DNA of 37,901 nt. Origin: a virus. The DNA is taken from IMG/VR virus record IMGVR_UViG_3300013233_000027, positions 1 to 37,901 of that record. One strand, 5' to 3'. Position 1 is the stretch's first letter. Each line of letters begins with the position of its first letter. The position numbers and the translations under genes are program-made. This document shows positions 1 to 37,901 of this stretch, one piece after another. The notes under the pieces are model-generated. The model worked only from the letters and a program-made list of their open reading frames with translations. It made no database searches and had not been told where the DNA came from.

Positions 1-96
1 ACCAATATCAATAATCTGTGCAATTCGTGCAGGATATGTACCATCCTGTACTCGTGCGCGTGTACTACTACTGGCATATTTCTCGATTAAGCTCAT
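1..96 (-). CDS. Duplicate 5' fragment of the SSB-like gene
   Basis: The first 32 codons of the SSB-like protein, read from the ATG at 96-94 on the - strand, run off the left edge. The complete gene is at 37216-37758. It is the same locus seen twice because of the terminal repeat, not a second gene copy. Confidence 0.9.
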   Translation of the reverse strand, partial: MSLIEKYASSSTRARVQDGTYPARIAQIIDIG

Positions 97-239
97 TTTG
101 TTTTCTCCGTTTTTAGTTGATTAAGTAGTTTATAGTCATAATTAGGACTTAGTAATTTTACGCAATGAGTTCCTGTCATTATATTGTTTTAATATAGATT
201 CTATATTTTTATCAGATATGTTTGGACGCCATTGTTTTA
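1..239. repeat. Terminal direct repeat, left copy
   Basis: Bases 1-239 are identical, by reading, to 37663-37901. The repeat contains the first 96 bases of the SSB-like gene and part of a 57-residue ORF, so its edges are inside genes. This is what an overlap from assembling a circular or circularly permuted genome looks like. A true T7-like terminal repeat is possible but would normally avoid splitting genes. Confidence 0.97.
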
Positions 240-315
240 TAACCTCGCTTGATAAGTCAATAACTCCAAGTAATGACATGTATGTTGTTGAATGTAGTAC
301 ATCTCTAGCCTTCAT
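142..315 (-). CDS. Hypothetical 57-aa protein upstream of SSB
   Basis: A 57-codon ORF with ATG at 315-313 and a good Shine-Dalgarno (AGGGG, 5-6 nt upstream). It ends 45 nt before the SSB-like start codon on the circle, so the two are probably co-transcribed. The product is basic, with a short helix-turn-helix-like stretch around residues 15-40 (LGVIDLSSEVIKQW), but I do not recognise a family. The right terminal repeat holds only the 3' part. Support is the ribosome site, direction and position. Function unknown. Confidence 0.6.
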   Translation of the reverse strand: MKARDVLHSTTYMSLLGVIDLSSEVIKQWRPNISDKNIESILKQYNDRNSLRKITKS

Positions 316-472
316 ATATTCCCCTATAACTTTCGATGTTCGATGTTAATGCACATTCCTCTACCAAGCCCTACACAACTAAGTGTAAGGATTAGATTGC
401 TATAACTTTTCGAGAGATTCGAGTGGTTAAATGCTTAGGTCTTTCTCCTAAGTGGAAATACTTTTCTCATTA

Positions 473-604
473 TCACGCTATTTCCCGAACTATGAAAGGC
501 TTTAGGATTTGTCTCCCAAGCTGCTCTTGATTAACTATTTCTAGCCAATCTGCCATTCGTTCTCCGCTTACGCTTGTCCTTTGATAAGCCCAACAGTAGG
601 ACAT
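473..604 (-). CDS. Doubtful 43-aa ORF
   Basis: The only sizeable open frame in the structured gap is 43 codons (MSYCWAYQRT...IVREIA). An internal ATG at 556 has a better ribosome site (GGAGAACG). The frame stays open upstream of 604 for about eight further codons with no start. The product is rich in Trp, Gln and Arg and not recognised. It could be a small gene, a gene remnant, or chance inside an RNA element. Confidence 0.2.
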   Translation of the reverse strand: MSYCWAYQRTSVSGERMADWLEIVNQEQLGRQILKPFIVREIA

Positions 605-679
605 AAGAATTAAACCCTGCCAGTGTTACCCAACGATTTAATAATGGTATTATGCTTTGTTCTATTTATACGAGTGGTT

Positions 680-757
680 ACCAGTCAACTCATATAAAAC
701 CAAGTCAATGTGGGGGAACTTCAAGAAGAAGATTTACCACCCCACGAGCTGACTGGT
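680..757 (-). other. Extended hairpin just 3' of the helicase gene
   Basis: Positions 680-691 pair with 746-757 (11 of 12 bp). Inside them 710-715 pairs with 740-745 (GTGGGG/CCCCAC) and 719-722 with 728-731 around a 5-nt loop, leaving an 18-nt bulge at 692-709. On the - strand this RNA starts about 38 nt after the helicase stop. There is no clean U-run, so it is not a textbook terminator. It may protect the 3' end, be processed, or belong to a larger RNA. Confidence 0.5.
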
Positions 758-794
758 GTTGCGTACTATAGACACTTGTTTATTACTTTGCAAG

Positions 795-2999
795 CTATCC
801 TTTGAAACTTGCGCATTTACTATGAAACTTTATTGGAATATCACCAATAGCACCATTTCTGTTTTTACCAACAATCAATAAAGCGTCCTCGATTAAGTCC
901 TTTCCCTTATTAGCTCTATATGGAAATAATATTAAATCAGCATCATTTTCAACTGCACTACTATCACTAAGGTTTGCAATCGTTGGTTTACATCCGTCTG
1001 CTTCCCTGTTCAGTTGTGATAACAGGATAACAGCGCAATTAAGCTCCTTAGAAGCCCCTTTAAGCGCTCTTGTCATGTCTGCAATCTCTAAGTGTCGTTT
1101 CTTTGTGCTATCGCCTTTAATAAGCCCTAGATAGTCGATAAGTAGAACATCCAATCCTTGATGTTTCTTATGCTTTCTAGCTTGTGCAATAATCTTAGGC
1201 ACTGTCATATTACTATCATCGTTCACGAACAATTTAAGCTTTGTCATATCTTGCGTTGCAACTGCTGCATTACTCCAAACTTCCGAAGGAAAGCTTTCCG
1301 CTGTGCGCAATGACATTAAGTTCAGGTTTGATAATGTGCTTGTTACACGATACCCAATAGAAAGCTTATCCATTTCAATAGAGTTAAAGCATACATTATT
1401 CTCTTTTGCCATGTGTATTGCCATATCCATAGCAAGGCTAGTATTATGTGTGACTGTATAATCACCCACTACATATAAGCATGTGCCATGACTAACAGAT
1501 ATACATTGCGCTTCTTCATCGCCAATATATTCAATACTCTCAATATTAAGATTTCGAACGCGCTTTGTTCCAGTTAGTCGTTCAAGTTTATGAGGAATTG
1601 TAACAAACTGTTGCTTGTTCTCATGGCTAATATATAAGCAGTAATTCCTTTTCCCTAGCTTCTTTTCTCCTTTGTATGTGTATTCTGGGATTCTGCTACT
1701 CATCGAACAAAAGCAACCCAATCCTCTAGCTAATTTTTGCACATCAATAGCAAGCTGCTTACTAGATGTTGAGTATGTCATGTTGTTTGATTTTTCAACA
1801 GTCCCGTCTGTATCCATTAAGCCATTCATTAAAGCTAAACGAGTTTCCTTAGTGGCAGAAAAATATTGTTTTGGAATGAATTTTGATGTTGATTTACAAC
1901 CAATCAAACCAAACTCTTTAAGCTTATTTAGTAGCCAGTTATTTTTACCCTTAGTGGTTGTTAATGAATAATCAATAATACTTTTGCCATGAAGCTTTAG
2001 CTCTACATCACCTAACATTGGTTTAATTTTATTCAGGATGAAGTCATGGCTTGTTGTAAGCTTAACTGTATTGGTTAGGCATCCATCCCCAATCAATACA
2101 CCAAGTAAATATGGATGAATATCAATATCTTTATCAACACCAAACTCGCCAATAATTCTAGGTATAAATAGCTTTTTATTGTAGCGATAGCATTTATTCT
2201 TCTCAATCAATTCTCTTGTTGTTAATGTCCGAAACTCGCCCCAGTGGTGACTCTTAACGCTCCATTGGTGGTCAAGTCCTGCGTCAACTGTTCGCCCATC
2301 ACTTAACTTAATTCTATAAATAGGCTTCTCACCTTGAGGAAATACACCTGTCACAACAGATTCTTCCCCATCAACACTTGCTACTTTATCACCAATCATA
2401 ATATCTCCCATGCGTATAGTACTACCACATGAAAGTAACACTTTTGTATCTAAAGTCAACTCTTTACCCTGTGACGCTCGTGCAGCAATGATGGTTAAAT
2501 TCTGCCGTTCAAGCCCTCCAATCATTGTATCCAATGCTTTGATACCAGTCTTGATAAATCTACTCGTACCGTTACCTGCAACTCGCTCACGCATATCATT
2601 ATAAACATCCAATGATACATCACCAATCTCTGAATAATCTGATGATGTTACAGGCTCATCAATATGTATTGAAGCAACTGCTTCACCCAATGTTGAGCCT
2701 GTCTTAATCATTGCCAATGCTTTGTGCATTTCCACTTCAAACACACGAACATTATAAGCATCTTTAATCTCTTTCTGAATTAAGCCATGTACTGACTGCT
2801 GACATTCATCAAGAGCTTCTTTGATTTCTGTTTCTGCTGATAGCTTTGTTGCAAGTTCAACAATATCAAAAGAGCCTTCCTGCATAGCTGCAAATATATC
2901 TCTATACTTAGCATTCTGAAAATGTGCAGGGGTAAGTTCTGATAATCCAATCAGAGTTTCATTCATCAATAGATTTCCAATATAACCTGCTTCATTCAT
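795..2999 (-). CDS. Replicative DnaB-family helicase with in-frame intein
   Basis: The 734-aa precursor unwinds DNA at the phage fork after splicing to about 394 aa. Residues 1-100 resemble the DnaB N-terminal domain. The RecA-like ATPase core starts near residue 150. The Walker A loop (ARASQGK^TSLAMD) is split after Lys179 by a 340-residue intein (180-519). After it come Walker B (DVLLIDYLGLI) and the SQLNRE...NLSDSSAVENDAD segment typical of DnaB. The start is ATG 2999, with GGAG 7 nt upstream and a 1-nt overlap with the loader gene. The spliced length is slightly short for DnaB (about 450), which is common in phages. Without splicing the P-loop cannot form, so splicing should be essential for replication. 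Confidence 0.93.
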   Translation of the reverse strand: MNEAGYIGNLLMNETLIGLSELTPAHFQNAKYRDIFAAMQEGSFDIVELATKLSAETEIKEALDECQQSVHGLIQKEIKDAYNVRVFEVEMHKALAMIKTGSTLGEAVASIHIDEPVTSSDYSEIGDVSLDVYNDMRERVAGNGTSRFIKTGIKALDTMIGGLERQNLTIIAARASQGKELTLDTKVLLSCGSTIRMGDIMIGDKVASVDGEESVVTGVFPQGEKPIYRIKLSDGRTVDAGLDHQWSVKSHHWGEFRTLTTRELIEKNKCYRYNKKLFIPRIIGEFGVDKDIDIHPYLLGVLIGDGCLTNTVKLTTSHDFILNKIKPMLGDVELKLHGKSIIDYSLTTTKGKNNWLLNKLKEFGLIGCKSTSKFIPKQYFSATKETRLALMNGLMDTDGTVEKSNNMTYSTSSKQLAIDVQKLARGLGCFCSMSSRIPEYTYKGEKKLGKRNYCLYISHENKQQFVTIPHKLERLTGTKRVRNLNIESIEYIGDEEAQCISVSHGTCLYVVGDYTVTHNTSLAMDMAIHMAKENNVCFNSIEMDKLSIGYRVTSTLSNLNLMSLRTAESFPSEVWSNAAVATQDMTKLKLFVNDDSNMTVPKIIAQARKHKKHQGLDVLLIDYLGLIKGDSTKKRHLEIADMTRALKGASKELNCAVILLSQLNREADGCKPTIANLSDSSAVENDADLILFPYRANKGKDLIEDALLIVGKNRNGAIGDIPIKFHSKCASFKG
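1443..2462 (-). other. Class 3-type intein with LAGLIDADG endonuclease
   Basis: Residues 180-519 of the helicase precursor. Block A begins ELTLDTKVLL, with Glu at position 1 in place of Cys/Ser. Block B has DHQW (His244, Trp246). Block F has AQCISV (Cys499). The C-end is VTHN followed by Thr+1 (Thr517, His518, Asn519). Trp at B:12, Cys at F:4 and Thr at G:5 are the WCT signature of class 3 inteins, which use the block F Cys as first nucleophile and do not need Cys1. Dodecapeptide endonuclease motifs LLGVLIGDG (298-306) and LMNGLMDTDG (390-399) indicate an intact homing endonuclease. The insertion site is the P-loop, between Lys and Thr. Confidence 0.92.
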
Positions 3000-3403
3000 T
3001 ACCAGTCTCCAGTTTTGAGTTCGTTAATAACATCCATAACAACATCCAGTTCATCTTCCCATCTCTTTTGATTAAGCCATGTGCTAGGCATAGGAATAAA
3101 TTGACCACCATTCTTTTGCCATTGTTCTGTCTCCTTAAACATTTCAACTGATTTCATAATCATTTCAGTTAGTTCTTGGTTAGGATTCATTGCAAGCCAT
3201 TTCTTCTTACAGGCTGACTTACCCTGCTTCTTAGGATAAGCCACCCAAAAGCTCTCAAAGTCCTTTACAATGGATTCTAAGCCCCTGTATGGCGATTGCA
3301 TTTGCTCAATCACCTCATCAATATGCGCTTGTTTAATAACAATGATTGAATTGTTGTCTTTCAAGCATAAATCACCATTATCATAATGATATACGATACA
3401 CAT
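2999..3403 (-). CDS. Putative helicase loader / replication initiation protein
   Basis: This 134-aa protein carries the module FESFWVAYPKKQGK...GGQFIPMPSTWLNQKRW, which is well known at the C-terminus of phage replication-initiation and primosomal proteins of DnaT/gp18 type. It lies immediately upstream of the helicase with a 1-nt overlap, the usual place for a loader. I chose ATG 3403, which overlaps the preceding TGA and has AGGA 9 nt upstream; an in-frame TTG lies 6 nt earlier. No ATPase P-loop is present, so it would act as an adaptor, not as an AAA+ DnaC-like loader. The N-terminal 45 residues are not recognised. Confidence 0.7.
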   Translation of the reverse strand: MCIVYHYDNGDLCLKDNNSIIVIKQAHIDEVIEQMQSPYRGLESIVKDFESFWVAYPKKQGKSACKKKWLAMNPNQELTEMIMKSVEMFKETEQWQKNGGQFIPMPSTWLNQKRWEDELDVVMDVINELKTGDW

Positions 3404-3786
3404 CACCAACCATCCTGCAATTTAATCCAATTATTAAAATGCTCTTGTACCTGCTTGTGACTGATGCCATAAACTTCCACAGCATCAACTGTATCTTCTA
3501 TCTCATATGTCACCATTGCTTCATGGTTTCCAAGTTCATAATAAACGATATGTTTAGTGCCATACTTATCAAGCACCTTCTTTGCGTGCATATCTATAGC
3601 TTCAGACATACCTTCCGACAATGCTTTAGCATTATCAAGTGGTACAACTAAACCGCTTGAAATCTGCACATACTTAACACCTTCCTTCTTTTGTTCTTCA
3701 AGCTTTTCGTTACTGAAGCAATAAAATGCTTCATGCTTATCCATAAGCTTTGAAATGGTTTCATCTAGCTCTGTTCTGTCAATCAT
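3403..3786 (-). CDS. Conserved phage hypothetical protein (YELGNHE type)
   Basis: A 127-aa acidic, mostly helical protein without membrane segments. The central KHIVYYELGNHEAMVTYEI block resembles a family of uncharacterised phage early proteins (DUF7659-like; I am not certain of the assignment). It starts at ATG 3786 behind AGGGAG, overlaps the upstream gene by 8 nt and the loader start by 1 nt. It therefore sits in the replication operon and is probably translated by coupling. Function unknown. Confidence 0.75.
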   Translation of the reverse strand: MIDRTELDETISKLMDKHEAFYCFSNEKLEEQKKEGVKYVQISSGLVVPLDNAKALSEGMSEAIDMHAKKVLDKYGTKHIVYYELGNHEAMVTYEIEDTVDAVEVYGISHKQVQEHFNNWIKLQDGW

Positions 3787-3958
3787 GTTTAACTCCCTTA
3801 ATCAGCTCAATTTTCTCATTAAGCATTTCCAATAAACTATTATCATGCGCTATTAAATCTGCTGCTCCATCCAATGTATGATGTACATAAGCTTCGTATT
3901 GTTGCCATTCAATACCTCGTTCTTGTTGCTCTTGCCATGCTTCAGCACTCAATCCCAT
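3779..3958 (-). CDS. Small hypothetical early protein, 59 aa
   Basis: Start chosen at ATG 3958 because GGAGG lies 7 nt upstream. The open frame extends 15 codons further to 4003 but that stretch has no ribosome site. The protein (MGLSAEAWQEQQERG...) is acidic, rich in Gln and Glu and probably helical. It overlaps the neighbour on each side by 8-17 nt. No family recognised. Confidence 0.7.
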   Translation of the reverse strand: MGLSAEAWQEQQERGIEWQQYEAYVHHTLDGAADLIAHDNSLLEMLNEKIELIKGVKHD

Positions 3959-4172
3959 CTTTGACCTCCATTGAATAAGACGCAAAACTAACCTTATCAC
4001 CAAATTTATTTGCAGAACTCACACGCTCTGTTTTAAGCTTATATCCATAAACTTTTAGCCTATGAATAACAGCACTAAGCCTATACACACCGCATTCATT
4101 TAATGCTTGCATAGGCTGAATAGCCCCATGTGTTCTAATGTACGCTAAAATCCGTTTCTCTTGGTTTCCCAT
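3942..4172 (-). CDS. Winged-helix HTH protein, HTH_39-like
   Basis: This 76-aa protein begins GNQEKRILAYIRTHG and continues with ALNECGVYRLSAVIHRLKVYGY and KLKTER. That is the layout of the small phage winged-helix family HTH_39 (PF14090): a helix, a turn with the Gly-Val/Ile step, a recognition helix, then a beta wing. Members sit in early operons and are thought to bind DNA; no target is known. ATG 4172 has GGGAG 8 nt upstream. It overlaps its upstream neighbour by 38 nt. Confidence 0.75.
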   Translation of the reverse strand: MGNQEKRILAYIRTHGAIQPMQALNECGVYRLSAVIHRLKVYGYKLKTERVSSANKFGDKVSFASYSMEVKDGIEC

Positions 4173-4449
4173 TTATTCGCTCCCTTATATATTCCATAAA
4201 ATTGCTCTTTGGCATGTTAAACATATATGCCGCTTCTTCTGGTGATGCTCCATTGTTAAGAACATCAATCATAAACAGTGTTTTAGACAGCCCTTCCGCA
4301 TACCCCCCTAAGCCCTCTTGCCCTTCTAACAAGGTTATGGTCCATTCAGACAATAAAAACCCCTTAGGCTTTGATATATAGGCATAGAAGGCACATGCTT
4401 TTAGCTGTGCATCACTGTTACATGACAACACAGCTTCTTTGTATGTCAT
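4135..4449 (-). CDS. Hypothetical early protein, 104 aa
   Basis: Starts at ATG 4449, sharing ATGA with the stop of the preceding micro-gene, with only a weak ribosome site, so translational coupling is likely. The C-terminal half (ASPEEAAYMFNMPKSNFMEY) reads like a helix-turn-helix, with a 'gain-A..fnm..s.v' rhythm. The N-terminal half is not recognised. A DNA-binding role is plausible but unproven. Confidence 0.7.
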   Translation of the reverse strand: MTYKEAVLSCNSDAQLKACAFYAYISKPKGFLLSEWTITLLEGQEGLGGYAEGLSKTLFMIDVLNNGASPEEAAYMFNMPKSNFMEYIRERINGKPRETDFSVH

Positions 4450-4619
4450 AACCCATTCATTGACTTCAATGTTTCTGCTAGTTCCTTCACAATTTCATTA
4501 AAGTCAAGCTTTTGACGCTTAACAACTAGACATAAATTATGCACTGCATATTGTAAATCTTTCATATTAACCTCGGCTTGGTATTTATCAGACAATGCTC
4601 GCCCTTCATATTCATCCAT
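4446..4619 (-). CDS. Micro-gene, 57 aa
   Basis: MDEYEGRALS...LKSMNGL, 57 aa, acidic N-terminus followed by two predicted helices. GGAG lies 8 nt before ATG 4619. It overlaps the upstream micro-gene by 8 nt and the downstream start by 4 nt (ATGA). Too short for most automatic length cut-offs. Function unknown. Confidence 0.65.
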   Translation of the reverse strand: MDEYEGRALSDKYQAEVNMKDLQYAVHNLCLVVKRQKLDFNEIVKELAETLKSMNGL

Positions 4620-4770
4620 TCATCATTCTCCTTTGTAGTGATTTCATCAACATTCGACCATATTCAATATCTTCATGGTCAAACTTCTTTAACGCATGTT
4701 GCGTAACCTTAATCGCAAGGCTCTTTGTTCGTGCATATCGAATTGCACCCATATACCATAATATATTCAT
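4612..4770 (-). CDS. Micro-gene, 52 aa, basic
   Basis: MNILWYMGAIRYARTKS... encodes a 52-aa basic, helical protein with pI well above neutral. ATG 4770 shares ATGA with the stop of the upstream membrane micro-gene. GGGAG lies 8-9 nt upstream. No family recognised. A nucleic-acid or host-factor binding peptide is possible from its charge only. Confidence 0.6.
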   Translation of the reverse strand: MNILWYMGAIRYARTKSLAIKVTQHALKKFDHEDIEYGRMLMKSLQRRMMNG

Positions 4771-4922
4771 CTTCGATTCTCCCTAGAAATAAGCCCTTTA
4801 CAGACACCCCCCATAACATATAGGACTACAATCAATCCAATAGCCATAATGACTACGCTTAGGAATTGGGTAAAAATAAAGGCTAATAATATTAAGGCTG
4901 TTAATATGCCTATCGTTTTCAT
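4767..4922 (-). CDS. Two-TM small membrane protein, 51 aa
   Basis: The 51-aa product is almost all hydrophobic: about residues 4-20 (IGILTALILLAFIF) and 23-40 (VVIMAIGLIVVLYVMGG), ending in a basic tail (SRENRR). It should sit in the inner membrane. AGGAG lies 7 nt before ATG 4922, and ATGA overlaps link it to both neighbours. Early phage membrane peptides often act in takeover or superinfection exclusion, but nothing here shows which. Confidence 0.65.
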   Translation of the reverse strand: MKTIGILTALILLAFIFTQFLSVVIMAIGLIVVLYVMGGVCKGLISRENRR

Positions 4923-5035
4923 TGTTTACTCCTATGTTTTCTGGATATAAGTTTTTTTATAGGTTTCTCGGTTTTTTCTATAATTCTGATTATTGTGTAA
5001 GCTGTTGATATTAAACGACTTATCTTAAATATCAC
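4919..5035 (-). CDS. Micro-gene, 38 aa, GTG start
   Basis: A 38-aa basic peptide (MIFKISRLIS...RKHRSKQ) starting at GTG 5035, with GGAGG 8 nt upstream. A second GTG at 5041 is too close to that site. Its TGA overlaps the next ATG, continuing the ATGA chain, which is the main argument that it is real. It begins about 50 nt after the terminator of the 166-aa gene. Confidence 0.45.
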   Translation of the reverse strand: MIFKISRLISTAYTIIRIIEKTEKPIKKLISRKHRSKQ

Positions 5036-5085
5036 TATCACTCCCTCCTGCTCGGTTTACTCGGTTTCACTATTTACCCCGAAGG

Positions 5086-5114
5086 GTTAAAATAAAGCCC
5101 CCAATTAAGGGGGC
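5086..5114 (-). terminator. Intrinsic terminator after the 166-aa gene
   Basis: On the - strand GCCCCC pairs with GGGGGC (5109-5114 with 5097-5102) around a 6-nt loop, followed by TTTATTTTAA (5087-5096). It lies 10 nt after the stop at 5124 and separates this gene from the micro-gene chain. Confidence 0.85.
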
Positions 5115-5123
5115 AATATCTGT

Positions 5124-5624
5124 TTAGCCTTCGCCGCGTAACAGGATGGCATCAGCTAACGCTTCAAGGTCAGCAGCTTCACTCTTGTCTGGGCGACCTT
5201 CAACGCTATTGCTTTGGTCGTGGATGTTTGACGCTTGTTTAATAACATCCTCTTTTGAGATGCCATTGCTACGCAAATCAGCAATCAAGCCGAGTGCATC
5301 GCTATCAACATCATGCAAGACCAAGAAAGGCATATTCGAGCCGCTTTGATAGATGAAAACTTTTAGTTCGTCGTGCATCAAGCTACACAATAACTTGCCT
5401 TCAGCGTGCATCTTAGGCGTGTGCATACGCTCAGCTTGACCAGTAGCCTTAGTTTTCATTTTAGCCGTGTTACCGTCCAACTGAAGCTTTACATGATACA
5501 CAAGCTTAGACTGTGATGATTGAACCATTGTGTGAAAATAATTGTGTTTCTTGTTGTAAGCCATTGCTGCTGCATTGGTTAATGTGTTTGTGCTGCTTTC
5601 CAAGTTTTCTAGTTGTGATTTCAT
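5124..5624 (-). CDS. Hypothetical 166-aa early protein, own transcription unit
   Basis: Start chosen at ATG 5624, where AAAAGGAG sits 8 nt upstream; the open frame reaches 5684 without a ribosome site. The 166-aa soluble protein has a Ser/Thr/Asn-rich N-terminus, a central HVKLQLDGNTAKMKTKATGQ segment that may be a beta hairpin, and an acidic C-terminal helix (EAADLEALADAILLRGEG). No catalytic motif or known family. A TATAAT box upstream and a strong terminator downstream suggest it is made separately, perhaps at high level. Confidence 0.75.
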   Translation of the reverse strand: MKSQLENLESSTNTLTNAAAMAYNKKHNYFHTMVQSSQSKLVYHVKLQLDGNTAKMKTKATGQAERMHTPKMHAEGKLLCSLMHDELKVFIYQSGSNMPFLVLHDVDSDALGLIADLRSNGISKEDVIKQASNIHDQSNSVEGRPDKSEAADLEALADAILLRGEG

Positions 5625-5670
5625 TTGAAATCTCCTTTTGTTTTGAATATCACCCTTTGGCGATTGGTTT

Positions 5671-5676
5671 ATTATA
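5671..5676 (-). promoter_or_regulatory. Candidate sigma70 -10 box for the 166-aa gene
   Basis: A perfect TATAAT on the - strand, about 47 nt before the start codon. No good -35 hexamer is seen at 16-18 nt; the nearest is AT-rich. An imperfect palindrome (CCCCAATTATTAAGGG, 5680-5695) lies just upstream and could be an operator. Confidence 0.45.
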
Positions 5677-5829
5677 TACCCCAATTATTAAGGGTTTATG
5701 AAATTTGTATTAAAATTTGTTAATAAACGGCATTTTATCATTATTTATTCGGATTATTTTTCCATCTTTGGAGCAGCGAGTCGTAGGGGCGCGATAGCCC
5801 CGTAATCAAAGCCCCAAACTTAATGCAAA

Positions 5830-5880
5830 AAAAAGAATTAACATCTTCATCGCAGCAATGAAATTGCGATGAATGTTAAT
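5830..5880 (-). terminator. Probable intrinsic terminator/attenuator in the early leader
   Basis: On the - strand ATTAACA plus TTCATCGCA pair with TGCGATGAA plus TGTTAAT (16 bp with a 2-nt bulge, 10-nt loop), followed directly by TCTTTTTTTT. That is a terminator for leftward transcripts. An outer stem, CTTAATGCAAA with TTTGCATTAAG (5883-5893 with 5819-5829), closes over it and includes the last U residues, so it could compete with or mask the U-run. Confidence 0.65.
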
Positions 5881-5957
5881 GCTTTGCATTAAGAGCAAAT
5901 AAGCGCAGAACAACATCACATAGACCAATGACACGGCTTCTCGTGGCATGGCTATGT

Positions 5958-5996
5958 TCTGTTGTTAGAAGCGGCGGCAAAGCCGCTATAAACAGA
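5958..5996 (-). other. Hairpin directly after the 53-aa gene
   Basis: Starting at the base after the TAG stop, TCTGTT/AACAGA encloses AGCGGC/GCCGCT with a 6-nt loop. No U-run follows. It may stabilise the 3' end of the short two-gene message or act with the terminator about 80 nt further on. Confidence 0.45.
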
Positions 5997-6158
5997 CTAC
6001 AACAACTCATTAACCAAGAATGCAATACCATATCCAACAGCACTACCAACTGCCGCAAATGTAATATCACGACTATCAACCTTGAAATCGTTATCAACAA
6101 CTTCAGCTTCAATAACTTTCTTATCATCAACCTTTTTATCACTATTATTATTATTCAT
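5997..6158 (-). CDS. Small membrane-anchored protein, 53 aa
   Basis: Start chosen at ATG 6158, with AAAGGAG 7 nt upstream; the longer frame to 6197 lacks this site. The N-terminal 30 residues are polar and charged (Asn run, DKKVDDKKV, EAEVVDND). Residues 33-53 form one hydrophobic helix (AAVGSAVGYGIAFLVNELL) with GxxxG spacing, giving a C-tail membrane anchor. Its ribosome site lies inside the end of the 44-aa gene, so the two are coupled. Function unknown; probably among the first proteins made. Confidence 0.65.
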   Translation of the reverse strand: MNNNNSDKKVDDKKVIEAEVVDNDFKVDSRDITFAAVGSAVGYGIAFLVNELL

Positions 6159-6159
6159 A

Positions 6160-6294
6160 TCATTCTCCTTTAATTCTCTTAATACTAACTTGTTCATAAT
6201 AACCCCTATTTATAAAGGCATATTCAACTGCCATAACCAAACTATCAAACCTACCAACAACAACACCCTTATTAACCACCACAACACAACCCAT
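6160..6294 (-). CDS. First leftward early gene, 44 aa
   Basis: MGCVVVVNKG VVVGRFDSLV..., 44 aa. AAGGAGG, one of the strongest ribosome sites in the window, lies 5 nt before ATG 6294. The frame is open to 6363, but the added 23 residues have no ribosome site. The product may be two beta strands and a helix. As the promoter-proximal leftward gene it is a candidate host-takeover peptide. No family recognised. Confidence 0.6.
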   Translation of the reverse strand: MGCVVVVNKGVVVGRFDSLVMAVEYAFINRGYYEQVSIKRIKGE

Positions 6295-6512
6295 AACAAC
6301 CTCCTTATAATATATAATATCCTTATATATCAATAACATACATAAAAGAATAATAATAATCATTTACATATATATATAATATAAATAGTGTGTGCGGAAC
6401 GCACGAAGACATCAGCCGATTTACAGTAAGTAATAATGTTGGTGTAACTTTGGGGAAAGCGTTTAGAAATACATATACACAAACGAATACATACAATGAT
6501 GATGTATGTTAT

Positions 6513-6521
6513 TTATCCACA
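6513..6521 (+). promoter_or_regulatory. DnaA box
   Basis: TTATCCACA, a perfect match to the bacterial DnaA-box consensus, about 120 nt from the AT-rich block. It could recruit host DnaA to start replication or act as a regulatory site. I found only this one exact copy by eye in the control region. Confidence 0.55.
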
Positions 6522-6680
6522 TGCTCACAACACATATATATACAAAGATATAAATAGCTAGATAGTCAGATAGATATCTTCTCCATCTTCCTTATACACC
6601 TTCGTTTACATTCAAATGAATCATTATACATATTAACAAGGGATATTATGTCCAGAGAATGGTAAGCCGAGGGGAGGGTA

Positions 6681-6708
6681 TTGAGAGTCAAGTGGCTTTG
6701 TGTATAGG
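6681..6708 (+). promoter_or_regulatory. Weak candidate late promoter
   Basis: TTGAGA and TATAGG separated by 16 nt, about 55 nt before the small-terminase frame. TTGACA also occurs at 6750-6755 but has no matching -10 before the gene. Best guess only. Confidence 0.3.
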
Positions 6709-6762
6709 ATATCACTTTCCTACTTTTTTTGAGGGATATAAATAGTTGCTTGACAGTCTTGA

Positions 6763-7182
6763 ATGTATGTATTTATGGTTTCGGATATGATTACGGATAA
6801 AGATAAAGAATGGGCTGAGCATTATATGAATTATGGTAATGCTAGTGAAGCTTCGAGAGAGACATTTCCAGAGATTAAGGCAGTAGCTATTCATGGTTCA
6901 CGGATGAAGGCTAAGATGCGTAATTATATTGAAAGGAACATGGTTAAGTTTATTCAAAGACATGCTCCAGACGCTATGGAAACCATTATTGATTTGGCTA
7001 AGAATTGTCCAGATGTGAAGGTTCGATTGGCTGCTGCACAGGATATTTTGAATAGGGCAGGTGTTAAGAGTGCTAACAGGATTGAGGTTAGCATTAGTGA
7101 TAAGAGTGATAGAGAATTAAATGCTGAGATTGGCATGTTGTTGGAGAAGGGTGGTATTATTGATGCTAGCCCTATTGAATAG
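6763..7182 (+). CDS. terS: Terminase small subunit
   Basis: It recognises phage DNA and delivers it to the large subunit for packaging. The N-terminal part (DKEWAEHYMNYGNASEASRETFP) is a typical small-terminase helix-turn-helix. The central APDAMETIIDLAKN...VRLAAAQDILNRAG is the hallmark helical segment of phage TerS proteins. Length (139 aa, or 131 from ATG 6787) is normal. The start is uncertain: ATGs at 6763, 6775 and 6787 all lack a clear ribosome site, and the best domain match begins at 6787. It is the first gene of the late block; the large subunit follows after three small genes. Confidence 0.8.
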   Translation: MYVFMVSDMITDKDKEWAEHYMNYGNASEASRETFPEIKAVAIHGSRMKAKMRNYIERNMVKFIQRHAPDAMETIIDLAKNCPDVKVRLAAAQDILNRAGVKSANRIEVSISDKSDRELNAEIGMLLEKGGIIDASPIE

Positions 7183-7191
7183 GAGTTTTAT

Positions 7192-7620
7192 ATGAGTATT
7201 GAAGGTGCAATTAAGCCGTTCTTGAAAAAGTATTCGGCAAAGACAAAGGATAGTCCGTTCGTTGATGCGGAAGTTGTTAAGGATAGTTCCAAGCGGTCTA
7301 TTGCTAAAACTGCTAAAATGCTTTTCCGTGAGTTTCAGAATTTAACAGGCACAAGGATTAGTAAGACACAGTTCAAGGCTGCTGAGAAAACTGCAATGGA
7401 TAGATATGTTGCGGCACAAGTTAAGAAGCATGCTAAGAGCGGTCAGAAGATGGGTAAGGTTGATATTATTAAGAATTGGAACAACATGAATAAAACTTCC
7501 AAGTCTAAGCTTATTAAAGCTGCTGCTCGTGCGTCTGCTGATGATAGGAAGATGTATTCTAAGGTTGGTGCTATTGGTGGCATGGCTGCTTCTAGTGCCA
7601 TGTCTGGTGATGACAAATGA
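7192..7620 (+). CDS. Small basic protein with glycine-rich C-tail (I)
   Basis: 142 aa, strongly basic through residues 1-125. It ends in a short hydrophobic glycine-containing segment (VGAIGGMAASSAMS) and an acidic tip GDDK. AGGAG lies 7 nt before ATG 7192. The next gene ends the same way (SGGGDDK), so the two may be distant paralogs. Position between the terminase subunits suggests a packaged or ejected virion protein, but no homologue is recognised. Confidence 0.65.
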   Translation: MSIEGAIKPFLKKYSAKTKDSPFVDAEVVKDSSKRSIAKTAKMLFREFQNLTGTRISKTQFKAAEKTAMDRYVAAQVKKHAKSGQKMGKVDIIKNWNNMNKTSKSKLIKAAARASADDRKMYSKVGAIGGMAASSAMSGDDK

Positions 7621-8141
7621 GTTATTCAAGAGCTGCATTAGCATTGGTTAAGAAATACACACGAAAGTCTAAATCGGCAGTTGGCTTGTCGAAGAACAAA
7701 GAAGATTTAGAAGTGGCTAAGCGTAGGCATCAAGGCTCTAGTCGCAAGCTTGATTCTGATTATGAGCGAGCTAAAGCTGTTAATAGTAAATATACGCCTG
7801 TCAGTAAAGCTCGTCGTCGCACTGGTACGCCATTCAATAGAATGAAGAAAGAGATAAAGGATATTCGTCAGAGCATTGATACAATGAAGAAAGCAGGGGC
7901 TAATCCATTATCAAGGCCAGACCCAAAGCTTGCTTCTAAGCTTAAAGCGAAGAAGAAAAAACTATCCGAGCTAGAAGCTATTTATAAGATTGAGCGAAGG
8001 AAGCTTGATAACAAAATCCACAACACAGCCACAAAACAGCAAGAACGCCGTCTTGAAGATAATAAGATTGTTGGCGGTGCAGCGGCAGGGCTTGGTCTTG
8101 CAGGTTATGCAGCGTTAAGCGGTGGCGGAGATGACAAGTAA
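7617..8141 (+). CDS. Small basic protein with glycine-rich C-tail (II)
   Basis: 174 aa, very rich in Lys and Arg, with a likely coiled coil at about residues 105-150 (KLKAKKKKLSELEAIYKIERRKLDNK). The C-terminal membrane-like segment GGAAAGLGLAGYAALSGGG ends in DDK. It shares ATGA with the gene before and overlaps the next ATG by 1 nt. The charge suggests DNA binding inside the capsid, and the tail suggests membrane insertion, as in podovirus ejection proteins. Confidence 0.65.
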   Translation: MSYSRAALALVKKYTRKSKSAVGLSKNKEDLEVAKRRHQGSSRKLDSDYERAKAVNSKYTPVSKARRRTGTPFNRMKKEIKDIRQSIDTMKKAGANPLSRPDPKLASKLKAKKKKLSELEAIYKIERRKLDNKIHNTATKQQERRLEDNKIVGGAAAGLGLAGYAALSGGGDDK

Positions 8142-8461
8142 TGGCATTGCCACTATTAGCCATTAGAGCCGCTCTAGGCGCAGGTAAGTTCCTTGCACGC
8201 CGTTATGGTGGTATGGGCTTAAAGAAAGCTGAGGGCGTGGCTAAGGAAGGTATCGGCGCACGCATGAAGCGTGGCGGCTTGAATGCTTTGACTGATGTTG
8301 CCATTGGGTTCACGGCTGCTGATTTGTATCAGTATTCTAAGGGTAAGTCTGAACGGCAGGTTATGGATAGGCTTCGTAAAGAGAACCCCAAGCTTTATAA
8401 GCGTTATATGGCTAGTGGTGCAACAGATGTTAAAGACTGGCTTAAAGAGCAGCGCTCTTGA
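8141..8461 (+). CDS. Small basic protein preceding large terminase
   Basis: 106 aa. The N-terminus is hydrophobic (ALPLLAIRAALGAGKFLARRYGG), followed by a basic stretch and a second weakly hydrophobic segment (NALTDVAIGFTAADLY), then a charged C-terminal helix. Start ATG overlaps the previous stop. The stop overlaps the TTG start of the large terminase. Probably a virion-associated partner of the two basic proteins upstream; no family recognised. Confidence 0.65.
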   Translation: MALPLLAIRAALGAGKFLARRYGGMGLKKAEGVAKEGIGARMKRGGLNALTDVAIGFTAADLYQYSKGKSERQVMDRLRKENPKLYKRYMASGATDVKDWLKEQRS

Positions 8462-9921
8462 AACTCAGTATAGAAGAAAAAGAAGCTTTAACGAAACTGC
8501 TTAATGAAAAAGACAAGCGTGTTCGTGAAAATAAGCTTCTGCATTTTAAGCCTTATCCTTTCCAAAAGAAGTTCTATAAGGCAGGAAAGGACAATAGTCA
8601 CAGGCTGTTAATGGCTGCCAACCGTGTTGGTAAGTCATACAGCGGTGCTATGGAAGTTGCATACCATCTAACAGGGTTATACCCTTCATGGTGGCGTGGA
8701 CGCGTATATAAGCGTCCTATTAAGGCTATTGGTGGTGGCGTGAATACAGAGCGTGTTCGTGACATTATCCAGAAAGAGTTGTTAGGAGAACCATCAGACC
8801 CCAACGCTATTGGCACAGGTGCTATCCCTAAGTCAAGCATTGTCAATGTAGTGAGAAGGGCAGGAATACCTAACGCTATTTCCATCATTGTTGTTAAGCA
8901 CAAGAATGGTGGGAATAGCAAAATTACACTACAATCATACGAGAGTGGTAAAGAAGCATGGATGGGTGATAGTGCTAACCTCGTATGGTTGGATGAAGAA
9001 CCACCAGAGCAGATATACTCACAAGCATTACGAGCTATGGTTGATGTTGATGGTGACTTGATGATGACCTTCACCCCAGAAAACGGTGTGACAAACATTG
9101 TTCGTCAATACACGCAAGAGATTGGCAGTCATCAGTATTTGCAAAATGCCACATGGGAAGATGCTCCACATATCACCAAGAAGGTTAAGGATGAGATGTT
9201 TGCGTCTATGCCTGCCCATGAGCGTGATATGCGTATGCGTGGACTTCCTATGGTTGGTAGTGGCCTTGTATTCAGTGTTCCAGAGGAAAATATAACAGTT
9301 GATGATTTCCAAGTGCCTAGTCATTGGCGGCGTATTAGTGGGATTGACTTTGGTTATGACCACCCAACCGCTTGGGCAAGCTTAGCTTATGATGCTGAAG
9401 CTGATATTGTTTATGTAATCCAAGCTTTGAAGATTAGGCGCACAATCATCACAGAGATTGCAAGCGTATTGAAGAAGAAGGGCGCAAATAGAATACCTGT
9501 TGCATGGCCGCATGATGGCTTGAAGCATGACACTACAAGTGGGCATACCATTCGTGACCTGTATGAGCAGGAAGGCGTGCGTATGTTATTCGATAAGTTT
9601 ACAAACCCTCCAAGTATAGGTGCTATGGAAGGTTCGGGCGGTATCGGTATTGAAGCAGGTATAGCCTTTATCCTTGATAGGATGGAAACTGGACGCTTTA
9701 AGGTTTTCAAGACATGCGGTGATTGGTTCAATGAATTTAGAATGTATCACAGGAAAAATGGTAAGATTGTTGATAAGAATGATGACATCATGGCGGCTAC
9801 ACGCTACGCGACATTATCATTAAGGTTTGCCATTAACTTGAATATCAATGATGATGCGGATGAAATACAGAAGCGAATGCTTGAAGAAGATTACTTTCAA
9901 GATTCTGTCATTGCATACTAG
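8458..9921 (+). CDS. terL: Terminase large subunit
   Basis: ATPase-nuclease motor that packages DNA. Walker A AANRVGKS (residues 53-60) and Walker B LVWLDEE (175-181) mark the ATPase half. The RNase H-like nuclease half begins GIDFGYD (Asp297) and has PHDGLKHD (Asp353) and NDDIMAATRY (Asp442/443) as metal ligands. Length 487 aa is typical. The start is TTG 8458, which overlaps the previous stop; there is no in-frame ATG before Walker A except inside the domain, so a rare start codon is required. The DNA-cutting style (headful or site-specific) cannot be told by eye. Confidence 0.93.
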   Translation: MKLSIEEKEALTKLLNEKDKRVRENKLLHFKPYPFQKKFYKAGKDNSHRLLMAANRVGKSYSGAMEVAYHLTGLYPSWWRGRVYKRPIKAIGGGVNTERVRDIIQKELLGEPSDPNAIGTGAIPKSSIVNVVRRAGIPNAISIIVVKHKNGGNSKITLQSYESGKEAWMGDSANLVWLDEEPPEQIYSQALRAMVDVDGDLMMTFTPENGVTNIVRQYTQEIGSHQYLQNATWEDAPHITKKVKDEMFASMPAHERDMRMRGLPMVGSGLVFSVPEENITVDDFQVPSHWRRISGIDFGYDHPTAWASLAYDAEADIVYVIQALKIRRTIITEIASVLKKKGANRIPVAWPHDGLKHDTTSGHTIRDLYEQEGVRMLFDKFTNPPSIGAMEGSGGIGIEAGIAFILDRMETGRFKVFKTCGDWFNEFRMYHRKNGKIVDKNDDIMAATRYATLSLRFAINLNINDDADEIQKRMLEEDYFQDSVIAY

Positions 9922-9930
9922 GAGAATATA

Positions 9931-11730
9931 TTGGACGACGACACTCTAAGCGAGGTTAGTAAACAATGGGATTCTGCTTCTGTATATGCAGAGCAACAGC
10001 AGCGTCAATGGGCAACCAATGAAGCATTAGCCAATGGTCGGCACATAACACCGCGTAAAGCAGGTCGTTCAAGCTTGTTCGTTCCTAAGATTCCTGCTTA
10101 CATTAAGCGTAAGATGGTTGATGTTGTTGGGCAATTCACTGGTGACAACCCAGTTTCCATTAAGAATAGCATCACATCACATCCAGTTGGCGCGAAGATT
10201 AAGCAAGAAGTTCATAACTACTACATCCGCCATCATATTGACTACACATCCTTGATATACAACACAGCCTATAGTTCATACACATATAATTACGCCCCAT
10301 TATTTATTGATTGGGTTGAAGAATATGAAGATATTGATGTTGATAATATTGTTCAAATGCCAGACGGCACACAAGTTACAGAAACAACAACAATGGAACG
10401 CCTTGTTGCTAGTTATCCTGTTGTTGAGAGTATTCCACCAGAAGATTTTAGGCTAGACCCTAGCGTTGCATGGGATGAGCTTGATGATGCTCGTTATGTT
10501 GGATTCAGAACATTCATTTCAAAAGAAGCGGCACAAGATAAGATTGATAGCAAAGAATGGCCTAAAGTTGCTGAAGAATATTATCAGTTTAATAGCATTA
10601 CCAATTCAACCATTGGCAATAATGTTAAATATGAGCGTTCGAGCAACGCAAGCCCATTCGCTAACAGTCAGTCATTTGACACAGACAATGGTTTATTAGA
10701 AATCCGATACCATTACTACTTTGAAGAAACAAAGGATGGTTGGCAGCCTGTACGCACAGTGACACTTGGTGATGCAGTTGTTCTTGAAGATGCTGAGCCT
10801 TTATCAGTTAATTGGGGTGGTGATAAGCACGCATGGCCTTTTGTTCTTGGTCAAGTTTATCCTAAGCCGTTTGAACAATATAGTGCAGCCCTTCCAGAGC
10901 AGGCTAAGGATTTGCAGATTGAAGTTAATGCAATCCGAAACCAACGCCGTGACAATGTTTCGTTAATCCTTAACCCAGAGAAGTATGTAACCCCACAGGC
11001 AGGTGTAACCCCTGCACAGCTTGCATTCTCTTATCCGGGTAAGATTGTTGCAGTTGATAATCTTAATGCTGTTCAATGGCAAACAGTTCCAGATGTGACA
11101 AGCAGTGGCCACAATGAAGAAGCAAGAGCGGAATCAGACCTTGATAAACTATTGTCTGAAGGTGCATTGCGACAAGGCGTTGAAGGCAAGCGTAAAGAGT
11201 CAGCTACAGCTATCCAGATGATGAGTAGCAATGCAAGTGCAGCTACAGGCTTGGATAGCACTATGCTTATGACGAGTGCAATCAAGCCATTGCATGAGAA
11301 GATTGGCAATGCAATCACACAGAAAGCACCAGAAGAACTATTTGTTGCAGCGGCAGCAGATAAGGGTGTATCAGCAGGCTTTGACCCATACCTCGCAGCA
11401 ACGCAGGGTGACTTCACTTATAATGTATTTTCAAGCAGTTCACAGAATGAGCTTGCAAATGCCTTAACAAACGCTTCAAACCTCATGGGTATGATACAAA
11501 CCACATATGGTCCGAATGCGAACTATAAGCCGCTTGTTGATTCAGTGCTTGAAGTTGCAGGTTATGACCCAGACAGCATTATACCTAACCCTGCCCATCA
11601 AGGCGCAATGGTTAATCCTGCACAGCAAGACATGGGCGGCGTTGACCCTGCAAACAATCCATCAGTTAGCCCAAGAGCTGCAATGCTTGGTGGTGGAACT
11701 GGAATACCAAGCGCAGGTAATAACCAATGA
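9931..11730 (+). CDS. Portal protein, P22-like
   Basis: The 599-aa dodecameric portal through which DNA enters and leaves the head. RSSLFVPKIPAYIKRKMVDVVGQF near the start and KPLHEKIGNAITQ with LDSTMLMTSAIKPL in the second half fit portal proteins of P22-like podoviruses; the C-terminus is Pro/Gly/Asn-rich. The start is TTG 9931 with AGGAG 7 nt upstream, the second consecutive head gene using TTG. The large terminase precedes it and the scaffold and capsid genes follow. Confidence 0.85.
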   Translation: MDDDTLSEVSKQWDSASVYAEQQQRQWATNEALANGRHITPRKAGRSSLFVPKIPAYIKRKMVDVVGQFTGDNPVSIKNSITSHPVGAKIKQEVHNYYIRHHIDYTSLIYNTAYSSYTYNYAPLFIDWVEEYEDIDVDNIVQMPDGTQVTETTTMERLVASYPVVESIPPEDFRLDPSVAWDELDDARYVGFRTFISKEAAQDKIDSKEWPKVAEEYYQFNSITNSTIGNNVKYERSSNASPFANSQSFDTDNGLLEIRYHYYFEETKDGWQPVRTVTLGDAVVLEDAEPLSVNWGGDKHAWPFVLGQVYPKPFEQYSAALPEQAKDLQIEVNAIRNQRRDNVSLILNPEKYVTPQAGVTPAQLAFSYPGKIVAVDNLNAVQWQTVPDVTSSGHNEEARAESDLDKLLSEGALRQGVEGKRKESATAIQMMSSNASAATGLDSTMLMTSAIKPLHEKIGNAITQKAPEELFVAAAADKGVSAGFDPYLAATQGDFTYNVFSSSSQNELANALTNASNLMGMIQTTYGPNANYKPLVDSVLEVAGYDPDSIIPNPAHQGAMVNPAQQDMGGVDPANNPSVSPRAAMLGGGTGIPSAGNNQ

Positions 11731-12062
11731 AGCGAATGAAAAGAGAAATTAAGTCAGTGTTTGATGATAATGAATATCTAAATGACCTGCAAAAGCGACA
11801 AGGTTATTTGCGGAATATTAAAGAATGTATTGACAGTCCGTTCGGTGTCATTTTAATACAGGCTCTTGAGCAGATTGAGCGTGACGGCTATGCAACGCTT
11901 TATAAGACATGGCTTCCGCACAAGAGCAGGCAGGCAAAGGCCAATATCAAGGCAGCTTCTCTATTGAAGAACACCATCATGGGTTATTCAGCAGAGAAAG
12001 AAGCTTTTGATTTGGCAGTGCGTCAATATCAAGAAATGGAATTAGGAGAATATAATGAGTGA
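11727..12062 (+). CDS. Small protein between portal and scaffold
   Basis: 111 aa, basic N-terminus (MKRMKREIKSVF), mostly helical, no membrane segment. It overlaps the portal stop with ATGA and is itself overlapped by the next micro-gene. Proteins of this size next to portals may be head completion or assembly factors, but I recognise no family. Confidence 0.7.
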   Translation: MKRMKREIKSVFDDNEYLNDLQKRQGYLRNIKECIDSPFGVILIQALEQIERDGYATLYKTWLPHKSRQAKANIKAASLLKNTIMGYSAEKEAFDLAVRQYQEMELGEYNE

Positions 12063-12213
12063 TTTTAGCGTGCCAAAAGTATTTGGTCATAATGAAGAAT
12101 TAGAAGAACTAGCCAAGCCAATTAGAGAGCTTTGTGAAGCCGTCAGCGCATTGCAAAACACAATCAATGCTATGGCTAAGCCTGTGAGTAAAAAGGCTTC
12201 TAAAGCTAAATAA
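12055..12213 (+). CDS. Micro-gene, 52 aa, head region
   Basis: MSDFSVPKVFGHNEEL...KKASKAK, 52 aa, beginning at ATG 12055 with AGGAG 7 nt upstream and overlapping the previous stop by 8 nt. It has one amphipathic helix (ELEELAKPIRELCEAVSALQ) and a Lys-rich tail. The helix could oligomerise or bind the portal. Unknown function. Confidence 0.6.
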   Translation: MSDFSVPKVFGHNEELEELAKPIRELCEAVSALQNTINAMAKPVSKKASKAK

Positions 12214-12305
12214 CAGTTTCGAGCGTCAGTCTCGTTAAACACTGCGATATGATAGCGCGTTAGGCTTTCTGCGAGACAGAACCTCGGAAAAACAGGAGAT
12301 AGGAA
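12214..12305 (+). promoter_or_regulatory. Structured leader before scaffold gene
   Basis: 92 nt holding GTCTCG/CGAGAC (12229-12234, 12272-12277) enclosing an imperfect inverted repeat GCGATAT/ATAGCGC that contains TATGAT (12248-12253), then a strong AGGAG. It may be a promoter or an RNA control element raising scaffold and capsid expression. The evidence is structural only. Confidence 0.35.
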
Positions 12306-13106
12306 ATGGAAGAAACTGCACAACCATCACCATTTGAAGGTGAAGAAGAAGTTATCCAAGACTTCGATGAAGAATATGAGCCAGAGGAAGGAGAGCTACC
12401 TGCCGATGATGACTATGATGAATACGAAGATGAGGATGATGACACATTAGACGAAGAATCTGATGAAGAAGATTATGACGATGAGGATGATGAGTTAGAG
12501 GATGAGCAGGATGATAAGCCAGACCTAGTTCCGCATGCTGCATTACATAAAGAACGGCTACGCAGGAAAGAATTGCAACAAGTTATTTCGCAATCCCAAA
12601 TGCAAGCTAAGTCTATGGAAGATGATATTACAGAATATCGGAAATCATTGATGTCTATTCGCAATCAAGTTAAAGAGCTTGGGTTAGAAGATGCGATTGA
12701 TATTGATGAGCCAGACCAAGTTAGCGATGAAGTTCGTGAAATGCGTCAGCAGAAAGAGACAGCACAACTGCAAGAACAGTTAGGCTCGACTGTTGATGAA
12801 ATTCGTAATGAAGCTGCAAACTACCTAACGGAATATCCATCTATTGATGGTGATAGCCCAGAAGTAGCAGAAATGGTTGTCGCAATGGCATTAGCAAACC
12901 ACACCTTTAATGGTATGGAGCTTGAGGATGCTGTTGAACACAGCATGAAACTTGTCAGCACAATGACAACTGCACAGGTGAAGAATGCTGTGCGTAGAAA
13001 GTCACCAACTATTCGTAAGAAAGTGGTGCGTGCAAAACAAACTAAGCCCAAAGCCAAGTCGGGTAGTGTATTCGACAATATGGCAGGGCAACTACTAGGA
13101 GATTGA
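12306..13106 (+). CDS. Scaffolding protein
   Basis: 266 aa directly before the capsid gene, with the usual scaffold layout. There is a very acidic, disordered N-terminus (residues 1-75, long Asp/Glu runs), a helical coiled-coil middle (about 80-160) and a basic C-terminus (KSPTIRKKVVRAKQTKPKAK) that would grip the capsid protein. No catalytic motif. Strong ribosome site AGGAG. Called by architecture and position. Confidence 0.8.
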   Translation: MEETAQPSPFEGEEEVIQDFDEEYEPEEGELPADDDYDEYEDEDDDTLDEESDEEDYDDEDDELEDEQDDKPDLVPHAALHKERLRRKELQQVISQSQMQAKSMEDDITEYRKSLMSIRNQVKELGLEDAIDIDEPDQVSDEVREMRQQKETAQLQEQLGSTVDEIRNEAANYLTEYPSIDGDSPEVAEMVVAMALANHTFNGMELEDAVEHSMKLVSTMTTAQVKNAVRRKSPTIRKKVVRAKQTKPKAKSGSVFDNMAGQLLGD

Positions 13107-13107
13107 C

Positions 13108-14214
13108 ATGGCTGTACTACAAAGCTACCAATCAACAGCAGGTAATCGCGAAGATTTAATTCCTGTAATCACAATGATTTCACCAGATGATGCACCATTC
13201 TTATCATCTATCGCAACAAAGAAATCAACAGGAATGAAGCATGAATGGCTAACAGATGCACTTTCTGCACCTACTGCAAATGCACAGGTCGAAGGTTCTG
13301 TTGCTGCATTTGGCACATTAACTCCGCGTGTTCGTGTTGATAACATCGTTCAGAATATCCGTAAAACTGGCTCTATTTCTGATAACCAAGAAGCTGTATT
13401 GAAAGCAGGCATTAAGTCTGAATATTCATATCAGTTAGAAAAAGCTACAAAAGAGATTGCTCTTGATACTGAGCGCGCAATGATTCAAGGCGCATACAAC
13501 ACTGGTTCAAGCGTAACTGCTCAAACTATGGGTGGTTTGTTCTCATTCTTGCAGTCTAACCAAGTTGCAGGCTCAGCCGCCGTTGCTGCTACTGGTGCTG
13601 TTGTTGCTGCGACTGCAACAAGCGTAACTGTTGGCGCAGGTCATGGTGCTGTTGTTGGTTCTTATGTGATGATTACGCAAGGCGCAGGTGGCGGCACTAC
13701 TACTGGTCAAGGTCAGTATCGTATCGTTACTGCTGTTGCCGCTAATGTTTTAACTGTTGCTGCTTGGGATGTTATTCCAACTGTTGCGTCTAACTATGCT
13801 GTGTTCGCTGCTCCTGCAGCATTGACAGAAACTAAGCTTAATGATGCCTTTGAAACATGCTATTTAGCAGGTGGCCATCCAGATTGCATTATGGCTCCGA
13901 CAAAACAGAAGCGTGCAATTTCAAACTTTGCATCGTCTGTTCGCCGTCTAACTGCAAGCGAAAGCAAAATCACAAACAGCATTGATGTCTATGAGTCAGA
14001 CTTTGGCGTGCATCAAGTTAAGACGAACCGTTGGATGCCTGCAGGTTCTTTGGCTGTTCTTGAAAAAGGGCAGTTTGCTGCTGCATATCTTCGCCCTGTT
14101 AAAGCAGAGGAATTGGCTCGTCGTGGTTCAAGCCGTGACTTTATGATTGAGTCTGCTGTAACACTTGAAGCTCGTGCTGAAAATAGCTCAGCTTTGATTT
14201 TAGGCTTGTTGTAA
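13108..14214 (+). CDS. Major capsid protein, SU10/DUF5309 family
   Basis: The 368-aa shell subunit. The N-terminus (NREDLIPVITMISPDDAPFLSSI) and the C-terminal DVYESDFGVHQVKTNRWMP...ARRGSSRDF stretch match the SU10-like HK97-fold capsid family (DUF5309). Residues about 152-235 are a Gly/Ala/Val/Thr-rich beta insert that looks like an extra surface or lattice domain. AGGAG lies 7 nt before the ATG. The scaffold is just upstream and a strong terminator just downstream, as expected for the most abundant late protein. Confidence 0.9.
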   Translation: MAVLQSYQSTAGNREDLIPVITMISPDDAPFLSSIATKKSTGMKHEWLTDALSAPTANAQVEGSVAAFGTLTPRVRVDNIVQNIRKTGSISDNQEAVLKAGIKSEYSYQLEKATKEIALDTERAMIQGAYNTGSSVTAQTMGGLFSFLQSNQVAGSAAVAATGAVVAATATSVTVGAGHGAVVGSYVMITQGAGGGTTTGQGQYRIVTAVAANVLTVAAWDVIPTVASNYAVFAAPAALTETKLNDAFETCYLAGGHPDCIMAPTKQKRAISNFASSVRRLTASESKITNSIDVYESDFGVHQVKTNRWMPAGSLAVLEKGQFAAAYLRPVKAEELARRGSSRDFMIESAVTLEARAENSSALILGLL

Positions 14215-14227
14215 AATATAGGAATGT

Positions 14228-14256
14228 GGGAGGGGCAGAGATGCCCTTCCCTTTTT
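14228..14256 (+). terminator. Intrinsic terminator after the capsid gene
   Basis: GGGAGGGGCA pairs with TGCCCTTCCC (10 bp, one G-U) around a GAGA tetraloop, followed by TTTTT. It lies 14 nt after the capsid stop. It should partly separate high-level head expression from the tail genes, like the terminator after T7 gene 10. Confidence 0.9.
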
Positions 14257-14269
14257 CATAGGAGTTTCA

Positions 14270-14551
14270 ATGACAAATGTCGTACGCAAAAGCATCATTG
14301 AAGGTGCTAATGGTGAAATTATTTTTAATTATGTTGAGGATGTAACTTCTCTTGAAAAAACAAACAGCATAATTAAGAATGAATGTGATGGTTTCTCACA
14401 GGATAGGGCAAGGCGCATGTGCGTCAGCGTGCCACCAAGAATGTATTATTTTTGGGCAAATCAGCTTGGTGAGGAATGTTGGACAGATAAGAGCTTCTTG
14501 AGGTCATTTATGAAAGAACATCCTCAATACGCTACAGCAAGTAACATTTAG
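14270..14551 (+). CDS. Hypothetical 93-aa protein after capsid
   Basis: Soluble, about neutral. The C-terminal half (PPRMYYFWANQLGEECWTDKSFLRSFMKEHP) resembles small conserved proteins found between capsid and connector genes in other podovirus-like phages, but I cannot name a family. AGGAG lies 6 nt before ATG 14270. A head-completion role is a positional guess. Confidence 0.7.
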   Translation: MTNVVRKSIIEGANGEIIFNYVEDVTSLEKTNSIIKNECDGFSQDRARRMCVSVPPRMYYFWANQLGEECWTDKSFLRSFMKEHPQYATASNI

Positions 14552-14560
14552 GAGAACTGG

Positions 14561-15217
14561 ATGCCGTCAGATACAGCGTTAAACTTAGTCAATAGAGTAT
14601 TACGAACAACTGGCGACTACCCACCAATCACAACACTGATAAACAGCCCTAGCAATATTGCTGCGAAGATTGTTGATTTTATGAACCTTGTCGTTGAAGA
14701 TATTGACAGGAAGTTTGAGTTTAATGAATTGCAGTCAAGCTTCCAAGCAACAGCTAATGGAACATCATCAGTATTCATATCAGCTAACCTTTTATCAAAG
14801 ACAAGCACAGGTGTTGATTGCCTTATTGATGGCATTGGCAGACTGACAGAGGTAAGCCCTTCTAGGCTTGCTGAAATGCGTGCTACGCCGTCACAGTTTG
14901 TTGCACAGCCGCAATATTTTGCTCGTAAGAGTGGATTGAATGATGAAATAGGTGTTGATATATATGCCACCCCTGCAAATGGTTCAATCATTACAGTGAC
15001 ATCATTCGAGAAGCTTAATCAATTTACATTGAATGATGCTTCCACAATCAAAGTTAATGTTGATGATATGATTGTACTTGGCTCGTTAGCTCACATGGAC
15101 GCTTATGATAATATTGAGCGTGGTTATATGCAGCTATATCAAAAGACTAAGGATGATATGTGGCAAAAAATGATGGGGAATGTTCAGTATCGTACAGAAG
15201 TTGAGGATTATCGCTGA
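14561..15217 (+). CDS. Head-tail connector / tail accessory factor, P22 gp4-like
   Basis: 218 aa. ALNLVNRVLRTTGDYPPI and MNLVVEDIDRKFEFNELQ are characteristic of gp4-type adaptors that bind under the portal ring and close the head. Length matches such adaptors. The next gene is the gp10-like nozzle, the same order as in P22. AGGAG lies 8 nt before ATG 14561. No clear muramidase motif is visible, unlike P22 gp4. Confidence 0.75.
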   Translation: MPSDTALNLVNRVLRTTGDYPPITTLINSPSNIAAKIVDFMNLVVEDIDRKFEFNELQSSFQATANGTSSVFISANLLSKTSTGVDCLIDGIGRLTEVSPSRLAEMRATPSQFVAQPQYFARKSGLNDEIGVDIYATPANGSIITVTSFEKLNQFTLNDASTIKVNVDDMIVLGSLAHMDAYDNIERGYMQLYQKTKDDMWQKMMGNVQYRTEVEDYR

Positions 15218-16704
15218 TGGCATTCACCCCAATAAGGAAGAATGTTCCAGTAAAGGGTATGAATACGGTTAGTCCACGCCGTAACTTCACTGATGAACAT
15301 TCACCAAACTTAACAAATGCTTGGTATGATGACGGCGTTACATTAAGGCGTAGATTATGTACAAGCATTCTTAATCAATCCTTGATACCAAGAGCCTTAA
15401 ACATATTCGAGTATAAGAAGGTCACATCAAATCTATTTGTTCAAGATAATACAGGCACAATCAATTTAGTTGATAATGTGAATAATGTATTCGTTCCCCA
15501 AACCCTTCCATTCACAGGTAAAGTTCGTGCAACTGTATTGAAGAACTTTATGATTGTTGGTGATGGCATAAATCCTGCCCATAAATGGGATGGTGCAACA
15601 TGGACTCCAATTCCAACGCCACCTTTAAATGAGCCTGCTATTGGAAATATATTCCATGTTCATTATGGGCGTGTATATGCTGCAGGTAATGCAAACAATC
15701 CATTGACTATTTATTATTCTGATGCTTTGAGTAGCACTGGTGTTGATTATTGGTTGCCGCCTGTAAAACCTCCAGTGCCTACTATTGGTGGGTTCATTGA
15801 TATTTCGTCTGATGTTGCTACAGGCGATGCAATCACAGGCTTAACAACGCATAGGGGTTTCCTTGTAGTATTCTGTACCAACCATGTTTTGTTTTATAAT
15901 GTACAAGACCCTATCGGTGGAACTGTTAGTTTGTTCAAGTCTATTATTGGTGAGGGCTGTGTCAGCCATGATTCAATTCAGCCTGTTGGTGAGGATACAA
16001 TATTCTTATCCCCAAATGGATTTAAGAAATTATCCGTTAGTTTAATTCAAGGTGATAGCCAAGTTAGCGATGTTAGTTCACCAATCAATAATCTTGTCAA
16101 ACAGCAAGTGGCGTCATTAACCACAATGGACTACATCAGCAGCTCATACAATGCACGCTATGGGCTTTATATTTGTTCTCTAGGCAATGGGGTCAGTTGG
16201 GCATTGCAGCCCTCCTATGAGGGTTGGGCGCAATGGACTGGACTTGATGGAATATTGTTCACTGATAGTCAGCAAAGGGTTCTTCATTGTAATTCGTATT
16301 TACAGCAATTATCAAACACAGTGTTCCAAGATGAAGTTGCTCCAAATGTATTTACGCCTGTTCCCATGACTTGGGAAGTTGCCCCTTTTCGTGGCGCATT
16401 AGAACATAAGGTTAGATGGAACAGGATTGCCATTGTTTATGAGTGTGATACAAATGACATAATCAATGTCACTACATACCCAGACTTAAATTTCAGTGAA
16501 GTGTTTAGAAGCACGCATGATATTTCAACCGCACCAATATCTACTACTGGTAGTAATGATGTCGGATTGAAGGAGGGTAAGTCAGAGTTGCCTTTATCGT
16601 GGCGTGGTGAGATATTGAGCGTAGTTATAATGAACACAAGCAATACAGATTTTAGAATTAAGCTAGTCGAATGTTTTTATGTCGATGGCGGATATAGAGA
16701 GTAA
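15217..16704 (+). CDS. Packaged-DNA stabilisation / tail nozzle protein, P22 gp10-like
   Basis: 495 aa, beta-rich. The N-terminus (NTVSPRRNFTDEHSPNLTNAWYDDGVTLRRR), the internal GDGINPAHKWDGATW and the GRVYAAGNANNPLTIYYSD stretch are typical of gp10-like beta-propeller nozzle proteins that extend the portal-adaptor channel and hold DNA in. Start overlaps the gp4-like stop by 1 nt. Together with the absence of tube, sheath and tape-measure genes it argues for a short-tailed particle. Confidence 0.8.
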   Translation: MAFTPIRKNVPVKGMNTVSPRRNFTDEHSPNLTNAWYDDGVTLRRRLCTSILNQSLIPRALNIFEYKKVTSNLFVQDNTGTINLVDNVNNVFVPQTLPFTGKVRATVLKNFMIVGDGINPAHKWDGATWTPIPTPPLNEPAIGNIFHVHYGRVYAAGNANNPLTIYYSDALSSTGVDYWLPPVKPPVPTIGGFIDISSDVATGDAITGLTTHRGFLVVFCTNHVLFYNVQDPIGGTVSLFKSIIGEGCVSHDSIQPVGEDTIFLSPNGFKKLSVSLIQGDSQVSDVSSPINNLVKQQVASLTTMDYISSSYNARYGLYICSLGNGVSWALQPSYEGWAQWTGLDGILFTDSQQRVLHCNSYLQQLSNTVFQDEVAPNVFTPVPMTWEVAPFRGALEHKVRWNRIAIVYECDTNDIINVTTYPDLNFSEVFRSTHDISTAPISTTGSNDVGLKEGKSELPLSWRGEILSVVIMNTSNTDFRIKLVECFYVDGGYRE

Positions 16705-16707
16705 ATT

Positions 16708-17538
16708 ATGGGAATACTTAACAGAATTGGTCATGCGCTAAGACCATCAACGATAGCAAAGGTTGCAAAGAACCCAAATAGGCTTGCTAAGCAGCTAACT
16801 TCAAAAAAGATAGGTCAAACCAATAGGTATTTACATCATGGTTTAGGTCGTTTTATCGGAACTGGTGTATCACAAGGAATGAATGCTGTATCCCGTGGAG
16901 CGCATTCCCTCAATATTATGAATGATAAGGATTATAAAACTGCAAAAGATTTTGGCAATGCAACTGGTAATGTACTTCAAAATGCAGTATCCCTACCTTA
17001 TGATATAAATCATAAAGGCGGATTGAATGCTTTTACGCATAACCCTTCAACATTCCTTGTTGATAAATCATTGCATGATACAAGTGCTTACCATAATATA
17101 GTTAGACCAATAGCCAAGACTGCATCAAATATTGGTGTTGGATATTTAACTGGTGGGCTTGGTGGCAACGCGATTGGAGGAGCAGCTGCAGCAGGGCTTG
17201 GTGGCGCACTTAGCGGCAGTCTTGGTTCAGACCCTTATACCCCAGTGAATAATGTTGTTGTTCCTGCGGTTACAGGTTATGCGGCAGGACAAGCAGCAGG
17301 TAGTGATGGGGGTACAACATCATCAACTATTGATAATGTTCTTAAATATGGTGGTGCTGCATTGGCGGCATATCCTCGCCCTAATGGTGGCAATCAGCCT
17401 AATCAATCACCAATAGCTCAGCTATTCAATTCTGGAACAGGGTTAAATCCTGCAGGCGGTGATATGAACCAACTACTACAACGGAATGTTATTGACCCAA
17501 GTCAAGGTGATGTTCCACAAATTCAAGGTTTAGGATAA
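16708..17538 (+). CDS. Putative DNA ejection protein, glycine-zipper type
   Basis: 276 aa with a basic N-terminus and two glycine-zipper membrane segments around residues 140-175 (IGVGYLTGGLGGNAIGGAAAAGLGG) and 190-225, then a Gln/Asn/Pro-rich tail. The position after gp10-like corresponds to the P22 gp7-gp20-gp16 ejection set. It would be packaged in the head and form part of a channel across the cell envelope. Called by architecture and order, not sequence identity. Confidence 0.6.
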   Translation: MGILNRIGHALRPSTIAKVAKNPNRLAKQLTSKKIGQTNRYLHHGLGRFIGTGVSQGMNAVSRGAHSLNIMNDKDYKTAKDFGNATGNVLQNAVSLPYDINHKGGLNAFTHNPSTFLVDKSLHDTSAYHNIVRPIAKTASNIGVGYLTGGLGGNAIGGAAAAGLGGALSGSLGSDPYTPVNNVVVPAVTGYAAGQAAGSDGGTTSSTIDNVLKYGGAALAAYPRPNGGNQPNQSPIAQLFNSGTGLNPAGGDMNQLLQRNVIDPSQGDVPQIQGLG

Positions 17539-17550
17539 TAGGAGTTTTAT

Positions 17551-18030
17551 ATGTCAATGACAGGCGCAGATTACATGCAGTTATTAAATGCTTTTCGGCA
17601 GAATGACACACAGAATAATGATAATAATCAACAGCAACAGAACGCACAGTTTAGTTGGCAGAAAGCATTGCCTGCTTTGCTTGGTGGTGGACTTGGGTAT
17701 GCAATCCATCCTCAAAGAGCATATCAGCCATTGAATGTAGCAACCCTTAATGCAGCTACACTCCCTCAAATGCAAGAGGACGCGAATATGCGCATTGCTC
17801 AAATCAATAGCCAACAATCAGCACAAGGCGGCATGAATAGCATGGATGCTTATAGAGTGGCTTCCACACGCGCTAAGATGTCACAACAGATTGGGCAGCA
17901 ACGCGCCCTTAACCAAGCTCAAGCAATAGCCTCACAGAACCAAGCTTCCCAAGTTCGCCAAGAAAACCAAATGGGTCGTATTGGTTCTGCATTGGCTATT
18001 GGTGGTGCATTAAAGAATATGTTTAACTAA
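17551..18030 (+). CDS. Putative internal virion protein, Gln/Asn-rich
   Basis: 159 aa. Residues 18-32 are an Asn/Gln run and residues 40-52 a short hydrophobic segment (ALPALLGGGLGYAI). The rest is a long Gln/Ala-rich helix (about 75-145), ending in IGSALAIGGALKNMF. This helix-plus-glycine-segment design recurs in podovirus ejection proteins. AGGAG lies 7 nt upstream of ATG 17551. Confidence 0.55.
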   Translation: MSMTGADYMQLLNAFRQNDTQNNDNNQQQQNAQFSWQKALPALLGGGLGYAIHPQRAYQPLNVATLNAATLPQMQEDANMRIAQINSQQSAQGGMNSMDAYRVASTRAKMSQQIGQQRALNQAQAIASQNQASQVRQENQMGRIGSALAIGGALKNMFN

Positions 18031-18040
18031 GGAGACTGTT

Positions 18041-19495
18041 ATGCAACAGCAAGCCCAACAACAGCCACAGGCTCAACCACAACAGGTTCAACAAGTTCAG
18101 CCAGACCTAACATTGAAAGCAGTTAATCCTTTCACTGGTCAGCTTGATGAAGTTAATAGCCAAATGGTGCAACAGCAATTCACAGCACCAACAGAGACAG
18201 CTCCCACAGCAGGTGTTGCTCAAATGCTTGCGCCAGATACAGGCAGCCCATTCGATGCTTTGAATAAAATGGTTGTTGGCGATAAAATGTATGAAGCACA
18301 AAAGCAGCGGACAAAACTTCAAGAGCAGCAAATGCAAATGAAGGTTGATGCTAATCGTGCTGCAATCCTTAAAGACCAACAGAAGAACCATGCTATTAAA
18401 GGTCAATTCTTTACGCGCATGGGTAAAGATTCTGAGTTTCGCAAAAGAGCGTTAGCCGAAGGCTTCACAGACGATGCTACATACGAACAAGGCCAAGCTC
18501 TTGAATTCATGCGCAGATACGATGCGGAAAAAGATTCAAATAGAGATACAATTTTCAATCATAATATGGGTGAGAAAGCAAAGCTTAAAGAATACATAAG
18601 CCTAACCCAAACTGAACTTGGCAGACTGATTGGTGCAATGGTTGATGATAGCCCAGTTGCTCGGGTAGGTAATATGTCTGTCTATCGTAAAGCTATTGAA
18701 GGCGGAATGCCTATTCGTGCTAATGATGGCAAATTCTACATCCCAAATGCTAATGGCTCATTACATGAAGTTGATAGCACTGGTTTGATTGATGACCCTG
18801 CTTCATACATTGACCTAGCTAATCTGAAGAACAATGCAAAGATTGAACTTTCAGACCCTACAAGTGATATATTCTTAGGGCAGAGTCGCAACACTGCAAC
18901 ATCTAAAAATGCAATATTCAATAAGACAGCGTACGGAAAAAGACTTATCGGCTCTATTGATTCAATGTTAGCCAAGAATGGCTTAGACAAAGATGCGATG
19001 CGCCCAAAGGTGTTGGCATACATTAAGAATATGAATGATAAAACATTCAATATTGGCAATGTTGTTCAGCGTGTCATGGATAAAAACTCACAAGGCTTGA
19101 ACACTGGCGGCGGTGATATATTGGATGTTCCTAAGTATATCAAGAAAGAGTTTAAGATTGATAATAAAGTATTTGATGCAACATATTCTAAAACAGAAAA
19201 GATGACTGCTCTTAAAAATTATTACATGAGCTTTGAACTAAATGCAGATGGCGAGCATTACAGCAATCAAGATGCCGTAGTTAAGGCTTCCAATGCTCTT
19301 AACAATCCTAAAGAACTACAACGCATTTCAGAGATTGATACACGCGGACTTACAAGTAAGGCTAGTGACTTTGTATCTAACACTGCAAGCAATGTGTCGC
19401 ATGGCATTAAGAATGCCGCTTCTGACGCATTCAATACTATGAATAATGCACAGAATGCTATTTATAATATTGCAGGGAAACTCTACAACCAATGA
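18041..19495 (+). CDS. Putative internal virion / ejection protein, 484 aa
   Basis: It begins with a Gln/Pro-rich disordered stretch (residues 1-25), then a helical body (KMYEAQKQRTKLQEQQMQM; 90-200). The middle, RVGNMSVYRKAIEGGMPIR, resembles a small beta domain. There is no enzyme motif. The C-terminus (ASNVSHGIKNAASDAFNTM) is an amphipathic helix. AAGGAG lies 7 nt before the ATG; the stop overlaps the giant downstream gene. Position and composition suggest it is ejected with the DNA. Confidence 0.55.
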   Translation: MQQQAQQQPQAQPQQVQQVQPDLTLKAVNPFTGQLDEVNSQMVQQQFTAPTETAPTAGVAQMLAPDTGSPFDALNKMVVGDKMYEAQKQRTKLQEQQMQMKVDANRAAILKDQQKNHAIKGQFFTRMGKDSEFRKRALAEGFTDDATYEQGQALEFMRRYDAEKDSNRDTIFNHNMGEKAKLKEYISLTQTELGRLIGAMVDDSPVARVGNMSVYRKAIEGGMPIRANDGKFYIPNANGSLHEVDSTGLIDDPASYIDLANLKNNAKIELSDPTSDIFLGQSRNTATSKNAIFNKTAYGKRLIGSIDSMLAKNGLDKDAMRPKVLAYIKNMNDKTFNIGNVVQRVMDKNSQGLNTGGGDILDVPKYIKKEFKIDNKVFDATYSKTEKMTALKNYYMSFELNADGEHYSNQDAVVKASNALNNPKELQRISEIDTRGLTSKASDFVSNTASNVSHGIKNAASDAFNTMNNAQNAIYNIAGKLYNQ

Positions 19496-22380
19496 GTGAA
19501 TTCCTTGACGGACTGACAAAGCTCCCTCGCAACCTTGTGGGTGGGGCTGCCGTTAGTCTTGGTGCAGACCAAGAGAAAGTTCAAGAGACGCTAGGGCTTA
19601 ATGAGAAAGCTCCAGAGTCATTTTTTGATGATATTGTTGCCCATCCAACAAAATATATAGGGGAAGCAATCCCTTATATGTTTCTTCCGTCAAAGCTTGT
19701 TCGCAAGACAATCAGTAAACTAACTGGTGTTGGTCATAAACTTCCCACTAAGGGCGTTAAAAGCCGCAGAGAGCGTCTTAAAGACAATCTTGATATGGCA
19801 GCAACCTTCGGTGCTTATGGTGCAGTAGATGAGCTTGCAAGCGCGCAGGTTCAAGGGCGTGAAAGTCATGCAGTCGAACATGCAGGGGTCGATGCAGGAC
19901 TAACTCTTGCACTGGCAGCATTAACGCATGGTGCTATTCGTGGTTCTTCCATGCTAAAGAGCAAGGCTCAAAAGAGTAAATATGTTAAGGATATATTTAG
20001 AGAAGCAGGACTTGATTCAAAGTTAGCCACAGATATTATAAACATGACTGAAGCTGATAGGGCTGTTGCTCTGAATAACCTTAATAAGCAAATTGATTCA
20101 AGCAGAAACTCAATTCATGGTGCTATCTTGGGTGCGCAACCACATGCTAAGTTTGGTGAACCCACCAAGACTGGATTGTTTGATAGCCTATTCGGTAGCT
20201 ATTCCCCGAACAGCAACATTGAAAAGATTGTTGTTGGCAACAAAAGACCACCAATGAAAGACATTGAAGGTGATTACTTCGATGCTCACACTAAAGATGC
20301 TATACAGAATATTCGTAATGCAGGTGATGTTATGGATAGTTCATTGAACACAACCCTTAGACATTCACACAATCTTGGCTTGAGTATTCGCGAAGCTATA
20401 CCAGACCCAAAGGTCAGAGCTAAGATTACAAGAGCGTTAGATGTGAACGGTGAACGAACATATAATATGCTAACCCCTTATGAAAAAGGTGTTTCTGATA
20501 ATATTCGTATATATTTCAATGACTTATCTGGCTTACTGAATAGAGCTAAGATAATCAATGGGCATCGTGAGAACTATATACCCCACCTTCTAAAAAATGA
20601 GGATGGAGAACCAACATCATTTCTTGATGAAATTGGTAAGCGTTCACACATATCCAAGAATACTGCACGCTCAAAAGAGCGTGTTGATGAGAGACCTTTG
20701 CATGAGAAAAAGAATGCAGTTACATTGGATATATCAGAGCTTGTTGATTTATATGGTCAACAGGTTAGTCGTGCAGCAATCATGCGCAATGTATTTGATA
20801 AGGTTGATTTCTCACTAATCAAGAATACAGGCGGAAAGGTTACACATGCAACGCATCCAACACTGGTTGCTGAATACCTTAAAGTGTTAAGAGCAAGCCG
20901 TGATGAAACAATCAAGCATAAGACCAAAGGCTTAACGCCAAACCAAGCTGAAAAGGTTAGGGCCTCCTTACTAAAAGAGCATGGCTCATTCGATGAAGAA
21001 TTGAAGAAGCTAAGTCTTGATGTTCATCCAGATTATCTTCCATCATTGGATATGCTATTCAAAGCAACAAACATAAATGATATGACCAAAGCAGCAGTTG
21101 CAGTCAATGCAGTTAGCAAGCGTATGCTTATATTTGGCTCATTGTTCCATTTCAATGCCTTGAGTGAGAGTAGCTTATTTGCAGGTGCAGGTGGTATGGG
21201 TGCAATGCTTAAAGGTGCAGCAGTTGGTTTTGTTGGTACAGGTTTTAATCCTCTTGGTGCTGCCGTTGGTGCAGGACTTGGTGCAGGCATAAGTTCATTG
21301 GTTAAGACTAAGGGTATATCAAATGCAATGCGTCATGGTGAATATGGTGATAGCTATGATTTTGCTTTGCGATACATTGATATTAAACCTCCACGCGATG
21401 TTGATAATGATGCGTTCTATGGCGCTATTGGTGATGTTCAGAATGTTATTGATAAGCATGTGCCATCTGGGCTTGCTAAAGGCGCTCTTAAAGACGGCAC
21501 GGCAGCCATAGGCGGCATTAACAAAGCTATTGATGTTCTTATGTGGGATAGGCTTATGAGCGGCTCTAAACTCGTTGTGTTCGAGAAGAAGCTTGAAGAA
21601 CTAACAATCAAGAATTTAGACAATGAAGTTAGCAAACAGCTAAGCCAACATGAGCTTGCTACTATGGCAGGGCAGTTTGTTAATGATGCCTTTGGTGGTC
21701 AGAACTGGCGTAAGCTAGCTGAGGGTGTTGATAACGCTTTCGGGCGTAAGATTGCATCAGCAATGGCTACCCCGAATGGTAAAGTTTGGACAAACCTAAT
21801 TATGTTTGCACCAGATTGGACTATTTCAAATGTTAGAATCCTTGCTAAGGCGTTCCCCGGAATAAACAAGAACAAACTTAGCCGTCAAATGTACCAACGC
21901 TATGCTGTACGAGCAGCCATATATTATATGATTATGGGAACAGCAGTTCAGCAAATGCTTACAGGAACTAATATATGGGATAATGACGACCCAACACGAT
22001 TGGACTTGGGCGATGGTAGACAAATGTCATTTAGTAAGCAGTTGAGTGAGCCTTTTAAGTGGGTTATAGACCCAATACATGAAGCTAAGGTTAAGCAATC
22101 ATCTATTCTGAAAGGTATTGAAGAACAGGTGACAAACCAACAATACACTGGTGCTAATGGTCATGCTCCAGAGATACGCCGTGACAATGATACAGGCATT
22201 GATATGGTAGGAAATTCTTTAATTGTTGCAGGACAACATTTTGCCCCTATATTTGTGCAAGATTTATCACGCAATGGTTTGGATGGTGTGTATGGTTTCT
22301 TTGGTCATCCTGTATATGGCAAGATAAAGCACAAGCCACAAGAGAATGAAGGCGTTGTGATGGAGATTGATAATGGTTAA
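19492..22380 (+). CDS. Large internal virion / DNA ejection protein, 962 aa
   Basis: The largest protein encoded here. The N-terminal third is helical. Residues about 545-606 form a glycine-rich hydrophobic hairpin (AGGMGAMLKGAAVGFVG...AAVGAGLGAGISSLV), and residues 803-822 a second hydrophobic helix (YAVRAAIYYMIMGTAVQQML). The C-terminal part (FAPDWTISNVRILAKAF, then GDGRQMSFSKQLSEPFKWV) is a recurring feature of very large phage internal proteins. It probably threads into the inner membrane to build the ejection channel. I see no lysozyme or transglycosylase catalytic motif. Start overlaps the previous stop (ATGA). Confidence 0.65.
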   Translation: MSEFLDGLTKLPRNLVGGAAVSLGADQEKVQETLGLNEKAPESFFDDIVAHPTKYIGEAIPYMFLPSKLVRKTISKLTGVGHKLPTKGVKSRRERLKDNLDMAATFGAYGAVDELASAQVQGRESHAVEHAGVDAGLTLALAALTHGAIRGSSMLKSKAQKSKYVKDIFREAGLDSKLATDIINMTEADRAVALNNLNKQIDSSRNSIHGAILGAQPHAKFGEPTKTGLFDSLFGSYSPNSNIEKIVVGNKRPPMKDIEGDYFDAHTKDAIQNIRNAGDVMDSSLNTTLRHSHNLGLSIREAIPDPKVRAKITRALDVNGERTYNMLTPYEKGVSDNIRIYFNDLSGLLNRAKIINGHRENYIPHLLKNEDGEPTSFLDEIGKRSHISKNTARSKERVDERPLHEKKNAVTLDISELVDLYGQQVSRAAIMRNVFDKVDFSLIKNTGGKVTHATHPTLVAEYLKVLRASRDETIKHKTKGLTPNQAEKVRASLLKEHGSFDEELKKLSLDVHPDYLPSLDMLFKATNINDMTKAAVAVNAVSKRMLIFGSLFHFNALSESSLFAGAGGMGAMLKGAAVGFVGTGFNPLGAAVGAGLGAGISSLVKTKGISNAMRHGEYGDSYDFALRYIDIKPPRDVDNDAFYGAIGDVQNVIDKHVPSGLAKGALKDGTAAIGGINKAIDVLMWDRLMSGSKLVVFEKKLEELTIKNLDNEVSKQLSQHELATMAGQFVNDAFGGQNWRKLAEGVDNAFGRKIASAMATPNGKVWTNLIMFAPDWTISNVRILAKAFPGINKNKLSRQMYQRYAVRAAIYYMIMGTAVQQMLTGTNIWDNDDPTRLDLGDGRQMSFSKQLSEPFKWVIDPIHEAKVKQSSILKGIEEQVTNQQYTGANGHAPEIRRDNDTGIDMVGNSLIVAGQHFAPIFVQDLSRNGLDGVYGFFGHPVYGKIKHKPQENEGVVMEIDNG

Positions 22381-24019
22381 TAATGTTTTAGTGCCAATGG
22401 GTCAAATCATAGACACTCAAAATAGAAATGTTGAGGTTGTCACAGCAACGACAGGTCAAACAGTATTTTTATTGAACGCTGCACAATATGTTACAGGCAT
22501 GAATACACTTGATGTATATGTGAATGGACTTCATCAAAAGCCTTCTGCATTCGTTGAGACAAGCAATTCCTCTGTAACATTTAATGTTGGGCTTGCTGCA
22601 GGTGATATTGTTGAATTTGTGTCAAATGTTGTTGTGAACAATGGCAATATTGCAACGGCTGCGAGTACAAGTGCAAGTGCATCGGCAAATGCTTCAGCAT
22701 TATCAGCCTCAAATTCTGAACAATCTAACATACAATCAACTTCCAGCGCTTCTGCTTCTGCAACGAGTGCTACACAGTCTGCTTCTTCTGCAACGGCTTC
22801 AGCTAGTAGTGCTGCTGCTGCTTTGGTTAGTGAACAGAATGCAGCTTCAACTAAGTTTAGTGGTGAGATTGGAACACTGATGAACCCATTGGTTCATATT
22901 CCCTTCAAGCGTCAAGATGATGAGCAGGCGTTGAGTGGTGTACAAACATTCGCAAGAGCAAGCATAGGCACATACATTGATGCTCTTGATGGGTTGGTTA
23001 AGACAGCAGCTATTGATGCTCCACGCTTTGAGAAGATGGCAGATGGGGAGACAGGGATATTGCTAGAGGGTGCAAGTACGAACTACTTCCCACAATCACA
23101 GCTTGCTACAACATTTAACAGTGGTGGATATACAAGGGCAGACAATACAATCATTGCTCCCGATGGCACATTGACTGGCGGCACAATCACAGCCGCAGCC
23201 CTTAATGCCTACAATGGCGTGCTTGTAACACCTCCTGCTCCGATTGCAGGGAAAACATATACAGCGTCTATGTGGATTAAAGCCACCAATCCTGTCGATG
23301 TCGGACAGCTATGCACATTCTTCTTGTATGAGGATTTGGCTAATGTATCAAGTGTGCAAAATACAATAACAGCAGGATGGCAGAGAATAACTATCACACA
23401 TACAGTTGACCCATTGGCTATAGTGACAACATTGTTATTCCGTATTGATGCAAGAACGAGTGGCACAGCATTGATTGGTGAGAGCCTTGATGTATGGGGT
23501 ATGCAGCTAGAAGCCCTTCCATCAGCAACATCCTACATTCCTACATTTGGTGTTCCTGTGACAAGGGCAGAAGATTATTCAACTATTGGCATCAGTGGCA
23601 ATCGTAAGAAAGCACATGATACAGTTTCGTATGTGATTGATTATGATACAACGGTTAAGAATACGGACGGTGTTATTTGTAATGTTGTAAATCTTGGCGT
23701 TAATGAAGACCATATGCTTATTAGACATTCATCAGGTTTCTCGACATCCGCCCAAATATATATGGGAAGCAGTGATTTTCGTTACTTCAATACCCCTCCA
23801 TCTAATACAGTTAACAGAGTTGTAGTTGTCATGAATGGTGCATTGGGTGAAGTTTTTGTAAATGGTGTGTCTAATGGAACTAGAACATTTGCAGCAACAG
23901 TCGGTGTTTCAACACTCATTCGGTTTGGTGGTTGGAATATTACAGAATTAAATGGTCATATCAGAAACTTCAGAATATACGACAGAGCATTAACCGCGTC
24001 TGAAGTGGCAGCGGCATAG
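22373..24019 (+). CDS. Tail fibre/tailspike with LamG-like C-terminal domain
   Basis: 548 aa from ATG 22373, chosen because GGAG lies 7 nt upstream; a TTG 6 nt earlier is in frame. Residues 1-90 look like a virion-attachment beta domain (TLDVYVNGLHQKPSAF). Residues about 95-158 are an almost pure Ala/Ser/Thr/Gln helix, probably a trimeric stalk. From 165 onward two jelly-roll-like stretches (PLVHIPFKRQDDEQALSG; GILLEGASTNYFPQSQ) lead to a concanavalin/LamG-type ending (IRNFRIYDRALTASEVAA). It probably binds host surface glycans. Confidence 0.75.
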   Translation: MVNNVLVPMGQIIDTQNRNVEVVTATTGQTVFLLNAAQYVTGMNTLDVYVNGLHQKPSAFVETSNSSVTFNVGLAAGDIVEFVSNVVVNNGNIATAASTSASASANASALSASNSEQSNIQSTSSASASATSATQSASSATASASSAAAALVSEQNAASTKFSGEIGTLMNPLVHIPFKRQDDEQALSGVQTFARASIGTYIDALDGLVKTAAIDAPRFEKMADGETGILLEGASTNYFPQSQLATTFNSGGYTRADNTIIAPDGTLTGGTITAAALNAYNGVLVTPPAPIAGKTYTASMWIKATNPVDVGQLCTFFLYEDLANVSSVQNTITAGWQRITITHTVDPLAIVTTLLFRIDARTSGTALIGESLDVWGMQLEALPSATSYIPTFGVPVTRAEDYSTIGISGNRKKAHDTVSYVIDYDTTVKNTDGVICNVVNLGVNEDHMLIRHSSGFSTSAQIYMGSSDFRYFNTPPSNTVNRVVVVMNGALGEVFVNGVSNGTRTFAATVGVSTLIRFGGWNITELNGHIRNFRIYDRALTASEVAAA

Positions 24020-24027
24020 GGGGTAAT

Positions 24028-24414
24028 ATGTTTGACTTAATCACATACACAAAAGACAGCGTAGCATTCTTAGCAGAGGTTGTTGCAAAGTTCCCTGATA
24101 AGGTTGTGTTCGATGAGCAAGACCCAACACTTGCATTGAGTGTCCTCATCACTAAAACCCCAACCATTCGCAATGGCAATGAAACTTTAGCAGTTGTTCG
24201 TTGTGACGCTCAAGAGTTGGCAGACATTAAAACACTGACAACAGTTGTTATACTTTCAGAGGTTGCTCTTGGTGGTGACTTACTCGCAGCTATGACTACA
24301 GCCAATCGTGCTATTTATGACAGCGTACACAGTCAAGCCCCTGTCACCTACACTGACCAAGATGGTGTACAACATACATACACCCCTCCTGCATTGATTG
24401 GGGCGTTTGCATGA
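24028..24414 (+). CDS. Hypothetical 128-aa protein between fibre and membrane gene
   Basis: Soluble, mixed alpha/beta, with no recognisable motif. FDLITYTKDSVAFLAEVVAKFPDKVVFDE at the start and PVTYTDQDGVQHTYTPPALIGAFA at the end resemble small fibre-associated or tail-assembly proteins, but this is a weak impression. GGGGGTAAT before ATG 24028. Its stop overlaps the next start. Confidence 0.65.
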   Translation: MFDLITYTKDSVAFLAEVVAKFPDKVVFDEQDPTLALSVLITKTPTIRNGNETLAVVRCDAQELADIKTLTTVVILSEVALGGDLLAAMTTANRAIYDSVHSQAPVTYTDQDGVQHTYTPPALIGAFA

Positions 24415-24707
24415 ATGATAATAGAAACTTATTCACACACATGAGAACAGACCATAACGCATGGAAGCATAGCTTGATTGGTTTGGTTATAGCTATTGTA
24501 TGCTTGAATGCATACGCTGTGCTTGGGGGCTCTGTGTGGCTCATAGCAGCGTTTCTAGTGCCGTTTGTTGCAGGTGTATGCATTGAGACTATTCAATGGC
24601 TAGAGCGTGGTGCATTTCAAATTAAAGAACACGAGAGCATTTATGATGTTCTTACAACATGGTTGTGGTTTCTATATCCCATTGCTGTGTTCATGGAGAA
24701 TAAATAA
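24411..24707 (+). CDS. Three-TM membrane protein
   Basis: 98 aa with three hydrophobic helices at about 20-39 (HSLIGLVIAIVCLNAYAVLG), 41-58 (VWLIAAFLVPFVAGVCIE) and 80-94 (VLTTWLWFLYPIAVF), flanked by charged turns. The arrangement would suit a holin or antiholin, but a better holin candidate lies at 27138, so its role is uncertain. Overlaps both neighbours (ATGA and TAATG). Confidence 0.6.
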   Translation: MNDNRNLFTHMRTDHNAWKHSLIGLVIAIVCLNAYAVLGGSVWLIAAFLVPFVAGVCIETIQWLERGAFQIKEHESIYDVLTTWLWFLYPIAVFMENK

Positions 24708-25396
24708 TGGCACAAGTAAAGAGTTCTGCTCAGACTAAGATTGACAACAAAGCAGCTATTGATGCTAACGGTGATTTGGTTAATGGATTGTCTGCTTATA
24801 ATGGGAAGGCTGTAAGACTACCCGATGATAGGAACTTACAGTCTTGGGCAATGGGTTCACCTGCCAGTGGGTTGTATGAAGTATTAGTAACTGTGCAACA
24901 GAATGGACTACCAGTTGGCACTGGCTATTACTTTGTTGAAATCATACGAAAGTCTGATGATGTGTTTGGTAATCAGAATTCAATTATGACTGCAACAGAA
25001 GTGTATGGTGGCAGTGTCGCAATTCCGAATTCTTATGTGTGTAGGCAAATACAAACGGGTGCATTAGGTTGGGCAAAAATCAATGAGACACTAACCCACA
25101 ACTTCACAGCAGTAGCGCCAACAGGAAAGACTTTCAACCTCACTTATACCAATGGTGCAGAGTTAAGGAAGGTTGCCGTTCAAGGGACACCTTCAGTAAA
25201 TGCGGGGCCTATTGTGTTAAGTGCGTATATCACAGTGAACTCAGTAACCCAACTTGTAAGTGCTGCAACGAGTGACAATAATGGCGCATGGGCATCGCAT
25301 GGCTATGTATATTTTGAAGTGCCGCCATTCTCTAGCTACATGGTGTCTGTATCAAATCCCTCTATAAACCTTCTGCATTGGACGGAGACAATATGA
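24707..25396 (+). CDS. Tail fibre-like protein, 229 aa
   Basis: Residues 1-110 (NGLSAYNGKAVRLPDDRNLQ, then PVGTGYYFVEIIRKSDD) resemble phage fibre distal domains in which pyocin-knob-like repeats present a receptor-binding surface. Residues 120-229 are a beta sandwich without Cys. It follows the 3-TM gene and precedes a probable fibre-assembly protein. Called by composition and neighbourhood. Confidence 0.55.
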   Translation: MAQVKSSAQTKIDNKAAIDANGDLVNGLSAYNGKAVRLPDDRNLQSWAMGSPASGLYEVLVTVQQNGLPVGTGYYFVEIIRKSDDVFGNQNSIMTATEVYGGSVAIPNSYVCRQIQTGALGWAKINETLTHNFTAVAPTGKTFNLTYTNGAELRKVAVQGTPSVNAGPIVLSAYITVNSVTQLVSAATSDNNGAWASHGYVYFEVPPFSSYMVSVSNPSINLLHWTETI

Positions 25397-25902
25397 TTTA
25401 TTTCACAGACAAAACTACTGGTGATGTATATGCCTATGAAATCAATACACAACAAACATACATTGATGCTAAGCGTCTTGATGCTAATTTCATTGAGAGT
25501 GCTGCACAGCCCAACCCATTTGGTAAGAAGTGGAACGGCAGCGCATGGGTTAATGACTTGGTAGCTATTAAAGACATTCAGAAAGGCGTAGTTGTCCAAG
25601 CTTACAATGATGCCTTTATCAATGGCTATACATGCACCAATGGCATTACAATGGATGCTACATTGGAGAAGGTGCAAACCCTTAAAGCAGGGCATGACTT
25701 CGCTATTCTCACTGGTGTCACTGCTATGGATATTCGGGACTTCAACAATGTAACTCATGCAGGTGTGTTGGTTAATGATGTGTTGGTTATGCTTCAAGAG
25801 TTGGGGCAAAACTATTTAACAATGTGGAGCAGGAAGAATATCGCAGTTGATGCTATTGCAGCTTGCACTACAGCCACAGCAGTTAAGAAGGTTAAGCTAT
25901 GA
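25393..25902 (+). CDS. Putative tail fibre assembly protein, DUF4376-like
   Basis: 169 aa from ATG 25393, which has GGAG 7 nt upstream and overlaps the preceding TGA. The N-terminal half (IYFTDKTTGDVYAY, then PNPFGKKWNGSAWVND) resembles fibre-assembly chaperones. The C-terminal half (IDANTLEKVQTL-type helix, RDFNNVTHAGVLVNDVLVML) resembles DUF4376. Such chaperones sit directly after the fibre they fold, as here. Confidence 0.55.
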   Translation: MIYFTDKTTGDVYAYEINTQQTYIDAKRLDANFIESAAQPNPFGKKWNGSAWVNDLVAIKDIQKGVVVQAYNDAFINGYTCTNGITMDATLEKVQTLKAGHDFAILTGVTAMDIRDFNNVTHAGVLVNDVLVMLQELGQNYLTMWSRKNIAVDAIAACTTATAVKKVKL

Positions 25903-26270
25903 GATATGACCACATTCCCCCACAGCGTTGGTGGCAGCGTGCTAAATGGCGTGTAAGCCGTAAGGCAGTTGTTTCGGGCATCACCATCCCTACAGGCTTC
26001 GTTACTGATGGAGCTTCAATTCCGTGGCTCTTACGCCTATTGGTAAGCCCTACAGGCAAGGCTATGGAAGCAGCTACACTACATGACTTCTTGTTGTTTC
26101 AGTTATCCCCTACAGACAGCCGTGAGAATGCTGATTGGTATTTCTTAAAAGCTATGCGTCAATGTGGCGTTAAAGAATGGCGAGCACAGCTTATGTATGC
26201 GGCAGTGCATTCTTATGGTGAAATAAAAGTATTTGTACGACGACTTATTAAGAAGGTAAGGAAGGGTTAG
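25899..26270 (+). CDS. DUF1353 family protein
   Basis: 123 aa with the family signature: IPTGFVTDGASIPWLLRLL (residues 29-47) followed by the ATLHDFLLF motif (about 58-66). DUF1353 proteins occur in many phages next to lysis genes; their biochemical role is not known. The start overlaps the previous stop, and it leads into the lysis cassette. Confidence 0.85.
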   Translation: MRYDHIPPQRWWQRAKWRVSRKAVVSGITIPTGFVTDGASIPWLLRLLVSPTGKAMEAATLHDFLLFQLSPTDSRENADWYFLKAMRQCGVKEWRAQLMYAAVHSYGEIKVFVRRLIKKVRKG

Positions 26271-26582
26271 ATGACTGACGAACTATGTAGGGAAGATGTC
26301 ATTGGGCGGTTAATTAGATTGGAAGAACACCGCACCAAGACAGACGGTGATATGGCTATGCTAATAGAACGATTTATGAAACACATGGACAAAGAGGAGG
26401 CTGCGTTTGACAACCTGTACAAACGCTTACGCAATCTTGATACAGAAATTACGCAATCATTCAAAGAGCGTGATGGGCATATCAACCGCCTTGACAAGCA
26501 ACAGGTGAAGATGATGGCCTATGCAACGGCTGCATTCGCTATTATTTCAATCGTTGTTCAGTATGGAATGCGTCATATATGA
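26271..26582 (+). CDS. Coiled-coil protein with C-terminal TM, lysis cassette
   Basis: 103 aa. A charged helical coiled coil spans residues 5-75, followed by one TM helix at about 80-97 (MAYATAAFAIISIVVQYG). This design resembles XhlA/haemolysin-type accessory lysis proteins and some DUF2730-like proteins. The ATG begins at the base after the DUF1353 stop and its TGA overlaps the endolysin start. A helper in membrane disruption is likely, not proven. Confidence 0.6.
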   Translation: MTDELCREDVIGRLIRLEEHRTKTDGDMAMLIERFMKHMDKEEAAFDNLYKRLRNLDTEITQSFKERDGHINRLDKQQVKMMAYATAAFAIISIVVQYGMRHI

Positions 26583-27013
26583 GACACTTTAGCATGGGTG
26601 AGTTTACATTCTCACAGACAGCAGCACGCATGGGAGTGAACAACGAACCAACAGCGGAAGCGAAGAACAACATCGAAGCTTTGACACATCGTATCCTTGA
26701 CCCATTGCGTGAAGCTATTGATATGCCTATCACCATCACAAGCGGCTATCGCTGTAAAAGGCTTAATCATGCCATTGGTGGGGCTAAGCATAGTCAGCAT
26801 GTGAAAGGTCAAGCAGCAGACATTGTAGCGCATGGCATGAGTGTTAAAGAGTTGGCGCAACGCATCATTGATATGGAGTTGCCATTTGACCAAGTGATTT
26901 ATGAGTTTGGTAAGTGGGTGCATGTTTCATATAGCCCTGCTCCGCGTAAAGATATTCTAACTGCATACAGTCATGGCAAGACACACTACCTGCGTGGGAT
27001 TAAAGATGTTTAA
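26579..27013 (+). CDS. Endolysin, M15 family peptidase
   Basis: This 144-aa zinc peptidase cuts the peptide stems of peptidoglycan. The M15 metal-binding pattern is complete: SxHxxGxAxD as SQHVKGQAAD (His74, Asp81) and WVHVSY (His115), with TSGYRCKRLNHAIGG upstream as is usual for the family. There is no signal peptide or TM segment, so export must depend on a holin. Overlaps the TM helper gene by 4 nt. Confidence 0.9.
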   Translation: MRHFSMGEFTFSQTAARMGVNNEPTAEAKNNIEALTHRILDPLREAIDMPITITSGYRCKRLNHAIGGAKHSQHVKGQAADIVAHGMSVKELAQRIIDMELPFDQVIYEFGKWVHVSYSPAPRKDILTAYSHGKTHYLRGIKDV

Positions 27014-27134
27014 GATTGTGTGGGCAGACATGAAGTTTCCCCCAATCAATTTATATAGTATGGCGAGGTTTGAAGGTGAGCACAGAAGAAATGATGAGGA
27101 TACTCCTCAATCATTACAACAACGGAAGGGGTAA
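27006..27134 (+). CDS. Micro-gene, 42 aa, with KFPPINL motif
   Basis: MFKIVWADMKFPPINLYSMARFEG... overlaps the endolysin stop by 8 nt and ends 3 nt before the holin start. The ADMKFPPINL stretch recalls small conserved phage proteins with a W/M-K-FPPINLW core that are usually unannotated. An alternative 21-codon GTG frame lies inside it. Unknown function; the position in the lysis cassette is suggestive. Confidence 0.5.
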   Translation: MFKIVWADMKFPPINLYSMARFEGEHRRNDEDTPQSLQQRKG

Positions 27135-27137
27135 GAA

Positions 27138-27506
27138 ATGATGTTAGGTTGGTTGTTCGGTAACAGTAAGGCAGCAGAAAAGGCAGTTGATGGTATTTAT
27201 GATGGACTTGACGCAATGGTGTTCACAGATGAGGAACGCTCAGTTGCCAATCAAAAGGTTTTAGACTTCAAGATTGAGTATGCCAAGCACACACAAAATC
27301 AATCTGTGAGCCGTAGGATTATCACAGTGGCAGTTGCAGCTATGTGGGCAGGGGTTTGTATAGCTACACTGGCTGCAAAGGCTCTAGGGCTTGATGCTTA
27401 TGCAGACTATGCCTTCAAGTTTCTGTCAGAAGTTATCATGCAACCATTTGGCATCATCGTTGGCTTCTATTTCTTAGCGCATGTTGTCAAAGGCGTAGCT
27501 AAGTGA
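27138..27506 (+). CDS. Holin, GTA-type 3TM family
   Basis: 122 aa. WLFGNSKAAEKAVDGIYDGLDAMVFTDEER is the characteristic N-terminus of the 'holin of 3TMs' family (PF11351) known from gene transfer agents. Two strong TM helices follow at about 62-82 (IITVAVAAMWAGVCIATLAA) and 97-118 (SEVIMQPFGIIVGFYFLAHVV), with a weaker one between. It would open the inner membrane to release the M15 enzyme. GGAAGGGG upstream of ATG 27138. Confidence 0.8.
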   Translation: MMLGWLFGNSKAAEKAVDGIYDGLDAMVFTDEERSVANQKVLDFKIEYAKHTQNQSVSRRIITVAVAAMWAGVCIATLAAKALGLDAYADYAFKFLSEVIMQPFGIIVGFYFLAHVVKGVAK

Positions 27507-27679
27507 ACAAGTGGTTTAAGGAAAACTGGAAAGCTTTTGCCCTTGTGAGTGGGCTTATTGTTTCGGGAGTGGGTGGCTATACAAACCTGCTATTGGAGCT
27601 TGGTGAACTCAGAGCAGAAGTAAGATTTCAAGCCGAAGCTATTGACAGCTTGGTTGATGAATACAAAGATTGCAAATAA
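27503..27679 (+). CDS. Putative i-spanin-like protein, 58 aa
   Basis: Starts at GTG 27503, overlapping the holin stop (GTGA). MNKWFKENWK is cytoplasmic, residues 11-29 (AFALVSGLIVSGVGGYTNL) make one TM helix, and the rest is a periplasmic heptad-like helix (LELGELRAEVRFQAEAIDSLVDEY). N-in TM plus periplasmic coiled coil next to a holin is the inner-membrane spanin plan, although shorter than usual. No partner lipoprotein (o-spanin) is seen nested or nearby. Confidence 0.55.
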   Translation: MNKWFKENWKAFALVSGLIVSGVGGYTNLLLELGELRAEVRFQAEAIDSLVDEYKDCK

Positions 27680-27692
27680 AGGAGAATAACAA

Positions 27693-28112
27693 ATGGCTTT
27701 ACAATATTCAGAAGCAGTACGCAACGCACAGTTAGACGCATGGGAAACAGGTATTGGTTTGTCCCCTGTATTACATTTATACGATGGTGCTAATCCTGCA
27801 ACATGCGCAGGTGTTCCAACAGCTAACATTATTGCAACAGGTACATTTCCTGCCGACTGGAGCACAGCAGCAGCAGCAGGTGTTAAAACAATCTTAGGCG
27901 CACCATTCACGGTTACTGGTGTTCCTGCCGCAGCAGCAGGCACTACAGCAGTTGCCTATCGCATTTATGATACAACCAACACAGTTTGCCATGAGCAAGG
28001 TGTTGTAAGTATTACAGGTGGTGCAGGTGATTTAACTATGGATAACACCAATGTTGCTGATGCTCAAGTGTTGTCAATCAATACAATGACACGCACATCT
28101 GGAAACGCATAA
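27693..28112 (+). CDS. Virion structural protein, collar/tail decoration family (copy A)
   Basis: 139 aa. MALQYSEAVRNAQLDAWETGIG followed by PVLHLYDGANPA is a widespread opening in small phage structural proteins that lie near fibres. The rest is a compact beta domain ending in LSINTMTRT. AAGGAG lies 9 nt upstream. The next gene has the same layout, so the pair looks like a tandem duplication. The role (fibre attachment or decoration) is not established. Confidence 0.65.
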   Translation: MALQYSEAVRNAQLDAWETGIGLSPVLHLYDGANPATCAGVPTANIIATGTFPADWSTAAAAGVKTILGAPFTVTGVPAAAAGTTAVAYRIYDTTNTVCHEQGVVSITGGAGDLTMDNTNVADAQVLSINTMTRTSGNA

Positions 28113-28122
28113 GGGGCTATAA

Positions 28123-28539
28123 ATGGCTTATTCAATTTCAATAGCAGCAGCTAACACAGTGTTGGATACATTACTTACAAACTTCGCTAATGGCGTGATT
28201 GAGGTGAGAGATGGTGTTCGTCCTATCGACAGCGATACAGCAGCGACAGGGGTTGTACTCGCTACTATTCCATTGGGTGCAACGCCATTTAATGCGGCTG
28301 CATTACGCAGTGCAGCACTTGCTACGCCTGTGAGTGACCTTGCAGGTGACGCTAATGGTAGTGCAACATGGTTTCGTATGTATGACAATTCATTCACTCC
28401 CAATGCAATCAATATCCTTGATGGTGATGTTGGCATTGTAGGCAGTGGTGCTGATATGGAATTGAACGATAACTTGGGCGGTACAGCTATCACTACAGCA
28501 GATAAGGTGACAGTTGATACAATGGCTGTGTCTGTATGA
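28123..28539 (+). CDS. Virion structural protein (copy B, paralog of 27693 gene)
   Basis: 138 aa. IAAANTVLDTLLTNFANGVIEVRDG aligns with the start of the preceding protein, and DVGIVGSGADMELNDN...VTVDTMAV aligns with its C-terminal beta strands, at the same spacing and length. The two are divergent tandem paralogs. AAGGGG precedes ATG 28123. Probably pairs with copy A in the virion. Confidence 0.65.
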   Translation: MAYSISIAAANTVLDTLLTNFANGVIEVRDGVRPIDSDTAATGVVLATIPLGATPFNAAALRSAALATPVSDLAGDANGSATWFRMYDNSFTPNAINILDGDVGIVGSGADMELNDNLGGTAITTADKVTVDTMAVSV

Positions 28540-30050
28540 ATAGTGTCGAATTAAAGCATCACATTGCGAGTGCTGAGATGTACTTGCAAGAAGGTAATAT
28601 GTTTGCAGCAGAGCATGGTTTTAATATCGTGCTTGAGAGTGATGCAGATAATAAGGATGCTTTGGTTGGGCTTGCTCATATTGCTCATGCGAATGGGCAT
28701 GACACTACAGATATGGCTAATAAGCTTCTTGAGTTGTACGGCGATGAGCCACCTGTTGTTGCGGTGTGTGGTACATTGCTTGATGATAGAGAGTTAATAG
28801 CGCGCTCATACAATATGAATTGTAAAGATGCTAATGTTGCTATTGCATATGCAAAGATATTGATTTCAGAACATCGTTCAGTTGATGCTTCGATTGTGCT
28901 TAAAGAGATTGGTACAGGTGACAATTTAGAACTCAAGCTTGCAGTGGCAGAACTCTTGGTTGAATGCTCAGAGATTGAAACATCGTGCAAGCTGCTTGAG
29001 ACTATTCTGAAAGAACGCCCCGATAGTTGGATTGCATATTGCCATGCCTTGCCGTTATTCGACCATGCAAAGAATGACACATGCAACGCCGATACAGTGA
29101 AGGCTATCATTGCTCGACTATCCACACCAAAGGATAAGCTACCTATGCTAACCAATGGCTTAGGACGCTTGCTTGATAAGCGTGGTGATGTTGAGGGTGC
29201 TTGGAAAGCTTACGATGCGTCTAACGCGATTGTGAAGCCTTTACGCACTAACTATCCAGACTATCGTGCCATCGAAGAACGCTATGAGAAAACATTTACA
29301 GCAGACTTCTTTGAAGAATTGCCTAAAGCTTCTGATAGCCCAATGATATTTGTGTTCGGTATGCCAAGAAGCGGTACAACACTAACTGAGCAAATCTTGG
29401 GCAAGCATTCAGACATTACAGCATTGGGTGAACTTATGGCTGTTCCTAAGTCTGGCAACATCTTTGGTGAGTTGTGGCAGCAGGGTAGTGACGATGTTCC
29501 TGCAAACCCCGACGAACTAGCAGAGCAATATCTTAAAGAGCATGTTCGTTCATTCGATACAAAGTATGCAGTGGATAAGATGCCTGCAAACTTCAAGTTC
29601 ATTCCATTGATTTATGCAATGTTCCCTAATGCTAAGTTTGTTTATTGTAAGCGTGATGCGTTGGATAATTGCTTCTCATGTTTGACTACGCTGTTTGCTA
29701 ATCGCCATGACTACAGCTTTGACCAAGTTGAACTAGGTAAAGAATACAACCATCATCTATGGCTCATGCACAAGTGGCGTGAGTTGTTGCCGCGTGGAAC
29801 TATCCATCAAGTCAATTACGAAGATATGGTTGCAGACCAAGAGGGAACGACACGCAAGCTTCTTGACTACATTGGTGTGGATTATGAAAAAGATTGTAAG
29901 GACTTTCACACATTGAAACGCAATGTGCGTACGGCTTCATTGGCACAGGTTGTAAAGCCTATGTACACAACAAGCGTGAGCCGTGCAGAACCCTACAGAA
30001 AATACTTAACAGATTTAATTGAGGTGCTTAATGCCAATTCCGAGATTTAG
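28536..30050 (+). CDS. TPR-sulfotransferase fusion
   Basis: 504 aa. Residues 1-235 are TPR-like helical repeats (EMYLQEGNMFAAEHGFNIVL; GDVEGAWKAYDASNA). Residues 268-490 are a PAPS-dependent sulfotransferase: 5'-phosphosulfate loop FGMPRSGTTLTEQIL (274-288), VDKMPANFKF (346-355), 3'-phosphate site FVYCKRDALDNCFSC (Arg373, Ser381), and the closing RTASLAQVVKPMYTTSVSR. All key residues of the bacterial Sulfotransfer_3 type are present, so it should be active. It would move sulfate from PAPS to a glycan or to tyrosine. Its place inside the adhesin cluster suggests a virion or cell-surface substrate. Confidence 0.88.
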   Translation: MNSVELKHHIASAEMYLQEGNMFAAEHGFNIVLESDADNKDALVGLAHIAHANGHDTTDMANKLLELYGDEPPVVAVCGTLLDDRELIARSYNMNCKDANVAIAYAKILISEHRSVDASIVLKEIGTGDNLELKLAVAELLVECSEIETSCKLLETILKERPDSWIAYCHALPLFDHAKNDTCNADTVKAIIARLSTPKDKLPMLTNGLGRLLDKRGDVEGAWKAYDASNAIVKPLRTNYPDYRAIEERYEKTFTADFFEELPKASDSPMIFVFGMPRSGTTLTEQILGKHSDITALGELMAVPKSGNIFGELWQQGSDDVPANPDELAEQYLKEHVRSFDTKYAVDKMPANFKFIPLIYAMFPNAKFVYCKRDALDNCFSCLTTLFANRHDYSFDQVELGKEYNHHLWLMHKWRELLPRGTIHQVNYEDMVADQEGTTRKLLDYIGVDYEKDCKDFHTLKRNVRTASLAQVVKPMYTTSVSRAEPYRKYLTDLIEVLNANSEI

Positions 30051-30381
30051 AACAAGAGCCGAAGTCCGTACAGCTTATCCACTAGCACAGTTGTTTGATG
30101 ATTTGGTTGTGTATGTTACCAATAGCAAGCTTGAGAAAGCTGCGTCACGCACTGTTACGAAAGCCCAGTTAAAAAGCTTTGTCACAGCAGCTAAGGCTTA
30201 TGCACTTGGCACACCGAACGGTAAGCTTGATAGGTATGATGTGTTCAGTGTGTTGTTTCGTGAGATTGATAAGTGTACAAACGGTAGACCAACGACAGGT
30301 GTTGCAAGTATTCTTCACACTTGGTCATTGGATAAGAACACAATTCTTTATATGTTTGACTCACGCTATGGGGGTAAATGA
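30031..30381 (+). CDS. Hypothetical 116-aa protein after sulfotransferase
   Basis: Start chosen at ATG 30031, with GAGGTG 4 nt upstream, overlapping the sulfotransferase end by 20 nt; a TTG at 30019 is in frame. The protein is basic and helical (KLEKAASRTVTKAQLKSFVTAAKAYALG), ending with SILHTWSLDKNTILYMFDSRYGGK. No family recognised. Possibly a partner of the sulfotransferase or an adhesin chaperone, by position only. Confidence 0.65.
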   Translation: MPIPRFRTRAEVRTAYPLAQLFDDLVVYVTNSKLEKAASRTVTKAQLKSFVTAAKAYALGTPNGKLDRYDVFSVLFREIDKCTNGRPTTGVASILHTWSLDKNTILYMFDSRYGGK

Positions 30382-31763
30382 TGGCTAAGTATTTCGGTAT
30401 CGTAGGTGCAGCAGCAACAACGCTTATGCCAGGCTTTGTAACTCCTGGTGCGGCAACACCCAAGACTGCAAACACAGCCCTTACAAAGAACGCGGCATGG
30501 AAAGACCATCTTATCCTTGCTCCAGTACAGAACACAGCTTTAACCGCGCCTGCAAGTGCAGGTGGTGGTATGACTGTATCATCGACAACACAGCTTATGA
30601 GTGGTATTGCAACAGGGGCAGCAACATTTTATTCGGTGGGTAGTCTCTGTTTGGGTGCTGCATACACCAAAGCAACTAAAGTACAGATTGATAAGTTTCG
30701 TGGTTCATTAAAACGCTCTGCAAGTCATAAGTATTTCATTGATGCTTACTCCGTGAATGGTGCAGGCACGGCTTCAACGCGTGTTGCTTCTGTTCAGTTA
30801 GGAACATACGCAGGTAGTCCTAGCTCTTGGGTCAATCCTTCCGCAAGCTTCACGCCTGCTTCGACTAAGGTTGTAACTGTTCCTGCAGGTGGGCATTTAG
30901 TGATGCGTGCAGTTGGGAATGGCGGCACATCTAGTGGCATTAAGTTCACTACAGGTTGGACAGCAGGCGGCTTAGCAGCAGCATATATCCTAATCACAAC
31001 AGAAACAGCAGCAGTAACAGGCGACCCGAATGTTATTCGTGACCGCTATAACGACAGTACAGGCAATCCAGTTCCAGACGGTGTGAAAGTTTATGAGTAT
31101 GATGCTTCGACTATGCAGCCTACAGGTAATGTAGGTGTGATTGGTGGTGCAGCAGTAGGTGTTCCCGACCCATTGATTGCTCCTACAGCTACAGGTGTCG
31201 GTGAAGTTGTGTTCACGCATACAGTGGCAGACTTAACAGAGTATTTTTATGTTATCCCCGACATGGCGAATGGTGTTGCTTGGACAGCTACAACAGCCGT
31301 TGCATTGGGTGCTAAGATGAACCCTGCAAATGTGGGCAAGCTTACAGCAGTGTGTACCGTTGCAGGTACAACAGGAGCAACAGAGCCAGTGTGGTTTAAT
31401 CTAGGATTGGTTAAAGGTTCAACTGTTGTTGATGGTACAGTGACTTGGACAATGGAAGATACAGAAACAATCTGTACGGCAAGTATCTTATCACGACAGC
31501 AGTGGCATTGGACTACAGGTAAGGCAGTGTTGAATGCTTCTGATGCAGTAGCCGCAGGTAACAACACAAACGATTACCTCTACCCACTAATAGCTGATGA
31601 GTTGTTATATGCTTATTGTACAACAAGTGGCACAACAGGGACTACAGAGCCAGCATGGGCATCATTACTAGCAACAGCAGGTAGTGCAGCCGCATTGGTT
31701 GGAACACTTGTAACTGATGGCACTGCGGTGTGGACAATAGGCATAGAGAGTGAGTATCAATAA
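30378..31763 (+). CDS. Tail adhesin with duplicated GTTGxTEPxW modules
   Basis: 461 aa (ATG 30378; ATG 30381 is equally possible). Residues 1-45 are Ala/Thr/Pro-rich. Residues 50-215 are a beta sandwich (YSVGSLCLGAAYTKATKVQIDKF) of the lectin-like kind seen in phage fibres. Two similar modules follow at about 296-358 (CTVAGTTGATEPVW ... DGTVTWT) and 386-453 (CTTSGTTGTTEPAW ... DGTAVWT), a repeat type common in carbohydrate-binding tail proteins. It follows the sulfotransferase block. Confidence 0.65.
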   Translation: MMAKYFGIVGAAATTLMPGFVTPGAATPKTANTALTKNAAWKDHLILAPVQNTALTAPASAGGGMTVSSTTQLMSGIATGAATFYSVGSLCLGAAYTKATKVQIDKFRGSLKRSASHKYFIDAYSVNGAGTASTRVASVQLGTYAGSPSSWVNPSASFTPASTKVVTVPAGGHLVMRAVGNGGTSSGIKFTTGWTAGGLAAAYILITTETAAVTGDPNVIRDRYNDSTGNPVPDGVKVYEYDASTMQPTGNVGVIGGAAVGVPDPLIAPTATGVGEVVFTHTVADLTEYFYVIPDMANGVAWTATTAVALGAKMNPANVGKLTAVCTVAGTTGATEPVWFNLGLVKGSTVVDGTVTWTMEDTETICTASILSRQQWHWTTGKAVLNASDAVAAGNNTNDYLYPLIADELLYAYCTTSGTTGTTEPAWASLLATAGSAAALVGTLVTDGTAVWTIGIESEYQ

Positions 31764-32224
31764 TGGCTATTTGGTATGCTAAACAACAGGGGAATGCAGC
31801 AGGTGGTTGGAGTGCTGCAAACCCTGCCGCTCAAGGTGGGCTTCTAGCTAACGCTAGTGGCTCGCTTGGTTTGTTTGGTGGCAGTGCAGCAGGTACGGTT
31901 GAACAGCCTACAGTGAGGTATTATTGTGCGTCTGTTCGTATGGCTGATGGTACAGCCGCAGCAAATGGTACAACAGTTCATCTTCATCATATCAATGGTG
32001 ATAAGCATGCTTCGTATCCAACAGGCTTAACCACACTCAATCACCCAACAGGACACCCAACCTATGCAACAACTGAGACAGGATGGATATGCTTTCAGAA
32101 TACAGCATTGATTGCAGACCAAGTTGATTTACATTTAACAATCTTACCACAAGGCAGCACAACACTTGAAAGTGGTGTATCAATCCTTGTAACTCCGCAA
32201 CTGACAAGTAACGGCAATGGCTGA
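31763..32224 (+). CDS. Tail-associated structural protein, 153 aa
   Basis: Gly/Ala-rich N-terminus (IWYAKQQGNAAGGWSAANPAAQGG) followed by a beta domain with several His (VHLHHINGDKHASYPTG). The start overlaps the previous stop and its own stop overlaps the repeat fibre. Composition fits a fibre or base protein; no family recognised. Confidence 0.55.
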   Translation: MAIWYAKQQGNAAGGWSAANPAAQGGLLANASGSLGLFGGSAAGTVEQPTVRYYCASVRMADGTAAANGTTVHLHHINGDKHASYPTGLTTLNHPTGHPTYATTETGWICFQNTALIADQVDLHLTILPQGSTTLESGVSILVTPQLTSNGNG

Positions 32225-33074
32225 TTTATTTCTAAGAGACAGTAATGCCAATGGCGTAGGCACTGTCACTTTACACGATGCCACCATTGCAGGTAATCAG
32301 AACACACGGCTAATCAGCAACAGTGTACAGGATAGCAATGTTGGTGTTATGGCAGTGGCAGCTATTGTTGCCATATCCATATCAAGCCAACAGGCAGACG
32401 CTTATACAATCGAGACAGCTACGAGTAGTATCGTCGCTGCACAGGTTGGGGTGCAAGATGACCAAGTTGGTAGCACAACTGTAACATCTAGTGTAACCGC
32501 TTCTGCGTCCTCTTTGGTTGCAGGTGACACAAGTGTTGCTTCAGCTTCTAATAAGCTCACAGCGGCGATTGTAGGGGCACAGGCAGGGGATATATCCTTA
32601 TTCACAACCACACCTGCCAATGGGCTCAACTCTGTACAGGCAGACAACACAGCTATCACAGCTATTACAACACATGGCAAGCTGTCTTTATCCTCTACAC
32701 AGGCAGGTGATTTAAGTTCTGAAACAGCTAACGCTCTAATCAGTGGATACATGGTTGGTGTACAGGACAGTAACACTGGCTCAACAAGTGCAACCAATCA
32801 TACGACTGTTAATGCTAGTGGATTAAATCAAGACAATGTTTCAGTTGAAAGTGGTAAGCTGATTATTCAAGGCAGTCTTGCAGGCGTACAGGCTAGTGAT
32901 ACAGGTGTCATAGGGCTAGGGTTACAGCATCAGCTAATTATAAACTCTGTACAAGCAGGTGACACAGGGCTTATCACAGCAACCAAAGCTTTAACATTAC
33001 AAGAGCAAGTGACTGCTATGCAGAAGAAGATACATTTCTTAGAGCTGTTAATTTTAACTGATACAAGGTTATAG
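32217..33074 (+). CDS. Repeat fibre: eleven 21-residue units
   Basis: 285 aa. Conserved Gln (or its equivalent) recurs at residues 38, 59, 80, 101, 122, 141, 162, 183, 204/205, 225 and 246, giving a 21-residue period with consensus xVQAGDTGxxTATxxLxxxx. Such short, Asp/Gly-turned repeats usually stack as a beta-solenoid rod. A C-terminal helix (TLQEQVTAMQKKIHFLELLIL) could trimerise it. Probably a thin fibre or tail needle-like adhesin. Confidence 0.7.
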   Translation: MADLFLRDSNANGVGTVTLHDATIAGNQNTRLISNSVQDSNVGVMAVAAIVAISISSQQADAYTIETATSSIVAAQVGVQDDQVGSTTVTSSVTASASSLVAGDTSVASASNKLTAAIVGAQAGDISLFTTTPANGLNSVQADNTAITAITTHGKLSLSSTQAGDLSSETANALISGYMVGVQDSNTGSTSATNHTTVNASGLNQDNVSVESGKLIIQGSLAGVQASDTGVIGLGLQHQLIINSVQAGDTGLITATKALTLQEQVTAMQKKIHFLELLILTDTRL

Positions 33075-33083
33075 GGGTATTAC

Positions 33084-33377
33084 ATGGCAGTCATCTCACC
33101 GAATGATTTAGAGCGGATGAAGTTTAAGCAGGTTGGTACACAGTCAGTTGTTCAAACTGGCGCTATACCCCTATCACAAAGATTTGAATATGATGTTAAT
33201 GGTAATTTAATTTATATGGCTAAGGCTCAGATTGGTGCTATTGATACATCACCATCATGGGCTATACGCCGTTTCACATACGATGCTAACAATAATCTAT
33301 TGACTGTTGGTTGGGCTTCCGTGAATGGAGCGTTTACAAAGAAATGGGCTGACAGAGCAATACTGCAATATCTATGA
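33084..33377 (+). CDS. Small structural protein, last rightward gene
   Basis: 97 aa. FEYDVNGNLIYMAKAQIGA and WAIRRFTYDANNNLL form two YD-NGN beta units of a kind often found in small phage structural proteins. AGGGG precedes ATG 33084. It ends the late block and overlaps the oppositely oriented last early gene by 6 nt, with no terminator visible between them. Confidence 0.6.
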   Translation: MAVISPNDLERMKFKQVGTQSVVQTGAIPLSQRFEYDVNGNLIYMAKAQIGAIDTSPSWAIRRFTYDANNNLLTVGWASVNGAFTKKWADRAILQYL

Positions 33378-33665
33378 AATCAGTTCATTCAGTTCATCAA
33401 TAATCTCATCATCTGTATAAGCCTGTAAGTCCTTTGAAAGTCTGTTTAATGCTACTGCAAGCTTGTTACGATTAAGACGCTTAGCGTCCATTTTAATAGG
33501 CTTGTCGATAGTGCGTAAGCATTCTTTTACAGAGTTAAGCCACTCGGTATAAGACGCTACACCCTCGAACTCTGAATATTGTTTGATAGTGTAGTCTTGG
33601 CATAAAGCCATTGGATATGGAAATGCTAAACGATATTTTACTGCTGTGTTTTCTGCGTGATTCAT
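33372..33665 (-). CDS. Hypothetical early protein, 97 aa
   Basis: Last gene of the leftward block. ATG 33665 shares ATGA with the preceding stop. Soluble and helical, with a basic middle (KMDAKRLNRNKLAVALNRL) and acidic end. No family recognised. Converges with the last late gene. Confidence 0.7.
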   Translation of the reverse strand: MNHAENTAVKYRLAFPYPMALCQDYTIKQYSEFEGVASYTEWLNSVKECLRTIDKPIKMDAKRLNRNKLAVALNRLSKDLQAYTDDEIIDELNELIS

Positions 33666-33991
33666 TTAATACACTCTGCTGCCTTCAATATTGCCCTTGC
33701 AAACCCAACCTCTAAAGGTGCATCATCTTTACGCATTACAAGTGCATATTCCCTAGCTACGCTCATTATATCTTCATCGGTTAGTTCTTTTTGTGGGTGG
33801 GTGTATAATGGTGTAAAGTACTCCATGTCCATGCCTTTGTAATGCTGTATTGCATGCCCTATTTCTTCGCACTCGCCATCATCATTGACATACATCCAAG
33901 CCACTGGTTCTGAACTGCTAAGGATTTCTTTGGTAACCAATGTCGTAGTGCCAACACCTCTATATTTATTTCCATCACCGTAACTATTCAT
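33662..33991 (-). CDS. Conserved phage hypothetical (TPLYTHP type)
   Basis: 109 aa. PVAWMYVNDDGE and YFTPLYTHPQKELTDEDI are phrases typical of a large group of uncharacterised phage early proteins. Start chosen at ATG 33991 with GGGAG upstream; a GTG codon lies just before it. Function unknown. Confidence 0.75.
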   Translation of the reverse strand: MNSYGDGNKYRGVGTTTLVTKEILSSSEPVAWMYVNDDGECEEIGHAIQHYKGMDMEYFTPLYTHPQKELTDEDIMSVAREYALVMRKDDAPLEVGFARAILKAAECIK

Positions 33992-33994
33992 CAC

Positions 33995-34069
33995 TCAATC
34001 TCCCAACACAATGTATTCAGTGACTTTGTTCCATGCTTTGATTAGTTCACAATGTTTATGTTGTTTCAT
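33995..34069 (-). CDS. 24-codon micro-ORF, possible remnant
   Basis: MKQHKHCELIKAWNKVTEYI plus four residues, with AGGAG 6 nt before the ATG. The KHxELIKAW opening matches the start of a longer phage protein family, so this may be a truncated relic whose ribosome site survives. Alternatively it is a genuine leader peptide coupled to the next gene, whose ribosome site lies within it. Confidence 0.4.
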   Translation of the reverse strand: MKQHKHCELIKAWNKVTEYIVLGD

Positions 34070-34071
34070 CT

Positions 34072-34545
34072 TTAACTCCTACTCATATATTTAGTGCCAT
34101 AGTCATAATCTGTACGACTAACCCAACCGCTTGAACTGCCTAACGCATACATAATTGGATGAAGCCTTGCATTACTTTCAATCTCTTGAACGATTAAGAA
34201 CCTATCCCTATTTGTTTTAATATGCGGTTTTACACAGCCGCTAGTTCGTCTTGAAATTATTGTTGGTGAGAACCCACTATCCCTTGATAATTGAGCAATG
34301 GTTATACCTGCAATTCTTGCTCGTTTCCAAGCTTCAACCATTTCTGGTTTCACCCTATCCTCAATCTTCCTAACCTTTACAATTTGTAGGTTGTTTCTGA
34401 TTGCAGTGTTTCTTACGAATGTTGCACTAACTCCTGCTGCCTTTGCTATCCTTGTCTGCGGCATGAAGCTCTTGATAAGATGTATCACTTCCTTTTCTTT
34501 TTCCTCGAACTCTTTTGTACATACATTCTTTACACAGGCTGCCAT
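34072..34545 (-). CDS. HTH regulatory protein
   Basis: 157 aa from ATG 34545, chosen because GAGGGGAGGA lies just upstream; the frame is open to 34578. Two helix-turn-helix-like blocks are visible: PQTRIAKAAGVSATFVRNTAI (about 30-50) and TIAQLSRDSGFSPTIISRRTSG (about 83-104). The C-terminus is not recognised. It may act as a DNA-binding switch between early and late phases; targets cannot be inferred. Confidence 0.7.
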   Translation of the reverse strand: MAACVKNVCTKEFEEKEKEVIHLIKSFMPQTRIAKAAGVSATFVRNTAIRNNLQIVKVRKIEDRVKPEMVEAWKRARIAGITIAQLSRDSGFSPTIISRRTSGCVKPHIKTNRDRFLIVQEIESNARLHPIMYALGSSSGWVSRTDYDYGTKYMSRS

Positions 34546-34585
34546 GAGCGTCCTCCCCTCTATCGTTACAATATTCACATTTCAT
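34427..34585 (-). CDS. Zinc-finger micro-protein overlapping the HTH gene
   Basis: 52 aa from ATG 34585, which shares ATGA with the preceding stop. CEYC and CKEC (Cys3, Cys6, Cys18, Cys21) form a compact zinc site; the rest is basic and low in complexity. 119 nt overlap the HTH gene in another frame. The Cys pattern and coupling argue that it is real; the C-terminal part may merely reflect the frame of its neighbour. Confidence 0.5.
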   Translation of the reverse strand: MKCEYCNDRGEDAHGSLCKECMYKRVRGKRKGSDTSYQELHAADKDSKGSRS

Positions 34586-34899
34586 AATGCGCATTCTTCT
34601 ATTAAATCCACTTCCCAATCTTTACTCATATCAATATGGTTAATCATCCATGTTCTGACATCATCCGTTACAACTTCATAATATTCTGTAACATCATCCA
34701 CATTACTGATTAGATGGTATTCTGGCATTGTTTCTCCAATACCTTCGCATGTTGAGCATTCTGCATATCCAGAGCCGCTTCCCCTGCATGTTGAGCAGCA
34801 TGAACCGTCATACATTCCTTCGCCGCTTCCATTGCATGATGTGCAATGTGATTCTATATATCCTGTTCCTTCGCATTCTGAGCATTTTCCAAGCTTCAT
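34582..34899 (-). CDS. DnaJ-type zinc-finger protein without J domain
   Basis: 105 aa. Four CxxCxGxG-like units at residues 6-13, 19-26, 35-42 and 48-55 reproduce the two zinc sites of the DnaJ Cys-rich domain. No J domain (HPD) is present. The acidic C-terminal half (YHLISNVDDVTEYYEVVTDDV) is unrelated to DnaJ. AGGAG lies 7 nt before ATG 34899. It could bind unfolded host or phage proteins or act as a redox-sensitive adaptor. Confidence 0.8.
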   Translation of the reverse strand: MKLGKCSECEGTGYIESHCTSCNGSGEGMYDGSCCSTCRGSGSGYAECSTCEGIGETMPEYHLISNVDDVTEYYEVVTDDVRTWMINHIDMSKDWEVDLIEECAL

Positions 34900-34951
34900 A
34901 GTAAAACTCCTATAATCATAAATATTATAATGATGGTTAATAGTTCATTGA

Positions 34952-35269
34952 TTACTCGCCACATATTTTAACATCCAGTAAAATGTATTGTTTAATCCGT
35001 TCAAGAGCTTCATCATCAATATATTGTTTAATATCGCAATGAGTTCCTTTAACACAAATACTGTATAAGTATATGTAATCATTACGAATTATTGGATGAC
35101 CATCTGGATTATAGTCATATTCAACATCAAGATTTAATTCAACTTCGACGCCGTGAATATTCAAATAAGCTTTATGTTCTGAAATCATTTTATTCTCCCT
35201 ATGTCCCAAGCACCAATCACACATTACATAATAATTATCCATGCCTTTCCCATTGCATTTTCTACACAT
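34952..35269 (-). CDS. Zinc-ribbon hypothetical protein with internal start
   Basis: 105 aa. Residues 2-5 (CRKC) and 17-20 (CDWC) form a four-Cys zinc site, CxxCxGKG-like, followed by a beta-rich acidic domain. The annotated ATG 35269 has no clear ribosome site but follows the upstream stop by 2 nt. A second ATG (35188) has a strong GGGAG and would give a 78-aa form lacking the finger. Both forms may be made. Function unknown. Confidence 0.7.
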   Translation of the reverse strand: MCRKCNGKGMDNYYVMCDWCLGHRENKMISEHKAYLNIHGVEVELNLDVEYDYNPDGHPIIRNDYIYLYSICVKGTHCDIKQYIDDEALERIKQYILLDVKICGE

Positions 35270-35271
35270 TA

Positions 35272-35538
35272 TTATTTTGCGTCTTTAATTTCCGCTGCCA
35301 ATGCTTGATAGCCACAAGCATCAATATAGCTGTCTGCTTTCTCTGGGCTTGTCTTACATCGTGATAGTTTTAATAGCGTCATCATTTGTGCTACATCATG
35401 TGCTGTAACTGGATGTTGCAGCCACCAAGTCCAAGATGCTGCGATTGAAGCGAAGCTGTCTGCTGCACTGCCGTAATCATCTTGTCTTGCTCCATTAACA
35501 ATTAGTTCTGCTGTCTCTAAAATATCTTTACGATTCAT
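35272..35538 (-). CDS. DUF6378-like protein
   Basis: 88 aa. AELIVNGARQDDYGSAADSFASIA and VTAHDVAQMMTLLKLSRCK...DSYIDACGYQALA match the small phage DUF6378 family by eye, an all-helical protein sometimes found with nucleotide metabolism genes. Its activity is not established. GGGG upstream of ATG 35538. Confidence 0.75.
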   Translation of the reverse strand: MNRKDILETAELIVNGARQDDYGSAADSFASIAASWTWWLQHPVTAHDVAQMMTLLKLSRCKTSPEKADSYIDACGYQALAAEIKDAK

Positions 35539-35547
35539 ATATTTCCC

Positions 35548-36021
35548 CTATTTATTATTTAATTCTCTTAACTCACGCTCGCAATGGCTTATTGCCTTTG
35601 AATAATATTCAATGCGTTCATGCCAATATTCTGCTGTGACTGGTGCATCGCGTTCTGCCTTTGTCACTTTCTTATGGCATGGCTTGCATAGCACTTCATA
35701 TCCTTCTTCTGCTGTTAGCTTCTCAACGAACAATGGAATATCCCATAGTTCTTTGATAGAGCCGCACGGCGTTGTGTGGTCAACCTGTGTTTCTTTTTCT
35801 GTGAACCATTGCATACAATGAGCGCATTGACTTTCCCATTTCAATCTCTTGTTAGCTGATTGGTTTGGACGGCGTGCAGCATGTTTAGCATTTACGATTG
35901 GCTTCCAATATCTGAAAGCATTACGCATAAAGCTTCTTACCTGCTGCATATACCTGCTCTTAGTCCACTCACCTGCATTGTAAGGCTTTACAACGCCCTT
36001 TCTAGGCTTCTTATTAGGCAT
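35548..36021 (-). CDS. HNH endonuclease
   Basis: 157 aa from ATG 36021, chosen because it overlaps the nuclease stop by 8 nt; in-frame ATGs at 36036 and 36045 are possible. Two CxxC zinc pairs (CAHC and CKPC) frame the core: QVDHTTPCGS (His of the HNH motif) and EGYEVLCKPCHKKVT. The N-terminus is very basic. No splicing-element context is near, so it is more likely a phage recombination/packaging or host-DNA nuclease than a free homing enzyme. Confidence 0.82.
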   Translation of the reverse strand: MPNKKPRKGVVKPYNAGEWTKSRYMQQVRSFMRNAFRYWKPIVNAKHAARRPNQSANKRLKWESQCAHCMQWFTEKETQVDHTTPCGSIKELWDIPLFVEKLTAEEGYEVLCKPCHKKVTKAERDAPVTAEYWHERIEYYSKAISHCERELRELNNK

Positions 36022-36871
36022 TTGGTAGTTCACCATCCTTATCAAAGTAAACCTCGTTTACACGCGGTTCTTTTGCTACATGGGCAAGGAATACAGGTTT
36101 GTTTGAATACATGAATACGCGTAGTCCTGCACCCATATTCATATCTTTATAGCATTCACGCTTAAACTCACAATAGCTACACACTGTTGGTAGTTTAAGG
36201 TTGCCGCTTTTACCTTCTGGTATTGGTTGGGCACATCGACTAGGTGGAACTGGACATGCAACTTGTTCTTTAATGATTTCCGCTTCTTTTTCCATATCAA
36301 TAGCATGACGCTCAGAATATTGCGAAGCACAAATGTTACCCAATGTCTTATCCATAGCCATCCAACCTGCAGGGATGAAGCCTGTTGCTTGTGCGTATGC
36401 TGATAGCTGTGCTTGATACCCGAATGGGTCGTCAAGGTGTACTGAATTATCAGCAAACTTCTTATATCCGTATGTACTGCATGACTTAATATCAACAAGT
36501 TTACCGTCGATTGTGCAATCAATGTGTCCTTTAATACCTGCAAGCTCAACTTCAAGCTGCTCATTCTCCACTGAATGCCCAGATTGTTTGATTAAGAATA
36601 TATAAAACTCCTCAATCATATCTCCAAACAAGAACTTCATGCGTGTTTGAGGACGAAGCTTCTCACCCTGCACATCATGTTGGCTATACCAAATCTTACG
36701 CTTGCATTGGCCAAGCTGTGATAGGCGCAATTTCTTTTCTCTTGGGCGTTCGTTCATTCGCTCTTTGAACATTGAAGCAAAACGCTCACCAAGCTCTTTA
36801 TATTCTTCGTCTGAAGCATTACAGCTATTTGTTTCGAACATATTTAATATGTCTTTGATTACATCATTCAT
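36014..36871 (-). CDS. Fe-S PD-(D/E)XK nuclease, RecB/Cas4-like
   Basis: 285 aa from ATG 36871, with AGAGG upstream. The nuclease core has GHIDCTIDG (Asp118), LVDIKS (Asp127, Lys129) and the QxxxY motif YQAQLSAYA. Cys56 together with Cys231-x2-Cys234-x5-Cys240 gives the 4Fe-4S 'staple' of Cas4, AddB and phage RecB-like exonucleases. It should resect double-strand ends for recombination with the SSB-like protein, or degrade host DNA. The open frame to 36964 overlaps a zinc-finger gene and is not used. Confidence 0.87.
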   Translation of the reverse strand: MNDVIKDILNMFETNSCNASDEEYKELGERFASMFKERMNERPREKKLRLSQLGQCKRKIWYSQHDVQGEKLRPQTRMKFLFGDMIEEFYIFLIKQSGHSVENEQLEVELAGIKGHIDCTIDGKLVDIKSCSTYGYKKFADNSVHLDDPFGYQAQLSAYAQATGFIPAGWMAMDKTLGNICASQYSERHAIDMEKEAEIIKEQVACPVPPSRCAQPIPEGKSGNLKLPTVCSYCEFKRECYKDMNMGAGLRVFMYSNKPVFLAHVAKEPRVNEVYFDKDGELPNA

Positions 36872-37022
36872 TATTTCCTCTCCCAATATAGAACTTACAA
36901 ACCTTTTCCTGTTCATAAGGCTCAGTTTCAAATACATGCAAATAGTCATGTATTCGTTTGTCATTCTTCTCTAGTTTTCGTTTACATTTTTTGTTGCAGA
37001 TTGTGCTTTGGCACATTTCCAT
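36864..37022 (-). CDS. Cys-rich micro-protein upstream of nuclease
   Basis: 52 aa, MEMCQSTICNKKCKRKLEKN... with five Cys (CxxxxCxxxC plus one distal). AGGGAGGG lies before ATG 37022, and the stop overlaps the nuclease start (ATGAATGA). Probably binds zinc and is coupled to the nuclease. No family recognised. Confidence 0.6.
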   Translation of the reverse strand: MEMCQSTICNKKCKRKLEKNDKRIHDYLHVFETEPYEQEKVCKFYIGRGNNE

Positions 37023-37141
37023 GATATCCCTCCCTTATAAATAGTGGCTTATATTCAACGCACTCACAAGCAATGAGCTCCAAGGTCAAATCAGTAAAAC
37101 CTCGCGTGTATTCTGATTAAATCAGCACTATATATAAAGAA

Positions 37142-37201
37142 GGGAACTGCCAATGCCCACATGGGAGTGGGGAGGAGGGAGTGTGGACACTGACAGTTCC
37201 C
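37142..37201 (-). terminator. Long hairpin after the SSB-like gene
   Basis: GGGAACTGCCA (37142-37152) pairs with TGACAGTTCCC (37191-37201), and GCCCACA (37155-37161) with TGTGGAC (37182-37188). That gives 18 bp with two wobble or mismatched steps and a 20-nt purine-rich loop. On the - strand the stem is followed by TTCTTTATAT, so it probably ends the SSB message. The C-rich RNA loop is unusual and could bind a protein. Confidence 0.65.
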
Positions 37202-37215
37202 TAACTATAACACCT

Positions 37216-37758
37216 TTAGAAAGGTGCGCCACCTGTAGCTGATGGTTGTACCCAGTCATCACTATCAATCATCTTCTGTTTGATGAAGTCTGGGAATGTA
37301 TTGAACAAACCAACATTTGGTTCGGCAATGTCATAGTACAATGGAGGATTAGCTAAAGCACCTGCTTCCATACCCTTTGGTAAAGCCATTGCACTAACAA
37401 ACTTAGCATTTCCACCCTTAGTTGAACCAACTTCAACCAAGCATTGACCTGCAAGTAAATCATTAAAATCATCTACATCTGGATTGATTGCATTGATAAT
37501 CTTAAACAACTTAGACTTTTCATTTGTTGATTTTGTAAACTCACCACTCAACCATAATGGTTTCATTTCACCGTTGAACTCTGAAAGTTCTGTTGGAAAC
37601 TCGAATGTAATCCATAATGTAGGTTTGTTGTATGGTGTTCCTTCATATTCACCCTTCTGGTGACCAATATCAATAATCTGTGCAATTCGTGCAGGATATG
37701 TACCATCCTGTACTCGTGCGCGTGTACTACTACTGGCATATTTCTCGATTAAGCTCAT
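37216..37758 (-). CDS. Putative single-stranded DNA-binding protein
   Basis: 180 aa. VQDGTYPARIAQIIDIGHQKG and KPTLWITFEFPTELSEFNGEMKPLWLSGEFT suggest an OB-like beta fold of the phage DUF669/gp2.5-like kind. The tail SDDWVQPSATGGAPF is acidic and ends in Pro-Phe, like the partner-docking tips of SSB proteins. CGGAG lies 9 nt before ATG 37758. On the circle it follows the 57-aa gene. It would coat ssDNA at forks and resected ends. Confidence 0.6.
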   Translation of the reverse strand: MSLIEKYASSSTRARVQDGTYPARIAQIIDIGHQKGEYEGTPYNKPTLWITFEFPTELSEFNGEMKPLWLSGEFTKSTNEKSKLFKIINAINPDVDDFNDLLAGQCLVEVGSTKGGNAKFVSAMALPKGMEAGALANPPLYYDIAEPNVGLFNTFPDFIKQKMIDSDDWVQPSATGGAPF

Positions 37759-37901
37759 TTTGTTTTCTCCGTTTTTAGTTGATTAAGTAGTTTATAGTCA
37801 TAATTAGGACTTAGTAATTTTACGCAATGAGTTCCTGTCATTATATTGTTTTAATATAGATTCTATATTTTTATCAGATATGTTTGGACGCCATTGTTTT
37901 A
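37663..37901. repeat. Terminal direct repeat, right copy
   Basis: Exact copy of bases 1-239. Joining the two gives a circle of about 37,662 bp in which the SSB-like gene (start at 37758) is preceded on the - strand by the 57-residue ORF found intact at 142-315. Confidence 0.97.

Follow-up and report, generated by a model that had tools for sequence, protein, structure and literature searches.

In published accounts of class 3 inteins, residue 1 is treated merely as "not a nucleophile", and the solved class 3 structures that we covered have Ala at this position (e.g., PMC7891396, PMC6195587). The window, i.e., the entire 37.9 kb stretch of an IMG/VR virus record that was analyzed here, contains a DnaB-type helicase gene interrupted by an in-frame intein of which the first residue is Glu. 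This raises the questions of which class the intein belongs to, whether Glu1 is a peculiarity of this phage, and what such a residue might do next to the bond that has to be broken. The relevant features are the following, with intein residues counted from Glu1 unless stated otherwise:

2999-3409, minus strand: replication-initiation (O-like) ORF (phrog_9474, 1.4e-25), directly upstream of the helicase gene
795-2999, minus strand: CDS of the 734-aa precursor of a DnaB-type helicase, interrupted in frame by the intein (PF03796, 1.6e-58, matching as two segments)
2463-2999, minus strand: N-extein, residues 1-179, ending in ARASQGK (Walker A through Lys), border set by the empty-site orthologues L177 and L178
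1443-2462, minus strand: intein, 340 aa, precursor residues 180-519, Glu1 to Asn340
2460-2462, minus strand: Glu1 codon GAG, intein position 1, aligned on residue 1 of 6bs8
2277-2279, minus strand: Gly62, motif B position 7 (B:7), covarying with residue 1
2268-2270, minus strand: His65, B:10, present in 247/247 aligned inteins
2262-2264, minus strand: Trp67, B:12, the W of WCT, precursor Trp246 (247/247)
2082-2108, minus strand: LAGLIDADG motif 1 (block C), LLGVLIGDG, with Asp126
1803-1832, minus strand: LAGLIDADG motif 2 (block E), LMNGLMDTDG, with Asp219 (PF14528, 1e-9)
1503-1505, minus strand: Cys320, F:4, the C of WCT, predicted first nucleophile, precursor Cys499 (247/247)
1449-1451, minus strand: Thr338, G:5, the T of WCT, precursor Thr517 (247/247)
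1443-1448, minus strand: His339-Asn340, C-terminal splice dipeptide; His339 is G:6 (247/247)
795-1442, minus strand: C-extein, starting with Thr+1 (TSLAMD; precursor Thr520) and running through the stop codon

The Pfam DnaB_C match is broken into two parts that flank the insert, and intein and LAGLIDADG models match inside it. The insertion point reads SQGK/TSLAMD, between the Lys and the Thr of Walker A (DnaB-b, the P-loop allele). Both borders of the intein are fixed because two intein-free orthologues, L177 and L178, provide the empty site: they read GSGK/TSFAMG, and their C-exteins are 54 and 53% identical to that of the window. The original prediction was right about Glu as the first residue, Thr as the +1 residue, the location within Walker A and the presence of both LAGLIDADG motifs. 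Elsewhere in the window, positions 36014-36964 (minus strand) encode an exonuclease with a Cas4 domain (phrog_1990, 2e-38).

The definition of class 3 inteins that we applied (PMC3196547, PMC7891396, PMC5050341) rests on the WCT residues, and the window intein contains all three: Trp at B:12, Cys at F:4 and Thr at G:5. It also has His65 at B:10, the C-terminal Asn340 and a nucleophile at +1 (Thr), and the definition demands no Cys, Ser or Thr at position 1, which is Glu here. We aligned the window intein with 246 other distinct class 3-type inteins (n = 247) from viral contigs, GTDB genomes and phage records. The columns that hold His B:10, Trp B:12, Cys F:4, Thr G:5 and His G:6 show no variation in this alignment (247/247), so that the WCT signature and the assignment of precursor Cys499 to F:4, both proposed before, hold. 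The other two classes do not fit. A class 1 intein would have a Cys1 or Ser1 nucleophile instead of Glu1, and a class 2 (KlbA) intein would combine Ala1, no Cys at F:4, Cys+1 and a KlbA host, instead of Glu1, Cys F:4, Thr+1 and a DnaB host.

We modeled the intein, flanked by 10 extein residues at either end, with AlphaFold2, and the confidence was high (pLDDT 92.7, pTM 0.90). The model overlays the class 3 intein 6bs8 with a VIA Z score of 18.8 and 1.6 A over 123 of 125 residues; model positions 11 to 350 superimpose on chain positions 1 to 139, which places Glu1 on Ala1 and Asn340 on Asn139. The best overlay with a small Hint structure was that with 6bs8, with class 1 inteins within 1-2 Z units, and our tree took in class 3-type inteins only. 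PI-SceI, the VMA intein (1jva, 1vde), has the same Hint plus LAGLIDADG architecture, and the overlay with it spans the whole Hint and endonuclease parts (Z 28.5). However, PI-SceI is a class 1 intein starting with Cys1, and both its splicing class and its host protein differ from those of the window intein. The endonuclease fold is also seen in the overlay with I-Tsp061I, and the acidic residues of both LAGLIDADG motifs, Asp126 and Asp219, are retained. Judged by its sequence, the insert is a class 3 intein, and the predicted fold supports this assignment.

Known class 3 inteins share this framework, but not the residue at position 1. DnaBi1 of M. smegmatis (6bs8; PMC6195587) and MchDnaB1 (6rix/6riy; PMC7664689) also occupy Walker A site b of DnaB and have WCT, the Hint fold and an HN end, but they start with Ala and lack an endonuclease; moreover, DnaBi1 is a mini-intein with Asp at B:7 and a Cys48/Cys118 redox pair, where the window intein has Gly at B:7 and Ile at position 48. 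The split class 3 intein AceL NrdHF (6zgq; PMC7891396) likewise has a non-nucleophilic residue 1, a Cys at C2:4 (equivalent to F:4) and the Hint fold (Z 15.6). Unlike the window intein, it combines Ala1 with Ser at B:7, has Met replacing Trp, is split and has no endonuclease. The inteins of Escherichia phage TL-2011a (DnaB, L012), Serratia phage BUCT660 and Shewanella phage FishSpeaker resemble that of the window in WCT, LAGLIDADG and GK/T, but have Ala1 with Asn or Ala at B:7 and are 37-39% identical to it. The TL-2011a helicase is also the best whole-protein match to the window precursor (32.6%); this DnaB-type helicase with a complete class 3 intein (2986-5379) is annotated just as a hypothetical protein. 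No comparable relative of the window intein above approximately 42% identity was found among isolated phages, plasmids and GTDB genomes, within the reach of the search seeds, and a nucleotide search with window positions 12000-24000 against phage records gave no match.

Class 3 inteins had been described as rare in the original prediction, which is at odds with the 1701 members present in nr by 2020, 82.5% of which have LAGLIDADG motifs (PMC7891396). Among the GTDB genomes (L097-L176, e.g., L139-L142 and L154), a class 3 intein with Ala1 occupies the P-loop of many DnaB genes from betaproteobacteria such as Polynucleobacter and Burkholderia, and in some of these genes another intein seems to follow downstream. 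Enterobacterial plasmids (H94-H98) contain near-identical matches to class 3-like inteins, one record of which annotates the match inside traD.

Glu1 is not peculiar to the window phage. The ten closest inteins (those of the window, L019-L025, L187 and L188), which are 47-59% identical to the window intein, form a clade with an SH-aLRT support of 99; every member is located in a DnaB-type P-loop and all ten start with Glu. In the alignment of 247, residue 1 is Ala in 194, Glu in 22, Met in 7, Ser in 7, Leu in 6, Asp in 5 and Gly in 3, with Gln, Cys and Phe occurring once each; the loci are the best 80 per query, so these are frequencies in the sample and not population estimates. About nine changes in Glu1 are counted on the best tree. 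Glu1 is therefore a recurrent natural state rather than a one-off or a curiosity: a clade of ten has it without exception, and it also occurs outside that clade (22/247 in all), so the view that it is unique is rejected.

These data bear on two further explanations for Glu1. A single base separates GCG (Ala) from GAG (Glu), and Ala1 might have been misread as Glu1 during sequencing or assembly. We reject this, at a negligible probability: nine independent relatives in other contigs begin with Glu, which excludes chance and sequencing error, and Gly at B:7 never accompanies Ala1. The insert might also be a decaying element that no longer splices, with Glu1 as a mark of lost function. There is a precedent in the class 3 pseudogene Arth_1007 (PMC3196547), but that one lacks His B:10 and Cys F:4, whereas the window intein has an open frame with every catalytic residue retained. 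Glu1 is moreover found in ten relatives in which the Hint and endonuclease parts are conserved (60, 53 and 56% mean identity), and the insert sits in Walker A of the DnaB that the phage itself encodes, which argues against decay. We thus regard decay as very improbable; the sequence is consistent with an intein that is active in splicing. As a separate observation, the window intein has Cys328, eight residues past the catalytic Cys320, at a position that is mostly His or Arg among the relatives and is Cys in only 3 of the 247 inteins, L019 being another.

The more informative feature, overlooked at first reading, is the Gly at B:7 (Gly62) that accompanies Glu1. In the literature, B:7 of class 3 inteins has no conserved residue (PMC7891396). 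When we sorted the 247 inteins by residue 1, Gly occupied B:7 in 40 of the 42 with a bulky residue 1 (Glu, Asp, Met, Leu, Gln or Phe), but in none of the 205 with a small one (Ala, Ser, Gly or Cys). This is not a matter of alignment ambiguity, because residue 1 is fixed by the GK junction just ahead of it, and B:7 by the invariant His three residues further on. The size class of residue 1 amounts to 0.757 bits, of which B:7 carries 0.711, compared with 0.363 for the next column, a neighbor of B:7, and a median of 0.074. After average-product correction, the residue 1/B:7 pair ranked 4th of 55,611 (z 11.5); the next partner of residue 1 had a z of 3.7. We left out the residue 1 and B:7 columns when building a tree of 172 sequences, and each of the two traits changes at least 17 times on it. 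Nine independent pairs lie on supported branches; in about eight of them the two traits shift together in one direction, and in none do they go opposite ways (sign test, p 0.008). Thus, the coupling arose repeatedly. It is apparently new, being undescribed in the literature that we covered, although older surveys or the supplement of PMC7891396 may list Glu1 members or the pairing.

The two exceptions are L020 (2760-3776), which belongs to the Glu1 clade and has Arg at B:7, and L304, with Leu1 and Cys at B:7. Glu1 and Arg in L020 could pair by charge, and the swapped arrangement, Arg1 with Asp at B:7, is present in Dulem virus 38 (L319, PP511596.1). The latter combination is one of those encountered in a more distant set of mostly terminase class 3 inteins, in which a Thr6 anchor served to locate residue 1, with less certainty; Leu1/Cys, Leu1/His, Gln1/His, Pro1/Asp and Met1/Cys also occur there. 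Gly at B:7 together with Ala1, Ser1, Gly1 or Cys1 was absent from the distant inteins examined, so that only one direction of the rule extends to them, suggesting a different N-terminal arrangement. The inteins that break the rule include those of Klebsiella jumbo phages (L320, L321) and of Gordonia phage Verity (L332).

Taking these results together, we consider it highly probable that the insert is a mobile class 3-type intein in the P-loop of a phage DnaB, and that its Glu1 belongs to a recurrent arrangement that pairs a bulky residue 1 with Gly at B:7. By analogy with established class 3 chemistry, Cys320 is predicted to attack the Lys(-1)-Glu1 bond, after which the N-extein would be passed to Thr+1; Asn340 would then cyclize and the Walker A sequence GK/T would be restored. 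Glu1 would not act as a nucleophile in this scheme. The likeliest reading of the covariation is that the side chain of residue 1 packs in place of the absent B:7 side chain: both positions would share one pocket beside the N-scissile bond, the bulky side chain of Glu1 would occupy the space left by Gly62, and the filled pocket would hold the bond for attack by Cys F:4.

Alternatively, Glu1 might be catalytic, its carboxylate replacing the B:7 side chain in straining or polarizing the N-scissile bond. In the published structures, which count in favor of packing as well, B:7 residues do contact this region: Asp62 of DnaBi1 is near Ala1 (PMC6195587), and Ser65 of AceL NrdHF can form hydrogen bonds to the scissile amide as well as to the carbonyl of Ala1 (PMC7891396). 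Further, Glu accounts for 22 of the 42 bulky residues, Asp and Gln occur as well, and the charge pairs Glu1/Arg and Arg1/Asp would fit such a role. However, a carboxylate does not explain Met1, Leu1 and Phe1 with Gly at B:7 (7, 5 and 1 cases, respectively), and because these occur in the same arrangement, we favor packing. Since no other bulky residue 1 is as frequent as Glu, which is also invariant in the window clade, we still give a carboxylate role some weight, but we judge it rather unlikely. A related proposal is that there are two interchangeable modes of activating the N-terminal bond, one in which B:7 supplies the side chain and residue 1 is small, and one in which residue 1 is bulky and B:7 is Gly; lineages would have switched repeatedly between them, with the Glu carboxylate substituting for the B:7 group in the Glu1 clade. 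We hold this version with similarly low confidence.

Besides the packing of residue 1, mobility forms part of the preferred reading. The inteins of the Glu1 clade are 47-59% identical to that of the window, whereas the C-exteins are only 29-45% identical; the exteins closest to those of the window, L177 and L178, are without intein. Such incongruence fits an element that is passed from one helicase gene to another. The window intein is therefore probably mobile, and its LAGLIDADG domain may copy the intein gene into intein-free dnaB alleles, for which the empty-site relatives provide putative homing targets.

It had also been suggested that splicing serves as an on-switch for phage replication. 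An insertion in the P-loop presumably leaves the precursor without ATPase activity, and DnaBi1, a class 3 intein at the P-loop, is redox-sensitive (PMC6195587). Nevertheless, normal ATP binding by the helicase needs removal of the insert in the case of every P-loop intein. The disulfide partner Cys48 of DnaBi1 is Ile48 in the window intein and Ile or Val in most relatives, and a redox switch via a Cys48-Cys118 disulfide of the DnaBi1 type is therefore rejected. In addition, class 3 inteins that bear LAGLIDADG motifs have been suggested to splice constitutively (PMC7891396). The on-switch idea thus finds no support here, and we consider regulated splicing of this kind, by redox or other means, improbable.

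The rule that links residue 1 to B:7 accounts for much of the variability at both positions of class 3 inteins. It suggests which residues 1 would be tolerated in a given class 3 intein, which is relevant when residue 1 or B:7 is to be engineered. Natural test cases are available in the Glu1 clade, which contains both the Glu1/Gly B:7 and the Glu1/Arg B:7 combination, and elsewhere in the form of Arg1/Asp B:7.

What the first reader, a model, noticed from the sequence alone, without database searches (positions are those of the whole stretch)
28536..30050. TPR-sulfotransferase encoded inside the phage adhesin cluster
All PAPS-binding motifs are intact in a 504-aa fusion of TPR repeats and sulfotransferase, flanked by two paralogous structural genes, a small unknown gene and repeat-type adhesins. 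Sulfotransferases are uncommon in small phages, and its place in the late block rather than among early metabolic genes is unusual. It could sulfate the fibres themselves, for example on tyrosine, or modify the host glycan to block superinfection. This would be a candidate virion or receptor modification system.
Basis: partly seen in the sequence, partly recalled or inferred. Interest (0 to 1): 0.85.

Follow-up and report, generated by a model that had tools for sequence, protein, structure and literature searches.

The report
Phage tail-gene cassette encoding a sulfotransferase
This small aquatic phage carries an intact enzyme that attaches sulfate groups, and because unrelated phages keep the same enzyme locked between the same tail/fibre genes, it most likely chemically decorates the phage's own surface proteins rather than being random metabolic cargo, although its target has not been shown.

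Summary
Window 28536-30050 encodes an intact 504-aa TPR + Sulfotransfer_3 protein (Pfam 1.7e-40). Its PAPS-binding and catalytic residues are conserved. An AlphaFold model (pLDDT 91.6) has tyrosylprotein sulfotransferase (TPST1/2) as its 13 best PDB fold matches.

It is not random cargo. Six distinct phage lineages carry it in one gene order: [phrog_3758 tail-region genes]-[TPR-ST]-[~110-aa helical gene]-[beta-rich structural gene]-[MAxWY protein]; one lineage is cut upstream. Window, L002 and L004 share the block although the window's terminase was not found in the L002 or L004 contigs. The phage STs form one clade (SH-aLRT 98) among bacterial TPR-STs; dN/dS is 0.04 for the closest pair. A sibling podovirus has one 783-aa protein at the same place. 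In 76 other phage loci with phrog_3758 neither ST nor the ~110-aa gene was found, so these two travel as an optional pair.

Some bacterial relatives sit beside flagellin genes (6 of 80 loci, about 0.6 expected).

Best reading: a protein sulfotransferase modifying the tail/fibre or decoration proteins encoded beside it. The substrate is inferred. Sulfation of host glycans for exclusion remains possible. Phage sulfotransferases are known, function unclear; the conserved structural cassette appears new.

The parts
27693..28112 (+). phrog_3758 virion structural protein, copy a (139 aa)
   Evidence: PHROG hit 2.5e-15; 68-72% identical in L002, L004, L006; 76 further phage loci carry the family without ST
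28123..28539 (+). phrog_3758 virion structural protein, copy b (138 aa), overlaps the ST start by 4 bases (ATGA)
   Evidence: PHROG hit 8.8e-18; family lies in the baseplate/tail-fibre or minor-tail region of annotated phages CKB-S1 and Charlie
28536..30050 (+). TPR-sulfotransferase, 504 aa: TPR helices about 1-260, Sulfotransfer_3 domain 269-451, conserved C-terminal TAS..QV motif 466-472
   Evidence: Pfam, PDB profile search, AF2 pLDDT 91.6, Foldseek top 13 = TPST1/2, dN/dS 0.04
30031..30381 (+). 116-aa helical companion gene (TTG at 30019 is an alternative start); found only beside the ST
   Evidence: 69 and 66% identical in L004 and L006; diverged homologues beside ST in L097/L098, hhalign E 1e-4; not found in 76 ST-less phrog_3758 loci, in the 80 bacterial loci or in 385 genomes of one class; AF2 model low confidence, all helical
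30378..31763 (+). beta-rich structural/decoration protein, 461 aa; candidate substrate
   Evidence: C-terminal repeats match phrog_20658 head decoration 9e-10; 63-97% identical in L002/L004/L006, 33% in L098; profile of window+L004 alone finds L098 at 2.9e-5
31763..32224 (+). 153-aa structural protein beginning MAxWYxR/K; candidate substrate or anchor
   Evidence: similar N-terminal motif at the same place in L004, L002, L006 (MATWF), L097 and L098
32217..33074 (+). 285-aa repeat protein (repeats around Q-x-x-D-T/S), fibre or adhesin; longer (1085-1370 aa) in L004 and L002

Best explanation
The gene encodes a cytosolic, PAPS-dependent protein sulfotransferase that belongs to a tail/fibre (decoration) gene cassette. 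Made late, by translational coupling with the structural genes, it uses host PAPS. Its TPR superhelix, perhaps with the 116-aa companion, holds newly made cassette proteins (the phrog_3758 proteins, the 461-aa protein, or the WYxR/repeat proteins), and it sulfates exposed hydroxyl side chains (Tyr most likely, otherwise Ser/Thr) before assembly. The sulfates would change charge and binding at the virion surface, i.e. adsorption, stability or masking. Shown here: enzyme intact; fold and active-site residues; conserved linkage over deep divergence; single phage clade; purifying selection; optional ST + companion pair. Inferred: protein substrate, which protein, which residue, benefit.
For: Conserved order around the ST in six distinct phage lineages down to 32-36% ST identity; L097 is cut upstream of the ST, and L003 (same lineage as L002) is cut inside it. 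Window, L002 and L004 share the block, but the window TerL is not found in the L002, L003 or L004 contigs, so the block moves as a unit. The phage STs are one clade, SH-aLRT 98. dN/dS 0.04. Nearest solved relatives TPST1/2 by phmmer, profile and fold; TPR + transferase layout as in OGT/SPINDLY, which act on proteins. A sibling podovirus swaps the block for one 783-aa protein. Bacterial TPR-STs lie beside flagellin genes in 6 of 80 loci against about 0.6 expected, in about three lineages. L002 and L004 carry a second, different ST just after a 1059/1066-aa adhesin-like protein.
Against: No sulfated phage protein is demonstrated here and none turned up in the papers searched. Conserved linkage can also arise because late modules are exchanged whole. 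Sulfotransfer_3 motifs are shared by enzymes with glycan, lipid and small-molecule substrates; acidic Tyr sites such as KVYEYDA in the 461-aa protein are only candidates. The Arg residues near the TPST catalytic Glu (GEETRVIPR) are not kept (GELMAVPKS). The L097 copy lacks the K348 segment, so one phage copy may be inactive. Many phages use phrog_3758 without ST.
Confidence: 0.5

Rival explanations
1. The ST sulfates a host surface glycan (LPS, capsule) or other host surface molecule during infection, changing the receptor so that progeny do not re-adsorb or other phages are excluded; it travels with the adhesin genes because receptor binding and receptor masking co-evolve.
For: Linkage to tail/fibre genes fits a receptor-linked role as well. 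The window fibre at 22367-24019 has a ConA-like lectin domain, so the phage may bind glycans. Some phage STs of another subfamily sit among sugar genes (S-SRM01).
Against: Closest solved enzymes are protein sulfotransferases; TPR-transferase layout suggests protein substrates; no glycosyltransferase or other sugar gene was recognised in the window genes scanned; placement in the late structural operon is late for exclusion.
Confidence: 0.22
2. The ST sulfates a glycan carried on virion or host filament proteins, as in the sulfated N-glycan of Halobacterium glycoproteins, rather than an amino acid.
For: Sulfated surface-glycoprotein glycans exist (PMC11980604). Bacterial TPR-STs lie beside flagellin genes, and many flagellins are known to be glycosylated (background knowledge).
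Against: No glycosyltransferase recognised in the cassette or among the window genes scanned, so the glycan would have to be host-made.
Confidence: 0.13
3. It is metabolic or hitch-hiking cargo (auxiliary metabolic gene or moron) with a small-molecule or host substrate, carried along because late modules recombine as blocks.
For: Phage STs have been reported as auxiliary genes of unclear function (PMC10580990; PMC8290583). One viral TPR-ST (L196) lies outside any such cassette. 76 phrog_3758 loci do without ST.
Against: Same neighbours at 32-36% ST identity and a single phage clade; strict co-occurrence with the 116-aa gene; overlapping reading frames with structural genes; L196 was not placed in the tree and is only a weaker profile match (2.7e-39).
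Confidence: 0.1
4. Decayed or non-catalytic TPR-ST scaffold acting as an assembly chaperone for the fibre proteins.
For: TPR domain; L097 copy lacks the K348 segment.
Against: All PAPS and catalytic residues intact in window, L002, L004, L006; dN/dS 0.04.
Confidence: 0.05

Closest known systems
Bacterial TPR-sulfotransferase family (PF13469 with N-terminal TPR; Alphaproteobacteria such as Thalassospira, Rhodospirillaceae, Roseibium)
   Same: Same two-domain layout, 34-42% identity in the best local matches, same motifs and TAS..QV C-terminus
   Different: Phage copies form their own clade, sit in a tail/fibre cassette and have a 116-aa companion not found in the bacterial loci
Tyrosylprotein sulfotransferases TPST1/2 (PDB 3ap1, 5wrj)
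   Same: Best PDB matches by sequence and fold; PAPS loop, catalytic Glu and Lys, 3' phosphate Arg/Ser in register
   Different: About 20% identity; no TPR, and membrane-bound Golgi enzymes in animals (background knowledge); peptide-site Arg residues not kept
phrog_27463 phage sulfotransferases (Synechococcus phages S-SKS1, S-SCSM1, S-SRM01)
   Same: Phage-encoded Sulfotransfer_3; a member sits just after an adhesin in L002 and L004
   Different: About 270 aa, no TPR, separate subfamily; in the three cyanophages found at different positions
OGT / SPINDLY (TPR + transferase that modifies proteins)
   Same: TPR superhelix fused to a group transferase
   Different: Glycosyltransferase, not sulfotransferase; an analogy of layout, the catalytic halves are unrelated

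Membership tests
Sulfotransfer_3 (PF13469) PAPS-dependent sulfotransferase | Domain match above the curated cut-off | tested here: met
   140 bits against 27
Sulfotransfer_3 (PF13469) PAPS-dependent sulfotransferase | 5' phosphosulfate loop PRSGTT and 3' phosphate Arg..Ser intact | tested here: met
   residues 277-282, R373, S381
Sulfotransfer_3 (PF13469) PAPS-dependent sulfotransferase | PAPS-dependent activity | not testable with these tools
   needs an assay
Bacterial-type TPR-sulfotransferase | N-terminal TPR solenoid fused to the ST domain | tested here: met
   AF2 model, OGT-TPR profile match
Bacterial-type TPR-sulfotransferase | Falls inside the family tree | tested here: met
   nested among bacterial rows, own clade SH-aLRT 98 (quick tree, careful search unfinished)
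Tyrosylprotein sulfotransferase (TPST) | Fold and catalytic Arg, Glu, Lys | tested here: met
   Foldseek top 13; R278, E299, K348
Tyrosylprotein sulfotransferase (TPST) | Arg residues near the catalytic Glu that hold acidic peptides (role recalled from TPST structures) | tested here: not met
   GEETRVIPR against GELMAVPKS
Tyrosylprotein sulfotransferase (TPST) | Sulfates Tyr of proteins | not testable with these tools
   needs mass spectrometry
Auxiliary metabolic gene / moron cargo | Position independent of structural genes | tested here: not met
   fixed order in six phage lineages

The most novel reading that the evidence does not exclude
A dedicated, horizontally exchanged virion-sulfation cassette: a TPR protein-sulfotransferase plus a 116-aa companion that sulfates the tail/fibre proteins encoded beside it, which would make sulfated phage virion proteins and parallel TPR-ST modification of bacterial flagellins.
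Probability: 0.4. Interest if true: 0.85.

Novelty: new variant of a known kind. Interest (0 to 1): 0.62.

Why it matters
[quoted passage not shown] This cassette turns that into a testable claim with a short list of substrates encoded next to the enzyme, and an optional enzyme-plus-companion pair whose presence or absence can be compared in related phages. If virion proteins are sulfated, it would be a new layer of post-translational modification at the phage-host interface. The flagellin-adjacent bacterial homologues suggest a wider theme of sulfated surface filaments.

Tried and rejected
Random cargo: rejected for this clade because the order is conserved, although one viral TPR-ST (L196) is cargo-like. 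Annotated phage collection: only a weak 24% fragment (AS-1), so no cultured phage in the records held carries it. Looking for the small gene in bacteria: none in 80 ST loci nor in 385 genomes of one class. Structure of the small gene: pLDDT 56, not worth a fold search. A genome scan with the most conserved phage-ST patterns found no bacterial relative; the 51-aa motif query worked. Papers on flagellin sulfation or on phage sulfotransferases and tails: nothing direct. The L097 deletion around K348 was noted and left as a possible inactive copy. dN/dS for distant pairs is saturated at synonymous sites.

Full report
WHAT IS THERE. The window is a 37,901-base virus record with a 239-base direct terminal repeat and a podovirus-like set of genes: TerL 8458, SU10-type portal 9931, SU10-type major capsid protein 13108, a 962-aa protein 19492, and a lectin-tipped fibre 22367. 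The finding, 28536-30050, is an intact 504-aa ORF. Residues 269-451 match Sulfotransfer_3 (1.7e-40). The N-terminal part is a diverged TPR solenoid: Pfam TPR models are below cut-off, but a five-sequence profile matches the OGT TPR domain (about 1e-10) and the AlphaFold model is helical there throughout (pLDDT 91.6 overall). The PAPS loop, E299, K348, R373 and S381 are conserved in nearly all of 32 relatives. By phmmer, profile and Foldseek the nearest solved proteins are human and tick tyrosylprotein sulfotransferases; other sulfotransferases follow well behind.

THE CASSETTE. Upstream lie two phrog_3758 paralogues. In annotated phages this family sits between baseplate and tail-fibre genes (CKB-S1) or just after minor tail genes (Charlie), so it is tail-associated although PHROG files it under head. 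Downstream come a 116-aa helical gene, a 461-aa beta-rich protein, a 153-aa protein starting MAxWY, and a repeat protein. The reading frames overlap, which points to one translationally coupled operon.

RELATED PHAGES. Scans of IMG/VR gave further copies: L002 and L003 (99% ST identity, probably one lineage), L004 (64%), L006 (64%), and the far-diverged L098 (36%) and L097 (32%). The order phrog_3758 / ST / about 110-aa gene / beta-rich protein / WYxR protein is kept in window, L002, L004, L006 and L098; L097 is cut upstream of the ST and L003 is cut inside it. The window terminase is not found in the L002, L003 or L004 contigs, and nucleotide similarity in the fetched loci is confined to the cassette, so the block has moved between different phages. 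Homology of the diverged companion genes was tested: hhalign gives E 1e-4 (probability 58%) for the 116-aa family against L097/L098, and a profile built only from window and L004 finds the L098 beta-rich protein at 2.9e-5. The ST and small-gene profiles that include L097/L098 are not independent tests of those two.

OPTIONAL PAIR. A scan with phrog_3758 copy a gave 80 loci; four are the cassettes above, and in the other 76 neither ST nor the 116-aa gene was found in the fetched flanks, up to 6 kb each side and often shorter. They carry other structural and repeat genes there. A sibling podovirus, L184 (portal 71%, capsid 61% identical), keeps the backbone up to the membrane gene at 24411 but has one 783-aa protein where the window has the cassette. 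So ST plus companion is an optional unit inserted in an exchangeable tail/fibre module.

EVOLUTION. In a tree of 113 ST domains the six phage STs form one clade (SH-aLRT 98), next to a Rhodospirillaceae sequence (quick tree, the careful search did not finish). The closest pair has dN/dS 0.04, so the enzyme is kept.

BACTERIAL PARALLEL. Among 80 bacterial loci, six (one Rhodobacteraceae, two Sneathiella-type, three Eremiobacteria-type) have flagellin genes beside the TPR-ST. Summing by hand, 46 of these genomes hold about 147 flagellin matches in about 197 Mb, so about 0.6 would be expected in the 746 kb of loci. The six are about three lineages in the tree, so the support is moderate. It suggests that TPR-STs repeatedly work on surface-filament proteins.

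MECHANISM AND RIVALS. The best reading is a PAPS-dependent protein sulfotransferase acting on the cassette proteins during late infection; protein substrate, residue and benefit are inferred. Conserved Tyr sites with acidic neighbours exist in the 461-aa protein (KVYEYDA) but prove nothing. Host-glycan sulfation, sulfation of a glycan on a protein (precedent in Halobacterium N-glycans, PMC11980604) and cargo remain rivals.

NOVELTY. Phage sulfotransferases are known (cyanophage annotations) and described as of unclear function (PMC10580990). I found no report of this TPR type locked in a structural cassette, but subscription journals are mostly not in the library. I rate it a new variant of a known kind.

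Noticed in passing
L002:6529-7341 and L004:4144-4953: Both phages carry a second, non-TPR sulfotransferase (phrog_27463 type in L004); in L004 it lies one small gene after, and in L002 directly after, a 1059-1066-aa adhesin-like protein.
   Followed up: partly
L002:9252-9587: A free-standing HNH endonuclease lies between the two phrog_3758 genes, just where 93% nucleotide identity to the window begins; homing may have driven transfer of the cassette.
   Followed up: no
L200:9000-13109 and L197:9989-13103: Large phage contigs with several short sulfotransferase-like ORFs in a row; L200 also has an adenylylsulfate-kinase-like ORF (by eye), as if the phage boosts its own PAPS supply.
   Followed up: no
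L099:6619-8349 and L100:2578-4267: Another phage type has a 194-199-aa sulfotransferase with a methyltransferase and a weakly MptE-like ORF inserted among what look like head-tail connector genes.
   Followed up: partly
window 795-2999 (-): DnaB-type helicase interrupted after the P-loop GK by an intein with homing-endonuclease domain; the intein lacks Cys1 and looks like class 3 (WCT) by eye.
   Followed up: no
bacterial loci L014, L049, L052, L061, L070, L079: TPR-sulfotransferases immediately beside flagellin genes in about three separate lineages; possible flagellin sulfation.
   Followed up: partly
L097:1-1296: Phage ST copy with an in-frame gap of about 36 residues that removes the catalytic Lys segment; possibly inactive.
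   Followed up: no
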